NCBI GenBank assembly: GCA_030647955.1
Contig: JAUSIQ010000018.1
Coordinates: forward strand, 1 to 46,831
DNA length: 46,831 nucleotides
DNA from: a bacterium
GTDB taxonomy: Bacteria > Patescibacteriota > Minisyncoccia > 2-02-FULL-40-12 > IGHO2-12-FULL-4
Direction of reading: 5' to 3'
This document shows positions 1 to 46,831 of the stretch, piece by piece. Below the pieces are notes generated by a model that saw nothing but the letters and a program-made list of their open reading frames with translations, did not search any database and was not told where the DNA came from. How positions within the stretch are numbered: the stretch's first letter is position 1; every line of letters begins with the position of its first letter. Made by a program: the position numbers and the translations under genes.

Positions 1-143
1 CCTCGCGCTGAACCTATGGATTCAGGAGGAGTTAGAGAAATATTGTACTCCTCCTGTCCAGCTCCTCGTTTTTATATCTTATTCGAAGACGAATGGGCTA
101 TAAAAACGAGTCGCTAAGCAATCCACAGGTTCAGAGCGACCGG
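1..143. ncRNA. Three-way-junction structured element (candidate RNA)
   Basis: The stretch folds back on itself at three levels. An outer stem joins about 6-22 to 120-138, with one mismatch and a small bulge. Inside it are two long hairpins: 23-32 pairs perfectly with 47-56, and 65-76 pairs perfectly with 99-110, with a further inner stem 81-85/90-94. This is the layout of a compact multibranched RNA. I do not recognise it as tmRNA, SRP RNA, 6S, RNase P or a known riboswitch, and the strand is undecided because stems read the same both ways. No ORF covers it. The element may start before the window. Confidence 0.45.
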
Positions 144-174
144 AAAGAGATGTTAGTTCTTTATTTTATATAAA

Positions 175-501
175 TTATTTAATCGTACTCCCCGGCTCCA
201 CCTCTTTATCAGGCTGGAGCAAAACCGGACCATCCGGACTGTCTGCGGCTAAGAGCATCCCTTGGCTTTCCAGACCCATGAGACTGCGAGGTTCAAGATT
301 AGCCACGATTATAATTTCTCTGCCGATTAAAGAAGCGAGATCATAAGTCTTGGCAATACCAGAGACAATTTGACGCTCCTCTGTTCCTAAAGATAGTTTT
401 ATTTTCAGAAGCTTTTCAGAGCCCTCCACCTTCTCCGCCTCTAAAATCTTCGCCACCCGCAACTCCACTTTTTTAAATTCGTCGTAATTGATTAAATCCA
501 T
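175..501 (-). CDS. tRNA-binding protein, MetRS beta-subunit/Trbp111-like
   Basis: This 108-aa protein is a stand-alone EMAP-II/OB-fold tRNA-binding domain, the module fused to the C-terminus of many methionyl-tRNA synthetases and found free as Trbp111 (111 aa) or as a separate MetRS beta chain. Seen directly are the family signatures VELRVAKILEAEKVEGSEKL near residue 12, QIVSGIAKTY near 44, and ANLEPRSLMGLESQGMLLAA near 67. It probably binds tRNA structure in the cytoplasm and may act in trans with a shorter MetRS encoded elsewhere. No catalytic synthetase domain lies next to it. A strong bidirectional hairpin (527-561) isolates it from the gene upstream. Confidence 0.9.
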   Translation of the reverse strand: MDLINYDEFKKVELRVAKILEAEKVEGSEKLLKIKLSLGTEERQIVSGIAKTYDLASLIGREIIIVANLEPRSLMGLESQGMLLAADSPDGPVLLQPDKEVEPGSTIK

Positions 502-526
502 ACTATTAAAAGTAACAAAAGTGACT

Positions 527-561
527 AAACAATAAAAGGGCCAATGGCCCTTTTATTGTTT
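527..561. terminator. Bidirectional intrinsic terminator
   Basis: A 16-bp stem (527-542 with 546-561) has a GGGCC core, A-rich bases on one side and T-rich bases on the other, and a three-base loop. It ends transcription coming from the minus-strand genes at 575-1575 and separates them from the tRNA-binding protein gene. Confidence 0.85.
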
Positions 562-574
562 GCAGATGACGTTT

Positions 575-874
575 TTAGAGAGATTCAATCATCTCGTCTA
601 CGTTTCCAAAGTCGTTTTCCACCTCTAGAATCTCCACCGCATTGGCTTCGGCGCCAAGCTTGGCAATATCCAAAGAATCACGGTTACGGAAAGCCGAATA
701 AACATTGGCGGAGTAACTATCAATATCGAAGTTAGTGTTTCGAATTTGAGACCAGAGTAATTCTCCACCAATTAATACTGCGGAAATAGCCAAGATGAAG
801 AAAAGTTGGCTATGCTTGTTTTCGTCTAAAGAAGCTTGGTGAACCTTGTGAAAGTTGTGGATGTTTTTTTCCAT
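575..874 (-). CDS. Small single-pass membrane protein
   Basis: The 99-aa product is not recognised. It has a polar, His/Lys-rich N-terminus (residues 1-22), one hydrophobic helix (about 24-42, LFFILAISAVLIGGELLW), and an acidic soluble tail ending in DEMIESL. The most likely topology is cytoplasmic N-terminus and exported C-terminus. It follows the coiled-coil gene at 883-1575 by 8 bases on the same strand, so the two probably form an operon making envelope proteins. The terminator at 527-561 closes the unit. Confidence 0.65.
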   Translation of the reverse strand: MEKNIHNFHKVHQASLDENKHSQLFFILAISAVLIGGELLWSQIRNTNFDIDSYSANVYSAFRNRDSLDIAKLGAEANAVEILEVENDFGNVDEMIESL

Positions 875-882
875 GTTTAAAA

Positions 883-1575
883 TTAGTTACTATTAGGTGT
901 GGCGCTGGGAGAGGAGCTGGCTGATGGGACCGGAGATGGACTAACTCTGCCTTCTTTCCGCACTCTAGCTAGAGTAGTGGCGACACGATGGACAGCTTCT
1001 CGGGCTTTTTTCACGGCATCCTGAACTACTTTCAAATCAGCTTCCAAAGCTTTTCGTGCTCTCTTTAAAGCATCTTTAGCATCTAAATCCGAGGCGGGCT
1101 CAATTTTATAAACTTTTCCTTTTTGAGCCTCGATTGCCGCACGAGCCGTAGCAATAGCCGTTTTCGCCTCTTCATAAGCCGCTCGTGCTTTTTCCACATT
1201 AAAACCTTTTCCTGCTTTTTTATCGATTTTTGTACTAATTGAGACTAGGGTTTTGTCCAATTTATCTAAAGACTTTGAAAACTGATCCAGGGCACGAGTG
1301 TTAAGTGCGATAAGCCCGACGACGGTTTTGCTAATGAGCTTTCTTTTCCCCTCGTCTCTGATAGTTTTAAGATCGCTTTTAAATTCGATCTTTTTTTCTT
1401 TGATCTCTGTTTTAATTTCCTGTTTTACCGCTTTTACATCTTTGCGAATTTCTTTTACAGGCCTTGGAGATCCGCTAGGAGATGCACTCGGTGAAGCAGA
1501 ATCTACAGCAAAAACACCCGGAGTGAGTCCGGCGACCAATAACACTAGGGCGAGGGCGTAAAAAGTTTTTTTCAT
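883..1575 (-). CDS. Secreted Lys/Ala-rich coiled-coil protein
   Basis: This 230-aa protein has a Sec-type signal peptide (basic MKK, hydrophobic core, end near FAVDSASPS), then a Ser/Pro linker, then a long charged heptad-like helix region (about residues 40-205), and a second Ser/Pro-rich tail (VSPSPVPSASSSPSATPNSN). The Pro/Ser linkers at both ends suggest an extended cell-surface or periplasmic stalk. A TATAAT box at 1586-1591 on the minus strand, ten bases before the start, is a likely -10 element and implies a very short leader. No enzyme motif is visible. It shares an operon with the small membrane protein at 575-874. Confidence 0.7.
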   Translation of the reverse strand: MKKTFYALALVLLVAGLTPGVFAVDSASPSASPSGSPRPVKEIRKDVKAVKQEIKTEIKEKKIEFKSDLKTIRDEGKRKLISKTVVGLIALNTRALDQFSKSLDKLDKTLVSISTKIDKKAGKGFNVEKARAAYEEAKTAIATARAAIEAQKGKVYKIEPASDLDAKDALKRARKALEADLKVVQDAVKKAREAVHRVATTLARVRKEGRVSPSPVPSASSSPSATPNSN

Positions 1576-1634
1576 AGGTAATACTATTATATCCCATGAC
1601 CACAGTAGTACAAGGAAAAACTGTTGATATTTAA

Positions 1635-3377
1635 TTAGAGAGGGAGGGTAAAGTAGAAGGTTGAACCCTCACCCTCTTCGGATGCTACTCCGATAATTCC
1701 TCCGTGTTCTTCCACAATTCCCTTGGTGATAACTAAACCGAGTCCCGTTCCACGATTTTCCTGAATAATCGCCGAAGAGTTGAGTTGTTTAAATTTACTA
1801 AACAGGAGATCACTGTTTTCTTTGGAAATACCCACACCCGTATCCACTATCGCCACCACTACCGTATCCGGTAAATTCTGGAGTTTCTTATCTTCCGGAT
1901 TTAATTTCAAAGCCGATCCGGACTTTTGGGCCTCCGCAAAAATATCCTGGTCTTTATGATGCAAAAAAGCTTTTATCGTAATCGTTCCCCCGGCACTGGT
2001 AAACTTCAAAGCATTAGAAAGCAAGTTATTTAACACTTGCGAGATTCGCGCAGCATCAAAACTAACTAGCGCGGGAAGATCTGCATCAAACCAACTTTCT
2101 AACTCGATTTTGGCCGCCTGTGCTGAAGGTTTAAAGAAGTTTAATCTTGCCGCCACGGCTTCTTTTAAGTCCCCGGGTATTTTTTTAAGATCAAACTTAC
2201 CCGCTTCCAACTTGGCTACATCCAAGAGATCACTAACTAACTCCAAAATATTCGAGGAGCTGTCGTGTATCATCTGCGCATACTTATTCGTCATTTTTTT
2301 GCTCTTTTCCTCGTCCCATTTGCTCATGGCCATAGCGATTTTCTTAATACCGTCCATTGGTGAGCGCAATTCGTGCACCATCATGGAAGAAAAATCTTCA
2401 CGAGATTTTTGAATTTCTTTTTCACGGGTAATGTCGTGAAAAATAGCCACGGAGCCCAAGACTTCTCCCGCCTTTCCTCCCTCGGCCGCCTTCACGGGCA
2501 AAACGAAAATCTGGAAAAATCTTTCCCCGATCATAATATCTTCCGATTCCCAAACTTTGTTTAACTTTACACTCTCTTCTAGTTTGCCGCGAATATCTAC
2601 CCTACCCCCCAAGTTATCTATAAAATCAAAGATAGTTAGATCCGCTTTATCCTCCAACCCCATCACTCTCTTAACGGCCGGATTCGCCACCAAAACTCGA
2701 TAATCTTTGTCAGTCATTAACACGCCATCTTCCATGCTCTCTACCATGGCATTGAGTTTGCGCTGTTCGTTCTGCACCACTTCTTGCAACCTGGTTACGG
2801 CCTGCGAGGCTTGTCCCGTAATTTTGTAAATAATGGACATCTCTTCCTCTTTGTAGAGGCCGGGCTTGGTGTGAGCCACGGTTAAAATACCGACCACCTT
2901 TCCGGCAATAACCAAAGGAATATTAAAAAAAGAACCCACCGGCTCTTGAAAGTCTTCCACAATAATCGCTCCCGTTAAAACCTCTTCCAAGGTCATGCGC
3001 TTCAAATCCTGGTCCAGCAAAGCGGCTAGAGACTTCAGCATTCTCTCTTTCATCTCGTCCACAAATTTGCGATTGACCGACTTTTCAAGATCCACCCGGA
3101 AAAGGATTTTTTCCGGTTCCAAAAACATATACGAGACTACGGAGTAATCTATAAACTGGCGCAGAGAGCCAGTGATGATGTCGATGATTTGCTGAACGTC
3201 TAGAGAGTAGCCAATTCTGTCTCCTAATTCTTTTAAGATGGCCAACTCGTACATTTTGCGACTGACTTCTTCGTCTTTCTTTCTTAAAACTTTATGCAGC
3301 TTTTGAGATTGCCACAACGCCAAAACAACAAAGCCCAGCCCTACCAATTCAAAAGATATTCCGACAAGAATAGACAT
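1635..3377 (-). CDS. Sensor histidine kinase (TM-GAF-PAS-HisKA-HATPase)
   Basis: The 580-aa kinase has one N-terminal membrane helix (residues 3-23), a short coiled linker, a GAF-like domain (about 50-195), a PAS domain (about 208-315, starting LNAMVESMEDGVLMTD), a HisKA dimerisation domain with phospho-accepting His335 in MMVHELRSPMDG, and a HATPase domain (about 420-580). N-box (QVLNNLLSNALKF), G1 (VDTGVGIS) and G2 (RGTGLGLVI) motifs are intact, so it should be active. It is the last gene of an operon 3980-4366, 3705-3974, 3393-3695, 1635-3377, so its natural partner is probably the CheY-like regulator at the head. With almost no extracytoplasmic loop, it probably senses a cytosolic or membrane signal through GAF/PAS. 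Confidence 0.93.
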   Translation of the reverse strand: MSILVGISFELVGLGFVVLALWQSQKLHKVLRKKDEEVSRKMYELAILKELGDRIGYSLDVQQIIDIITGSLRQFIDYSVVSYMFLEPEKILFRVDLEKSVNRKFVDEMKERMLKSLAALLDQDLKRMTLEEVLTGAIIVEDFQEPVGSFFNIPLVIAGKVVGILTVAHTKPGLYKEEEMSIIYKITGQASQAVTRLQEVVQNEQRKLNAMVESMEDGVLMTDKDYRVLVANPAVKRVMGLEDKADLTIFDFIDNLGGRVDIRGKLEESVKLNKVWESEDIMIGERFFQIFVLPVKAAEGGKAGEVLGSVAIFHDITREKEIQKSREDFSSMMVHELRSPMDGIKKIAMAMSKWDEEKSKKMTNKYAQMIHDSSSNILELVSDLLDVAKLEAGKFDLKKIPGDLKEAVAARLNFFKPSAQAAKIELESWFDADLPALVSFDAARISQVLNNLLSNALKFTSAGGTITIKAFLHHKDQDIFAEAQKSGSALKLNPEDKKLQNLPDTVVVAIVDTGVGISKENSDLLFSKFKQLNSSAIIQENRGTGLGLVITKGIVEEHGGIIGVASEEGEGSTFYFTLPL

Positions 3378-3392
3378 TTAAAGAAGAGTAGA

Positions 3393-3695
3393 TTACTTCA
3401 ATCCGGCCGCGTCTAATATTTTTTTGGCGCCAACGGCCATGGCGGTGTACCCAATAATAAACAAGATGTCGTGGGCCCGAAACGAGGTTAAGAGCGGGAC
3501 CCAATCGATGGGCATGATAGAGATGGCAAAACCGGCGAGGTTAAAGAGCATACCAATACCAAAGTAATTATAAACTGTGGCGAGAGCTCCTCCGCCAATT
3601 TTTCTAGCATTAATAAAAACCAAGCAGTTAGCTAAAATACCGACCACCAGAGCAATGCCGGCTGAAAAACTATTGGCAAAAGAAATATCAATCAT
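3393..3695 (-). CDS. Three-helix membrane protein of the kinase operon
   Basis: This 100-aa protein is almost entirely hydrophobic, with about three membrane helices (residues 10-28, 38-60 and 75-92) and a short polar tail ending KKILDAAGLK. I do not recognise a family. It sits between the 89-aa protein and the histidine kinase, 15 bases upstream of the latter on the same strand, so it may be a membrane sensor or scaffold that feeds the kinase, which itself has only one membrane helix. This role is an inference from gene order. Confidence 0.7.
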   Translation of the reverse strand: MIDISFANSFSAGIALVVGILANCLVFINARKIGGGALATVYNYFGIGMLFNLAGFAISIMPIDWVPLLTSFRAHDILFIIGYTAMAVGAKKILDAAGLK

Positions 3696-3704
3696 AAAAA
3701 AATA

Positions 3705-3974
3705 TTAACCTATCTTTTTAATGGTAGGGTACTTGCTAAAAATAGAACCGAGCGCGTTTTTAACAATCAATCCCGAAAGTTCTACGTATTGATCAATCAA
3801 AGTTTGCAAAGCCTGGTCCATATCTCCCTTTATATCCACCACCTTACCATCATTATCTAAAATCAAAGCAGGCACGCTACGCGCTTTTAAAATAGCAATA
3901 TCCGGCCCCAAAATGACCGTTTGCTTCTCAATGATCTCGGACATTAAAGCGAGGTAATCTTCTTTTTTACCCAT
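3705..3974 (-). CDS. 89-aa protein of the two-component operon
   Basis: The product is an unrecognised small soluble protein. It has a helical N-terminus (KEDYLALMSEIIEKQ), a central strand-turn-strand stretch with Val/Ile (VPALILDNDGKVVDI) and a helical C-terminal half (QALQTLIDQYVELSGLIVKN). The middle segment resembles the fold seen in small sensory or regulator-binding domains, but no family can be named. It lies 5 bases downstream of the response regulator and 9 bases upstream of the three-helix membrane protein, so co-expression with the signalling proteins is near certain. Confidence 0.7.
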   Translation of the reverse strand: MGKKEDYLALMSEIIEKQTVILGPDIAILKARSVPALILDNDGKVVDIKGDMDQALQTLIDQYVELSGLIVKNALGSIFSKYPTIKKIG

Positions 3975-3979
3975 AGTAA

Positions 3980-4366
3980 TTAGCTAACTCCCAGTTTTTC
4001 CTTTACCTTGGAGACGATTTCTTCGGCGTGCAATTCGTTTTTCTTGATTAAGTAGTAAGCCGGTTTATTCTGGACGATCTTTTCTAGAATCGCATCATCA
4101 GAATCTAATACTGTTAATATGATAATCGGAACATCTTTACCCCAATCATCTTCTCGAAGCTTGGACATGACCGAGATCCCGTCTAATTTGGGCATCACTA
4201 CATCCAAGAGAATTAAATCGGGATGCTCTTTTAAGGCCATCTGCAAACCCTCTTCTCCATTGCCGGCTTGCAACACAACAAAACCTTCGTTGGTTAATTC
4301 ATCGGCCAAAGCTTGACGAGTAAGTTGTTCGTCCTCTACCACGAGAACTCTTTTTGGTTGACTCAT
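3980..4366 (-). CDS. CheY-like single-domain response regulator
   Basis: This 128-aa receiver domain has the acidic pair in VVEDEQ, a phospho-accepting Asp in LILLDVVMPK (about residue 53), the switch Thr in IIILTVLD and the conserved Lys in YYLIKKNE. It has no output domain, so it acts by protein contact or as a phosphorelay intermediate. It heads the minus-strand operon with the 89-aa protein, the membrane protein and the histidine kinase. A TAGAAT box five bases upstream of the ATG suggests a leaderless or nearly leaderless transcript. The Lys is followed by another Lys-Asn rather than the common Pro. Confidence 0.92.
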   Translation of the reverse strand: MSQPKRVLVVEDEQLTRQALADELTNEGFVVLQAGNGEEGLQMALKEHPDLILLDVVMPKLDGISVMSKLREDDWGKDVPIIILTVLDSDDAILEKIVQNKPAYYLIKKNELHAEEIVSKVKEKLGVS

Positions 4367-4420
4367 ACCTTATTCTAAACAAACCAAGAGCAGTTGCCAA
4401 ATTTATTTATCCCCACCCCC

Positions 4421-5074
4421 CTAGTCCTTCTTTCTGAAATCGCCGAAGCCAAAATCGGGAATATTTTTTTCCGGTCCCATATTGCGATAAGCATCGACAA
4501 AGTCTTCCACTAGTTCTTTATTCACCTGATCCATTTTCACCAAACGCTCCCAGGCCACGATAGCGATGGGGCTATCATTGGCCACGCGCGGAGTCATGAT
4601 GACGCGAGAGCCATAGCCTTTGGCAATATCAGCCAGAATCTCAATTTGCTCCGCGGATAAATCCGGACGGTGAGCAAACCAAATATGACCGTGCTCGAGA
4701 TTATGGACGATCTGTTCATCGGGAAGCTCCTGATCATAAATTCCGGTTTGGACCGGTTGCGCATAGTGCCAACCTCCAGTCGGCGGATTGGTATTGTAAG
4801 CATCATGAGCTACTCCCACCGCAATGTGGTCACGAGATTGGGCCGGGAAAAACTCCCCCACATCGGGATTTTCTCTTGAGCCCAGTTTATAGACCCCCCA
4901 GCCAATCAGAATTAAAATCATCAAAAAGACCAGTCCTTTGGTAAATTTACGACGATTTCTTCTGCCGGCTTGCCTTTGCGCCTCGGAATTTTTAACCTCT
5001 TTTTTAGCCGAGTAGTCGTTGTTTGCCGACTCGTCACTTACCAATGCATTTTGGTTATTGTTTTCGTTTTCCAT
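4421..5074 (-). CDS. DUF3105 membrane-anchored protein
   Basis: From the ATG at 5074 the product has 217 aa: a polar Asn-rich N-terminus, one membrane helix (about 46-63, GLVFLMILILIGWGVY), and an exported DUF3105 domain with the family signature NPPTGGWHYA and the histidine-containing VHNLEHGHIWFAHRP. The conserved His residues could bind metal, but the function of the family is not known to me. A GTG 18 bases upstream is also in frame, but it overlaps a TAATAT -10-like box, so the ATG is preferred. It follows the CcdA-like gene by about 30 bases and may share its redox or envelope role. Confidence 0.88.
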   Translation of the reverse strand: MENENNNQNALVSDESANNDYSAKKEVKNSEAQRQAGRRNRRKFTKGLVFLMILILIGWGVYKLGSRENPDVGEFFPAQSRDHIAVGVAHDAYNTNPPTGGWHYAQPVQTGIYDQELPDEQIVHNLEHGHIWFAHRPDLSAEQIEILADIAKGYGSRVIMTPRVANDSPIAIVAWERLVKMDQVNKELVEDFVDAYRNMGPEKNIPDFGFGDFRKKD

Positions 5075-5104
5075 ATGCCCGTATATTAGCACAAAATATC
5101 TTAG

Positions 5105-5866
5105 TTACAAAAATCGATTAATATAGACCTCATAAAACTGAAAATGCTCCAAAAGACCTCTGCTACTATTTAGAATACTGCTCCAACGACCGGCGATCAT
5201 CAAGACCCCAAGTATAATCAAAAACACTCCTACTACCCGATTAAAAACCCTTAGCCAACTCCCCCACTTCTCTATAGCAATAACCGCTTTATCCAAAAGT
5301 AGAGCAGTGAGTAAAAATGGCAAGGCTAGGCCTGCCGAAAACACTACCAGCAAGAAAGACCCTGTCACTACCGTTCCGGAGCTGGAGGCCAATAGTAAAA
5401 TAGAACCGACCAGTGGACCAACACAGGGAGACCAACCTATCGCAAACAAAACTCCAGTCGCGAAAGCTCCCCAGGCCTTACCCGGCTTTATCAATTTTCC
5501 CGACAAATTACCAAAAGAAGAGAAGGAGCCTTTCCAGCCAGGAATTAAACCCAAAATCCCAAAACCAAAAACCATCACCAGGATTCCCCCGATTACCTGC
5601 GTCCACTGCTTAAAGCCATACGCCACACCGATCCAAGACACGGCTAGGCCAAAGGCAATAAAAACTAAAGAAAAGCCCAAGACATACCAAATAGCATGAT
5701 AAAAAATCCGCCAACGACGACCGTCGCCTGCACCTTCTGGCCGGTCGTCGACACCCACCCCCGCCATAATCCCCAAAAAAGCCGGAATGAGCGGCAGAGT
5801 ACACGGAGCAAAGAAAGTAAAAAACCCGGCCACAAAAGCAGCCAAAGGAGTAGCAGATTCAAACAT
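5105..5866 (-). CDS. ccdA: CcdA/DsbD-like transmembrane thiol-electron transporter
   Basis: This 253-aa polytopic membrane protein has six or seven helices and the two hallmark cysteines of the family in FFAPCTLPLIP (about residue 22) and GWSPCVGP (about residue 147). CcdA/DsbD proteins pass electrons from cytoplasmic thioredoxin to extracytoplasmic thiol proteins. A likely client here is the DsbA-like protein at 37822-38583 or another envelope thiol protein; this link is inferred. The start codon is preceded by exactly six bases and a TAATAT box (5873-5878, minus strand) with TGC before it, the leaderless pattern repeated in this window. It leads the operon with the DUF3105 gene. Confidence 0.92.
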   Translation of the reverse strand: MFESATPLAAFVAGFFTFFAPCTLPLIPAFLGIMAGVGVDDRPEGAGDGRRWRIFYHAIWYVLGFSLVFIAFGLAVSWIGVAYGFKQWTQVIGGILVMVFGFGILGLIPGWKGSFSSFGNLSGKLIKPGKAWGAFATGVLFAIGWSPCVGPLVGSILLLASSSGTVVTGSFLLVVFSAGLALPFLLTALLLDKAVIAIEKWGSWLRVFNRVVGVFLIILGVLMIAGRWSSILNSSRGLLEHFQFYEVYINRFL

Positions 5867-5928
5867 ATTCTTATATTAGCATAAAAGCCTCCATTTCTTA
5901 CTTTTTATCTAATTACCAACCAGTGTAT

Positions 5929-5957
5929 TTGACATTCTCATAATTTATGTTTATAAT
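5929..5957 (+). promoter_or_regulatory. Consensus sigma-70 promoter of the OmpR-type regulator
   Basis: TTGACA (5929-5934), a 17-bp spacer and TATAAT (5952-5957) form a perfect consensus promoter pointing to the gene at 6078. The start would be near 5964, giving a leader of about 114 bases. The leader contains a small hairpin (6027-6033 with 6040-6046) and no clear Shine-Dalgarno site. Confidence 0.85.
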
Positions 5958-6077
5958 GTTGTATCCTTCATAATTCCTTCATTGGATTTATATATTATCG
6001 AGGCATAATTTATAAAAACCGGCTACCTTAATTGATCCTAATTAAGAGCGTCGATCTCTATTACATAAGTTAAAACG

Positions 6078-6752
6078 ATGAAAATTCTTATTGTCGAAGA
6101 CGAGGAAAAATTAGCCAAATCAATCAAAAAGGGTCTCGAAAAAGAAGGTCATGCCGCCGACTATGTTTTGGATGGCGAATCGGCTCAAACCCGCATCGAG
6201 CTCCATCACGAGGACTATGACCTGGTAATTTTGGATTTGATGCTTCCCAAAAGAGACGGTCTAGTGGTTTGCCAAAATATCCGAGAAAAGAACCTTACTA
6301 TCCCCATCTTAGTTTTAACCGCCAAAGGCGATGTTAATGACAAGATTGAGGTCTTAGACAAAGGAGCAGACGATTATTTAGTCAAACCCTTCTCTTTTGA
6401 AGAGCTGATGGCCCGAATTCGTGCTTTGATGCGCCGTCCCACCGAAGCTTTGCCTATTGAGCTTAAACTTAAAACCCTTACCCTCAATACCAGTACCCGC
6501 AAAGTTTACCGCAATGGTAAAGAGATTAACCTGACCCTTAAAGAATTTAATCTTTTGGAATACCTCATGCGTCACCCCAACCAGGTGCTCACTCGCGAAC
6601 AGATCTTGAGCAACCTCTGGGACTTCGATTTTGACTCCTTTAGCAATATTATCGACGTACATATTAAGAATTTGCGCAAAAAAATCGACACTGGAAACGG
6701 TCAAAAATTATTGGAAACAATTTACGGAGTAGGTTACCGCATTAAAGGCTAA
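6078..6752 (+). CDS. OmpR/PhoB-family response regulator
   Basis: The 224-aa protein has a receiver domain (residues 1-118) with acidic residues in IVEDEE, phospho-accepting Asp53 (VILDLMLPKRDG), Thr81 and Lys103 (YLVKPFSFEEL). A winged-helix DNA-binding domain (about 128-224) follows, with the family motifs FNLLEYLMRHPNQVLTREQI and IIDVHIKNLRKKID, ending TIYGVGYRIKG. It is a phosphorylation-controlled transcription factor. A perfect promoter lies 120 bases upstream. The kinase partner is uncertain: the next gene encodes a hybrid kinase, but a 380-base non-coding gap with its own promoters separates them. Confidence 0.96.
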   Translation: MKILIVEDEEKLAKSIKKGLEKEGHAADYVLDGESAQTRIELHHEDYDLVILDLMLPKRDGLVVCQNIREKNLTIPILVLTAKGDVNDKIEVLDKGADDYLVKPFSFEELMARIRALMRRPTEALPIELKLKTLTLNTSTRKVYRNGKEINLTLKEFNLLEYLMRHPNQVLTREQILSNLWDFDFDSFSNIIDVHIKNLRKKIDTGNGQKLLETIYGVGYRIKG

Positions 6753-7132
6753 AGATTTTTCCCTTCGAAAGCTTCACAATTGCTTCACCGCCTATCATAT
6801 ATAATGTAAAACAGTTACTTGATAAAGATTGGTGAACACCAGGACTTATTGGCCAAGATATGGGAATCGCGACCATATCACCTAATAACGGTTATAACCC
6901 GTCTTGGAATTAGCCAACTCATACCAAGAAAAATGTATATTCACTCTTATGGACGCATATATGACAAAACGCGCCGAAGTTTCCTACCACTTTAAGTATC
7001 TACCCTCTTCCAGAGGATAGATATGGGTAGCCTTCGGTGCGTTTTGTTGTGTATTGCCCAAGCGAGACTTCTCACGGGACGGGATTGACATCATCACGAT
7101 TAAGACGTAGAATATACGAAACTCCAAGTCAT
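6753..7132 (+). ncRNA. Non-coding, highly structured stretch (candidate RNA or leader)
   Basis: No gene of the region's codon style fills these 380 bases. A TATAAT box (6800-6805) with a weak -35 could start a transcript near 6812. Downstream, small hairpins occur (6854-6884 area, arms GATATGG and CCATATC, inside arms CCAAGA and TCTTGG). A striking long hairpin follows: 6964-6979 pairs with 7032-7047 at 15 of 16 positions, with nested stems TATCTA/TAGATA and CCTCT/AGAGG. It lacks a proper T tract. It could be a small RNA of about 240 bases or a regulatory leader; the following kinase has its own promoter beyond it. Confidence 0.45.
7085..7113 (+). promoter_or_regulatory. Promoter of the hybrid kinase gene
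   Basis: TTGACA (7085-7090), a 17-bp spacer and TAGAAT (7108-7113) point to a start near 7120, just 13 bases before the ATG at 7133. The promoter lies inside an upstream in-frame extension of the ORF, which is why the ATG at 7133 is chosen rather than the one at 7037. Confidence 0.75.
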
Positions 7133-9283
7133 ATGACTAGCTCCAAAGCCCCTGATATTAATCCGTTCAAACTCCCTAAAAAAGACGTCGCCGCAGACGT
7201 TTCCTTTAAATTGCCGGAGGGTTTAGATGAAAACTACGTTATTCTAAAAACGGTGGTAGAAGGTATTACGGATGCTCTTTATGTTAAAGATATACGGGGC
7301 CGTTTTGTCCTTATCAACGAAGAACTCGCCAAACGCTGGAAAGACGATTTTAACTTAGACAGAGAGTCAATCATTGGACACACCAACATAGAAATCTTCC
7401 CCCAATCCCATACTCCCCTAACCCCCACTGAAAACCAGGTGATCGAATCCGGTGAGGCTCAAACCGGTGAAGAGCAGATCACCCTCCCTAAGACCAAGGA
7501 AACTAGAACTTATTTTGTTCGGCAGTGGCCCTATCGAGATCAATATGGAAATATTACGGGACTTATTGGTATCTCACGAGACGTTACTGGTTATAAGCAT
7601 CAGGAAACTCGTCAGCTTTTATTATCTAACATTGGTAAGGTTTTGTCCTACTCTCTAAACCCCGAATCGACTCTTCAGAATTTAGCTAACCTGATTATTC
7701 CGGATTTAGCGGATTGGTGTTTAGTCAGTCTTAAAGAAGAAGGCGGCACCATCCGCACCGTCACTATCGCCAACCAGAATCCAACTCGCGTCTCTTGGGC
7801 TCAGGAAGCACATGAAAAATATGAAGGAGATCAAAACCCCTTGGGCGCCGCGCGCGTCATCGAAACTGGACGATCCGAATTATATCCTCATATCACTGAG
7901 GAAATGATTCGCGCCTATACCCAAGACAAGGGACACGTCAACGCCATTCGCTCTTTAAATATTTGCTCGGTGATGATAGTACCGATGAACGTACACAACC
8001 ACACCCTGGGAGCGATTACTTTTATGTCTTGCCGACAAAACCGTCCTTACACCAAAGAAGATCTCGAGTGCGCGGAAGAGATTGCTCATCGTGCCGCGAT
8101 CGCTATCGACAACGCCAAACTTTACCAAGAAATTCGCCGAGCCGATCAAGCTAAAGACGAATTCTTGGCAACTTTGGCCCACGAATTACGCAACCCCCTT
8201 GCGCCTATTTTAAGCTCCCTAGAGTTCATCAAAATGTCGGAAACAAAAGACCCCGAATTGATCAAATCGGCAAGAATGATGGAGAGACAGATTCAGAACA
8301 TGTCTCGCCTTTTAGATGATCTTTTGGATCTTTCCCGCATCACCAGCGGAAAAGTTACCCTGCAAAAAGAATTATTGGATGTTCGCACCATCATCAATCA
8401 GGCGGCCGAAACCGCCAAGTCTCTTTTTGAAAATCGCCAGCATACCCTGGAAATTAAATTACCGGACAAACCAATCTTAATTCAAACCGACCCCCTGCGC
8501 CTTGAGCAAATCATTGTTAATATTTTAAATAACGCCGCTAAATATACCGAACCCCAAGGCAAAATTGAGCTAACCTGCAGTCGAGATTACCAGGAGATAA
8601 TGATTAGTATTCGCGACAGTGGCATCGGCATTCCAGCCGCCATGCTTACTAATATTTTCGAACCCTTCACTCAAGTTGACCACTCTATTACTCACTCACA
8701 GGGAGGTTTGGGTATCGGATTAAAATTAGTAAAAACCTTAGTAGAATTGCACGGGGGAACAATCGAAGCGCACAGCTCTGGACTAAACCAGGGTAGTGAA
8801 TTTATCGTCCGCCTGCCCTCTCGCCGAAAAATAGAGACAAAATTTTCTAAAGAAAATTTGCCCCAGCACAAGGAGAGCTCTTCTGATCAGAAAGGTTCGG
8901 CCGGACAGAGCCGCAAAATTCTGGTAGTGGATGACAATCAAGACGCGGCCATTTCTCTTGGTAAATTACTAGGCCGATTAGGACACAGTGTCGAAGTCGC
9001 TCATGACGGACCAAGTGCCATTAACACCATACGCACTTACCATCCCGATATCGTACTTTTAGACATTGGCCTACCCAACATGAATGGCTATGAGGTGGCT
9101 CGCCGAATCCGCGAAGATAAAAACAGCTACTCCCCTACACTAGTGGCTCTAACTGGCTATGGTCAAGAAGAAGATAAGAATAAAGCCAAAGAAGCTGGCT
9201 TCGACCACCACATTACTAAACCCGTCGGAGTCTCTGACCTGCAACTGATCATCACTAATCAACCCTCTCCGAGTCAGCTCTAA
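7133..9283 (+). CDS. Hybrid histidine kinase (PAS-GAF-HisKA-HATPase-REC)
   Basis: The 716-aa soluble kinase carries a PAS domain (about residues 32-155, TVVEGITDALYVKDIRGRF), a GAF domain (about 165-330), HisKA with His350 (LATLAHELRNPLAP), a HATPase domain (about 445-560; N-box IVNILNNAAKY, G1 DSGIGIP, G2 GGLGIGLKLV), and a C-terminal receiver (about 595-712) with phospho-accepting Asp644 (VLLDIGLPNMNG), Thr674 and Lys696 (HITKPV). No membrane helix is visible, so it probably senses cytosolic cues. The kinase core is closely similar to that of the MASE1 kinase at 11293, suggesting a duplicated transmitter. The attached receiver implies a phosphorelay. A strong convergent terminator follows. 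Confidence 0.95.
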   Translation: MTSSKAPDINPFKLPKKDVAADVSFKLPEGLDENYVILKTVVEGITDALYVKDIRGRFVLINEELAKRWKDDFNLDRESIIGHTNIEIFPQSHTPLTPTENQVIESGEAQTGEEQITLPKTKETRTYFVRQWPYRDQYGNITGLIGISRDVTGYKHQETRQLLLSNIGKVLSYSLNPESTLQNLANLIIPDLADWCLVSLKEEGGTIRTVTIANQNPTRVSWAQEAHEKYEGDQNPLGAARVIETGRSELYPHITEEMIRAYTQDKGHVNAIRSLNICSVMIVPMNVHNHTLGAITFMSCRQNRPYTKEDLECAEEIAHRAAIAIDNAKLYQEIRRADQAKDEFLATLAHELRNPLAPILSSLEFIKMSETKDPELIKSARMMERQIQNMSRLLDDLLDLSRITSGKVTLQKELLDVRTIINQAAETAKSLFENRQHTLEIKLPDKPILIQTDPLRLEQIIVNILNNAAKYTEPQGKIELTCSRDYQEIMISIRDSGIGIPAAMLTNIFEPFTQVDHSITHSQGGLGIGLKLVKTLVELHGGTIEAHSSGLNQGSEFIVRLPSRRKIETKFSKENLPQHKESSSDQKGSAGQSRKILVVDDNQDAAISLGKLLGRLGHSVEVAHDGPSAINTIRTYHPDIVLLDIGLPNMNGYEVARRIREDKNSYSPTLVALTGYGQEEDKNKAKEAGFDHHITKPVGVSDLQLIITNQPSPSQL

Positions 9284-9287
9284 ACCA

Positions 9288-9324
9288 CAAAAAAATACCT
9301 CCCATGAGCGGGGGTATTTTTTTG
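9288..9324. terminator. Bidirectional intrinsic terminator
   Basis: A hairpin with arms rich in A on the left and T on the right and a CC/GG core (CAAAAAAATACC against GGTATTTTTTTG) lies between the convergent hybrid kinase and CheY-like genes, and serves both strands. Confidence 0.88.
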
Positions 9325-9332
9325 TTATGGTT

Positions 9333-9701
9333 TTATAAGTATTCTCTTAACTTCTTTCCGGCATCTTCATTTAAAAAGAGGGATTTATAGAGAAAGTCTT
9401 TAGCGCCTAAGGACATGGCTTTATCCACATCATCAGAGCGCTGTAAATTAGAAAACACTACCACTTTTAAGTCTTTTAGTTTCTGGTCCTTTCTGATCTC
9501 TTCTAGTACATCAAAGCCATTCTTCTTGGGCATTAAAAGATCCAGCAAAAGTATGTCGGGTCTTCTTTTATGAATCGCCTTTAAGACCTCTTCGCCATCT
9601 TTTACGACTAAAACCTCGTAACCCGATCGTTCCAAAAATGCAGTGCAAATCTGCCCACAGTCTTCATCGTCCTCGCCAATCACCACATAAGGATAAGCCA
9701 T
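9333..9701 (-). CDS. CheY-like single-domain response regulator
   Basis: This 122-aa receiver domain has the acidic pair in IGEDDED, the phospho-accepting Asp in ILLLDLLMPKKNG (about residue 53), Ser in place of the switch Thr (VVVFSNLQ) and the conserved Lys in FLYKS. There is no output domain. It lies between two kinase genes and could receive phosphate from either, or act as the intermediate of the hybrid kinase relay. A TATACT box sits about 30 bases upstream of the ATG. Confidence 0.9.
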   Translation of the reverse strand: MAYPYVVIGEDDEDCGQICTAFLERSGYEVLVVKDGEEVLKAIHKRRPDILLLDLLMPKKNGFDVLEEIRKDQKLKDLKVVVFSNLQRSDDVDKAMSLGAKDFLYKSLFLNEDAGKKLREYL

Positions 9702-9752
9702 AACAACCTAATGCATTATTTTCATAAGTATACCATAAAAATTATCCCCAAC

Positions 9753-9777
9753 AAAAAGCCCCGCTAAGAGCGGGGCT
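9753..9777 (-). terminator. Intrinsic terminator of the 51-aa membrane protein gene
   Basis: An 8-bp GC stem (AGCCCCGC with GCGGGGCT, loop TAAGA) is followed on the minus strand by five T residues. Confidence 0.85.
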
Positions 9778-9803
9778 CATTCGAACTCAATTAACAGATT
9801 GAA

Positions 9804-9959
9804 CTAGGGCTGGACGGGTGTTCTTCGTTGCATCAGTCGTACAATTAACATGATAATTGCCACCACCAGAAAGAGATACAAAAAGCCTCCGAAAGTATAC
9901 GAAGCGATAAGCCCAAATAGCCACAAAGCTAAAAAGATGACAAATAAAGCAACGAGCAT
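9804..9959 (-). CDS. Lmo0937-family small membrane protein
   Basis: This 51-aa protein, read from the ATG at 9959, has two hydrophobic helices (about 3-19 and 26-43) separated by the signature turn SYTFGGFLY and ends in a basic tail RLMQRRTPVQP. The pattern of LW-LxG-x-x-SYT-x-GG is that of the Lmo0937/DUF5670 family of short integral membrane proteins, often linked to stress conditions in other bacteria; its molecular role is unknown. It is followed by its own terminator. Upstream lies an odd palindromic AAGTT-rich block that could hold its control region. Confidence 0.8.
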   Translation of the reverse strand: MLVALFVIFLALWLFGLIASYTFGGFLYLFLVVAIIMLIVRLMQRRTPVQP

Positions 9960-9960
9960 A

Positions 9961-10078
9961 CGTAGAAAGTTAAAAGTTTATAAAGTTTTAAAGTTAACGT
10001 TAACTTTAAAACTTGAAGAACTTTACGAACTTGATGAACTTTTTATTCACTTGATAACTAAGTATTTAATTTCGACCT
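9961..10078. repeat. Palindrome inside a degenerate AAAGTT/AACTTT repeat field
   Basis: A perfect 32-bp palindrome spans 9983-10014, centred on AACGTT. It is flanked on the left by spaced AAAGTT words and on the right by a series of ACTTGA/ACTTTA/GAACTT words about nine to ten bases apart (10011-10060). The arrangement is mirror-like around the centre. It lies upstream of the Lmo0937-type gene and downstream of the C39-like gene, so it could be an operator for a multimeric protein or a low-complexity expansion. No gene was recognised in it. Confidence 0.6.
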
Positions 10079-10118
10079 GATGCCGTAATTTACCCAAAAT
10101 AAATGAATAAATTGTGAG

Positions 10119-10913
10119 TTACTTTCCGACCACAATCATAGCGGTTTTTACCTCTACAATCGGAACATGCGAGCCGGTCTCATAATCCTGGAGAGCGTTT
10201 TCTAAGACATCGACAGAGTAACGATACCCTACCCCTTTCGTCTTTAGACCCGGATCGTTAGTGATAAATTCACGAGTATTCGGATCATAGCCGATAATGA
10301 TCATCATATGGTGTAAGGGGCCCGGCGCGGTGTAAAAAGGGTTGCCCACTAATTGACCATTAACCGGTACGATCACCACATGGTCATTTTTTAGTTCAGC
10401 GATAATATCGTCTTTATCGATATTATGCTTAACCGAAACATTTTGGTGTCCATAATAACCTCGAATAATCCACTCCGCAGTATCTTCGGCTGAAGTATCC
10501 CGAAAGTTATTATATTTTTTGGAGAGGTAAGTTGAAACGGCCAAAACCTCTTCCAAGGCTTGCTGGGGAGTAAAAGACCCTCGTCCCCGTACCCAAGCCA
10601 TAGCCATAGCCGAGGAAGCCTCTTCGCAGCCATCCTGCTGACGTGGATCAGACCATTCTCCCAAAGCGGCTTGAGAGATATAGGGAACCTTTTGTAAAAG
10701 TAATCCGCTACTACCAGGAGAAGTAGTGGGCTTAACCGCAGGAGAAGCGGTTCGAGTCGGAGTAGAAGAGGCCTGGGGGTAGGGAGTAAATTTATCTAAA
10801 AGTGAACTCATTGGCCGAGGTTGATCGTCACGCATGTAGCCAAACGAAAACCATCCGGCGATTAAAAGGGCCGGGATAGCAGCTAAAGCAATCATTTTTC
10901 GTTCATTACTCAT
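10119..10913 (-). CDS. Exported C39-like cysteine peptidase
   Basis: This 264-aa protein has an N-terminal membrane helix or signal anchor (about residues 6-26), a Ser/Thr/Pro linker (about 35-72), and a Peptidase_C39_2-type papain-like domain. The catalytic Cys is in QQDGCEEASSAMAM (about residue 94), the His in LHHMMIIIGYDP (about 202) and the Asn/Asp in TNDPGLK (about 219). Family members cleave peptides or act in bacteriocin-like processing; the substrate here is unknown. It should act outside the cytoplasmic membrane. Neighbouring signalling genes suggest environmental control, but nothing in sequence proves it. Confidence 0.85.
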   Translation of the reverse strand: MSNERKMIALAAIPALLIAGWFSFGYMRDDQPRPMSSLLDKFTPYPQASSTPTRTASPAVKPTTSPGSSGLLLQKVPYISQAALGEWSDPRQQDGCEEASSAMAMAWVRGRGSFTPQQALEEVLAVSTYLSKKYNNFRDTSAEDTAEWIIRGYYGHQNVSVKHNIDKDDIIAELKNDHVVIVPVNGQLVGNPFYTAPGPLHHMMIIIGYDPNTREFITNDPGLKTKGVGYRYSVDVLENALQDYETGSHVPIVEVKTAMIVVGK

Positions 10914-10952
10914 GTTTTAAATTTTACTTGATTTTTTATGATAAAGAAATTA

Positions 10953-10973
10953 AAATCCCGCAGTGGCGGGACT
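10953..10973 (-). terminator. Intrinsic terminator
   Basis: On the minus strand the stem TCCCGC-CACT-GCGGGA is followed by TTTTAATTTC, just after the stop of the 62-aa protein gene. Confidence 0.75.
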
Positions 10974-10975
10974 AC

Positions 10976-11164
10976 TTATCTTTTTTTGTATTGAATTTGT
11001 GGGACCATGCGGTTGGTCTCGATGACCTTGTCCTGCTTGTCCTGCCTGGCACGGCAATTCTGAACAAACAGTACAAAAAGCCATGACATTGCTCCACATA
11101 AGATAATCAGGAGCAAAGAAGCGCCCACAGCATTTTCATTTACCTGACCAGTATCTTCCGACAT
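10976..11164 (-). CDS. Small single-pass membrane protein
   Basis: This 62-aa protein has an acidic N-terminus (MSEDTGQVNENA), one membrane helix (about 14-34) and a basic Cys-containing tail (QNCRARQDKQDK). I do not recognise it. A strong Shine-Dalgarno site (AAAGGAGAAGG) precedes the ATG, and a TTGACA-17-TATTAT promoter lies at 11196-11224 on the minus strand, so it is a real, independently expressed gene. It is divergently transcribed from the MASE1 kinase, whose promoter is only 16 bases away, so shared regulation is plausible. Confidence 0.7.
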   Translation of the reverse strand: MSEDTGQVNENAVGASLLLIILCGAMSWLFVLFVQNCRARQDKQDKVIETNRMVPQIQYKKR

Positions 11165-11195
11165 TAGCCTTCTCCTTTGTAAATATCTTTTTGTA

Positions 11196-11224
11196 ATAAT
11201 ACTCTATATTGTAGATAATGTCAA
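11196..11224 (-). promoter_or_regulatory. Promoter of the 62-aa membrane protein gene
   Basis: On the minus strand TTGACA (11224-11219), a 17-bp spacer and TATTAT (11201-11196) form a near-consensus promoter. Confidence 0.8.
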
Positions 11225-11240
11225 AATAGAGTCCCACCAG

Positions 11241-11269
11241 TTGACATGTACATTGATTTTCTTTATAAT
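11241..11269 (+). promoter_or_regulatory. Consensus promoter of the MASE1 kinase gene
   Basis: TTGACA (11241-11246), a 17-bp spacer and TATAAT (11264-11269) form a perfect consensus. It is back to back with the promoter at 11196-11224, leaving 16 bases between the two -35 boxes. Confidence 0.85.
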
Positions 11270-11292
11270 CTGAAGACTCTCTCTGGGTATAA

Positions 11293-13368
11293 ATGCCTGT
11301 ATTTACAGCGCAAATGATGAGAATTCCTTCATTTTTCAAAAAAATCTACTCTTCTTATCCTTTCAAAACGGGAGTTTTAGCGGCCGTTTATTTTTTGACG
11401 GCTAAATTTGGACTAACTTTTGAGCCGGTCAGCGGCTTTGCAACCCTGGTTTGGCCCGCTACGGGAATTGCCATGGCGGCTTTAATACTTTCGGGCTATA
11501 AACTATGGCCAGGAATATTCGTGGGTGCTTTTTTGGCCAATTATCAGGCCGATGCTCCCCTGCTAGTCGCCGCCGGGATCGGACTTGGTAATGCCCTGGA
11601 AGCCCTGGCGGCCTATTATCTTTTAAACCGCTTCCTGAAATTTAGAAGTAACATGGAGCGCTTGAAAGATGTCTACGGTTTCATCCTTTTAGCGACTGTA
11701 TTAGCCACTACTCTAAGCCCCACTATTGGTATCATTAGCCTGCTCATTGGTAACGTCATTGATACCGCGGCCATTCCCTCCACTTGGTGGACCTGGTGGG
11801 CGGGAGATATTTTAGGAGCCTTAATCTTTGCTCCGCTTCTTTTGACCTGGTTGACCACTAAGACAGAACCTAACGCAGAACTTTCTGTCTCACGACGTAT
11901 AGAAATACTCATCTTGGTTATTACCGTAGTGTTCACGGGTTTTATGATTTTCGGAGACTTCAGCATACCGATTTTCTATACGCGTAGTCCGGAAATTCCT
12001 TATCAGGCTTTATTACCAATGATCTGGGCGGCATTACGCTTTGGGCCTCGAGGAACTTCTCTGACAGTTTTGGGATTAGCCATAATCGCTATTTGGGGTA
12101 CCACTTTAGGATTTGGTCCATTTTCCGGTAGAATGCTCAACCAAGATTTACTTTATCTCCAGATGTTCTTAGGAGTGGGAGCAGTGACCTCTCTGCTAAT
12201 TACTGGCAGTATTGCTGAAAATAAAAATACTCAGGAAAGCGTTAAAGACATCGCCAGACAGCTTAACGACGCTCAACTCATGGCCCATATTGGTAACTGG
12301 GAGTGGGATATCAATACCAATATCGTGAAGTGGTCAGATGAGCTCTATCGCGTTTTCGGCATCACTCCTCAAGAATTTGAAGGCACACTGGAGGCATACT
12401 TAACGCGCGTTCATCCTGAAGAGCAGAAGATAATTAAAGATATAATTCAAAAATCTTTACAGACTAGACAACCCTTTGATTTTTTTCATCGCCTAATTCG
12501 TCCTGACGGCACCATTCACATTATCCATGGACAAGGCCGTCCGATCGTCAACTCTTCCGGAAAAGTCATCCGCATGTACGGCATCGCTCAAGACGTTACT
12601 CACCAGAAAAAACTCCAAGAATCTTTGGAGATAAGCGCTAAAGAACTGGAAAGCGCTCTGTTAGAAATTAAAGCCGTCAACCAAACTAAAGACGAGTTCT
12701 TGGCTATCTTGGCCCACGAACTACGTAATCCCTTAGCACCTCTCAAAAGCAGTTTGGAATTAATGCACATGGAAGAAGCCCAATATCCAGGCATAGGCGA
12801 CTCCATTGATGTCATGGATAGACAGGTAGAGCACATGAGTCGCCTCCTTGACGATCTATTAGATATCTCCCGCGTATCACGCGGAAAAATTGATCTACAT
12901 AAAGAATGTCTCGACGCTAGAGAAATTGTCAAAAAAGCCATCGAAGATACCTCTACTTTAATTGAAAAATACGACCACACTCTTAGTGTGGAGATCTCAC
13001 CAGAACCGCTCTGGGTAATGGCTGATCCGGTCAGATTGGAACAAATCATCATCAACCTGATCAATAACGCCGCTAAATATACCCCGCCAGAAGGAAAAAT
13101 TAGTGTTAGCGCCGGCCAGGAAGATAGCATGGCTACCATTCAGGTAAGAGACACTGGTATTGGTATTCCTCCCGAATCACTGTCGAAAATATTTGAACTA
13201 TTCTCTCAATTGGACAAATCCCTCTCGCGTCGAGAAGGAGGGTTGGGTATTGGCTTGAAGCTCGTAAAAACTTTAGTGGAGCTACACGGTGGTAAAGTAG
13301 AAGCCTTTAGTAAAGGTCCCGGCCAAGGCAGTGAATTTATCGTGCGCTTACCACTCCTAAAAGCATAG
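11293..13368 (+). CDS. MASE1 membrane sensor histidine kinase
   Basis: This 691-aa kinase starts with a MASE1 integral-membrane sensory domain of about eight helices (residues 20-305; PVSGFATLVWPATGIAMAAL and the STWWTWWAGDILGALIFAPL signature). A PAS domain follows (about 325-440, with a PAC motif FDFFHRLIRPDGTIHIIHG), then HisKA with His475 (LAILAHELRNPLAP) and a HATPase domain (about 560-690; IIINLINNAAKY, DTGIGIP, GGLGIGLKLV). There is no receiver. The catalytic core matches the hybrid kinase at 7133 closely, including the tail QGSEFIVRLP. The promoter is perfect, with a leader of about 17 bases. Start codons at residues 8-9 are also possible. Confidence 0.94.
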   Translation: MPVFTAQMMRIPSFFKKIYSSYPFKTGVLAAVYFLTAKFGLTFEPVSGFATLVWPATGIAMAALILSGYKLWPGIFVGAFLANYQADAPLLVAAGIGLGNALEALAAYYLLNRFLKFRSNMERLKDVYGFILLATVLATTLSPTIGIISLLIGNVIDTAAIPSTWWTWWAGDILGALIFAPLLLTWLTTKTEPNAELSVSRRIEILILVITVVFTGFMIFGDFSIPIFYTRSPEIPYQALLPMIWAALRFGPRGTSLTVLGLAIIAIWGTTLGFGPFSGRMLNQDLLYLQMFLGVGAVTSLLITGSIAENKNTQESVKDIARQLNDAQLMAHIGNWEWDINTNIVKWSDELYRVFGITPQEFEGTLEAYLTRVHPEEQKIIKDIIQKSLQTRQPFDFFHRLIRPDGTIHIIHGQGRPIVNSSGKVIRMYGIAQDVTHQKKLQESLEISAKELESALLEIKAVNQTKDEFLAILAHELRNPLAPLKSSLELMHMEEAQYPGIGDSIDVMDRQVEHMSRLLDDLLDISRVSRGKIDLHKECLDAREIVKKAIEDTSTLIEKYDHTLSVEISPEPLWVMADPVRLEQIIINLINNAAKYTPPEGKISVSAGQEDSMATIQVRDTGIGIPPESLSKIFELFSQLDKSLSRREGGLGIGLKLVKTLVELHGGKVEAFSKGPGQGSEFIVRLPLLKA

Positions 13369-13446
13369 GCTTACTTTCCACACCTCCTGCGCTTTTTTTC
13401 CGTATTTTGGCATAAAAAAATAGTATTCAGTATACGGTATTTTGTA

Positions 13447-13488
13447 TATAATATGCGGATGAAATTGGCATTAAAAACCCGTCATTAG
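13447..13488 (+). promoter_or_regulatory. Orphan leaderless-type promoter with a nine-codon ORF
   Basis: TATAAT (13447-13452), six bases and ATG (13459) repeat the leaderless layout seen at real genes here. The reading frame is only MKLALKTRH and then stops inside the hairpin at 13478-13493. It may be a micro-peptide, a small terminated RNA, or a chance promoter in an AT-rich gap. There is no clear -35 box. Confidence 0.35.
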
Positions 13489-13493
13489 ACGGG
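13473..13493 (-). terminator. Intrinsic terminator overlapping a stop codon
   Basis: On the minus strand CCCGTC-TAAT-GACGGG is followed by TTTTTAATG. The loop contains the TAA stop of the gene at 13485-14090. Confidence 0.8.
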
Positions 13494-14090
13494 GTGAATG
13501 TGAGCTCGAGGATCGAGGGGATGGCGTTTCTTCCAAGCATTGAGTGCATATTCAAATTCTTCCAACAAATGGAGACGATACTTCGCGCAAAAGATCAGCA
13601 ACCTTTCACCACTGCCCCACTCCGCCGCTTTAGCAAATTCATGACGACGGGCTAATGGATGCTTTAGCTCGGCGTTCGGGCGAAACCCTCGTTTAACCGT
13701 CAGCCACATTTCGTAAACTTCATGCTCGATAATGACCGGTAAAAGATCAAAAAAATCTTCTCCGTCCGGTGTAAAAAAACTTACGTCAATACTGATGTAA
13801 GCCGTGCTGACCCGATCTTGATATACATTATCACTTTCCACTCCATTCTCAGTATTGGTTATGGTTAAAGTGGAGTGCCTATTAAATCCCAGACAGGCTC
13901 TGGCTGGAGAGTTAAGATCAACATCCAGATGCGCATTAAGCGCCTTCTCAAACTGCTTGTGCTCTTTTGCCGAAGCTAACTTTACTCTGGAGCGAGCAAG
14001 GGCAAAAAAAGATTTTTTCTGTTCTAGCGGAGTCCCTTCGATTTTAAAAGGTGCTTCAAGAAAAACATAATCCGGAAGATTGCTTTCCAT
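13485..14090 (-). CDS. Uncharacterised 201-aa protein with a HEVYEMW motif
   Basis: The product is a soluble mixed alpha/beta protein that I do not recognise. The most distinctive stretch is VIIEHEVYEMWLTVKRGF (about residues 116-133), followed by a His-rich LKHPLARRHEF, and YISIDVSFFTPDGEDFFDLL before it. The spacing resembles a metal-binding or peptidase helix, but it is not the HExxH zinc motif, so no enzyme is claimed. A GAAGGAAAAGAG Shine-Dalgarno-like site precedes the ATG. It is a single-gene unit, ended by the terminator that overlaps its stop codon. Confidence 0.65.
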   Translation of the reverse strand: MESNLPDYVFLEAPFKIEGTPLEQKKSFFALARSRVKLASAKEHKQFEKALNAHLDVDLNSPARACLGFNRHSTLTITNTENGVESDNVYQDRVSTAYISIDVSFFTPDGEDFFDLLPVIIEHEVYEMWLTVKRGFRPNAELKHPLARRHEFAKAAEWGSGERLLIFCAKYRLHLLEEFEYALNAWKKRHPLDPRAHIHPV

Positions 14091-14385
14091 CTCTTTTCCT
14101 TCACTACCTTTCTTTACAATTAGTATATACCCTAATTCTATAATTAATCAAATAACAGCAAAATTCCTGCACGCAGGCGCGAAAAAAGGGATGATCGCGC
14201 ATCCCCCTTCAACAAAGAACCGTGCTCTCCGTCACCTACCCAAAGCCAAGATGTTACTCCGGCTAAGTTGCCCGCTTCCTGTTAGGAGTGGCGGGTCTCT
14301 TCAAGGATTGATCTTATCTCCCCCGAAGTGAGTAGGCGTAACGGAAAGTTAGAACTGACAAAGAACAACTGACTAACCCTGGACG
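14091..14385. other. Intergenic stretch without a recognised gene
   Basis: About 295 bases lie between two minus-strand genes. I see small hairpins (GGGATG with CATCCC near 14189-14206; CCCGC with GCGGG around 14269-14295) but no gene or tRNA that I can support. The right half is GC-richer, like the gene that follows. Confidence 0.4.
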
Positions 14386-15279
14386 CTAGGCGCCCGCTTG
14401 ATGTTGCTGCCGCACTCTTGCTGCCGCACCCTCCTGACGCTCGTGTTGGGCGATGTGCCGACTGATGTTGTGAGCCCGGATGCGCTGCTCTGTGCATAAC
14501 GAGCACCGATAGAAGGCAACCAGCTCTGGATTATCAGTTGCCGCTGGATCGCGCTGATACGAGTCTAGCGCAAACACGACCTGCCGATCTCCGCACAAGG
14601 ACCGAACCTCTCGGTGGATGTGTACTTGGTCCGGGTCTGGAATTTGCTGCGCAACAGGGGTGGCCCATTGCGAACTTCGCCAGCGCGCCTGCAGAATCGC
14701 GGCCAGCAGGCCTAGCCCCAAGATAAACGCAGAAACCACCAGGAGAATTACCGTCTTCCGACCGAAGCTCTGCGCGAGCAGGGCTTCGGTCGCGTCCAGA
14801 CGCTGCTGGATAATACTCTTGTCCGTCTTCAGTCCGACTACCTCTTTTTGGGAGTCGCCCAGAGCTTTCTGGTTGCGAACTAACTCCACTTGAGCCGTCG
14901 CTAGCGATTGCCGCAGGTTACCAAGAAGAAGCCGCTCCTTTCGACGAAGAGACTCTCCCTGATCGTACTGCAGAATCAGCCGTGAAAACCTTACTACAGG
15001 AGCCGGCGGAGCCTTGAATTGGTAATCCGGTCTGATTCGGACTGATTTCCCCGCCGGAAGATAACGCAGACTATCTGGACTAATCCGGTTGTCGGCCATC
15101 ACCTGGGCGATCCATCCCTGATTGTACCCGGCCCTTTCGAGAGCTTGGGACAAGCCCTCGCCCGGCTTTAGCCGCAAAGTATGACTGTGCGCTTGCGCAG
15201 CCACTGCCGTCGCCACGAAGAGCCACGTGGCTCCTATCGCGATCAGCAACGTTCCAAGGATCTTACCAAACGTTTTCAT
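14386..15279 (-). CDS. LysM-like membrane protein with a C-terminal C2H2 zinc-finger motif
   Basis: From the ATG at 15279, which has a GGGAGG site seven bases upstream, the protein has 297 aa. It has a signal peptide (residues 1-30, ending AVAAQAHS), a LysM-like segment (about 33-82, LRLKPGEGLSQALERAG ... YLPAGKSVRIRP), a charged coiled-coil region (about 100-172), a membrane helix (about 177-197) and a soluble tail. The tail holds Cys259-x2-Cys262-x12-His275-x3-His279, the exact spacing of a classical C2H2 finger. The predicted topology puts LysM outside and the finger inside. The gene is visibly GC-richer than its neighbours, consistent with transfer. Function unknown. Confidence 0.7.
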   Translation of the reverse strand: MKTFGKILGTLLIAIGATWLFVATAVAAQAHSHTLRLKPGEGLSQALERAGYNQGWIAQVMADNRISPDSLRYLPAGKSVRIRPDYQFKAPPAPVVRFSRLILQYDQGESLRRKERLLLGNLRQSLATAQVELVRNQKALGDSQKEVVGLKTDKSIIQQRLDATEALLAQSFGRKTVILLVVSAFILGLGLLAAILQARWRSSQWATPVAQQIPDPDQVHIHREVRSLCGDRQVVFALDSYQRDPAATDNPELVAFYRCSLCTEQRIRAHNISRHIAQHERQEGAAARVRQQHQAGA

Positions 15280-15376
15280 CCCTGCCTCCCTTTCTGGAGA
15301 CTTCTGTCGTGTCGCGAGCATTACCCTTGTAGAACCACACGCGCTATGTTAATTATAGCGTCCGAATCTGTAGGAA

Positions 15377-15685
15377 TTATGAAAACAAATCTACCCTATC
15401 CATCTCAGCCATAATTGCCGCATACAACAGCTGGTTTTGCTCTTGGAGAGCCTGATATTGAGCCATATTAAAAAGTTCCCAAGCCTGATCAATATCCCCC
15501 GCCACCAAGCATAGTCGCGCTAAACGGCAGGTAAACTCAATTTCCGCTTCAGACGTTTTCGCCAATTTTCTCTCTTCTTGCTTTGTCCATTTTTGGATAA
15601 CTGCTCTATCTCCTGATTGAATAGCTTCGATCATCTCTTGTTCTGACACTTCTTCTTTATTTGACGGTGGTAATTCTTTATTCAT
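15377..15685 (-). CDS. Small helical (TPR-like) protein
   Basis: This 102-aa all-helical protein is not recognised. Its second half (AEIEFTCRLARLCLVAGDID ... AWELFNMAQYQALQEQNQLL) looks like a tetratricopeptide-type helix pair; the first half is very polar. The start codon lies exactly six bases after a TAAAAT box (15692-15697 on the minus strand) with TGC before it, another example of the leaderless arrangement in this window. Cytoplasmic; partners unknown. Confidence 0.65.
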   Translation of the reverse strand: MNKELPPSNKEEVSEQEMIEAIQSGDRAVIQKWTKQEERKLAKTSEAEIEFTCRLARLCLVAGDIDQAWELFNMAQYQALQEQNQLLYAAIMAEMDRVDLFS

Positions 15686-15771
15686 TCTAAAATTTTAGCA
15701 TAACCCGTTTAAACTGAAAAAGATTACTCCACCTCCTTTAAAAATTCTTTCAATTTAATCAATGCCTGTTT

Positions 15772-15954
15772 TTATTTTTTAAAGCTGGCATGAAAGAGCC
15801 CACCGGTGATTAGAAAGGCCGCCCAACTTAACCATTGCGGCACCATCCAACCCGCAATACTAACTTCCCAGCCGAAGATGATCCGCGTCAGATGTACCGC
15901 GGCAATAATCGCAAAGACTATCCCTGTCACCAGCCGATAATTTTTGTTTTTCAT
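15772..15954 (-). CDS. Small two-helix membrane protein
   Basis: This 60-aa protein has a basic start (MKNKNYR), a first membrane helix (about 8-27, VTGIVFAIIAAVHLTRII), a Trp-rich turn (FGWEVSIAGWMVPQWLSW) and a second helix (about 42-56), ending HASFKK. Two-helix proteins of this type recur in reduced genomes; I cannot assign a role. A TAAAAT box eight bases before the ATG suggests a very short leader. Confidence 0.6.
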   Translation of the reverse strand: MKNKNYRLVTGIVFAIIAAVHLTRIIFGWEVSIAGWMVPQWLSWAAFLITGGLFHASFKK

Positions 15955-15986
15955 ATATCTTCATTTTACCACCTCTGGTCTTTAAA

Positions 15987-16010
15987 TAAAAAAACCGAGC
16001 AAAGCTCGGC
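15987..16010 (-). terminator. Intrinsic terminator
   Basis: On the minus strand CCGAGC-TTT-GCTCGG is followed by a run of T residues. It closes the NADAR operon at 16012-17087. Confidence 0.88.
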
Positions 16011-16011
16011 G

Positions 16012-16605
16012 TTACACTCCACACGGACCCCATTGATGTAAATCGCAGAAATGGAGGCAGGCTTCATGGCTCTCCCAAAATTGCGGACAGCCCGCACCAT
16101 TTTTGGCCCGGCCCAGAAATTCTTCTCGAGGCGGAAGGCGAAAATCGGCCGGAACTTTTTCAGGAAGAACACTGTATAAATCTCTATAATCCTGCGCTGT
16201 CCGAGGACGATCAAGAATATCACGATGCTTTACAATGGCCTGCTGGATTTTAATTAATTCGCCTAGCAACTCTTCCCAAAACATCGACCCAATGTCCTCA
16301 TTCCATCGAGCGGAATCTAAGATCGCATCGGGCGAAACCGGATCAGGCTCTTCCGTTCGGCAAAATTCATAGAACATCACACACAGGCTCATTTTCACCT
16401 GCATCGGCATGCTGTTTAGAAAATATGCCGAGAAGCGAGGAGTGTCCTCCACGAAAGCCCAGATTTTATAATCATCCAGAAAGCAACGATCATCCCCCCT
16501 CTGATCACGACTATACCGTAATGCCTCTCGCCGTTCTTTTATGGCCACCAATAATTCATCTCGAGACAATCGCATCAACTTATGCGGTTCGTAAGAGATA
16601 ATCAT
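16012..16605 (-). CDS. Uncharacterised 197-aa protein, Cys/His-rich C-terminus
   Basis: The product is not recognised. It is a soluble, mostly helical protein with a charged first helix (SRDELLVAIKERREALRYSR) and a compact Cys/His cluster at the end (GCPQFWESHEACLHFCDLHQ and GPCG), which could bind a metal. Its Shine-Dalgarno site (GAAGGAG) is formed by the last codons and stop of the upstream NADAR gene, so the two are translationally coupled. A functional link with nucleotide or metabolite repair is therefore plausible but unproven. Confidence 0.65.
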   Translation of the reverse strand: MIISYEPHKLMRLSRDELLVAIKERREALRYSRDQRGDDRCFLDDYKIWAFVEDTPRFSAYFLNSMPMQVKMSLCVMFYEFCRTEEPDPVSPDAILDSARWNEDIGSMFWEELLGELIKIQQAIVKHRDILDRPRTAQDYRDLYSVLPEKVPADFRLPPREEFLGRAKNGAGCPQFWESHEACLHFCDLHQWGPCGV

Positions 16606-16610
16606 CTCGC

Positions 16611-17087
16611 CTACTCCTTCCTGGAATTTCTTAACTCTTCCCTAAGCTTCATCCAAATTTTGCCCATGTGATTTTGGCCATTCCAATCCGGACCACGACC
16701 CCAGAAAGAATCCTTCGGAGAATCCTCAACTATTTCTGCATCTCCGGTAGCCAATAATTTTCCCTGAATGTAGGGATGTTGATCAAGCTTGGACCGAACA
16801 ATGCTTTCCATGATCTTCAGTTTAACTTTCTTCCAATCCGCTCTGATTTTATCCTTAAACTTCTTGGCCAACTGTTTAGCTTCGTGAGGCGAACGGGACA
16901 TTTTGATCAACTCTAAAATTTTCGGCTCTAAAATAAATTTAGAAGCCTGATAGGCATGCTCTACCGTATACCAGTCTATTCCACCCCAAGCAACCCTAAA
17001 CGCCGAAAAATTATCGTAAATCCAATTTTTGTGAGTATAGAAAAGAATTTTCTCTGACTGGCTGTCTCCATGACATCCTGGATTCAT
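16611..17087 (-). CDS. NADAR/YbiA-family N-glycosidase-like protein
   Basis: This 158-aa protein belongs to the NADAR (YbiA/RibX) family, whose characterised members hydrolyse reactive N-glycosidic intermediates of riboflavin synthesis or ADP-ribosyl derivatives. Signatures seen are LFYTHKNWIYDNFSAFRV, the conserved WYTVEHAYQASKF, a basic RADWKKVKLKIM, LLATGDAEIVEDSPKDSFWG and NHMGKIWMKLREEL. Start codons upstream exist, but the ATG at 17087 is seven bases from an AAGGAG site and is preferred. It forms a two-gene operon with the coupled gene at 16012-16605. Confidence 0.9.
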   Translation of the reverse strand: MNPGCHGDSQSEKILFYTHKNWIYDNFSAFRVAWGGIDWYTVEHAYQASKFILEPKILELIKMSRSPHEAKQLAKKFKDKIRADWKKVKLKIMESIVRSKLDQHPYIQGKLLATGDAEIVEDSPKDSFWGRGPDWNGQNHMGKIWMKLREELRNSRKE

Positions 17088-17138
17088 AACCATACTCCTT
17101 ATTTTCAAAGATAGTTAAATATACAATATTTAATACAA

Positions 17139-17474
17139 TTGTCAAACTATTATTTTACTGAGTTGATAGAAAAATGGGTCTTGGGAACTAAAGCAGGTTC
17201 GGACGTTCTCAATCGTCTTTGTCAAAATACCGCTCAAAAGATTTTGCAATTTTTAGGAGAAGCCTCCTACTTCACTTCCTATGTCGACAAAAGCCGAGCA
17301 CATCGCGCGCTTAATACTCTGCCTCGCGTGCGCAAACAACTCGACTCGATTTATAAAGAAATTATCAGTAGTGGCTTGGCGGAAGCCGTGATCGTTCACG
17401 ACAGTTTTGACCGCGTTCTCGGCTACGTGGCCAACATGGCAGAAATCAGCATCGACCAAGCCCTTTTGCAGTAA
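17139..17474 (+). CDS. Small all-helical protein, TTG start
   Basis: This 111-aa protein is not recognised. It reads as a four-helix bundle (LIEKWVLGTKAGSDVLNRLC, QKILQFLGEAS, LPRVRKQLDSIYKEIISSG, MAEISIDQALLQ). The frame begins with TTG at 17139; no ATG lies near. AT-rich boxes just upstream (TACAAT, TTTAAT) could be a promoter shared with the divergent NADAR operon. Its helical, highly charged make-up and small size suggest a structural or regulatory partner protein. Confidence 0.6.
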   Translation: MSNYYFTELIEKWVLGTKAGSDVLNRLCQNTAQKILQFLGEASYFTSYVDKSRAHRALNTLPRVRKQLDSIYKEIISSGLAEAVIVHDSFDRVLGYVANMAEISIDQALLQ

Positions 17475-17497
17475 AACAAAAGCCCCGCTTGGGGCTT
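17473..17497. terminator. Intrinsic terminator between convergent genes
   Basis: AAGCCCC-GCTT-GGGGCTT has a T-rich tail on the minus strand, so it mainly ends the pilin-fusion gene; it also follows directly on the plus-strand gene. Confidence 0.75.
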
Positions 17498-17569
17498 AAC
17501 TTCTACTACTGGTACCATTACCGCCTCTTTCTCTAGATCTCTCTTGATGCATCGTCTATCCACAGTTTC

Positions 17570-18436
17570 TTAAATACTCCAGCACACTGCACCCGCACTC
17601 CAAAATCCATAATGGACAGGAATAGCTCCAACCGGACCATCTAACACGCAAGGGTCACTCCCTTGATCCCAGGACGGATCTGTAAAACCGGGTGAAAAGT
17701 TGCCCTCGGGATGAGTAACTAATTTGTAATCTATGCCGTTGGAAGCATAAGACCAGGCGTGAGGAACACCGGCACAATTAAGAGAGGGGTCTCCAGGAAG
17801 CCGACTGATATATTTTGGAACCAAGCCGGGAATGTAGTCAGTGGCATGCCCCTCGCAATAACGATAAACAGATAGCCCCCCCGTAGGTTCAAAAGTTTTA
17901 GGGTATTCGTCATAATCCGCTCGATACAGCTCCAGGGCCGTCTGCAGAACCCTTAAATCATGGGCCCGGGCCACGTCTCTAGCCTTTAACTGTGTTCGGC
18001 TTAAAGAGAAGACAATCATCGTGCTTAAGATACCGATAATAGCAATCACAATGAGTAGCTCAACGAGAGTAAATCCGGCCGTATATTGCAAGGGTGGAGG
18101 TTGCCCAGAGGAAGATTTGTGTTTATACCATAGAGCCACCAAGAGGATGGCAACAATGCCCAGACTCAGGAAGATTCTTGTCTTATTATCAGAGAAAAAG
18201 TTGGACGAGGCAGGAGCAAAAGCCACATCCCCATTTTCCATCCTAATTAGAACAAATTTTCCATGTTCATTTTTTATAGTCTCTTCAGACAAAACTCTTC
18301 CTTGACTTTTAAGATCTCGAACTTGTCGGGCATTCACTACAGCAGAAGCCAAAGCATCACCGCTAATCAAAAAACTGCTCAATAGCATAAAGAAAAGAAA
18401 GGAACCGGCATATTTACGAACGAAGCTCCGATTCAT
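17570..18436 (-). CDS. Pseudopilin fused behind an exported N-terminal module
   Basis: From the ATG at 18436 the protein has 288 aa. It begins with a signal peptide (about residues 1-32, ending DALASA), an exported stretch of about 50 residues, and a membrane helix (about 87-104, TRIFLSLGIVAILLVALWY). A short basic loop (KHKSSSGQ) follows. Only then comes the prepilin signature AGFTLVELLIVIAIIGI, with Gly121/Phe122 as cleavage site and Glu126 at pilin position 5. A type II secretion-like globular domain follows, with CEGH, NCAG and DPCVL cysteines. The topology keeps the cleavage site on the cytoplasmic side. The N-terminal module has no family I can name. A GTG nine bases upstream is an alternative start. 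Confidence 0.82.
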   Translation of the reverse strand: MNRSFVRKYAGSFLFFMLLSSFLISGDALASAVVNARQVRDLKSQGRVLSEETIKNEHGKFVLIRMENGDVAFAPASSNFFSDNKTRIFLSLGIVAILLVALWYKHKSSSGQPPPLQYTAGFTLVELLIVIAIIGILSTMIVFSLSRTQLKARDVARAHDLRVLQTALELYRADYDEYPKTFEPTGGLSVYRYCEGHATDYIPGLVPKYISRLPGDPSLNCAGVPHAWSYASNGIDYKLVTHPEGNFSPGFTDPSWDQGSDPCVLDGPVGAIPVHYGFWSAGAVCWSI

Positions 18437-18485
18437 TGTATTCACTATACTACACTCTTTATTATATTAAATAGGATATCCTCCT

Positions 18486-18526
18486 CCCCAATCAAAAACT
18501 GCTTTTAGAGCAGTTTTTGATTGGGG
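18486..18526 (-). terminator. Intrinsic terminator of the cold-shock gene
   Basis: A near-perfect 18-bp inverted repeat (arms beginning CCCCAATCAAAAACTGCT, loop about TTTAG) follows the cold-shock gene on the minus strand. Confidence 0.82.
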
Positions 18527-18535
18527 TACAAAAGC

Positions 18536-18739
18536 TTACGAAGCTTTCTGCACATTGACAGCCGCCGGTCCTTTTGGACCACTCAAATCTTCATCAAAGG
18601 TCACCGTGTCGCCTTCTTTTAATTGAGCGAAAGCTCCGCCAGTGCTTGATTCATGGAAGAAAAGGTCCTTCTCGCGTCCTTCGACAGCGATAAAGCCAAA
18701 AGGCTTTCCTTCTACAATCTTTTTAATTGTTCCAGTCAT
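18536..18739 (-). CDS. csp: Cold-shock domain protein
   Basis: This 67-aa protein is a single cold-shock OB-fold that binds single-stranded RNA and DNA. RNP1-like KPFGFIAV and RNP2-like KDLFFHESS are present, followed by LKEGDTVTFDE and GPKGPAAVNV. Length matches the family (65-75 aa). The W/Y-rich RNP1 centre is altered (no K-G-W-F-G at the start, GTIKKIVEGKPFGFI instead), which is common in this lineage as far as I recall. The leader is AT-rich without a clear Shine-Dalgarno site. Confidence 0.95.
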   Translation of the reverse strand: MTGTIKKIVEGKPFGFIAVEGREKDLFFHESSTGGAFAQLKEGDTVTFDEDLSGPKGPAAVNVQKAS

Positions 18740-18863
18740 ATTTTTTGTTTTATTTTATCCGTTCCTATAGAAACCCGACCGCCTCTCTTCTATAAATGCA
18801 TATTACCATTTAATCAACCTCGTGTCTAATGCGCACGAAAATTTCCTGTGCTATAATGAAATC

Positions 18864-19076
18864 ATGACTAGTCGAAAATTACTCAGACTTTTAAGAAGTT
18901 TCTCGATCGCCATCAGTATTATCTTAATCTGGCGCGGGACTTGGTATTTACTTGATCTGGTGGACCAGCACTTTTTTGGAGGAAACCACATTTTCACCGC
19001 CATCGGCGGCATAATCGTCGGCATCCTCATTCTCTACTTCCCCGACCACGACCTCAAAGAACTATCCAAGCTGTAA
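18864..19076 (+). CDS. Two-helix membrane protein (intact copy of a duplicated gene)
   Basis: This 70-aa protein has a basic start (MTSRKLLRLLRSF), a first helix (about 12-30, IAISIILIWRGTWYLLDLV) and a second helix (about 43-60), with PDHDLKELSKL at the end. TATAAT (18852-18857) lies six bases before the ATG, so translation probably starts on a leaderless mRNA; a longer frame upstream overlaps the promoter and is rejected. The first 74 bases recur at 22217-22290 in a decayed copy. The protein type appears common in small-genome bacteria, but its function is unknown. Confidence 0.75.
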   Translation: MTSRKLLRLLRSFSIAISIILIWRGTWYLLDLVDQHFFGGNHIFTAIGGIIVGILILYFPDHDLKELSKL

Positions 19077-19079
19077 AAT

Positions 19080-19099
19080 AAAACCCCGTACGGGGTTTT
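19080..19099. terminator. Bidirectional terminator (left copy)
   Basis: A 20-bp palindrome, AAAACCCCGTACGGGGTTTT, follows the two-helix protein gene. It has a sister at 22344-22363 with the same layout. Confidence 0.85.
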
Positions 19100-19166
19100 A
19101 TGATTCTACAATATCCATGGTTTCGATCTGAAAATCCAGATCATCAAGCAGAAGTAAAAGCTCTAT
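19098..19166 (-). pseudogene. 3-prime remnant of the 119-aa protein gene
   Basis: On the minus strand this stretch reads ELLLLLDDLDFQIETMDIVE plus Ser and stop, matching the C-terminus of the intact gene at 22362-22721 (LLLLNDLDFQIETMDIVES). Homology stops abruptly near 19166, just before the end of the GH57 gene. It is the left, truncated member of a duplicated pair and has no start codon. Confidence 0.85.
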
Positions 19167-19175
19167 GTTTAGCAT

Positions 19176-20669
19176 TTAACTTCCTCGTTGTTCCGGCTGA
19201 CCACCCCGGATTTTTCGATATTGCTCTTTGTATTTCTCTATCACCGCCTCAACTTGATCGTGGGGGATCTCAACCCTCAACAGGTCAATCGCATTAATGG
19301 TGTCGTAAATATCCAAACTGTTTTCCAGCTTATAGATAGCATCTCGCCACAAAATCGCCTTTTCATACTCTCCTTTTTCGGCCGCCTTTTTTTCTAGATC
19401 CCTCATCATACTAATAAACGCCCAGTAAACACCCTCTTCTGCTCCGCCCCGACTAACCGTCCTATCCTTGAAGGGAATTCTTAAGATAGATCTTTGCTCT
19501 TTCATCATCTCACGAATCTTTCCAGTTCTTTGCCAATTAAATGCCGTCGTCACTATTTTTTCATAGTAATCCAGCGCCTTTTCCAATACATCCCTTGAAA
19601 CGTCTGGAACGTGGCGAATAGTATCTAGCAAACGAAAGGCACCAAATTCAATCATCTCCAGACTCCACCAAGGTTTGGCAGAGGCCCACCAAAAATGATC
19701 TGACGACGACGCCATATCCATTTTTTCACGCACTAAATTCCAACGAGGATTATTGCTGTCTAGGTCCTTAACTTCCGCCAGAGCGAGGTCGTACAAATGC
19801 CGTTGCCATAAATGGATAGGATTTTCCGGATCAGCCCATGATAAAAACTGGATACCTTTATCGATATCTTCTTTGCTTGATGCCCAGGTGGACTTGACCG
19901 GCTCGATCTCAACAACGTCGTGATAATAATTTTTGATATCTGAAATTTTAATTAAATCGAAATCCGGAGAGCTGAAAATATTGATGAGCATTTTTTCAAG
20001 ACCCGGCCGATGATGGCCAAACGTTTCTCCATCCATCGCGGTTACTAAATAGCGGCTACTTTTTAGATCCTTGACCATGGCCTCCCTAAGGGTTTCGGGC
20101 GAGCGCACCACGGCACTCATAATCAAATTACTCAGTCGCCGCTCACGAAAGAATACATTAAGCCCCGATCCTTTTATCTCGTATATTTTATTGTAGTCAA
20201 CCTGTCCGGGCATACCGCTACACGCGATCTCATCTAAAATGATCCACTCAAAGCCAAGCGACTTAATAATAGCCGGCAGTTTAGAATCGTACCCCATTTC
20301 CGGCGGAAAAAATCCTCTAATTTTATTTTCTTTGCCTAAAAAGTAAGCCAGCGATTCATTGTTGATTTGGATCTGCCTAATAATTTCTTCCGGCGATAAA
20401 AATGGCAAAAAGGCGTGATATTTGGCAGAACCCGTGAACTCCAGCCTCCCCTCTTTACTCGCTTGGCGCAAAATATCAATCAAATCATGGTACTTATTTT
20501 TATCAAATAACTCCAGGAGTGCTCCGTTGATATTGAAGGTTAATTGCACATGCCGGTGATCGCGAATGCCCTCAAGTATTGGCCGATAGCTTTGGGAGAC
20601 AACTGCGGCTAAAATATCCGGCTGCTGGCCGGCTGGTTGATAGATATGAAGAAAATTAGCCCATTTCAT
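19176..20669 (-). CDS. Glycoside hydrolase family 57 (alpha-amylase/glucanotransferase type)
   Basis: This 497-aa cytoplasmic enzyme has the N-terminal GH57 signature WANFLHIYQPAGQ, the nucleophile region GFFPPEMGYD (Glu about residue 124), and the acid-base region TAMDGETFGHHRPGLEKM (Asp about residue 213), followed by a helical C-terminal domain with Trp-rich SSSDHFWWASAKPWWSLEMI. GH57 enzymes cleave or transfer alpha-glucan chains. It lies 3 bases downstream of glgA on the same strand, which indicates a two-gene alpha-glucan unit: synthase plus remodelling or degrading enzyme. Whether it is an amylase, 4-alpha-glucanotransferase or branching enzyme cannot be told from motifs alone. Confidence 0.92.
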   Translation of the reverse strand: MKWANFLHIYQPAGQQPDILAAVVSQSYRPILEGIRDHRHVQLTFNINGALLELFDKNKYHDLIDILRQASKEGRLEFTGSAKYHAFLPFLSPEEIIRQIQINNESLAYFLGKENKIRGFFPPEMGYDSKLPAIIKSLGFEWIILDEIACSGMPGQVDYNKIYEIKGSGLNVFFRERRLSNLIMSAVVRSPETLREAMVKDLKSSRYLVTAMDGETFGHHRPGLEKMLINIFSSPDFDLIKISDIKNYYHDVVEIEPVKSTWASSKEDIDKGIQFLSWADPENPIHLWQRHLYDLALAEVKDLDSNNPRWNLVREKMDMASSSDHFWWASAKPWWSLEMIEFGAFRLLDTIRHVPDVSRDVLEKALDYYEKIVTTAFNWQRTGKIREMMKEQRSILRIPFKDRTVSRGGAEEGVYWAFISMMRDLEKKAAEKGEYEKAILWRDAIYKLENSLDIYDTINAIDLLRVEIPHDQVEAVIEKYKEQYRKIRGGQPEQRGS

Positions 20670-20672
20670 AAT

Positions 20673-22178
20673 TTAGATTGCTTTTCTGGCATGAAACTCA
20701 ATCGTCCGATCAAGTATTTTTGCATATTCACGCGCGGAGTTATCCCATGAAAAATCTTTCTTCATCGCTCGTTCTTGTATTTTTCTCCAGATGGCCTTAC
20801 GTTTGTTTACTTCCATCGCTCGAATAATGGTTCCAAATAAGGCATAATTGTCATAGTTTTCAAAAACGAATCCGTCTCCGGTGTTCTTTTGTAAATCAAA
20901 ATCTTCAACACTATCGGCTAAACCGCCTGTTTTCCTCACGATCGGTACTGCTCCGTAGCGCATTGCTTCCATTTGAGTCAGGCCACAGGGCTCATATTTA
21001 GAAGGGATGAGCATGGCATCGGCACCACCGTAAACCAGCCTCGGCAAAATAGAGTCGTACGATAAATGAATGCCAAGCTTTTTTGGATAACGCCGCCTAA
21101 GTTCTTCGAAAAAATTAATATACTTACCCTCGCCGGTACCGATAACAACCATCTGGATATTAAAATTATTAAGCAAAGAATCGCCGCAGGCCATAAGCAT
21201 ATCGAACCCTTTTTGATCAGCAAGGCGAGAAACAATGCCGACCAAGAAGGCTTGTTCGTCTTCGGGCAAATTAAACTTTCTTTGTAGAATCGCTTTATTC
21301 TTATCACGTTCTGTCAACGTTTTATGACTGAAATTAAAGTTTAAATTATTGTCGGTGGCTGGATTCCATTCGTCATAATCAACCCCGTTTAAAATGCCAT
21401 ACAATATCCCGCGCCGTTCTGCCAAAAGATCGTGTAATAGCTCGCCGAACTCAGGTGTAGTGATTTCTTGGGCATAGGTAGGCGAGACCGTGTTAACAAC
21501 ATCGGCATACATCACTCCCCGTCGCATAAAATTTAATTTAAGGAGTTTAGGATCGTATATGGACGGAATTTCCGCCTGACCAGCATCATAATCCATCTCT
21601 GTTGCAAAGTGGTGGTCAAAGGAACCTTGAAACGCGAGATTATGAATAGAAAATAAAACGGCTATATTTTTCAATCCCGCATCGTTTTTATAGTGCGTGT
21701 GCATATAGTTGGGAATCAGGCCCGTCTGCCAATCGGAGGCGACGATTACGTCCGGCTTCCACTCTGAATTTTTAATAAATTCGAGGGCTCCACGGCATAA
21801 AAGGGCCCAACGGACACTATCATCACTATAGCCGTAAATATTAGCCCGCTTTTCGTAATACTCCTCATTTTCGAGAAAATAAGTAGGGGCCGGGGCATCT
21901 TTATCAGTGGCATTGAACAATTTTACATTACAAATAAGCGGCTCGTGCTCCCCGCCCGCAGGAACTTTTAGTCCCTCCATCACAGTTTCTAAATTAAATT
22001 TTTCTTGATCGACGGAAAGATAGCGAGGAATCATTACACGGGCATCGTGACCAAGACGCCGCAGTGAGCGCGGTAAAGAAAACATCACTTCTCCCAGCCC
22101 CCCTACTTTAGCAAACGGGCCAGCCTCCGAAGCCACAAATAGAATTTTGAGATTATTTTTTTCCAAGAAAGTTTTCAC
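20673..22178 (-). CDS. glgA: Glycogen/starch synthase, GT5
   Basis: This 501-aa enzyme has the GT5 ADP-glucose-binding motif KVGGLGEVMFSLPRSLRRLG near residue 25, DVIVASDWQTGLIP near 145, and the C-terminal GT-B motifs VGIVSRLADQKGFDML and SKYEPCGLTQMEAMRYG with the catalytic Glu pair. It elongates alpha-1,4-glucan from ADP- or UDP-glucose. The start is GTG at 22178, exactly six bases after TATAAT (22185-22190, minus strand), so the operon glgA-GH57 probably makes leaderless mRNA. No glgC or branching enzyme is in the window. The pair lies between degraded duplicates, which suggests insertion at this place. Confidence 0.95.
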   Translation of the reverse strand: MKTFLEKNNLKILFVASEAGPFAKVGGLGEVMFSLPRSLRRLGHDARVMIPRYLSVDQEKFNLETVMEGLKVPAGGEHEPLICNVKLFNATDKDAPAPTYFLENEEYYEKRANIYGYSDDSVRWALLCRGALEFIKNSEWKPDVIVASDWQTGLIPNYMHTHYKNDAGLKNIAVLFSIHNLAFQGSFDHHFATEMDYDAGQAEIPSIYDPKLLKLNFMRRGVMYADVVNTVSPTYAQEITTPEFGELLHDLLAERRGILYGILNGVDYDEWNPATDNNLNFNFSHKTLTERDKNKAILQRKFNLPEDEQAFLVGIVSRLADQKGFDMLMACGDSLLNNFNIQMVVIGTGEGKYINFFEELRRRYPKKLGIHLSYDSILPRLVYGGADAMLIPSKYEPCGLTQMEAMRYGAVPIVRKTGGLADSVEDFDLQKNTGDGFVFENYDNYALFGTIIRAMEVNKRKAIWRKIQERAMKKDFSWDNSAREYAKILDRTIEFHARKAI

Positions 22179-22216
22179 AGCATCATTATATCAATAATTA
22201 CTGCCTGTCTGCAACT

Positions 22217-22310
22217 ATGACTAGTCGAAAATTACTCGGACTTTTAAGAAGTTTCTCGATAGCCATCAGTATTATCTTAATCTGGCGCGGTACTACCATT
22301 CTCTAATCCG
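22217..22310 (+). pseudogene. Decayed second copy of the two-helix membrane protein gene
   Basis: Bases 22217-22290 match 18864-18937 at all but a few positions, beginning exactly at the ATG. The -10 box is missing, the frame breaks after the first helix, and only a short word (CATTCTCTA) from the 3-prime part remains before a stop. It is the right-hand relic of the pair whose left copy is intact. Confidence 0.88.
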
Positions 22311-22343
22311 CATACTTTAAGTATGACAAAAATTGGGCAAAAC

Positions 22344-22363
22344 AAAACCCCATATGGGGTTTT
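22344..22363. terminator. Bidirectional terminator (right copy)
   Basis: AAAACCCCATATGGGGTTTT is the sister of the hairpin at 19080-19099. The stop codon of the minus-strand gene at 22362 lies in its right arm. Confidence 0.85.
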
Positions 22364-22721
22364 ACGATTCTACAATATCCATGGTTTCGATTTGAAAATC
22401 TAAATCATTAAGCAGAAGCAACAGCTCTACAGTATTCTGAATCATTAGTCCAAAACTGCGACGACTAAATCTCTTCAGGGATCCTTCCTTTTTTATATAT
22501 ACCGAGGCCTGTATCTCGACCATGTGGCCAAGAGAGGACTTTTTGCCCTCCATAAGAGATTTGCGGTCTTCGCTCTTACATAAATCAAACCACCTATTAT
22601 CACACACCATGCCTCCCGGCGTACACCGCGGATTACTCCATGGGGTTGGCGGATAAAACTTCTGAATCTTTTCAAATATCTCTAAAGCCTTGGGACTAAG
22701 CTTCTCGCAATCGGTGGCCAT
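22362..22721 (-). CDS. Uncharacterised 119-aa Cys-containing protein (intact copy)
   Basis: This soluble protein is not recognised. Its N-terminal half has three cysteines in PRCTPGGMVCDNRWFDLCK (about residues 32-50) that could bind metal or form disulfides; the C-terminal half is a strand-helix unit ending LLLLNDLDFQIETMDIVES. A strong AGGAGAG site lies eight bases upstream of the ATG. The last 22 codons are repeated at 19098-19166. Gene order with the two-helix protein and the shared terminator is conserved in both copies of the duplication. Confidence 0.7.
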   Translation of the reverse strand: MATDCEKLSPKALEIFEKIQKFYPPTPWSNPRCTPGGMVCDNRWFDLCKSEDRKSLMEGKKSSLGHMVEIQASVYIKKEGSLKRFSRRSFGLMIQNTVELLLLLNDLDFQIETMDIVES

Positions 22722-22818
22722 TTTACTCTCCTAATTAAAACACAGCTGATGACATCATATTGTTTTTATGATAATTTGTCAATATTTACTATTATGAATA
22801 TATTTGTATAATAATCCA

Positions 22819-23307
22819 ATGGATAAAATCTATACCAAAAAAGGTGACCGGGGTTTTACTGCCGATTACTCCGGACGACGAATTCCCAAAGACCATATCC
22901 TAGTTATTACCGGTGGCAAAATTGATACCCTGCAGTCCGCTATCGACTTGGCGATACTCAAGAGCGCTAAGAAACATAAACTTTTCTTAGGGTGGATCCA
23001 GAGAAAACTTTGGCAAACCGCCGGAGAAATTTCCTGCGCAGATGAAACGTGCATTATCGACCCCATCACCGCCGAAGATATTAATAGACTAGAAAAATAC
23101 ATTGACTCCCTAGGTAAGCCTCCGCAAAAGTTTATTCGTTTCGATACCGAAAAAGCAATTATCTACAACGAAGCGCGTATTCGCTGCCGAGAGCTTGAGA
23201 CATTTTTAGTGAAGCTTTTGCGCGCCAAAAAAGTCCGACCCCTCGCCTACCAATGGCTCAACCGCCTCTCTAGTCTTTTCTTCATGCTTAGTTATGCACA
23301 AAGATAG
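22819..23307 (+). CDS. PduO-type cobalamin adenosyltransferase family protein (divergent)
   Basis: From the ATG at 22819, which lies six bases after TATAAT (22807-22812), the protein has 162 aa. It matches the PduO/MMAB fold at the start (KIYTKKGDRGFTADYSGRR, then KIDTLQSAIDLA) and the end (YQWLNRLSSLFFMLSYAQR). Between them the usual FILPGG loop reads FIRFDT, and the ATP/cobalamin residues around it are changed (IIYNEARIRCRELE). Classical members transfer adenosyl from ATP to cob(I)alamin. This one may be an altered nucleotide-binding paralogue; no other B12 gene is in the window. Confidence 0.82.
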   Translation: MDKIYTKKGDRGFTADYSGRRIPKDHILVITGGKIDTLQSAIDLAILKSAKKHKLFLGWIQRKLWQTAGEISCADETCIIDPITAEDINRLEKYIDSLGKPPQKFIRFDTEKAIIYNEARIRCRELETFLVKLLRAKKVRPLAYQWLNRLSSLFFMLSYAQR

Positions 23308-23320
23308 ATTTTAAGATTAG

Positions 23321-23341
23321 AAAAGCCGACTCCTGGTCGGC
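23321..23341 (-). terminator. Intrinsic terminator
   Basis: GCCGAC-TCCTG-GTCGGC lies between convergent genes; the T tract (CTTTTC) is on the minus strand, so it mainly serves the gene at 23415-23759. Confidence 0.7.
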
Positions 23342-23414
23342 ATTTAATAATGAGAACAATTCTTTTGCTTTTTAGTAAGCTTCGCTTTTTTATATACTTT
23401 CCTAACCATCAGGA

Positions 23415-23759
23415 TTACTCCTTCAGGCCTAAAAGCTTACGCTGTGCAGGACTTAACTTACCCATTATCATAATCCGCACATTGGCCTCGATTTCCCTTT
23501 CATTCAAAAGAATGACGGGCTGTCCAACCAGAAACCCCTCCTTACCGTTGGTAAGAACAAAAGCCTTTCCGATCTTAGTATAATTAGAATCATTTAATGC
23601 TTCTGCAAACGCCTTAGCAACATCTTCATTATGTAAAAATCCCAAGGATTCGACCTTCCTACCATCCTCATCCGTCCTGTAAACTTCCGTCATCTCTCCT
23701 ACCCAGAAACCAGTCAAATCAATTCCCACCAACTTTTCGGCCCGATTGTCGACGCCCAT
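23415..23759 (-). CDS. Uncharacterised 114-aa soluble protein
   Basis: This protein is not recognised. From the ATG at 23759 (six to eight bases after AAGGAG) it reads as a small mixed alpha/beta domain: DLTGFWVGEMTEVYRTDEDG, then AKAFAEALNDSNYTKIGKAF, a strand pair VLTNGKEGFLVGQPVILLN and a basic tail SPAQRKLLGLKE. The strong Shine-Dalgarno site and good codon structure support expression. No neighbour suggests a role. Confidence 0.6.
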   Translation of the reverse strand: MGVDNRAEKLVGIDLTGFWVGEMTEVYRTDEDGRKVESLGFLHNEDVAKAFAEALNDSNYTKIGKAFVLTNGKEGFLVGQPVILLNEREIEANVRIMIMGKLSPAQRKLLGLKE

Positions 23760-23777
23760 TGCCCTCTCCTTCATATA

Positions 23778-23942
23778 ATGAACTTATCCCAAGTTAACAC
23801 TTCCGCGTATTTTATCAAACACATACAAAAAACCGAATCTAGCCCCCTAAGAGAGGCCCACAATACTTATGAATTTATCAATCCCCTCCTAGCCTGCGAG
23901 CGGTTCGATAGGACTCGCCGCAAGCTTAATACCCCGACATAA
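23778..23942 (+). CDS. Possible 54-aa ORF (doubtful)
   Basis: An uninterrupted frame begins MNLSQVNTSAYFIKHIQK and ends RRKLNTPT, filling the gap between two minus-strand genes. A TATAAT word overlaps the ATG and there is no Shine-Dalgarno site. It overlaps the 3-prime end of the TauE gene by 17 bases. It resembles no family I know, and a frame of this length can arise by chance. Confidence 0.2.
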   Translation: MNLSQVNTSAYFIKHIQKTESSPLREAHNTYEFINPLLACERFDRTRRKLNTPT

Positions 23943-24642
23943 ACTTTAGACCAATTATAGCCAAAACTACCAAGACGATATTTCTAAAGATTTTTTGAGG
24001 TATTTTATTGACGACTTTTTTTCCAATGTAGGAGCCCGCTATCGCAAGGACAAAAAGAACCGGAATGTAGGCATAATACTTTTGCTCCAAGAATCCTCCT
24101 GCAAAATAAATCGGTATCCGGGTAATATCTACCGCCAAAGCTATGGCGGCCGCGGTGGCAAGATATACTCCCTTTTCTAAACCGAAAGCAGTCAAGAAAG
24201 CTCCCCGCAAAGCGCCGCCGGTCCCAATAAGACCGGCCAAAAATCCAGAAAGTCCGCCGCCAATTATTGCATTGGGTTTGTTTGCGGGGAACTTCAAAGC
24301 CGGCCTTACAAGAGAGATGGCCGCAAATAACAAAAAGAAAAGACCTAGAACGGCTTTCAAAATCTCTTGCGGAATGTGGTTTACTAGCAACGCCCCTGGT
24401 ATAGTTAATGCCACGCTCGGTATCCCAAAAATATAAATCAATCTTTTATCAATCCTGTGGCGAAAAAAAGTGATTCTGCCAATATTCCCAAAAATATGCA
24501 AAAACGCAACCAACACAAGAGCGGTTTTAAAATCAACGAAGAGTAAGGCAAGAGGCAAAAAAATAGCTGAAGAGCCGAAGCCAATTACTGTGCCGGCGAC
24601 CTCAGAGATAAATGCCAAGATAAAAAAGAGTGCTTCTGTCAT
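23926..24642 (-). CDS. TauE/SafE-family membrane permease
   Basis: This 238-aa protein has about seven to eight membrane helices and the two inverted TauE/SafE repeats, each with a Gly-rich signature: AGTVIGFGSSAIFLPLALL near residue 16 and GFLAGLIGTGGALRGAFL near 134. Family members export sulfite, sulfoacetate or related anions, though specificity varies widely. It lies 6 bases after the DM13 gene and forms the end of a three-gene unit that starts at 26698. Transport of an oxidised-sulfur or organic anion is possible but unproven. Confidence 0.9.
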   Translation of the reverse strand: MTEALFFILAFISEVAGTVIGFGSSAIFLPLALLFVDFKTALVLVAFLHIFGNIGRITFFRHRIDKRLIYIFGIPSVALTIPGALLVNHIPQEILKAVLGLFFLLFAAISLVRPALKFPANKPNAIIGGGLSGFLAGLIGTGGALRGAFLTAFGLEKGVYLATAAAIALAVDITRIPIYFAGGFLEQKYYAYIPVLFVLAIAGSYIGKKVVNKIPQKIFRNIVLVVLAIIGLKFMSGY

Positions 24643-24648
24643 AAGAAT

Positions 24649-25119
24649 CTATTTCATTACCGCATAGGTAAATAACACCCCGAATCGTCTGCACCAAACA
24701 ACGGCTGTTTTATATTCGGAAATATCGATAGAGCCAATCTCGTAGTTTTGATTGCCCGATGTGCCCTTGAGAAGACCCAGGTCCACATAGTCGCCAAGAC
24801 TCTTAATATCTCCCGTGAGCTGTACGGATTTTGTAAGATACACATAGAGATCGGGGCCGCTTGTAACATTGAAGTTTTCAAAACGCAAGATATTTTTATC
24901 GTCAAAGCGGATGATCTTTGCCTCACCGGAACCTTTATGAACTAAATCCACTTTGACAAAATTTCCACTAGCCAACGTCTGGACAGAGGCTTCGGGTTTA
25001 TCAGAGGTGGCTGGCAATGATTCCTGCACATCATTTCGTATAAAATAAGTGTATAGTCCGGTATAGTAAATTACGCCCGCCACTATCAAAACTGGGGCAA
25101 TGAGATAGTATTTTTTCAT
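24649..25119 (-). CDS. Membrane-anchored DM13-domain protein
   Basis: From the ATG at 25119 the product has 156 aa: one membrane helix (about residues 4-23) and an exported DM13 domain with the signatures GEAKIIRFDDKNILRFENFN, VTSGPDLYVYL, DYVDLGLLKGTSGNQNYEI and TAVVWCRRFGVLFTYA. DM13 has been proposed to be an electron-transfer domain with a conserved Cys, which is present here near the C-terminus. It begins 10 bases after the stop of the M23-like gene and is followed by the TauE gene. An earlier in-frame start lies inside the upstream gene and is rejected. Confidence 0.86.
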   Translation of the reverse strand: MKKYYLIAPVLIVAGVIYYTGLYTYFIRNDVQESLPATSDKPEASVQTLASGNFVKVDLVHKGSGEAKIIRFDDKNILRFENFNVTSGPDLYVYLTKSVQLTGDIKSLGDYVDLGLLKGTSGNQNYEIGSIDISEYKTAVVWCRRFGVLFTYAVMK

Positions 25120-25129
25120 AATTACGCGC

Positions 25130-26698
25130 CTATCTTTCGTATATTTTGGCCGCGGAGGTAAAGCCGGCGACCTCACTTGCTGTTTTATTTGGAAAAACTT
25201 CTACTTTAATGCGATTGTCAGAAAACATTTCAACAAGAAACACTCCCAAAATCTTATTATCAAGATTTACAGCAGAGCGTATTCCATGTCGTTCGTTGCC
25301 CGTAAACTGAAAACCGATCAGCTCGTATTTCAAAATCCCGGTTTTAAGGTCAATGTTGACCGGATCGGGGCTATTTCCCTTAACACCATAAACATCAAAA
25401 CAAACATTGCATAAAGAAGCATCAATGCCGCTGTTTGGAATAGCGATGCGAATAATACTCGGCGTCACATTGTCATAAACAATGGCCAGATGACACTCAT
25501 AATATGTACAATCACTTCCATTACCTTCATAGCCATTTGTTCCTTCCCTAAACCAATTTCCCACCAATCGGCCATCAACATCATAATCTATTTTACCGCC
25601 GACCGGTACAGCCGTTCTAATGCTTTTATCTTTAAGTTGTGTTTGTAGGATTGATTCGAAATAGCCGAACAAATCTACGGTATGAATCTTCCATCGTTCA
25701 CCATAGTAAAAAGCATGGCTAATGAATCCCGATAAAATTTTTGAAGTATCGTGCACGCTAAAATCAACGCTATTTCTCATTTTCCCTATCACTTGTCCGG
25801 CCTTTACCGGAATAGGCGCTATTCGATTGTCATCCGGCCCTTGGTCAGCTTCCCAGCGGGAGCCGGGCGGCAGAGGTCCGGTTTGGGATAAAATCTCCGG
25901 CGCTATTTCATAAGCATGTATATAAATAGTAGAAACCGTGCAGGAATGCCAAAGAATAATTCGGTAATCATTGGCGCTTGGAAAAGCACCGATACTTGTA
26001 ATATATCCGTCTGCCGGAGAACGCAAGTCACTGCTGGTCACGCCATCCCTGTTTTTACTATTGTGAATATAACCGTGGTCTGTTGGGGTAACATGAGAAC
26101 TGGAAAGCTGACCCATGGGTACAATGTGGTTTATTTCTGATACATTTACGGGTGAAGAAGTGAATGTGACGGAGGTGCCGGAACAAGTTGATGGTGGAGA
26201 CCAACCGGCAGGACTTTTAGGATAAGAGGTGGTTTTCGTTGTGGTGGGCGTTGTGGTGGGCGTTGTGGTGGGCGTTAGTTTCTTCTGTGTATCTGCAGGT
26301 TGAGAAACAACCGGTTGTTGAGTTTGGGGCGCGGATGTTTCACCTCTCCCTCCTACGCTCAACTGCGACATTTTCTCCCTTAGCGCTGTTGTTCTTTCAA
26401 TATCAAAACCTTGCGCTTCCAGCTCCGCAAGCTTGGCATCAACTGAACCATACACATCGGGGTGTATACCGCCATATTGCAAACCCCTTTCCACATCACT
26501 TTCAAGTGCGGAGAGGATTTTCTCATTACTTTCAAGCCCGGAGAGAATTTCCTCATTGCTCTGTAATTGTCCATCTTTGTTATGCGTCAACCAAAAACCG
26601 GCGGCGACTATAACTAACGCGCTTATTACGATTATGGGTAATAGATGAGCAAATCCTCGATTGTTTTCATTTATGTTTACGTTTCGCATATTTTCCAT
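25130..26698 (-). CDS. Exported M23-like envelope protein
   Basis: This 522-aa protein has a membrane anchor (about residues 17-37), a charged heptad stretch with a repeated SNEEILSGLESNEKILSALE unit, a Pro/Thr linker with TPTT repeats (about 140-160), and an exported domain that resembles M23 peptidases in layout: SSHVTPTDHGYIH, DLRSPADGYITSIGAF and WHSCTVSTIYIHAYEI. The usual zinc ligands HxxxD and HxH are incomplete, so peptidase activity is doubtful. A Cys-rich middle (DCTYYECH, CNVCFDVYG) follows. TATAAT is six bases before the ATG (26705-26710, minus strand). It leads a unit with the DM13 and TauE genes. Confidence 0.75.
   Translation of the reverse strand: MENMRNVNINENNRGFAHLLPIIVISALVIVAAGFWLTHNKDGQLQSNEEILSGLESNEKILSALESDVERGLQYGGIHPDVYGSVDAKLAELEAQGFDIERTTALREKMSQLSVGGRGETSAPQTQQPVVSQPADTQKKLTPTTTPTTTPTTTKTTSYPKSPAGWSPPSTCSGTSVTFTSSPVNVSEINHIVPMGQLSSSHVTPTDHGYIHNSKNRDGVTSSDLRSPADGYITSIGAFPSANDYRIILWHSCTVSTIYIHAYEIAPEILSQTGPLPPGSRWEADQGPDDNRIAPIPVKAGQVIGKMRNSVDFSVHDTSKILSGFISHAFYYGERWKIHTVDLFGYFESILQTQLKDKSIRTAVPVGGKIDYDVDGRLVGNWFREGTNGYEGNGSDCTYYECHLAIVYDNVTPSIIRIAIPNSGIDASLCNVCFDVYGVKGNSPDPVNIDLKTGILKYELIGFQFTGNERHGIRSAVNLDNKILGVFLVEMFSDNRIKVEVFPNKTASEVAGFTSAAKIYER
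26237..26272. repeat. Three tandem 12-bp repeats coding for a Thr/Pro linker
   Basis: The unit CGTTGTGGTGGG is repeated three times without change in the gene at 25130-26698, coding for TPTT-type units on the minus strand. Such tracts can change length by slippage. Confidence 0.9.
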
Positions 26699-26715
26699 GG
26701 TTAAATTATATCACA

Positions 26716-26741
26716 AAACACGCCCCCCGTCCGGCGTGTTT
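26716..26741 (-). terminator. Intrinsic terminator of the XRE gene
   Basis: On the minus strand AAACACGCC pairs with GGCGTGTTT, followed by TGTGATATAAT. The right flank is the extended -10 box of the next gene, so terminator and promoter abut. Confidence 0.75.
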
Positions 26742-26775
26742 ATAACACTCTATGTATGGTATGGTTTTTAAGCTA

Positions 26776-26979
26776 TTACTTTTTGTATTCTAAAATGTCC
26801 CCGGGCTGACATTCTAAAGCCTTACAAATCGCCTCTAGAGTGGATAATCGGATCGCTTTTGCCTTTCCATTTTTTAGTATAGAAAGATTAGCCATCGTTA
26901 TTCCGACTTTTTCTGTAAGTTCTGTAACGCTCATTTTCCTTTTAGCCAGCATAACGTCTATGTTGATTATAATTGCCAT
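26776..26979 (-). CDS. Small XRE-family regulator (YozG-like)
   Basis: This 67-aa protein is a single Cro/CI helix-turn-helix (MLAKRKMSVTELTEKVGITM, ANLSILKNGKAKAIRLSTLE, AICKALECQPGDILEY). The SILKNGKAKAIRLSTL region is typical of YozG-type regulators, which are usually encoded beside DUF2975 membrane proteins. That is the case here: it follows two DUF2975 genes on the same strand. It likely represses its own operon, with the membrane proteins as possible sensors or controllers. Confidence 0.9.
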   Translation of the reverse strand: MAIIINIDVMLAKRKMSVTELTEKVGITMANLSILKNGKAKAIRLSTLEAICKALECQPGDILEYKK

Positions 26980-27011
26980 ATAAACTTTTCTGCTCGGGCT
27001 ACTTTAATGCA

Positions 27012-27494
27012 TTAAACTACTAAATCGTTTTCCGATTTTATATCTATGGCATTTTGCGCAAGCTTTTGAAGGATTGCCGCAAAGACGGCCACCACTGTTG
27101 GAGTAAGAGCAAAGGCTAATCCGATTAGTATGGCACCTGGGGCATCATCTGCCTCCGCGATTTGAATTAAGATTGGCATACCCGCCAAATACAAAATACT
27201 CATTGCGATTCCACAATATTTTATATACTTAAGAGCCTCTACCGAATTTGCCGAAAAAGCGGTGTTCTTGTCGATATAGCTTAAAAGCTTAAAGGCTTGA
27301 TACAGGGCAATGAAAAACGGTATCGCTGTCATATATCCACCAATGAAGATGGGGTATTTCAAGCCAGCGAGCTCCGGCCACTCTATACCCACTCCCTTAC
27401 TTATAGCGGGTATCGCAAAAATGCAAAAAGCTAGTACGAGACCACCCATCACAAAAAGGGTTGTCTTCAAGAAAAATGTTGACGCCTGTTTCAT
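27012..27494 (-). CDS. DUF2975 membrane protein, copy 2
   Basis: This 160-aa protein has four membrane helices (about 8-28, 48-68, 93-112 and 120-145) and the DUF2975 pattern ALYQAFKLLSYIDKNTAFSANSVEALKYIKYCGI. Its tail LQKLAQNAIDIKSENDLVV matches the end of the sister gene at 27505. DUF2975 proteins are regularly paired with YozG-like regulators, but their molecular role is unknown to me. It lies between its sister and the XRE gene. Confidence 0.88.
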   Translation of the reverse strand: MKQASTFFLKTTLFVMGGLVLAFCIFAIPAISKGVGIEWPELAGLKYPIFIGGYMTAIPFFIALYQAFKLLSYIDKNTAFSANSVEALKYIKYCGIAMSILYLAGMPILIQIAEADDAPGAILIGLAFALTPTVVAVFAAILQKLAQNAIDIKSENDLVV

Positions 27495-27504
27495 AATTAA
27501 TTTA

Positions 27505-27984
27505 TTAAGCCGTCAGGTTATTTTCTGATTTTATGTTTGCGGCATTTTGTAAAATTCTTTCAAACACAGACGCCGCGGTGGCGATTACAACAGAAATAAA
27601 AGTAGCCAAAATGCCGATGGCAATAAAGCCCGCCGGATCGTCATCTACGTTGTGAGACGTCCTGATGTATAGTATTGCCATCACAATTAAGATGCTTTGC
27701 ATGATTGCACAATATTTTATAGTCCTTAAAGCTTTCGCGGAGCTTAGCGAGAATACTTTATTTTGCCCAATGTATCCGAGTAATTTAAATGCTTGATACA
27801 GCCCGACAAAAAACGGAATAGACGCTATATACATGTACACTATGAACGGATCCCAGTAAATACTAAACAAGTCTAAGTTTACAGCTCTCCCCTCGGTCAA
27901 GGGAAACCGAATCATGCCTCCAAGCGCCACGATTACTATAAATACAATTACTATCTTTAGAAATATTATTGAACCTTGTTTCAT
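27505..27984 (-). CDS. DUF2975 membrane protein, copy 1
   Basis: This 159-aa four-helix membrane protein is a tandem paralogue of the next gene: GLYQAFKLLGYIGQNKVFSL and the tail ILQNAANIKSENNLTA align with copy 2. It is the first gene of the DUF2975-DUF2975-XRE operon. The leader upstream holds an array of abutting hairpins (28049-28160) and a promoter at 28180-28208, so expression may be controlled at the RNA level. Confidence 0.88.
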   Translation of the reverse strand: MKQGSIIFLKIVIVFIVIVALGGMIRFPLTEGRAVNLDLFSIYWDPFIVYMYIASIPFFVGLYQAFKLLGYIGQNKVFSLSSAKALRTIKYCAIMQSILIVMAILYIRTSHNVDDDPAGFIAIGILATFISVVIATAASVFERILQNAANIKSENNLTA

Positions 27985-28048
27985 CTTATTTTACTGAGCG
28001 AGGAGCAAAATGGAAGATTCTGATCTTACATTTTGTCCGACCGCGTGT

Positions 28049-28160
28049 CGCTAAAGCTTTAGCGGTGGCACAGCGAAGCTAAAAGGGTAATGCCCCGATG
28101 CTCTGCATCGGTATCAATAATGTCTAGGACATTATTGATACCTCGCAGCTTGCTGCGAGG
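28049..28160. promoter_or_regulatory. Array of four hairpins, three of them abutting
   Basis: Four perfect inverted repeats follow each other: 28049-28064 (CGCTAAAG/CTTTAGCG), 28095-28111 (CCGATG/CATCGG), 28112-28140 (13-bp stem, loop TAG) and 28141-28160 (CCTCGCAGC/GCTGCGAGG, loop TT). The last three touch with no base between them. On the minus strand they lie between a promoter-like sequence and the DUF2975 operon, so they would be its leader. None has a terminator T tract. They may also be REP-like DNA elements. Confidence 0.75.
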
Positions 28161-28179
28161 AGTATTCATTAATAACTTA

Positions 28180-28208
28180 AACTTACTCCTTAATTTATCG
28201 TATGTCAA
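28180..28208 (-). promoter_or_regulatory. Probable promoter of the DUF2975-XRE operon
   Basis: On the minus strand TTGACA (28208-28203), a 17-bp spacer and TAAGTT (28185-28180) lie upstream of the hairpin array. The -10 box is weak. A start near 28173 would give a leader of about 190 bases. Confidence 0.5.
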
Positions 28209-28251
28209 TAAATAAATATCGTTTATCGGCAAAGCATGTACCGTTTTACTT

Positions 28252-28785
28252 CTATTTGACGCGCAGATAGTCTGTCGCTAAAAGATACAAAGGACCGGCA
28301 CATATATAAAACCAGTAAATAAAAAGGGAGCCGTGAATGATTCCAAGTCCAAAAAATGATGGTGAGCTCTCTGCGCTTCGGATCCCAAGAAGGTAGTAAC
28401 CGATATATTCCAGACAGAAAAGGGCAGACACATATATTATGCTCACAACTACCCATCTATAAGAAACGCGCAAACGTTTATATATCTCCCGTAGCGCTAC
28501 CAATCCTGCTGTCCACAGAATGAGAGGATAGACATTTATGTGTCCTATTAATAAATTGTTGCCGGTATATACGGTTGCCTTATAAGAGGTAACGACAAGG
28601 GCAAAAAACAAAGCCACGAGAAGCTCTTCCCCAACAGAACGCCGATAAATTGCATACGCCACACATAGACACACAAAGACTAACCAAGTGACTACCAATT
28701 TATTATCAACTGTGGCAAGCGTCGGTACTGGAATGAGAGCTATTGCCAAACTCGAAAAGAGTATAATTTTCTGTCGAAACTTCAT
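28252..28785 (-). CDS. Six-helix membrane protein, unknown
   Basis: This 177-aa protein is highly hydrophobic with about six membrane helices and a small C-terminal tail. Distinctive stretches are ALVVTSYKATVYTGNNLLIG, GLVALREIYKRLRVSYRWVV and SSPSFFGLGIIHGSLFIYWF. The overall look (short polytopic protein with HG and YW pairs) resembles carotenoid-cyclase-like or related small membrane enzymes, but no family is claimed. TATAAT (28792-28797, minus strand) lies six bases before the ATG, again a leaderless layout. Confidence 0.65.
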   Translation of the reverse strand: MKFRQKIILFSSLAIALIPVPTLATVDNKLVVTWLVFVCLCVAYAIYRRSVGEELLVALFFALVVTSYKATVYTGNNLLIGHINVYPLILWTAGLVALREIYKRLRVSYRWVVVSIIYVSALFCLEYIGYYLLGIRSAESSPSFFGLGIIHGSLFIYWFYICAGPLYLLATDYLRVK

Positions 28786-28797
28786 AAGGAAATTATA

Positions 28798-28982
28798 ACA
28801 CGTGATAAAATTGATTCCCGATATTTATGCTAGGTATTATGCCCCATGCATGGTCAATATCATATTAATAAACTTTGACAAACGGCACCTGCTTTGCCCG
28901 CCCTAGTCCTTCGGTAAATTCAGGACAAAGGAGGGACACCTTTTTTAACGTAGTTATCCGCTACGTCCAACAGTTAGTTTCG
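28798..28982. other. Intergenic region with short hairpins
   Basis: The gap between the six-helix gene and the broken TspO gene holds a few short inverted words (for example ACGTAG with CTACGT near 28950-28967) and no gene I can support. Confidence 0.35.
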
Positions 28983-29452
28983 TTAGTTTAAAATCCAAAT
29001 TGCAAAGTTCAAGTAGGCGGCAAAACTAACCCAAAGAATATATAGCGCCAGAAGCCAGGCAGCAGTTTTAGAGATTTTCCTGAATATTAAAATGGTCAAA
29101 ATAATAGTGGCCCACAAGAGTACGATAACCGCCAATGCGCTACCGATAGATTGAGCACCGAAAAATATTGGGGACCAGATGGCATTTAAGACCAGTTGAA
29201 CTGCAAAAAGCCAGATCGCTTTCTTCTTTCTTTGGAATCACTTTTCCATACCAGCCACAACGAAACGCCCATTAGGAGATATAGAGTTGTCCAGACCGGA
29301 CCAAATATCCATGCCGGCAGATTAAGCGCCGGCTTTGTGAGTGTCGCATACCAGGTTGGAATTGCCGAGATAGTAAACACGGAACCGAGTATACCCGCAA
29401 ATTCGGATACGCCGATCGCAACGAGTAACTTAATAAGATTATTTATACGCAT
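28983..29452 (-). pseudogene. tspO: TspO/MBR tryptophan-rich sensory protein, frameshifted
   Basis: Read from the ATG at 29452, the first frame gives the N-terminal half of TspO (GILGSVFTISAIPTWYATL, then LNLPAWIFGPVWTTLYLLMG), then runs out of frame at an A/G-rich stretch near 29226-29237 and stops at 29186. The neighbouring frame continues the family without a gap: KKAIWLFAVQLVLNAIWSPI, FFGAQ, then LLWATIILTILIF and LYILWVSFAAYLNFAIWILN to a stop at 28983. Together they form a full five-helix protein of about 156 aa. One base change would restore it, so sequencing error, recent mutation or slippage are all possible. Confidence 0.9.
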
Positions 29453-29469
29453 GATCTTAATTCTATACG

Positions 29470-29497
29470 AAAACACTATCATTGACGATAGTGTTTT
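29470..29497. terminator. Intrinsic terminator-like hairpin
   Basis: AAAACACTATC pairs with GATAGTGTTTT across a six-base loop between the M23-like gene (29585) and the TspO locus; it can end minus-strand transcription from the former. Confidence 0.75.
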
Positions 29498-29584
29498 ATG
29501 ATCCAGACTAGTAATTCGAGATGTCCAGCGGATGCTCTTATTGGTATAAGGTTTTTAGACGATTATTATATCTTATACAACTGA

Positions 29585-30427
29585 CTACCCCTCTATCGGA
29601 TCTAGAATTAAACAGCCGGGAGTACTGATAGACTCGTCATAGAGTGTTGGGTCACCAACGTACTCTTCCCATGATTTATAAAAAGCAATGATTTTCTTTC
29701 CTATTTCTTCCTTTATACTCGGATCAAGATAAGTAAACGGGCAGACATGCTCTGGTGGCCCATCTCCCCCACCATGCAAAATCCCGATTTCTACTGCACC
29801 AAATCCGGCAGGCGCTCCATGATCAAAATTACTTACCTCACCGATTATTTGACCAGCTTTTACTTTATCACCAACTTTTACCTTTGGATTTATTATGTGC
29901 TCTGTTTCATAAACCCACCTTTCGAGTTCACCACTCTTGGTTACTTGGATAGAATAATCACCGCTCCAAAGGGTTGGCATGTTGGCTACTATTCCATCCA
30001 CCAAAGAACGTACGGGAGTGCCTAGGGGTAAGATATAAGTAGGCTGTGGATTATATTTATTCGGAGATGCGCTACTGGACGGTATAAAAAAACCATAACC
30101 CATAAACAAACGGTTAAACTGTAGATTTTGTTTTGCAAAAAGAAAATCACCGGCTCGGCCTGATCCTGGATCATAGTAGTCTAAGTTGATCCCAATACTT
30201 TTTAAAAGCACCGGGGGTTTATCACCACTGACTTGCTGAACCACTGGAGATTGTGTTTGGTTTACAACCGGTTTTGTATTATTTGTATTATTTGGTTTGG
30301 TATTAGGCACACTGCTCGGACTAACCTCCGAATTTAGTGTAGAGTCATGATTAAATTCGCTGAAGACATATAGACCGAAAGCTAGGAGACAGATACCGAT
30401 AATACCGGGTACAATAAATTTTCTCAT
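29585..30427 (-). CDS. Exported M23/biotinyl-like envelope protein
   Basis: This 280-aa protein has a membrane anchor (about residues 5-25), an Asn/Pro/Thr linker rich in NTKPNNTNNTKP, and an exported domain with an M23 or biotinyl-like hairpin: LPLGTPVRSLVDGIVANM, VYETEHIINPKVKVGDKVK and AGQIIGEVSNF. The M23 zinc ligands are not evident, so it may be a non-catalytic relative. It resembles the 522-aa protein at 25130 in architecture (anchor, linker, M23-like domain). Cysteines in EHVCPFTYL and TPGCLIL could pair. A TAAAAT box lies five bases before the ATG. Confidence 0.72.
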   Translation of the reverse strand: MRKFIVPGIIGICLLAFGLYVFSEFNHDSTLNSEVSPSSVPNTKPNNTNNTKPVVNQTQSPVVQQVSGDKPPVLLKSIGINLDYYDPGSGRAGDFLFAKQNLQFNRLFMGYGFFIPSSSASPNKYNPQPTYILPLGTPVRSLVDGIVANMPTLWSGDYSIQVTKSGELERWVYETEHIINPKVKVGDKVKAGQIIGEVSNFDHGAPAGFGAVEIGILHGGGDGPPEHVCPFTYLDPSIKEEIGKKIIAFYKSWEEYVGDPTLYDESISTPGCLILDPIEG

Positions 30428-30701
30428 AAATCATTTTATCACTATATAAGATAAGCAAAAGTCTCTCCGTCCTATCTGGCTCCGGACCTGGAACGAAGTT
30501 CGAACCTGCTATTTCTCAAACGTCAAGTTTTGGGCGCTTCCTTCATTCCCGTTAACTTGCTCTAATTCTAAAGAGACTCGGGAGGACGAGCAAGAGGTGG
30601 CCTAGCCTTTTGATGCTGACGTTTTGTGCGTTCACGATAGGTCGAGCTCAAGACCACTGCAAGACGCTACAATTTGCCACATATGGCAGACTTTCCCCCC
30701 C
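30428..30701. other. Intergenic stretch at the start of an accessory region
   Basis: About 270 bases hold no gene I can support. A GTTCGAACCTG word near 30507 recalls a tRNA T-arm, but no tRNA can be folded on either strand. An eight-base C run lies near 30693-30701. Composition rises in GC from here to about 33.2 kb. Confidence 0.4.
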
Positions 30702-31313
30702 CTACAACGATTCGAAAAACTCAAACGTAGCCCGATCATAGTCTACACCTGTGATCCTGTCGCCGTGTGCCTCCGTGAGGGGCTGAAGAACTTCGACCAC
30801 AAATCTAACAGCGACTGGTTTGAATATATGCGCCAACAGACTCGAGTCAATTACACCGTCCTCTGCAAACAGACGAACCTTGTGAAAATAACGATACGTC
30901 AAACGTCGCCAATCATCCAACTCGTCGCCTGTTCCCTCTGACACCTGTCTAATGAATTCTGCAGCAGCGCGCGATACTCCGGACCGTAAACACTTTTCAC
31001 TGAACCGGTGAAGCTCCCTCATGGCTTTACCCATATCTGGCGATGCGTACTCCGTAACAAGACTCGAAACCAATTGCCGCTTTGCAGCATCCTCGGTCGC
31101 CTGCACGCTCTCACCTAATCGCTTCAGATGCCAAACCGCGACGCCAAGTGCAATCACTGCTCCGACCACCAAACCTCGCTGTGCACTTCTAAACATCCTG
31201 AGCGTCTCTGGCCACTGCACTTCCCAAAACTTCCGATACTTTTCTAACTCCTCAGACTCACTCTCCAATTTAGCAATCCGATCTTCCATGTTCGACTGCA
31301 TAGGCCCATTCAT
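30702..31313 (-). CDS. DUF4760-like single-pass membrane protein
   Basis: This 203-aa protein has an N-terminal coiled coil (MEDRIAKLESESEELEKY), one membrane helix (about 48-66, RGLVVGAVIALGVAVWHL), and a soluble helical domain with LVSSLVTEYASPDMGKAM, LTYRYFHKVRLFAEDGVIDS and IFKPVAVRFVVEVLQPL. The pattern fits DUF4760-type proteins, whose role is unknown to me. A GGGAG site precedes the ATG. Along with the following small genes it is GC-richer than the surroundings, which suggests an acquired segment. Confidence 0.68.
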   Translation of the reverse strand: MNGPMQSNMEDRIAKLESESEELEKYRKFWEVQWPETLRMFRSAQRGLVVGAVIALGVAVWHLKRLGESVQATEDAAKRQLVSSLVTEYASPDMGKAMRELHRFSEKCLRSGVSRAAAEFIRQVSEGTGDELDDWRRLTYRYFHKVRLFAEDGVIDSSLLAHIFKPVAVRFVVEVLQPLTEAHGDRITGVDYDRATFEFFESL

Positions 31314-31335
31314 ATCGTCTCCCTTCCCACGAACA

Positions 31336-31366
31336 TTAAAAAACCAAAGGGTTACCCTTTGGTTTT
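31336..31366 (-). terminator. Intrinsic terminator overlapping a stop codon
   Basis: A 12-bp stem (31340-31351 with 31355-31366) encloses exactly the TAA stop of the gene at 31352-31534 in its three-base loop and is followed on the minus strand by a T run. Confidence 0.85.
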
Positions 31367-31534
31367 GAAGCTCATCCTTAACTCGTCATGTTGCCTCAGG
31401 ATTCTATCCAAACGCCGAGCGTTACCCAGCAATATTATTCCGAGCACAAGACCTGCTCCAACACACAATCCTCCAAATATACAATCCTCCAGCTCCAATT
31501 TCGATTGAAGCTGCGATCTCCCCCGCTGATTCAT
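31352..31534 (-). CDS. Small single-pass membrane protein
   Basis: From the ATG at 31534, which lies five bases after GGAGG, the protein has 60 aa: a short polar start (MNQRGRSQLQSK), one membrane helix (about 19-38, FGGLCVGAGLVLGIILLG) and a basic tail (RRLDRILRQHDELRMSF). It is not recognised. Its stop codon lies in the terminator loop. It is transcribed in the same direction as the DUF4760-like gene and may be its partner. Confidence 0.6.
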   Translation of the reverse strand: MNQRGRSQLQSKLELEDCIFGGLCVGAGLVLGIILLGNARRLDRILRQHDELRMSFKTKG

Positions 31535-31626
31535 ACCGCCTCCAATAAGGCGATAGGACACTCCAGCGGCGGGAAGGACCCGGCGCTGGGCCCTACCGAC
31601 ATGCTCACTTACTATTTACATAGTAT

Positions 31627-31854
31627 CTAAATTTCAGAAAACGTCAAGCCAGACCAGATTCCATGTAGGCTAGTCCTTACTTCAGTCTCACACGCCTGAC
31701 ATCGATGCCCTTCCGGCAACGGCCGCATGACCAATTGATAGAGCTGGACCATTTTTAGAGCCAAATCAAAGGCCCGCTTATCGGAGAGGTCTTCACCGAC
31801 ATGATTTCGATAGATTCTTTTGAACTCTGTAAGCTCCTCAGGAGTTATGTGCAT
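31627..31854 (-). CDS. Small accessory protein with a CxxC pair
   Basis: This 75-aa protein has an N-terminal helical unit TPEELTEFKRIYRNHVGEDL and SDKRAFDLALKMVQLYQLVM, and a C-terminal CQAC pair. Short proteins with this EFKRIY...LSDxxA...LxxLY pattern appear often in accessory regions of candidate-phylum bacteria, as far as I recall; no function is known to me. It lies in the GC-richer segment with other small genes. Confidence 0.6.
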   Translation of the reverse strand: MHITPEELTEFKRIYRNHVGEDLSDKRAFDLALKMVQLYQLVMRPLPEGHRCQACETEVRTSLHGIWSGLTFSEI

Positions 31855-31884
31855 ATGCGGCTAACTTAGAAGAACTGCTGCCGT

Positions 31885-31912
31885 TTGACAAGCCACTCCG
31901 ACTTGTTAAACT
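31885..31912 (+). promoter_or_regulatory. Promoter with leaderless spacing
   Basis: TTGACA (31885-31890), a 16-bp spacer and TAAACT (31907-31912) lie six bases before the ATG at 31919. Confidence 0.65.
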
Positions 31913-31918
31913 AGAACC

Positions 31919-32155
31919 ATGTCCGATCTCACTAAAGAATATTTTGATAAACAGCTAGGCAACCTGGCAACCAAGGCTGATTTGGCGCTGCAGACCCAAG
32001 ACTTAAAGTCATACACCGATGACAAAATCGATGAGCTCGCCGGAATGGTAGAGAGACGCTTCGACGAAGTCGAACGCAAGCTGGATGTGCGGGAGGAAGT
32101 AGATCGGCTCAAGACCCAGATGAAGAAGGTCTGGGATGCTCTACATCTCGGATAG
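31919..32155 (+). CDS. Small coiled-coil protein
   Basis: This 78-aa protein is almost all charged helix with heptad spacing (YFDKQLGNLATKADLALQTQ, then ERRFDEVERKLDVREEVDRL and KTQMKKVWDALHLG). It has no membrane segment and no known motif. It probably forms a homo-oligomeric coiled coil. A good promoter with six-base spacing to the ATG makes the gene credible. Confidence 0.65.
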   Translation: MSDLTKEYFDKQLGNLATKADLALQTQDLKSYTDDKIDELAGMVERRFDEVERKLDVREEVDRLKTQMKKVWDALHLG

Positions 32156-32373
32156 AGAGAGTCTGTTTTGGCTCGAACCTAACGAATCTTCCTTATTTCC
32201 TCAATACAATCTGTGTGTTTCACTCTCCGGTGTCCTTACTCCGTCCTCGTCACAGTGAATTTGCTCGAACCACCATCCGTGGTTATTTTTCAATCTTTTA
32301 GAACGATTATGAAGTCACCTTCGTGATTTGCTCCGCTTAATCCTTGGTGTTAGAACCTGACTTGAAGTAAATA
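32156..32373. other. Intergenic stretch without a recognised gene
   Basis: Between convergent genes about 220 bases show no gene or strong repeat other than the terminator at 32374. Confidence 0.4.
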
Positions 32374-32393
32374 AAAAGACCGATTTCTCGGTC
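32374..32393 (-). terminator. Intrinsic terminator overlapping a stop codon
   Basis: On the minus strand GACCGA-GAAA-TCGGTC is followed by TTTTT; the TGA stop of the gene at 32392-33192 lies in the stem. Confidence 0.82.
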
Positions 32394-33192
32394 AAGGAGT
32401 CCAATGTTCAGAACATTCGGTATATGACATGCCCGAATGAAGGCTAAGAATTTGGTTAATAAATTCTCCAATAGTTTCAGGTAACTGTCGAACCTTATCT
32501 CCTTCTTCCGCATCTCTACCTTCTGCTGATCCGAGTGAACCATCTGGGAGCCAGAACTTGTCACGAAGCCTGCGCAGGGACTTGGTTACCAGAGGAAGGT
32601 CGAGAAGCTTGGTAGGCCCTTCAACTCTTGTAGCAATATCTTCTGTCACTTGCATAACTTCTGCTAACGCTTTGTAGAAAGCTTCCGCTGCTTGCTGCCT
32701 GGTCCACTTTATATCCAGCACCATGCAACCACATGATAGACACTGACCAGGCTTGAGCTGTTGCAGTTGAGTTATGTGCTCGTGGTGACTTTTTGGCACA
32801 GGAAACTGCACAGTAATTTTAGCCCTGAGTTTGGGTAGTAGTACTGCTCCGCTAGATCGCTTCATCCTGTTCTCACAATCAGAACATTGCATTACATGTT
32901 CTTCTATGGCCGTAGTGTATGCCCTTAGATCATCATGACCCCAATCACCACCCTGAATGAGGCTGTGAGGATCGAGTTGGGGAGGAGTGAACGAGACACG
33001 CTCCTCTTCGCGTACGAAACCGTCAGTTCCTTTAATATAGTTAACTAGCGTGCCCTCCCAGATGCCGTCAACTTTCTCGATACAATCCTCAATCCAGAAA
33101 AAATTTTTGCCAATCCATACTGCGGATCTTGGAGTTTTTTCAAAGATTGATTTGACAGACTTAAATCCTAGAAGTGAATTTAGGTGCTTCAC
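32392..33192 (-). CDS. Uncharacterised protein with two CxxC-type metal-binding clusters
   Basis: The likely start is GTG at 33192, four bases after AGGAGGG; the longer frame to 33231 runs into a terminator hairpin. The protein (266 aa) is not recognised. Its middle has HVMQCSDCENRMKRSSG, then PGQCLSCGCMVLDIKW. Four Cys of CSDC and CLSCGC and nearby His could bind zinc. The C-terminal part is helical (QQAAEAFYKALAEVMQVTED) and ends YTECSEHWTP. It may bind nucleic acid or act as a small regulatory protein. It is the last gene of the GC-richer accessory region before the tRNA. Confidence 0.62.
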   Translation of the reverse strand: MKHLNSLLGFKSVKSIFEKTPRSAVWIGKNFFWIEDCIEKVDGIWEGTLVNYIKGTDGFVREEERVSFTPPQLDPHSLIQGGDWGHDDLRAYTTAIEEHVMQCSDCENRMKRSSGAVLLPKLRAKITVQFPVPKSHHEHITQLQQLKPGQCLSCGCMVLDIKWTRQQAAEAFYKALAEVMQVTEDIATRVEGPTKLLDLPLVTKSLRRLRDKFWLPDGSLGSAEGRDAEEGDKVRQLPETIGEFINQILSLHSGMSYTECSEHWTP

Positions 33193-33219
33193 GAACCCTC
33201 CTACAATTAGAACTAAAAA

Positions 33220-33247
33220 ACAAAATACCACTCAAGTGGTATTTTGT
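33220..33247 (-). terminator. Terminator of tRNA-Asn
   Basis: ACAAAATACCACT-CA-AGTGGTATTTTGT, followed by TTTTTT on the minus strand, lies just past the 3-prime end of the tRNA. It has a potential for bidirectional use. Confidence 0.85.
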
Positions 33248-33255
33248 CAATGATG

Positions 33256-33327
33256 CTCCGCGGCTAGGACTCGAACCTAGAACCATCGCGTTAACAGCGC
33301 GCCGCTCTACCATTGAGCTACCGCGGA
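33256..33327 (-). tRNA. tRNA-Asn (GTT)
   Basis: On the minus strand the cloverleaf has acceptor TCCGCGG/CCGCGGA, D-arm GCTC/GAGC, anticodon loop CTGTTAA (anticodon GTT, Asn) and T-arm CTAGG-TTCGAGT-CCTAG. The first anticodon-stem pair is a G-A mismatch. CCA is not encoded. A terminator follows. Confidence 0.95.
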
Positions 33328-33439
33328 ATTTGTTTGGACTTTAGCATTTTACCAGCAATTCCCTATTTATTCAAGTTGCCGACTCCACTCACCTTGATAT
33401 AATTTTTAGCACGGTTATTTAAAAATACAGGAGGAAGTT

Positions 33440-34018
33440 GTGTCCCGATTAGAAGTTATTGCCGGTCCGATGTTTAGTGGAAAGTCCGAAGAAATGATCA
33501 GAAGGCTAGTGCGATCATCTTTTGCTAGAAAGGGTATTTTTACGCTACGGCCCAGGTTAGACGATCGTGTTACCAGAAATATTTTCAACTTAATTAATGA
33601 AAATAACTTCTTAAATTCTTACAAAAATATTCGCTCCGGCTTTCTCGATAATCCCGAAACGTTAAAACGGGCCATCAAAGATTTTGGCCTTCAAGTTTTA
33701 GCGATCGATGAAGCTCAATTCTTCGAACCATGGATCGTTGACATCATCAAAGAAACTTTGGACAGGTTTGCCAGGGATGATTTTCGTATCATCGTCTCTG
33801 GTCTGGATATGAACTTCCTAAAAGAGCCGTTCGGTCCGATGCCAGCCTTGATGGCCATGGCCGATGAAGTAGTGAAGCTCACCGCTATTTGTCATCGTTG
33901 CCGCACCAATCCTGCCAACCTTACTTATAAACTGGGAGACTCTAAACAGAAAGTTGAAGTCGGCGATAGCGAACTTTATCAGGCCCGTTGTCGCCATTGT
34001 CATGCTTTGCCAGATTAA
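33440..34018 (+). CDS. tdk: Thymidine kinase
   Basis: This 192-aa type II thymidine kinase converts thymidine to dTMP with ATP in the salvage pathway. Present are the P-loop GPMFSGKSEEMIRR (residues 9-22), the DEAQFF motif (about 97), the VSGLDMNF segment and the zinc-binding cysteines CHRC and CRHC near the C-terminus. The lasso Tyr-containing region ANLTYKLGD is present. The start is GTG after a strong GGAGG site, with a TATAAT box (33398-33403) upstream. A terminator follows directly. Confidence 0.95.
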   Translation: MSRLEVIAGPMFSGKSEEMIRRLVRSSFARKGIFTLRPRLDDRVTRNIFNLINENNFLNSYKNIRSGFLDNPETLKRAIKDFGLQVLAIDEAQFFEPWIVDIIKETLDRFARDDFRIIVSGLDMNFLKEPFGPMPALMAMADEVVKLTAICHRCRTNPANLTYKLGDSKQKVEVGDSELYQARCRHCHALPD

Positions 34019-34021
34019 CCC

Positions 34022-34043
34022 AAGCACCCCTATGGTGCTTTTT
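34022..34043 (+). terminator. Intrinsic terminator of tdk
   Basis: AAGCACC-CCTAT-GGTGCTT followed by TTT. Confidence 0.88.
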
Positions 34044-34098
34044 CATTCCCTGTGGATTATTTTTTAGAACGATTTGTAGTACAATATTTATATTGAAT

Positions 34099-34198
34099 CC
34101 CGGACGAAATAGCCCTAGCCGGTCCGGAACTCATATCTAAAAATTAACACTATAGCTTATTGCGCATGTATAACTGCGTAGCAGCTATTTCGTACGGG
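34099..34198 (+). promoter_or_regulatory. Structured leader with competing stems before the pilin gene
   Basis: The 15 bases just before the pilin ATG (34184-34198) are a reverse-complement match, at 14 of 15 positions, to 34099-34113. The same upstream arm also forms a local hairpin: CCGGAC (34100-34105) with GTCCGG (34122-34127). A third option pairs ATAGCT (near 34152) with AGCTAT (34183-34188). The alternatives are mutually exclusive and one masks the start codon region, as expected for a riboswitch-, thermometer- or attenuator-like control. A TATATT box (34089-34094) may start the RNA. Confidence 0.5.
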
Positions 34199-34645
34199 AT
34201 GAAGAAACAAAATAGACAACAAGGTTTTACCTTAATCGAAATTTTGGTCGTTATCGGTATTATCGCTATCTTAGCCGCAGTGGTTATTGTTGCTCTTAAT
34301 CCGGCAAGACAATTCGCGCAAGCCCGCAACACCCAACGCACCTCGAATGTTAATACGATCCTAAACGCCACCTGGCAACGCATGATCGATAACCGCGGTA
34401 TTTGGACTATTAGCGGAGGCTGTAGCGTCGCTCTTCCCGCCACTCCTACCATCATCGGATCCGGAGCCGGCAATGTTAATCTTGAACCCTGCTTAGTACC
34501 AACTTATGTTTCTACTTTAGTTGTCGACCCCAATAACGGTACTCTCGCTTCCAGCGGCTACAGTATTTATCGCGATGTGAACGGCCGCATCGTCGTCAAC
34601 GCGCCAATGGCCGAATTAGGCGACACCATCTCCGTCACTCGATAA
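34199..34645 (+). CDS. Type IV pilin/pseudopilin
   Basis: From the ATG at 34199 the precursor has 148 aa: a short basic leader MKKQNRQQG, the prepilin signature GFTLIEILVVIGIIAILAAV with Glu at mature position 5, a hydrophobic helix, then a small globular domain with Cys in GGCSVAL and EPCLVPT that could form a disulfide loop. A prepilin peptidase would cleave after Gly9. It probably belongs to a pilus or secretion-like fibre. Expression may be controlled by the folded leader upstream. The stop codon is embedded in the following terminator. Confidence 0.92.
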   Translation: MKKQNRQQGFTLIEILVVIGIIAILAAVVIVALNPARQFAQARNTQRTSNVNTILNATWQRMIDNRGIWTISGGCSVALPATPTIIGSGAGNVNLEPCLVPTYVSTLVVDPNNGTLASSGYSIYRDVNGRIVVNAPMAELGDTISVTR

Positions 34646-34680
34646 ACAAAAAGACCTCGTACGAGGTCTTTTTGTTTATC
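34641..34680. terminator. Bidirectional terminator between pilin and rpoD
   Basis: A 40-bp perfect palindrome (core GACCTCGTACGAGGTC, with A and T tracts) separates the convergent genes and includes the pilin stop codon. Confidence 0.9.
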
Positions 34681-34681
34681 T

Positions 34682-35896
34682 CTAATACCCTTTTAGTTTA
34701 TCCGCCTTGTGATGCTGGCGAATTTTTTCAAGGGCCTTGGCTTCAATCTGACGAATACGTTCGCGAGTAACGGCGAACACCTTCCCCACTTCTTCCAAAG
34801 TGTGCATGACGCCATCATTTAAACCAAAACGCATTTCAAGAATCTTCTGCTCGCGCGGAGTAAGGTCCTGAATAATTTCCATCAAGTGATCTTTGAGAAT
34901 ACGTCGCGCAGCCGAAACCGACGGTGCAATACTGTCTTCGTCCGGAATGAAGTCGGCGAGCATACTGTCTTCGTCGTCATCTCCCACTGGCGTTTCCAAA
35001 GGAATTGTATCTTGGGAAATTTTAATAATGTGACGGATTTTCTCGATGTCCATGCCCATTTCCACGGCAATTTCTTCCGGCAACGGTTCACGTCCCAAAT
35101 CCTGCACCAAACGACGCACCACCTGCTGGTACTTATTGATCGTTTCTACCATGTGCACCGGAATACGAATAGTGCGGGCTTGGTCGGCTAAGGCTCGGGT
35201 GATGGCCTGACGAATCCACCACGTGGCATAAGTTGAGAATTTGTACCCGCGCTTGTAATAGAAGTTCTCCACCGAGCGCGATAATCCAATATTCCCCTCT
35301 TGAATGTGGTCAAGCAAAGTTAAATTCGCCGAACGGCCAATGTATTTTTTGGCAATCGAAACCACCAAACGCAAGTTCGATAAAATTAATTTCTGCCGAG
35401 CGGCCTCGTCACTTAACAAAATTTTCTTGGCCAGATCCACCTCTTCTTCGGCGCGCAACAACGGGTACTGTCCAATTTCACGCAAATACATCTGCACCGA
35501 GTCCGAAGAAATATCTCCTAACTCTGTTTCCAACTTCTTCTTCTCTTCAAATTCTTTGGCGCGATCCTGTTCGAAAATCTTTCCCGTTTCGATGATGTTG
35601 ATATTGGAAGATTCCAAACGCTCGTAGAGTTGTTCCAACCCCTCGATATCTTTTTCGATATGAGGAAAAGCATGTAAAATTTCCGCCTCCGTGACAAATC
35701 CACGGTGACGGCCTTTGTCGATCAACTTTAAAACGTCATCTTCTTTGATGACTTGTTTAATCGCCTTAGCGGCCTTTCCCGCCCCCTTGGCTTCAGCCTT
35801 TTTCTTCGCCGGTTTCGCTTTTTTAGCCGCATCTACTTTCGGCCGCTTTACCGGCACAGTCTTTTTGGCCTTTTTATTTTTTTTGTTTTTCGCCAT
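34682..35896 (-). CDS. rpoD: RNA polymerase primary sigma factor RpoD
   Basis: This 404-aa protein is the housekeeping sigma-70 factor. It has a Lys/Ala-rich N-terminus (residues 2-45), a region 1.1-like segment ([20 protein letters not shown]), region 1.2 ([20 protein letters not shown]), region 2 ([20 protein letters not shown], which melts and reads the -10 box), region 3 ([20 protein letters not shown]) and region 4 ([23 protein letters not shown] cut here as [20 protein letters not shown], which reads the -35 box). It follows dnaG by 2 bases, a conserved macromolecular-synthesis pairing. Confidence 0.97.
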
Positions 35897-35898
35897 AG

Positions 35899-37698
35899 TT
35901 ATATTTTGATCTGATTAAGACGACTGGCTGTTTCCTGAAACTGTCCCACTAAGCCGGAAACTACCTCTTGATTTTTATTCTTCTCCGCCTGCTTGATGGC
36001 GAATTCCAGGTCAGCGAGTTTAGCATTAATCGTTCTTCGCCAGAGCTGGTTCAGAATCGACATGAACTCAAGCTCTAGGTCATAATCCGTAAACCCTTGC
36101 CACAATTCCTGCGCCTGCAGATAGAGCCGTTCCAGGTACATCGGCGATTGCTCGCCGCCTTCCGGCATCTTCTGCACCATATAATCCATCACTGGACCTT
36201 GTTGCTGTTCGTTAATATAATTTTTAAAAATATTGAAAAAAGAATGCAAAGCTAAAATCTCTATCTCCTTTTCACTCAAAACCGAGGAGACCATTGTGAT
36301 CAACTGCGGCTTAATCATTAATAAAGATACGAGATAATCTTCTAAAACACTTAACTTGGCTGTGGCCAAGAAAGCTTGCTTGTCCTGTAAGGATTTGCCC
36401 GCCTGCATCGCCGGCCCAATGGCCATCTTGTCCATCTGCTCCCAAAGCAAATCGTCTTTTACTTTTAAATGCATGGCTAATTCGGCAATCCAATGAGACT
36501 GCTCAACGCGATTGGGAATACTTTTTAAAATGGGCAAAACTTTTTCGGTGATCATTTTTTTGCCCGTCCCCGTAGCCACGTCGAAAGTTTTCAAAGCATT
36601 TTGCAGATAGAAACCAAAGATCGGTTGCGGAGCTTGCAAACGTTCCTGCCACTTCTCACCGTACTTCTGCACGTAATCCGCCGGATCTTTGCACAACGGA
36701 TCATCGAGACTGACTACCGCCAAATTAAAACTTTGTTGTAAGGCGGAAGCAATTCCTCGCTCCATCGCCTGGCGTCCCGCCGAATCCGCATCAAAACACA
36801 AATCAAGGTTCTGGGTGTAGCGTTTGATGATCTTGAGATGCTGATCAGTCAGAGCCGTTCCCGAAGAAGCCACCACATTGGCTGCTCCGGCTTGGTGCGA
36901 CATAATCACATCCATATTGCCCTCGACGACCACGCAGCGATTATGCTGTTTGATGCTTAACTTGGCCTTCTCGAGACCATATAGAATACGACTCTTGTCG
37001 TAAAGAATCGTCTGTGGAGTGTTCACATACTTGGCCAGTTCATCCGCGGCCTTCTTGCCAAAGATGCGTCCCGTGAAGCCCACGATTTGACCATTAACAT
37101 CGGCGATCGGAAACATCACCCGCGAACGAAAGCGATCATAAATCCCGCCGCGATCTCTCTTGATCGCCATGCCGGAATCAATGATCTCCTGTTCGGTATA
37201 ACCGCGATCCCGCAAAAAGGAAATGAGACTATCCCAAGATTCTGGAGCATAGCCTAAGCGAAAGTTCTTCGCCGTTTCTTCCTGCAAGCCTCGGCCTTGC
37301 AGATAAGACTGTACTTTTTTGCCGGTGTTCGATTCCAACTGCTTTTGAAAAAACTTGGCAGACCACTCGCAAACTTCATAGAGTCGAGTCTTCGAATCCT
37401 GAAAGGTGCGATCAAACTTTTCTAGTTCGATTCCAGCCCGCTTGGCTAAAATCCGTAAGGCCTCCGGAAAATCCACACTCTCTACCTCCTGCACGAAAGC
37501 AAACTGGTCGCCTCCTTTTGAGCAACCAAAACAGTGCCAAATTTGGCGACTGGGTGAGATATAGAAAGAGGGGGTCTTTTCGTTGTGAAAAGGACAGTTG
37601 GCTTTGTAATTGACCCCGGCCTTATGTACCTTCAAATAACTGGAGATAAGTTCGACAATATCCACACGGTCCTTGATTTTTTCGATATTGCCATCCAT
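35899..37698 (-). CDS. dnaG: DNA primase DnaG
   Basis: This 599-aa enzyme makes RNA primers for replication. It has an N-terminal CHC2 zinc ribbon ([11 protein letters not shown], then [10 protein letters not shown], about residues 37-65), a core ([40 protein letters not shown]) and a TOPRIM catalytic domain ([15 protein letters not shown] with the Glu, [16 protein letters not shown] with the Asp pair) near 255-310. The C-terminal helicase-binding part is present but divergent. It is co-transcribed with rpoD. A promoter lies at 37774-37802 on the minus strand. Confidence 0.96.
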
Positions 37699-37773
37699 TC
37701 CAAAATAGAGAAATTTTTACAAATTAGCTTAAAATTAAGCTTAAACAACAGCTTTTAAAGCTGCAGAAATTCC

Positions 37774-37802
37774 ATTATAACACAAGACCTTTTGTAAAAC
37801 AA
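37774..37802 (-). promoter_or_regulatory. Promoter of dnaG-rpoD
   Basis: On the minus strand TTGTTT (37802-37797), a 17-bp spacer and TATAAT (37779-37774) precede a leader of about 68 bases that has a short palindrome (CAGCTTTTAAAGCTG) and AAGCTTAA repeats. Confidence 0.7.
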
Positions 37803-37821
37803 TCATTCGAGGTCTATATTT

Positions 37822-38583
37822 TTACTTGGCCACACCTGCTAATTCCTGGTCGATAATAGCCTTAAAAGTAGCAAAGGGTTGGGCACCGATTACCCTTCTA
37901 CCGTTAACAAACAAAGTTGGTGTGCCACTCACTCCAAGCGCTGATCCAGCCTGTAAGTCTTTACTTACTTCTTCTTTATATTTTCCTGAATCTAAACACT
38001 GATTAAATTGGGCTGTATTTAAATTGGTTTCCTGGGCCCATTTTTTCAATTCCGGAACACCATAGCTCACCGTACCCTGTCCTTGCAAAGCTTGAGCCGA
38101 AAAAATCTTGTCGTGATACTCCCAGAACTTGCCCTGATCATCCGCACACTCCGCGGCTTGAGCCGACGGTTCTGCGGCCGGATGAAAATCCAAAGGAAAA
38201 TCACGAAAAACTAATTTTACCTTTCCAGTATCAATATATTCTTTTTTAATTTGCACATAAGCATCCTCCCAGAATTTGCGGCAAAACGGACATTGAAAAT
38301 CACTGAATTCCACAATCGTCACCGTGGCATTGGGATGGCCCAGAACAGGATCGTCATCCACACTAACATCTGCTTTCCCCTCTTCGTCTCCCTGGACAAT
38401 TTGCGCTCCTTTATTCGTGTCGGCACTGCCTAATTTATCTCGATTAACATACAACAGCGTGCCGGAGACGAGCACCGCCGCGATTAAAATCGCCACGGGC
38501 AAAATTAGCTTATTAATATCTAGGGAAGAAGATCTCTTTTCAGTGGCCGCACTACTGCCTTCAGGGATAATTTCGATGTCCAT
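37822..38583 (-). CDS. Membrane-anchored DsbA-like thioredoxin-fold oxidoreductase
   Basis: This 253-aa protein has a cytoplasmic N-terminus, one membrane helix (about residues 26-46) and an exported DsbA/thioredoxin_4 domain with the active site FQCPFCRKFW (CPFC, about residue 97), the RDFPLDFHPAAEPSAQAAEC segment, and the cis-Pro loop GVSGTPTLFVNG. It should form or shuffle disulfides in exported proteins; it could be recharged or reduced via the CcdA-like protein at 5105. A TTGATT-17-TATACT promoter lies upstream. Confidence 0.93.
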   Translation of the reverse strand: MDIEIIPEGSSAATEKRSSSLDINKLILPVAILIAAVLVSGTLLYVNRDKLGSADTNKGAQIVQGDEEGKADVSVDDDPVLGHPNATVTIVEFSDFQCPFCRKFWEDAYVQIKKEYIDTGKVKLVFRDFPLDFHPAAEPSAQAAECADDQGKFWEYHDKIFSAQALQGQGTVSYGVPELKKWAQETNLNTAQFNQCLDSGKYKEEVSKDLQAGSALGVSGTPTLFVNGRRVIGAQPFATFKAIIDQELAGVAK

Positions 38584-38620
38584 AGAAATAGATAATTAGA
38601 TCAAAATATTATTATCTATC

Positions 38621-38649
38621 AGTATATCTGAAGTAAATTTTAAAATCAA
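38621..38649 (-). promoter_or_regulatory. Promoter of the DsbA-like gene
   Basis: On the minus strand TTGATT (38649-38644), a 17-bp spacer and TATACT (38626-38621) give a start near 38614 and a leader of about 31 bases. Confidence 0.65.
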
Positions 38650-38724
38650 AGAACACAAGGGCAACCTCTCTGAATATGAATTCTATATGAGAGCATAGCG
38701 CAAACTAAATGAGAATATGATGAA

Positions 38725-38752
38725 CCCCGCCCATGTCTAAACATGGGCGGGG
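38725..38752. terminator. GC-rich hairpin after pyrE
   Basis: A 12-bp perfect stem, CCCCGCCCATGT with ACATGGGCGGGG (loop CTAA), lies just past the pyrE stop codon. The T tract is weak, but position and stability fit a terminator. Confidence 0.7.
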
Positions 38753-38757
38753 TGAAC

Positions 38758-39384
38758 CTACTTTTTGCTATTTTTTTCTAGGTATTTTCGCCCATGTCCC
38801 ACTTGGGTATTAATCATTAATCCCAATGCACACATTGGACAATCTTTTTCTTCATACGATTCCAGGGGCAAAATTCCCAGGCTGGAAAATGGCACCCCGA
38901 GAGTTTCGGCATTTACTCTTTGTGCATCTCGATTAACCATCGCGCTCGCCGCCACCACTTTTCCTCCGACTTCCTGTACCGTGGCGATAACTTTTTTTAA
39001 AGATCCGCCCGTAGTGGTTAGGTCTTCTAAAGCCAAAACATTTTTCCCAGCCACAAATAATTCGTGTCCGCGTGTAAACTTTTGCTGATCGTTAATCTTT
39101 TCGGTATATACTCCCAAAACTTTGCGCCCTAGTAACTGCGAGAGGTGATAAGCCGTCCATTGAGATAAAATAATACCCCCAAGAGCGGGGGCCACGACTA
39201 CTTCTATTGGATATTCTCGATTAACTTCCGCCAAAAGCTGACCGATACGAGCCGTTTCTTCCGTATGCGGAAAGAGGGCATCTTTATTAATATAAGTGCG
39301 CAGGTGCCGTCCGGAGGTACCCACAAAATGCCCATCCCCCAATATCGCGCCTACTCTTTTTAAGATCTCGATGACGTCCGTCAT
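38758..39384 (-). CDS. pyrE: Orotate phosphoribosyltransferase
   Basis: This 208-aa enzyme joins orotate with PRPP to give OMP in pyrimidine synthesis. The PRPP-binding signature is VLALEDLTTTGGSLKKVIAT (about residues 115-134), and VVVAPALGGIILSQW lies near 61. The C-terminus has a CPMC pair and ends QVGHGRKYLEK; this extension is common in one branch of PyrE-like proteins. A TATACT box lies eight bases before the ATG. About 50 bases of its coding sequence recur as a fragment at 44230-44284. Confidence 0.92.
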   Translation of the reverse strand: MTDVIEILKRVGAILGDGHFVGTSGRHLRTYINKDALFPHTEETARIGQLLAEVNREYPIEVVVAPALGGIILSQWTAYHLSQLLGRKVLGVYTEKINDQQKFTRGHELFVAGKNVLALEDLTTTGGSLKKVIATVQEVGGKVVAASAMVNRDAQRVNAETLGVPFSSLGILPLESYEEKDCPMCALGLMINTQVGHGRKYLEKNSKK

Positions 39385-39420
39385 TGAGATTTAGTATATC
39401 TTAATGATGACTAAACACCA

Positions 39421-39460
39421 ACTGAACCAAAAACCGCCTAGCGGCGGTTTTTGGTTCAGT
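39421..39460. terminator. Bidirectional terminator-like hairpin
   Basis: An 18-bp perfect stem (39421-39438 with 39443-39460) lies between the giant gene and pyrE, with A and T tracts on both sides of a CCGCC core. Confidence 0.85.
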
Positions 39461-39467
39461 GATCATC

Positions 39468-42400
39468 TTAGGGGTTAGCATTGCTCATGTCTTGCTGAAC
39501 CTCTGAAACAGTAAGTACTCGATCGTAAAGGTGAACCTCATCGATCTTGCCGTTAAAGTATTGACCAATTCCCCCGTAAGCACCAATGGTAGTAGGAAAG
39601 GCAGTGGAGGTCGGTGTACCACTATTCTGATTGGCACTTCCCGAAAGCGCGCCGTTGACATAAAGGTTGGCCGTGCCAGTCGCAGTTCTCGTCACACAAA
39701 CATGGGTCCAAGTGTTATTTAGAAGAGCATTATCTACCGAGCCGACGGTTGTCCCACCATTACTCGTAAAGTACACTCTATGATCATAGCCCCGGGCCAA
39801 AAGACCAAATCTGGTATTATCGACAACAGAGTTAAAGCCAGAGGGATAATTTGAGTAAATCCAGGCACAAGCACTAATCGTCCCAGTACTAATAAGGTTA
39901 CTACCAAGATTCACATAGTCATTGGTTCCGTCGAACAACAATCCGCCGCCACTTTTCCCTGTAGTCCAGGCAGGACCATTGGTGAGGGTGCCGAGATGGC
40001 CATTGCCGGAAGAGTCCTCAGCGACAGTGCCAGAACCTTCGGAAAAGGTATAAGAGGAGATCAAGCCACTGGGCAAAGGACTTTGTATAACGTTGTAGGT
40101 AGCCGTGTACGATTGGGCACTGGTGGGGACAGTGATAGTATGTAATCTCGCTTCTCCGTCAGACCAGGCAACAAAGTTGTACGAAGTGAGTCCTTGGTTT
40201 TGATCCGGAGCTTCCATGGTATGCTGGAAACCAATTAAGGTATCGAGTACAAACGGAGCGGTCTTGCTAATACCATCAAGCTTCAAAGTTAGTCCGCTCG
40301 GCGAGGTATTAAAGCTAAGGTTAACTTTATCGGGATAAACAACCACCGACTTCGTGTCAGTCAGACTATTAGAATCAGTCACCGTTAATTTAAACTCGTA
40401 ACGAGTATTGCCCTGAAAATCATGGCCGCTAGTAGGAACGGTGAAGCTTCCTGAAGTCACCCCCATAAAAGTCGGCCCAGGGTGGACATGTCCCTCGTGC
40501 AGAAAATTAACTTCCCAGGAAAACGTACTCTCCGGCAATGTACCGTCTTCTAAATCAGTGGCTTGTCCAGAAAAACTGATCACATCCCCCGCTCGAAATA
40601 GAGCATTGTTCTGCGGGGTAAGAATAGTTGCGGTCGGTTTGCTTCCTACCGTTACATAGACCGGTTCAGCCAGAGTAGTGTTAATGCTGTCAGAAACCGC
40701 CAGTCGCACAGTATACTGCCCAGCTTGAGTATAGACATGGCTGGGATTGGCGGCAGTAGATGAGGCCGTATCTCCGAAAGTCCAAAGATAGGTGAGGGGT
40801 TGATTTTCGGGATCAGACGAACCAGTGCTAGAGAAATCCACCGTCAGAGGTGCCGGACCAGAATCGGGATTAGCCGCAGCCATGGCTACCGGCGGCTGGT
40901 TAGTCTGAACATAGCGGATTCTTCGCACCTTACTTATGCCATCAGAGATTCCCAAATCCACATAATACAACGCCCCATCCGGACCCTCTGATAAGTAAAC
41001 AATGTCTCCGTAGGGTCCGTCCAAAGAACCATCAATCGGTTCGAAGTTTTGGGTACTCACCACATTACCATTGACATCGAGCACGAGACGTCTAATCCAA
41101 TTTTGAGCATAGTCTGCGTAAAAATAGTTACCTTGGTATTCGGATGGATATTGAGTGCCGTGATAAATAAACCCTCCGGTAATCGAAGCATCGCGATTAT
41201 TGTGAGGATACCAGAAGAGCGCATCAGTGTAGGCAGGATTGCCGCAGGCACCCTCGCAATTTGGCCAACCATAGTTAGCGCCAGCCACTCCGATATTGAC
41301 TTCTTCTTTAGCCACGGCCGGATCGTTTCCACCGACATCAGCAATATAGAATCTTCCCGTGGGGATATCGTAATACGCTCGGAACGGATTACGCAATCCA
41401 TAAGCCCAGATGGCTTCCAGGTTGGGACCGGCACCATCATCGAATGGATTATCGGTGGGGATGGTTCCGTCTGAATTGATGCGCAGAATCTTTCCGTGAT
41501 AAGTAGTGAGCAGTTGCGAGTCAGACGGAACAAAATGTTCGCCCACTGTGACGTACAGCTTCCCATCATTTCCAAAATTCAGAGCCCCACCATGGTGTTG
41601 AACATCGGCATCGACAATGTCTTGCCAAACAACGAATTCGCTTCCCGAGACAGTAGCATTACCACTGGCTGTAAAGCGCGACACTCGGTCACGGTTAGGA
41701 GAGCCCAAAGTATAAAACACGTAGTAGTATCCGTTGGTCGCAAAATTAGGGTCAAGAACCACATCCATCAAACCCTGCTCACCCAGAGATGTACCAATAT
41801 TACTCAACAGTAAGAAAGGGGTTGGATCCGGTTGGGTGGCACCCGGCTGAACCACACGAATCACCCCGCCAAGCTCGGCCAAAAGCATTCTACCGTCTGG
41901 CAAAAACTCAAGATTAGTAGCAAAGTTCGTTCCAGTGACGACAATTTCGTTCTGGAAAAATCCGGCATTAAACACAGTCACATTAACTGGGGACGAGACG
42001 GTGATGTTAACAGCCGCATCCCTAGCGCGCGCAGTCAAAGTGTGCGACCCATTGGAAGTAGGAATAGTATCCCAAGAAATGGTATACGGAGCATTGGTGT
42101 CTTCCACACCAAGATCCGCTCCATCTAACAAAAACTGCACACCAGACACTCCGACATTATCCGCCGCCGTCGCGGTAAGCGTCACAAAACCAGAAAGCTG
42201 TGCTCCACTTGTCGGAGAAGTAACCGAGACCGTCGGAGGAGTAGCGTCGCTAGGAATAGTGCCATTGGAGTTATAGACCGATAAAACCTCTTGGAAAGAC
42301 AGTGGGCGGTTATATATTTTTAATTCGTCCACATTACCGTACAAATTCATTCCTCCGATACTGCTATACTGGCCAATAGTGGCCGGAAAAGCAGTAGCTG

Positions 42401-44159
42401 TAGCTGTTCCGATATTTTGATTGATAGTTCCCGACAAAACCCCATTTACATAGAACGTGCCGGTATTACTGGTTCGAATAAAGCAGAAATGATTCCAAAC
42501 ATTGGACGGGAACTGGCTAGATACAGCAGTGAACATCCCATTACTGGTACCGAGCAAAGTTAAAGCATTGGAATCATACGTATCCACCACAATAGAGAAT
42601 CTGGTATTATCCAAAACGTCATTAAACCGAACAGGGGCGCCAGAGCGCTGAAACAGCCAGGCACAAACCGTGAGGTCCTGGGTGCCGATAATCGTGTCAT
42701 TCAATACGACATGGTCATTAACTCCGTCGAAACTTAAAGCCCCCGCCCCAATTTTGCCTGCAATCCAAGTTGGCCCGTTCACCAAAGTACCATTGTTATC
42801 ATTGCCGGAGGTATCTACCGCTAATGTACCCGTGCCAACATCTAGAGGATAGGAGCCGACTAGACCTGGCAGCTCACTGCTCGGTGGATTTACGGTAACC
42901 ACCGCATCATCGCTCGTCGACAAGGCCGAATCATCGGCGGTTAATCTTAAAGTGTATATACCCTCATCAGAAAAAGTGACGGTAGTATCTACCGCACCAG
43001 CATTACCAAAAGTCACTGTGCCCGGACCGCTAATCTTCGTCCAGATCGTAGTCACCGTAGATGGCGGATTCGGCAACCCATCATCACTAACCATACCGTC
43101 TAAATTGGCGACACTGCCCGAAGCAATACTCTGATCGTTCCCCGCACTTACTAACGGCGCATCATTAGTCTGCACCGGTGTCGTGAAAGTGAAATCAAGA
43201 GATTGGCCAAGATTATTGGACGCATCTCGCGAACGGACCTGATAATGATACAAAGTATTGGGCGCAAGACCATTCAAAACCACGCTATGGCTAGCAGTCA
43301 AAGTACTATTGAGTGTGCTCAAAGAGCCATACCCCGTGGTAAGACCAAAAGCCACCTGGGAATCGGCAGGCTCATCCGTCGTCCAGTTAATAGTGGCCGA
43401 ATTGTAAGTCACGGGGGAGGCACTAACGGCAGAGATCATCGGAGCCGTTGTATCTGGCGGAGCACCGGTATCATTGTAAACATCAGTCACCTCTTGAGAA
43501 GTAAGCACCTGGTTATATATTCTCACTTCGTCAATCTTGCCATTAAAATATTGCCCAACTCCGCCGTAGGCACCAATAGTAGTTGGGAAAGCCGTCGAGA
43601 GCGGATTACCGGTGCTTTGGTTTGGTGTACCAGATAAAACTCCGTTCACATAAACATTTCCGGTCCCGCCGGCTGTTCTGGTTACACATATATGCGTCCA
43701 TGTATTATTTGGAACGCTATTATTGGCCGATACGGCGGAAGCACCACCGTTACTGGTAAAGTACACCGCATGATTAAACCCACGGACATACAAACCAAAA
43801 CGCGTATTATCAAGTACAGAAGTAAATCCGCTTGGTAAATTAGAATACACCCAAGCGCAGGCACTAACTGCTCCAGTACTAACTAGGCTATTACCGAGAT
43901 TAACGTAGTCATTATTTCCATCAAAAGAGAGGCCGCCGCCGATTTTCCCCATGGTCCAGACTGGGCCATTGGTAAGTGTACCGGTATTACTATTACCCGA
44001 AGCGTCGACCGTAGTGGTACCGGAGCCTTCCGAGAAAGGATAAGCGGCAATGGGACTGGGCGCAGCCAAAGCATTCTCGGGCAAAAGATTAACAGTAGAA
44101 ATTACAGTCGACCCTATCACTAACATAACAAGCATCTGACGCAAAGATTTATTTTGCAT
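39468..44159 (-). CDS. Giant secreted LamG/FnIII/PKD/sorbosone-dehydrogenase protein
   Basis: This 1563-aa protein starts with a signal peptide (about residues 1-32, ending ENALA). Domains in order: LamG-type lectin (about 33-230), fibronectin III (236-330), PKD/Ig-like (335-425), second LamG (430-632), Ig-like (635-725), a glucose/sorbosone dehydrogenase six-blade propeller (736-1081; HHGGALNFGNDGKLYVTVGE, AIWAYGLRNPFRAYYD, NYGWPNCEG), PKD (1088-1172), further Ig-like modules (1175-1365) and third LamG (1367-1560). LamG 1 and 3 are near duplicates. The propeller keeps the catalytic-type His in HHGG, so PQQ-dependent sugar oxidation is possible. No sorting signal is visible at the C-terminus. 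It is flanked by pyrE and a pyrE remnant. Confidence 0.93.
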   Translation of the reverse strand: MQNKSLRQMLVMLVIGSTVISTVNLLPENALAAPSPIAAYPFSEGSGTTTVDASGNSNTGTLTNGPVWTMGKIGGGLSFDGNNDYVNLGNSLVSTGAVSACAWVYSNLPSGFTSVLDNTRFGLYVRGFNHAVYFTSNGGASAVSANNSVPNNTWTHICVTRTAGGTGNVYVNGVLSGTPNQSTGNPLSTAFPTTIGAYGGVGQYFNGKIDEVRIYNQVLTSQEVTDVYNDTGAPPDTTAPMISAVSASPVTYNSATINWTTDEPADSQVAFGLTTGYGSLSTLNSTLTASHSVVLNGLAPNTLYHYQVRSRDASNNLGQSLDFTFTTPVQTNDAPLVSAGNDQSIASGSVANLDGMVSDDGLPNPPSTVTTIWTKISGPGTVTFGNAGAVDTTVTFSDEGIYTLRLTADDSALSTSDDAVVTVNPPSSELPGLVGSYPLDVGTGTLAVDTSGNDNNGTLVNGPTWIAGKIGAGALSFDGVNDHVVLNDTIIGTQDLTVCAWLFQRSGAPVRFNDVLDNTRFSIVVDTYDSNALTLLGTSNGMFTAVSSQFPSNVWNHFCFIRTSNTGTFYVNGVLSGTINQNIGTATATAFPATIGQYSSIGGMNLYGNVDELKIYNRPLSFQEVLSVYNSNGTIPSDATPPTVSVTSPTSGAQLSGFVTLTATAADNVGVSGVQFLLDGADLGVEDTNAPYTISWDTIPTSNGSHTLTARARDAAVNITVSSPVNVTVFNAGFFQNEIVVTGTNFATNLEFLPDGRMLLAELGGVIRVVQPGATQPDPTPFLLLSNIGTSLGEQGLMDVVLDPNFATNGYYYVFYTLGSPNRDRVSRFTASGNATVSGSEFVVWQDIVDADVQHHGGALNFGNDGKLYVTVGEHFVPSDSQLLTTYHGKILRINSDGTIPTDNPFDDGAGPNLEAIWAYGLRNPFRAYYDIPTGRFYIADVGGNDPAVAKEEVNIGVAGANYGWPNCEGACGNPAYTDALFWYPHNNRDASITGGFIYHGTQYPSEYQGNYFYADYAQNWIRRLVLDVNGNVVSTQNFEPIDGSLDGPYGDIVYLSEGPDGALYYVDLGISDGISKVRRIRYVQTNQPPVAMAAANPDSGPAPLTVDFSSTGSSDPENQPLTYLWTFGDTASSTAANPSHVYTQAGQYTVRLAVSDSINTTLAEPVYVTVGSKPTATILTPQNNALFRAGDVISFSGQATDLEDGTLPESTFSWEVNFLHEGHVHPGPTFMGVTSGSFTVPTSGHDFQGNTRYEFKLTVTDSNSLTDTKSVVVYPDKVNLSFNTSPSGLTLKLDGISKTAPFVLDTLIGFQHTMEAPDQNQGLTSYNFVAWSDGEARLHTITVPTSAQSYTATYNVIQSPLPSGLISSYTFSEGSGTVAEDSSGNGHLGTLTNGPAWTTGKSGGGLLFDGTNDYVNLGSNLISTGTISACAWIYSNYPSGFNSVVDNTRFGLLARGYDHRVYFTSNGGTTVGSVDNALLNNTWTHVCVTRTATGTANLYVNGALSGSANQNSGTPTSTAFPTTIGAYGGIGQYFNGKIDEVHLYDRVLTVSEVQQDMSNANP

Positions 44160-44229
44160 TGTTTTATTTAAATAAAATTATACCAATCAACGATTATAAT
44201 AAATCACAAAAAAACTTGCAAATCATGAA

Positions 44230-44284
44230 GACAAAATAAGACCCCCGAGAGCGAGGGCCACCACGACTTCGATCGGATATCGGC
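44230..44284 (-). pseudogene. Fragment of pyrE
   Basis: On the minus strand this stretch reads YPIEVVVALALGGLIL, against YPIEVVVAPALGGIIL in pyrE. About 42 of 52 bases match 39165-39217 (counted by eye). The codon frame is preserved, but the rest of the gene is gone. It sits between the giant gene and the gene at 44285, whose stop codon abuts it. Confidence 0.82.
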
Positions 44285-44854
44285 CTAATTCGTCCAGTCA
44301 AATTCCACTACATTGGAGACGAGCGTCCCCTTCCATACATTTTCCATTATGCCACTTTCCTCTGAATCTTTGGCCTTCCAATAATCTTTCTTGCTCGTCC
44401 ACTCCACTTGCGCCATATACTTTCCCGGAGCTAGATTACTAAAATAATAAATTCCCCAACTCAAGACGCCGCCGCTCTTTTTATGTGTTCTTAGACTACT
44501 CGCAAATTCCTTTTCTTCTCCCGGTGCCAAGCGCACATAGTAGTCTTGGTAGATACTGGAATCAAACCTCATCGCCGCCAAGTCATCTTCGGCTTTAATC
44601 GTCTGACCAGCCGCATCTTTTAAAACTAGGTAGGAGGGCTGCAAAACGCTGTTTTCCAAAAAGACTTTCTCGGTGGACGAGTTGTTACGAATAACCGCCA
44701 CGAGTTCTCCATTCTCTCCCACCCTTAAACTTAAAGTCAACGGGTTTTCTGCTGCGTTTTCCATATTAAAAATTGTACCCCATTCTGATTTGGCAATCAA
44801 AAAGCCACCGACGATCAATCCTGCCACAATCCAGCTGTAGATCATTTTTCTCAT
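44285..44854 (-). CDS. Membrane-anchored Ig-like exported protein
   Basis: From the ATG at 44854 the product has 189 aa; the longer frame lacks a start signal. A membrane helix (about 5-21, YSWIVAGLIVGGFLIA) is followed by a beta-sandwich-like domain: LTLSLRVGENGELVAVIRNN, EKVFLENSVLQPSYLVLKD, YYVRLAPGEEKEF and LAPGKYMAQVEW. The layout resembles BsuPI-like or Ig-like inhibitor domains, but I cannot assign a family. A TATATT box lies seven bases before the ATG. Its stop codon abuts the pyrE remnant. Confidence 0.68.
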   Translation of the reverse strand: MRKMIYSWIVAGLIVGGFLIAKSEWGTIFNMENAAENPLTLSLRVGENGELVAVIRNNSSTEKVFLENSVLQPSYLVLKDAAGQTIKAEDDLAAMRFDSSIYQDYYVRLAPGEEKEFASSLRTHKKSGGVLSWGIYYFSNLAPGKYMAQVEWTSKKDYWKAKDSEESGIMENVWKGTLVSNVVEFDWTN

Positions 44855-44977
44855 AGCCTTTAATATAGTATACCGCAAGCGCGAGTAGGCACAATGAAGA
44901 TTTTTCGCCCTCCTCTCCTTCGTCTCTTCTCTCACCAAAAAGAAAAGGGCTTAATCAAAAAGCCGACGTTTAGTCGA

Positions 44978-45244
44978 CTACAAAGGTCGGATTTCTCCGA
45001 TAACTTTGGTAAATACTCTTACTCCTTGGTATTCAGTGGGAAAGGGAATATTGCCCGGTAATGGTTCTCGAAACCCGACCAAAAGACAAAAATCATCTTT
45101 AGTATCTGGACTGGCCTCTTTATCACAAATACTAACCATGGAAATCCCGCACGAATTTACATAATTCGAATACGGATGAGCAAAAAAATATTCCTTCACA
45201 AATTCCCCGTTAATACGCTTAACATCTTCGAACAAAAAACCCAT
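44978..45244 (-). CDS. Uncharacterised 88-aa protein
   Basis: This small protein, from the ATG at 45244 with GGAGAG seven bases upstream, reads as a beta-rich domain: SNYVNSCGISMVSICDKEAS, DFCLLVGFREPLPGNIPFPT and EYQGVRVFTKVIGEIRPL. The pattern (VGF/L-x-x-LP-x-x-x-P-x-x-Y-x-GV-x-V-x-x-x-x-x-G-x-I) recalls the N-terminal unit that precedes some trypsin-like proteins, but no peptidase domain is present. Role unknown. Confidence 0.6.
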   Translation of the reverse strand: MGFLFEDVKRINGEFVKEYFFAHPYSNYVNSCGISMVSICDKEASPDTKDDFCLLVGFREPLPGNIPFPTEYQGVRVFTKVIGEIRPL

Positions 45245-45319
45245 TTCTCTCTCCTTCAAAAAGTACTCTTCACACTTTATCACTCCTTAAATTGCGGGTA
45301 AAGGCTTGCGTCTACTGCA

Positions 45320-45907
45320 TTACGGGGCCGGAAGATGGCCGACCGATTGCCAAGCCTTGATGGCCTCGAGAGGATAAAGGAGCATGATGACATTCAGAGC
45401 GAGATTATCGCGCACCCAGAAAAGTGTGCCCAGCTCCATAGCGATAATCAAAACTACCGTAAGCCAAACCGGGAATTTATAAGCAAGATAAAAACCAAAT
45501 CCAGCCATGAACACATCGCTAAGCGAGTTAAAGACACTATCTCCCACATAGCCCAACGAGATGGTCACTTCGCGGTAGCGGTTAATAATGAGCGGAGAAT
45601 TTTCCAGAATTTCCCAACCCGCTTCCAAAAGCAACGCCCCAATGAACCGGTATTTCAAGGGTAGTCTTCTGGCCACCAGCCACAAGAAGGCATAAAACAG
45701 CATGCCATGGATGATATGCGAAAAAGTGTACGGATCGGCAAAGCGCTGAGACTGTTCACTACTCCACACATCCGCTTCCCAAAGACCCGGCTTCCCATCC
45801 GGTCCCCACGGCAACCGGCCCATCGAAAATTCCACCGCGGCCGTCACCGCCAAGATCACCACCACTGCCACAATAATCCATTTATATTTTTTCATTTTAT
45901 CGATCAT
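45320..45907 (-). CDS. DUF2585/UPF0314 membrane protein
   Basis: This 195-aa protein has about five membrane helices and the family signatures WEADVWSSEQSQRFADPYTF, SHIIHGMLFYAFLWL, GWEILENSPLIINRYREVTI, SLGYVGDSVFNSLSDV and VRDNLALNVIMLL. The conserved polar residues within helices suggest a membrane enzyme or transporter, but the family has no known function to me. Start codons at residues 1 and 5 are both possible. Confidence 0.92.
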   Translation of the reverse strand: MIDKMKKYKWIIVAVVVILAVTAAVEFSMGRLPWGPDGKPGLWEADVWSSEQSQRFADPYTFSHIIHGMLFYAFLWLVARRLPLKYRFIGALLLEAGWEILENSPLIINRYREVTISLGYVGDSVFNSLSDVFMAGFGFYLAYKFPVWLTVVLIIAMELGTLFWVRDNLALNVIMLLYPLEAIKAWQSVGHLPAP

Positions 45908-45980
45908 TGATAGATAGTCTAAAAATGGATATGAAATCCCTATCTTCCATAGTCAAAGCATAACAAAACCAAGCATTTTT

Positions 45981-46006
45981 CAATAGTTAACATATGTTAA
46001 CTATTG
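45981..46006. repeat. Perfect 26-bp palindrome
   Basis: The arms CAATAGTTAACAT and ATGTTAACTATTG meet without a loop. It lies upstream of the DUF2585 gene, beside the displaced tRNA-Ser copy. It could be an operator or cruciform site. Confidence 0.8.
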
Positions 46007-46010
46007 ATTC

Positions 46011-46028
46011 TGCGGAGAGAGTGAGATT
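46011..46028. repeat. Displaced copy of the tRNA-Ser 3-prime end (att-like)
   Basis: TGCGGAGAGAGTGAGATT (18 bases) is identical to 46195-46212, which forms the 3-prime end of tRNA-Ser. The copy lies downstream of the tRNA in its transcription direction, as after integrase-type recombination. A long imperfect hairpin (46040-46075, arms GAAAATTTC and GAAATTTTC) and the terminator lie between. Confidence 0.6.
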
Positions 46029-46156
46029 TCTCTTCCTCCGAAAATTTCTGATGCCTTTGGCATATCGAAATTTTCTCCTCCAGAGTCCGGGTTTTCTAAA
46101 AAGTGAAACTATTCACTTTTTCTCAATACCCTTCGAATCACACTCCAATCATAACA

Positions 46157-46192
46157 AATAATAAAGAGTGGCTAAAGCCACTCTTTATTATT
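46157..46192. terminator. Terminator of tRNA-Ser
   Basis: A 16-bp perfect stem (AATAATAAAGAGTGGC with its complement, loop TAAA) lies just past the tRNA on the minus strand, with T-rich flanks. Confidence 0.85.
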
Positions 46193-46196
46193 GATG

Positions 46197-46283
46197 CGGA
46201 GAGAGTGAGATTCGAACTCACGAGGGTCGTGAGACCCTGGCGGTTTAGTAAACCGCTGCTTTCAGCCACTCAGCCATCTCTCC
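46197..46283 (-). tRNA. tRNA-Ser with anticodon ACT
   Basis: On the minus strand the cloverleaf has acceptor GGAGAGA/TCTCTCC, a D-arm GGCTGAGTGGCTGAAAGC typical of Ser, an anticodon stem GCGGT/ACCGC with loop TTACTAA, a long variable arm (GGGTC/GACCC) and T-arm GTGAG-TTCGAAT-CTCAC. The anticodon is therefore ACT, not the usual GCT for AGC/AGT codons. Length 87 and the variable arm confirm a class II Ser tRNA. Confidence 0.92.
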
Positions 46284-46307
46284 AATAAATTGCGAAAATG
46301 CCTTCCA

Positions 46308-46673
46308 CTAACGCTTCACCGGCGTTCCCTGATGGAAAAACATCTGCCAATTATCGTTCGTCTTTTTCCAGATTGAACTTCGGAGCGAGGTTACCTTATC
46401 GGTATCGTTAATCGTCCTTTCTGTTTTAAAAGTCGTTAATACAAAATTTTCGGACAGCTCTCTTGCTTGAAAGTCGCTTACGATAAACACAACCTTATCT
46501 GTAGATGTCGAAAGATTCTCAAGTGTATCTGCTTTTTTATACAAAGAGCCGGAACTCCCGAACTCCATAAAATCGTCAGTAAGCAATTTATCCAACCGCT
46601 CGCGAGAAGACCGCACTTCTGGTTCAAGAAGTGACATTTCGAGTTCGTAAAAAGTTTTATTTAAATCGTCCAT
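46308..46673 (-). CDS. DUF4440/NTF2-like small protein
   Basis: From the ATG at 46673 the protein has 121 aa and a SnoaL/DUF4440-like alpha+beta cone: helices (LNKTFYELEMSLLEPEV, SSRERLDKLLTDDFMEFGSS), a KKADTLENLS loop and paired strands (VFIVSDFQARELSENFVLTT, RSSIWKKTNDNWQMFFHQGT). Such domains bind or turn over small molecules or stabilise complexes; specificity cannot be inferred. An ATG five codons upstream is possible. Confidence 0.8.
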   Translation of the reverse strand: MDDLNKTFYELEMSLLEPEVRSSRERLDKLLTDDFMEFGSSGSLYKKADTLENLSTSTDKVVFIVSDFQARELSENFVLTTFKTERTINDTDKVTSLRSSIWKKTNDNWQMFFHQGTPVKR

Positions 46674-46831
46674 ATCTTTCAAAAACACTTGCGGAGGCGA
46701 GAGGATATCTCCTTCGGCTCTCGGCTCGCCGTCGCTCGCCTCGGCCTAGGCACCGCCTCGCGGTGTCGCCTACTAGCGACACATCTCTCCGGCGTTCGAA
46801 TCCTCTCTCTAGTCTCCAGAATAGCATAAAA
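46674..46831. other. GC-rich hairpin region at the window edge
   Basis: This non-coding edge is GC-rich and strongly self-pairing. CACCGC (46751) pairs with GCGGTG (46760), and GTGTCGC (46763) pairs with GCGACAC (46776); the two stems share GTG and exclude each other. A CATCTCTCC and TTCGAATCC pair of words recalls tRNA-Ser, but no tRNA folds. It may be the end of a larger element outside the window. Confidence 0.4.

Follow-up and report, generated by a model that had tools for sequence, protein, structure and literature searches.

A glgA–GH57 cassette between diverged copies of one direct repeat in a patescibacterial genome, a likely scar of additive homologous integration

The window analysed here, a stretch of 46,831 nucleotides forming one contig of a patescibacterial genome (0.94 Mb in 42 contigs, with an estimated contamination of 2.85%), carries glgA and a GH57 glycoside hydrolase gene between the two copies of a direct repeat. 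The flanking genes are truncated reciprocally, the insert is minimal, the operon is patchily distributed among relatives, and the differences between the repeat copies are biased towards synonymous changes. We propose, with somewhat better than even confidence, that DNA from a related lineage was added here by homologous integration, most likely entering as a circle by one crossover, and that the locus is the scar of this event. The features of the locus are as follows.

18852–18863, plus strand: probable leaderless promoter of the intact two-helix gene (TATAAT and a 6-nt spacer before the ATG)
18864–19076, plus strand: intact two-helix membrane protein gene (left), an ORF of 70 aa
18864–19165, plus strand: left repeat copy, 302 bp (identity with the right copy 75/78 and 81/91)
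19078–19101, both strands: left bidirectional terminator with a GTAC loop, a perfect 24-bp palindrome (hairpin of −13 to −14 kcal/mol on either strand)
19098–19175, minus strand: 25-codon micro-ORF MLNIELLLLLDDLDFQIETMDIVES, its ATG abutting the GH57 stop (TAAATG) and its frame that of the 119-aa tail
19176–20669, minus strand: GH57 family glycoside hydrolase, 497 aa, the downstream gene of the cassette (PF03065, E 6.9e-31)
20673–22178, minus strand: glgA, glycogen/starch synthase, 501 aa, GTG start (TIGR02095, 520.6 bits)
22179–22216, minus strand: glgA promoter region (TATAAT at 22185–22190, −35-like TTGCAG at 22210–22215), ending at the repeat border
22217–22306, plus strand: truncated two-helix stub (right), 29 codons to the stop, no TATAAT upstream; residues 1–31 match, with a TAA
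22217–22429, plus strand: right repeat copy, an internal 133 bp replaced by 44 bp
22343–22364, no strand assigned: right terminator with an ATAT loop, folding into a hairpin
22362–22721, minus strand: intact 119-aa gene (right), convergent to the two-helix gene, of a rare family with no Pfam or NCBIfam match

Through a self-comparison of the window, two direct matches were found. Positions 18864–18941 match 22217–22294 at 75 of 78 bases (E 9e-33), and positions 19075–19165 match 22339–22429 at 81 of 91 (E 1e-30). Both copies have the same order: the two-helix gene comes first, starting at its ATG, a terminator follows, and the final 22 codons of the 119-aa gene close the stretch. Their homology reaches well outside the terminators into the coding parts of both genes. 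The matches that a sequence-only reading of this DNA had expected between 18864–19170 and 22217–22434 are thereby confirmed, and they are not limited to the terminators. Between the matching blocks the left copy holds 133 bp (18942–19074) and the right copy 44 bp (22295–22338), the sole common stretch being CATTCTCTA, in frame. Because this in-frame stretch is still common to both middles, the shorter middle of the right copy suggests an internal deletion. No homology was detected beyond the outer ends of the repeat, where the alignment scores were equalled by 82% and 97% of shuffles. There is no third copy anywhere in the 0.94-Mb genome, and a search of viral contigs with the start of the repeat gave no match. 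The window also contains two other internal similarities: 39535–40057 and 43525–44047 are 69% identical blocks inside a 1563-aa ORF, and 8147–8812 resembles 12682–13347 in a pair of large ORFs, the one at 7037–9283 encoding a histidine kinase.

The layout described in the sequence-only reading holds. An intact two-helix gene and a 119-aa tail lie on the left, a two-helix stub starting from its ATG and an intact 119-aa gene on the right, and each gene survives once, on opposite sides of the cassette. The right two-helix copy begins exactly at its ATG, and the left 119-aa copy consists of its last 22 codons only. This ATG is also the predicted transcript start, as would be the case for a retrocopy of a leaderless mRNA; such an origin was set aside, since the homology passes the terminator into the opposite gene and on into the complete 119-aa gene. 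Both the terminator that had been called GTAC-centred and its sister do fold as hairpins, with the correction that the GTAC/ATAT difference sits in the loop; with the differing bases there, folding rules out a compensatory change between the two terminators. No terminator-like hairpin other than the left terminator was seen between GH57 and the two-helix gene, and judging from its position the left terminator probably ends the transcripts of both. The micro-ORF at 19098–19175 (minus strand) reads through the captured 119-aa tail to the stop of that gene, and it is possibly coupled translationally to GH57.

Of the 44 other genomes of the order, 15 encode homologues of the two-helix protein, with 37–61% identity. 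In four other loci (L053, L054, L069 and L070) the two-helix gene is convergent with rpoD-dnaG, which lies downstream of it on the opposite strand; in the window it is about 16 kb from rpoD (34682–37698 region), with mostly accessory genes between. The 119-aa gene is much rarer: among 383 other genomes of the class, distant homologues turned up in only 3. A scan of a genome-contig collection with the 119-aa protein revealed no relative, and a search of viral contigs gave no match.

The insert between the repeat copies (19166–22216) contains glgA, GH57 and the glgA promoter, and nothing else. One end lies 1 base beyond the −35-like TTGCAG and the other 10 bases past the GH57 stop. GlgA passes the TIGR02095 profile for ADP-glucose glycogen synthase (520.6 bits against a cut-off of 328.45); no GlgC scoring above its cut-off is encoded in the genome. 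The hydrolase is a GH57 enzyme by PF03065; its scores against the 1,4-alpha-glucan branching enzyme profiles NF041566 and NF041133, 20.5 and 19.7 bits, do not reach the cut-offs of 920 and 1000. Its C-terminus carries a nearly invariant tail, GGQPEQRG, which is kept in patescibacterial relatives (L081–L102) whose GH57 proteins are about 50–68% identical to that of the window. The TATAAT of glgA stands six nucleotides before the start codon, so the transcript is probably without a leader, as the sequence-only reading had it, and the same layout is found upstream of the closest glgA relative (L086). TATAAT also stands six bases before the start in other genes, which makes five in the window: those served by the elements at 18852 and 22185, and the ORFs at 22804–23307 (plus strand), 25130–26698 (minus strand) and 28252–28785 (minus strand). 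Since this layout recurs at five genes of the window, leaderless transcripts are probably frequent in the genome as a whole.

Our comparison set within the order comprised 44 other genomes, five of the same family and 39 more, with no other species of the genus. The glgA–GH57 pair is missing from all five same-family genomes. GH57 relatives of at least 63% identity occur within the order in only three genomes, all of another family; DNA similarity to these three stops at the ends of the operon, the operon-adjacent proteins are not shared, and the neighbourhoods are unrelated. The nearest GH57 relatives, at 63–68% identity, are found in Yanofskybacteria and other, scattered Patescibacteria, and in the wider collection the pair has a scattered occurrence in Nomurabacteria, Yanofskybacteria, Sungiibacteriota, WWE3, Amesbacteria and others. 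Horizontal acquisition is the best reading of this distribution. In composition and codon use the cassette does not stand out from the window; a foreign composition was looked for and none was seen, so nothing marks the cassette as recent. We found no publication treating this operon in the literature on glgA–GH57 or on glycogen gene transfer in candidate phyla.

Searching the 44 other genomes of the order, and comparing directly with the five family members, recovered neither the two-helix/119-aa gene pair nor the region as a whole. Homologues of the two-helix gene lie among different neighbours, and those of the 119-aa gene stand elsewhere. None of the genomes compared has the double arrangement, whose presence in all close relatives would, under the sequence-only reading, have spoken against an insertion. 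That reading had also taken the locus for an integration with duplication of its target, which is the best-supported explanation here, given that the repeat spans coding parts. The uninterrupted ancestral pair that should go with it was not found in any genome searched, the two genes not being neighbours in relatives, and neither was a donor locus with glgA–GH57 beside the pair.

The two cassette genes have discordant relatives, at odds with the idea of a cargo moving as a single unit. GlgA is 84.5% identical to that of Yanofskybacteria RIFCSPHIGHO2_01_FULL_41_21 (L086, contig G033:C13) and at most 62% identical to the others listed; the 84% for GlgA compares with 71% for RpoD between the same two genomes. 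In contrast, GH57 is only 67% identical to that of the L086 operon, no more than to several others, and in other close operon pairs GH57 roughly matches GlgA in conservation or surpasses it. DNA identity between the window and L086 changes level at the glgA/GH57 gene border. A test of the sisterhood of the window and L086 in the GH57 tree was not significant (p-AU 0.10), and for this reason the case for a mosaic operon rests on the mismatch of identities. The two genes apparently have different transfer histories, the alternative being a faster change of GH57.

How the two repeat copies differ bears directly on where they came from. There are 10 coding differences between them, 8 synonymous and 2 nonsynonymous, which give a dS of about 0.31, a dN of about 0.018 and a dN/dS of about 0.06, values resting on these 10 changes. 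The probability of such a synonymous bias is 0.0002–0.001 if both copies were free of constraint and 0.004–0.02 if one was. A dN/dS of about 0.06 implies that most of the divergence arose while both copies were functional. This contradicts the earlier notion that spare copies decayed after the insertion, and it disfavours neutral decay of a recent local duplication. The small sample suggests that the copies differ as orthologues do, although the same pattern would be expected of an old paralogous pair. Probably, one copy arrived already diverged from another lineage and was broken late or at the junctions.

We therefore envisage the following course of events for an additive homologous integration, in terms that go beyond the sequence at several points. 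The donor DNA would have carried glgA–GH57 joined to its own version of the two-helix gene, the terminator and the 119-aa tail, and this version would have recombined with the resident one, the transfer being directed into the present genome. In the likeliest form, the fragment closed into a circle and entered by a single crossover. Such an event would leave a resident-type and a donor-type copy, which now form the direct repeat of 302 bp on either side of the cassette. Those copies that have no complete gene or no promoter would now be stubs, each gene being kept once, and the left copy would still provide a terminator for the incoming operon as well as for the two-helix gene. With both ComEC and DprA encoded in the genome, DNA uptake is plausible.

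Could the same arrangement have arisen in another way? The synonymous-biased divergence would be accounted for, with no need of a foreign repeat copy, by an old local duplication in which both pairs stayed functional for long, glgA–GH57 landed between them, and the spares were lost recently and reciprocally. Reciprocal loss of redundant copies is common. However, a redundant pair would have to be retained for long in a 0.94-Mb genome, and two separate losses and an insertion exactly between the pairs would be needed; besides, the borders of the repeat coincide with those of the cassette, one at the promoter and one 10 bp downstream of the GH57 stop. We regard this history as unlikely. A recent duplication of the 302 bp in place, made during the insertion in a target-site-like or repair process and followed by neutral decay of the spares, offers the simplest geometry for a direct repeat around an insert. 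It predicts mostly amino-acid-changing differences, whereas 8 of the 10 are synonymous, and the cassette has no transposase. Target duplications made by transposases are far shorter than 302 bp. This makes an in-place duplication very improbable, and a transposon insertion proper was rejected on the length and divergence of the repeat and on an insert consisting of glgA and GH57 only. A misassembly joining the versions of two strains in one contig would fit a genome in 42 contigs with 2.85% estimated contamination, and strain variants would also differ mostly synonymously. Yet both junctions between cassette and repeat are sharp and free of N runs, and the sequences joined there have no detectable shared stretch; we give an artefact hardly any credence.

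Homology-facilitated illegitimate recombination deserves separate comment. Here a donor carrying the two-helix gene, the terminator, a truncated 119-aa tail, GH57 and glgA would have paired by homology at its left end, with an illegitimate joint on the right at the ATG of the resident two-helix gene. Such a route would account for a right-hand two-helix copy that begins at the ATG and lacks a promoter, and for truncation of the 119-aa gene in the left copy only; the process has been proposed for displaced T6SS immunity-gene arrays (PMC5361080). On the other hand, events of this kind usually remove roughly as much resident DNA as they add. The window locus shows a duplication and no visible deletion. 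In E. coli transformed with linear DNA that recircularised, one-sided illegitimate events made up 4 of 60 candidate clones, against 56 with partial target duplications (PMC3240628). It is in our view quite unlikely for this locus.

Additive homologous integration being the favoured reading, a broader picture may be sketched, although we hold it to be doubtful: glgA–GH57 might circulate in Patescibacteria as a minimal promoter-to-stop cassette, gained additively through competence-driven recombination, with its genes exchanged separately, borrowing a resident two-way terminator and gaining a coupled micro-ORF from a captured tail. Gene gain in candidate phyla is mostly inferred from trees, and a locus that seemingly retains both parental versions of the target is physical evidence of homologous additive integration. 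The locus shows how an ultra-small genome can add a metabolic cassette and still keep every gene present where it inserts. It also calls for caution, in that adjacent glgA and GH57 need not share a transfer history.

Among known systems, the glgA–GH57 operons of other Patescibacteria have the same gene order and close spacing as the window, and the leaderless-type spacing of the promoter recurs at the nearest glgA relative. In one group of operons (L081, L082, L087, L089–L091 and L096) extra conserved neighbours flank the pair, and none of the 15 other patescibacterial operons checked has a comparable long direct repeat at its borders. In Vibrio cholerae, displaced T6SS immunity-gene arrays have been attributed to homology-facilitated illegitimate recombination (PMC5361080). 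As in the window, an incoming cassette stands beside resident genes, a homologous anchor is present and a leftover resident gene is kept; those arrays, however, are serial and made of toxin-immunity genes, whereas the window has one glycogen cassette and a true direct repeat. In Campbell-type integrants the insert is likewise flanked by direct repeats of the target; in the window the two blocks (75/78 and 81/91) keep the same order and orientation on both sides. The duplications sequenced in E. coli were 109–950 bp long (PMC3240628), a range that brackets the 302 bp found here. Those integrants were obtained in E. coli with a plasmid whose homologous part had been cloned from the same gene, whereas the window presents diverged homology in a natural genome, with donor and intermediate unseen and the copies already eroded. 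The proposed event is of a known kind of gene acquisition, and the locus is an unusually readable example of it.
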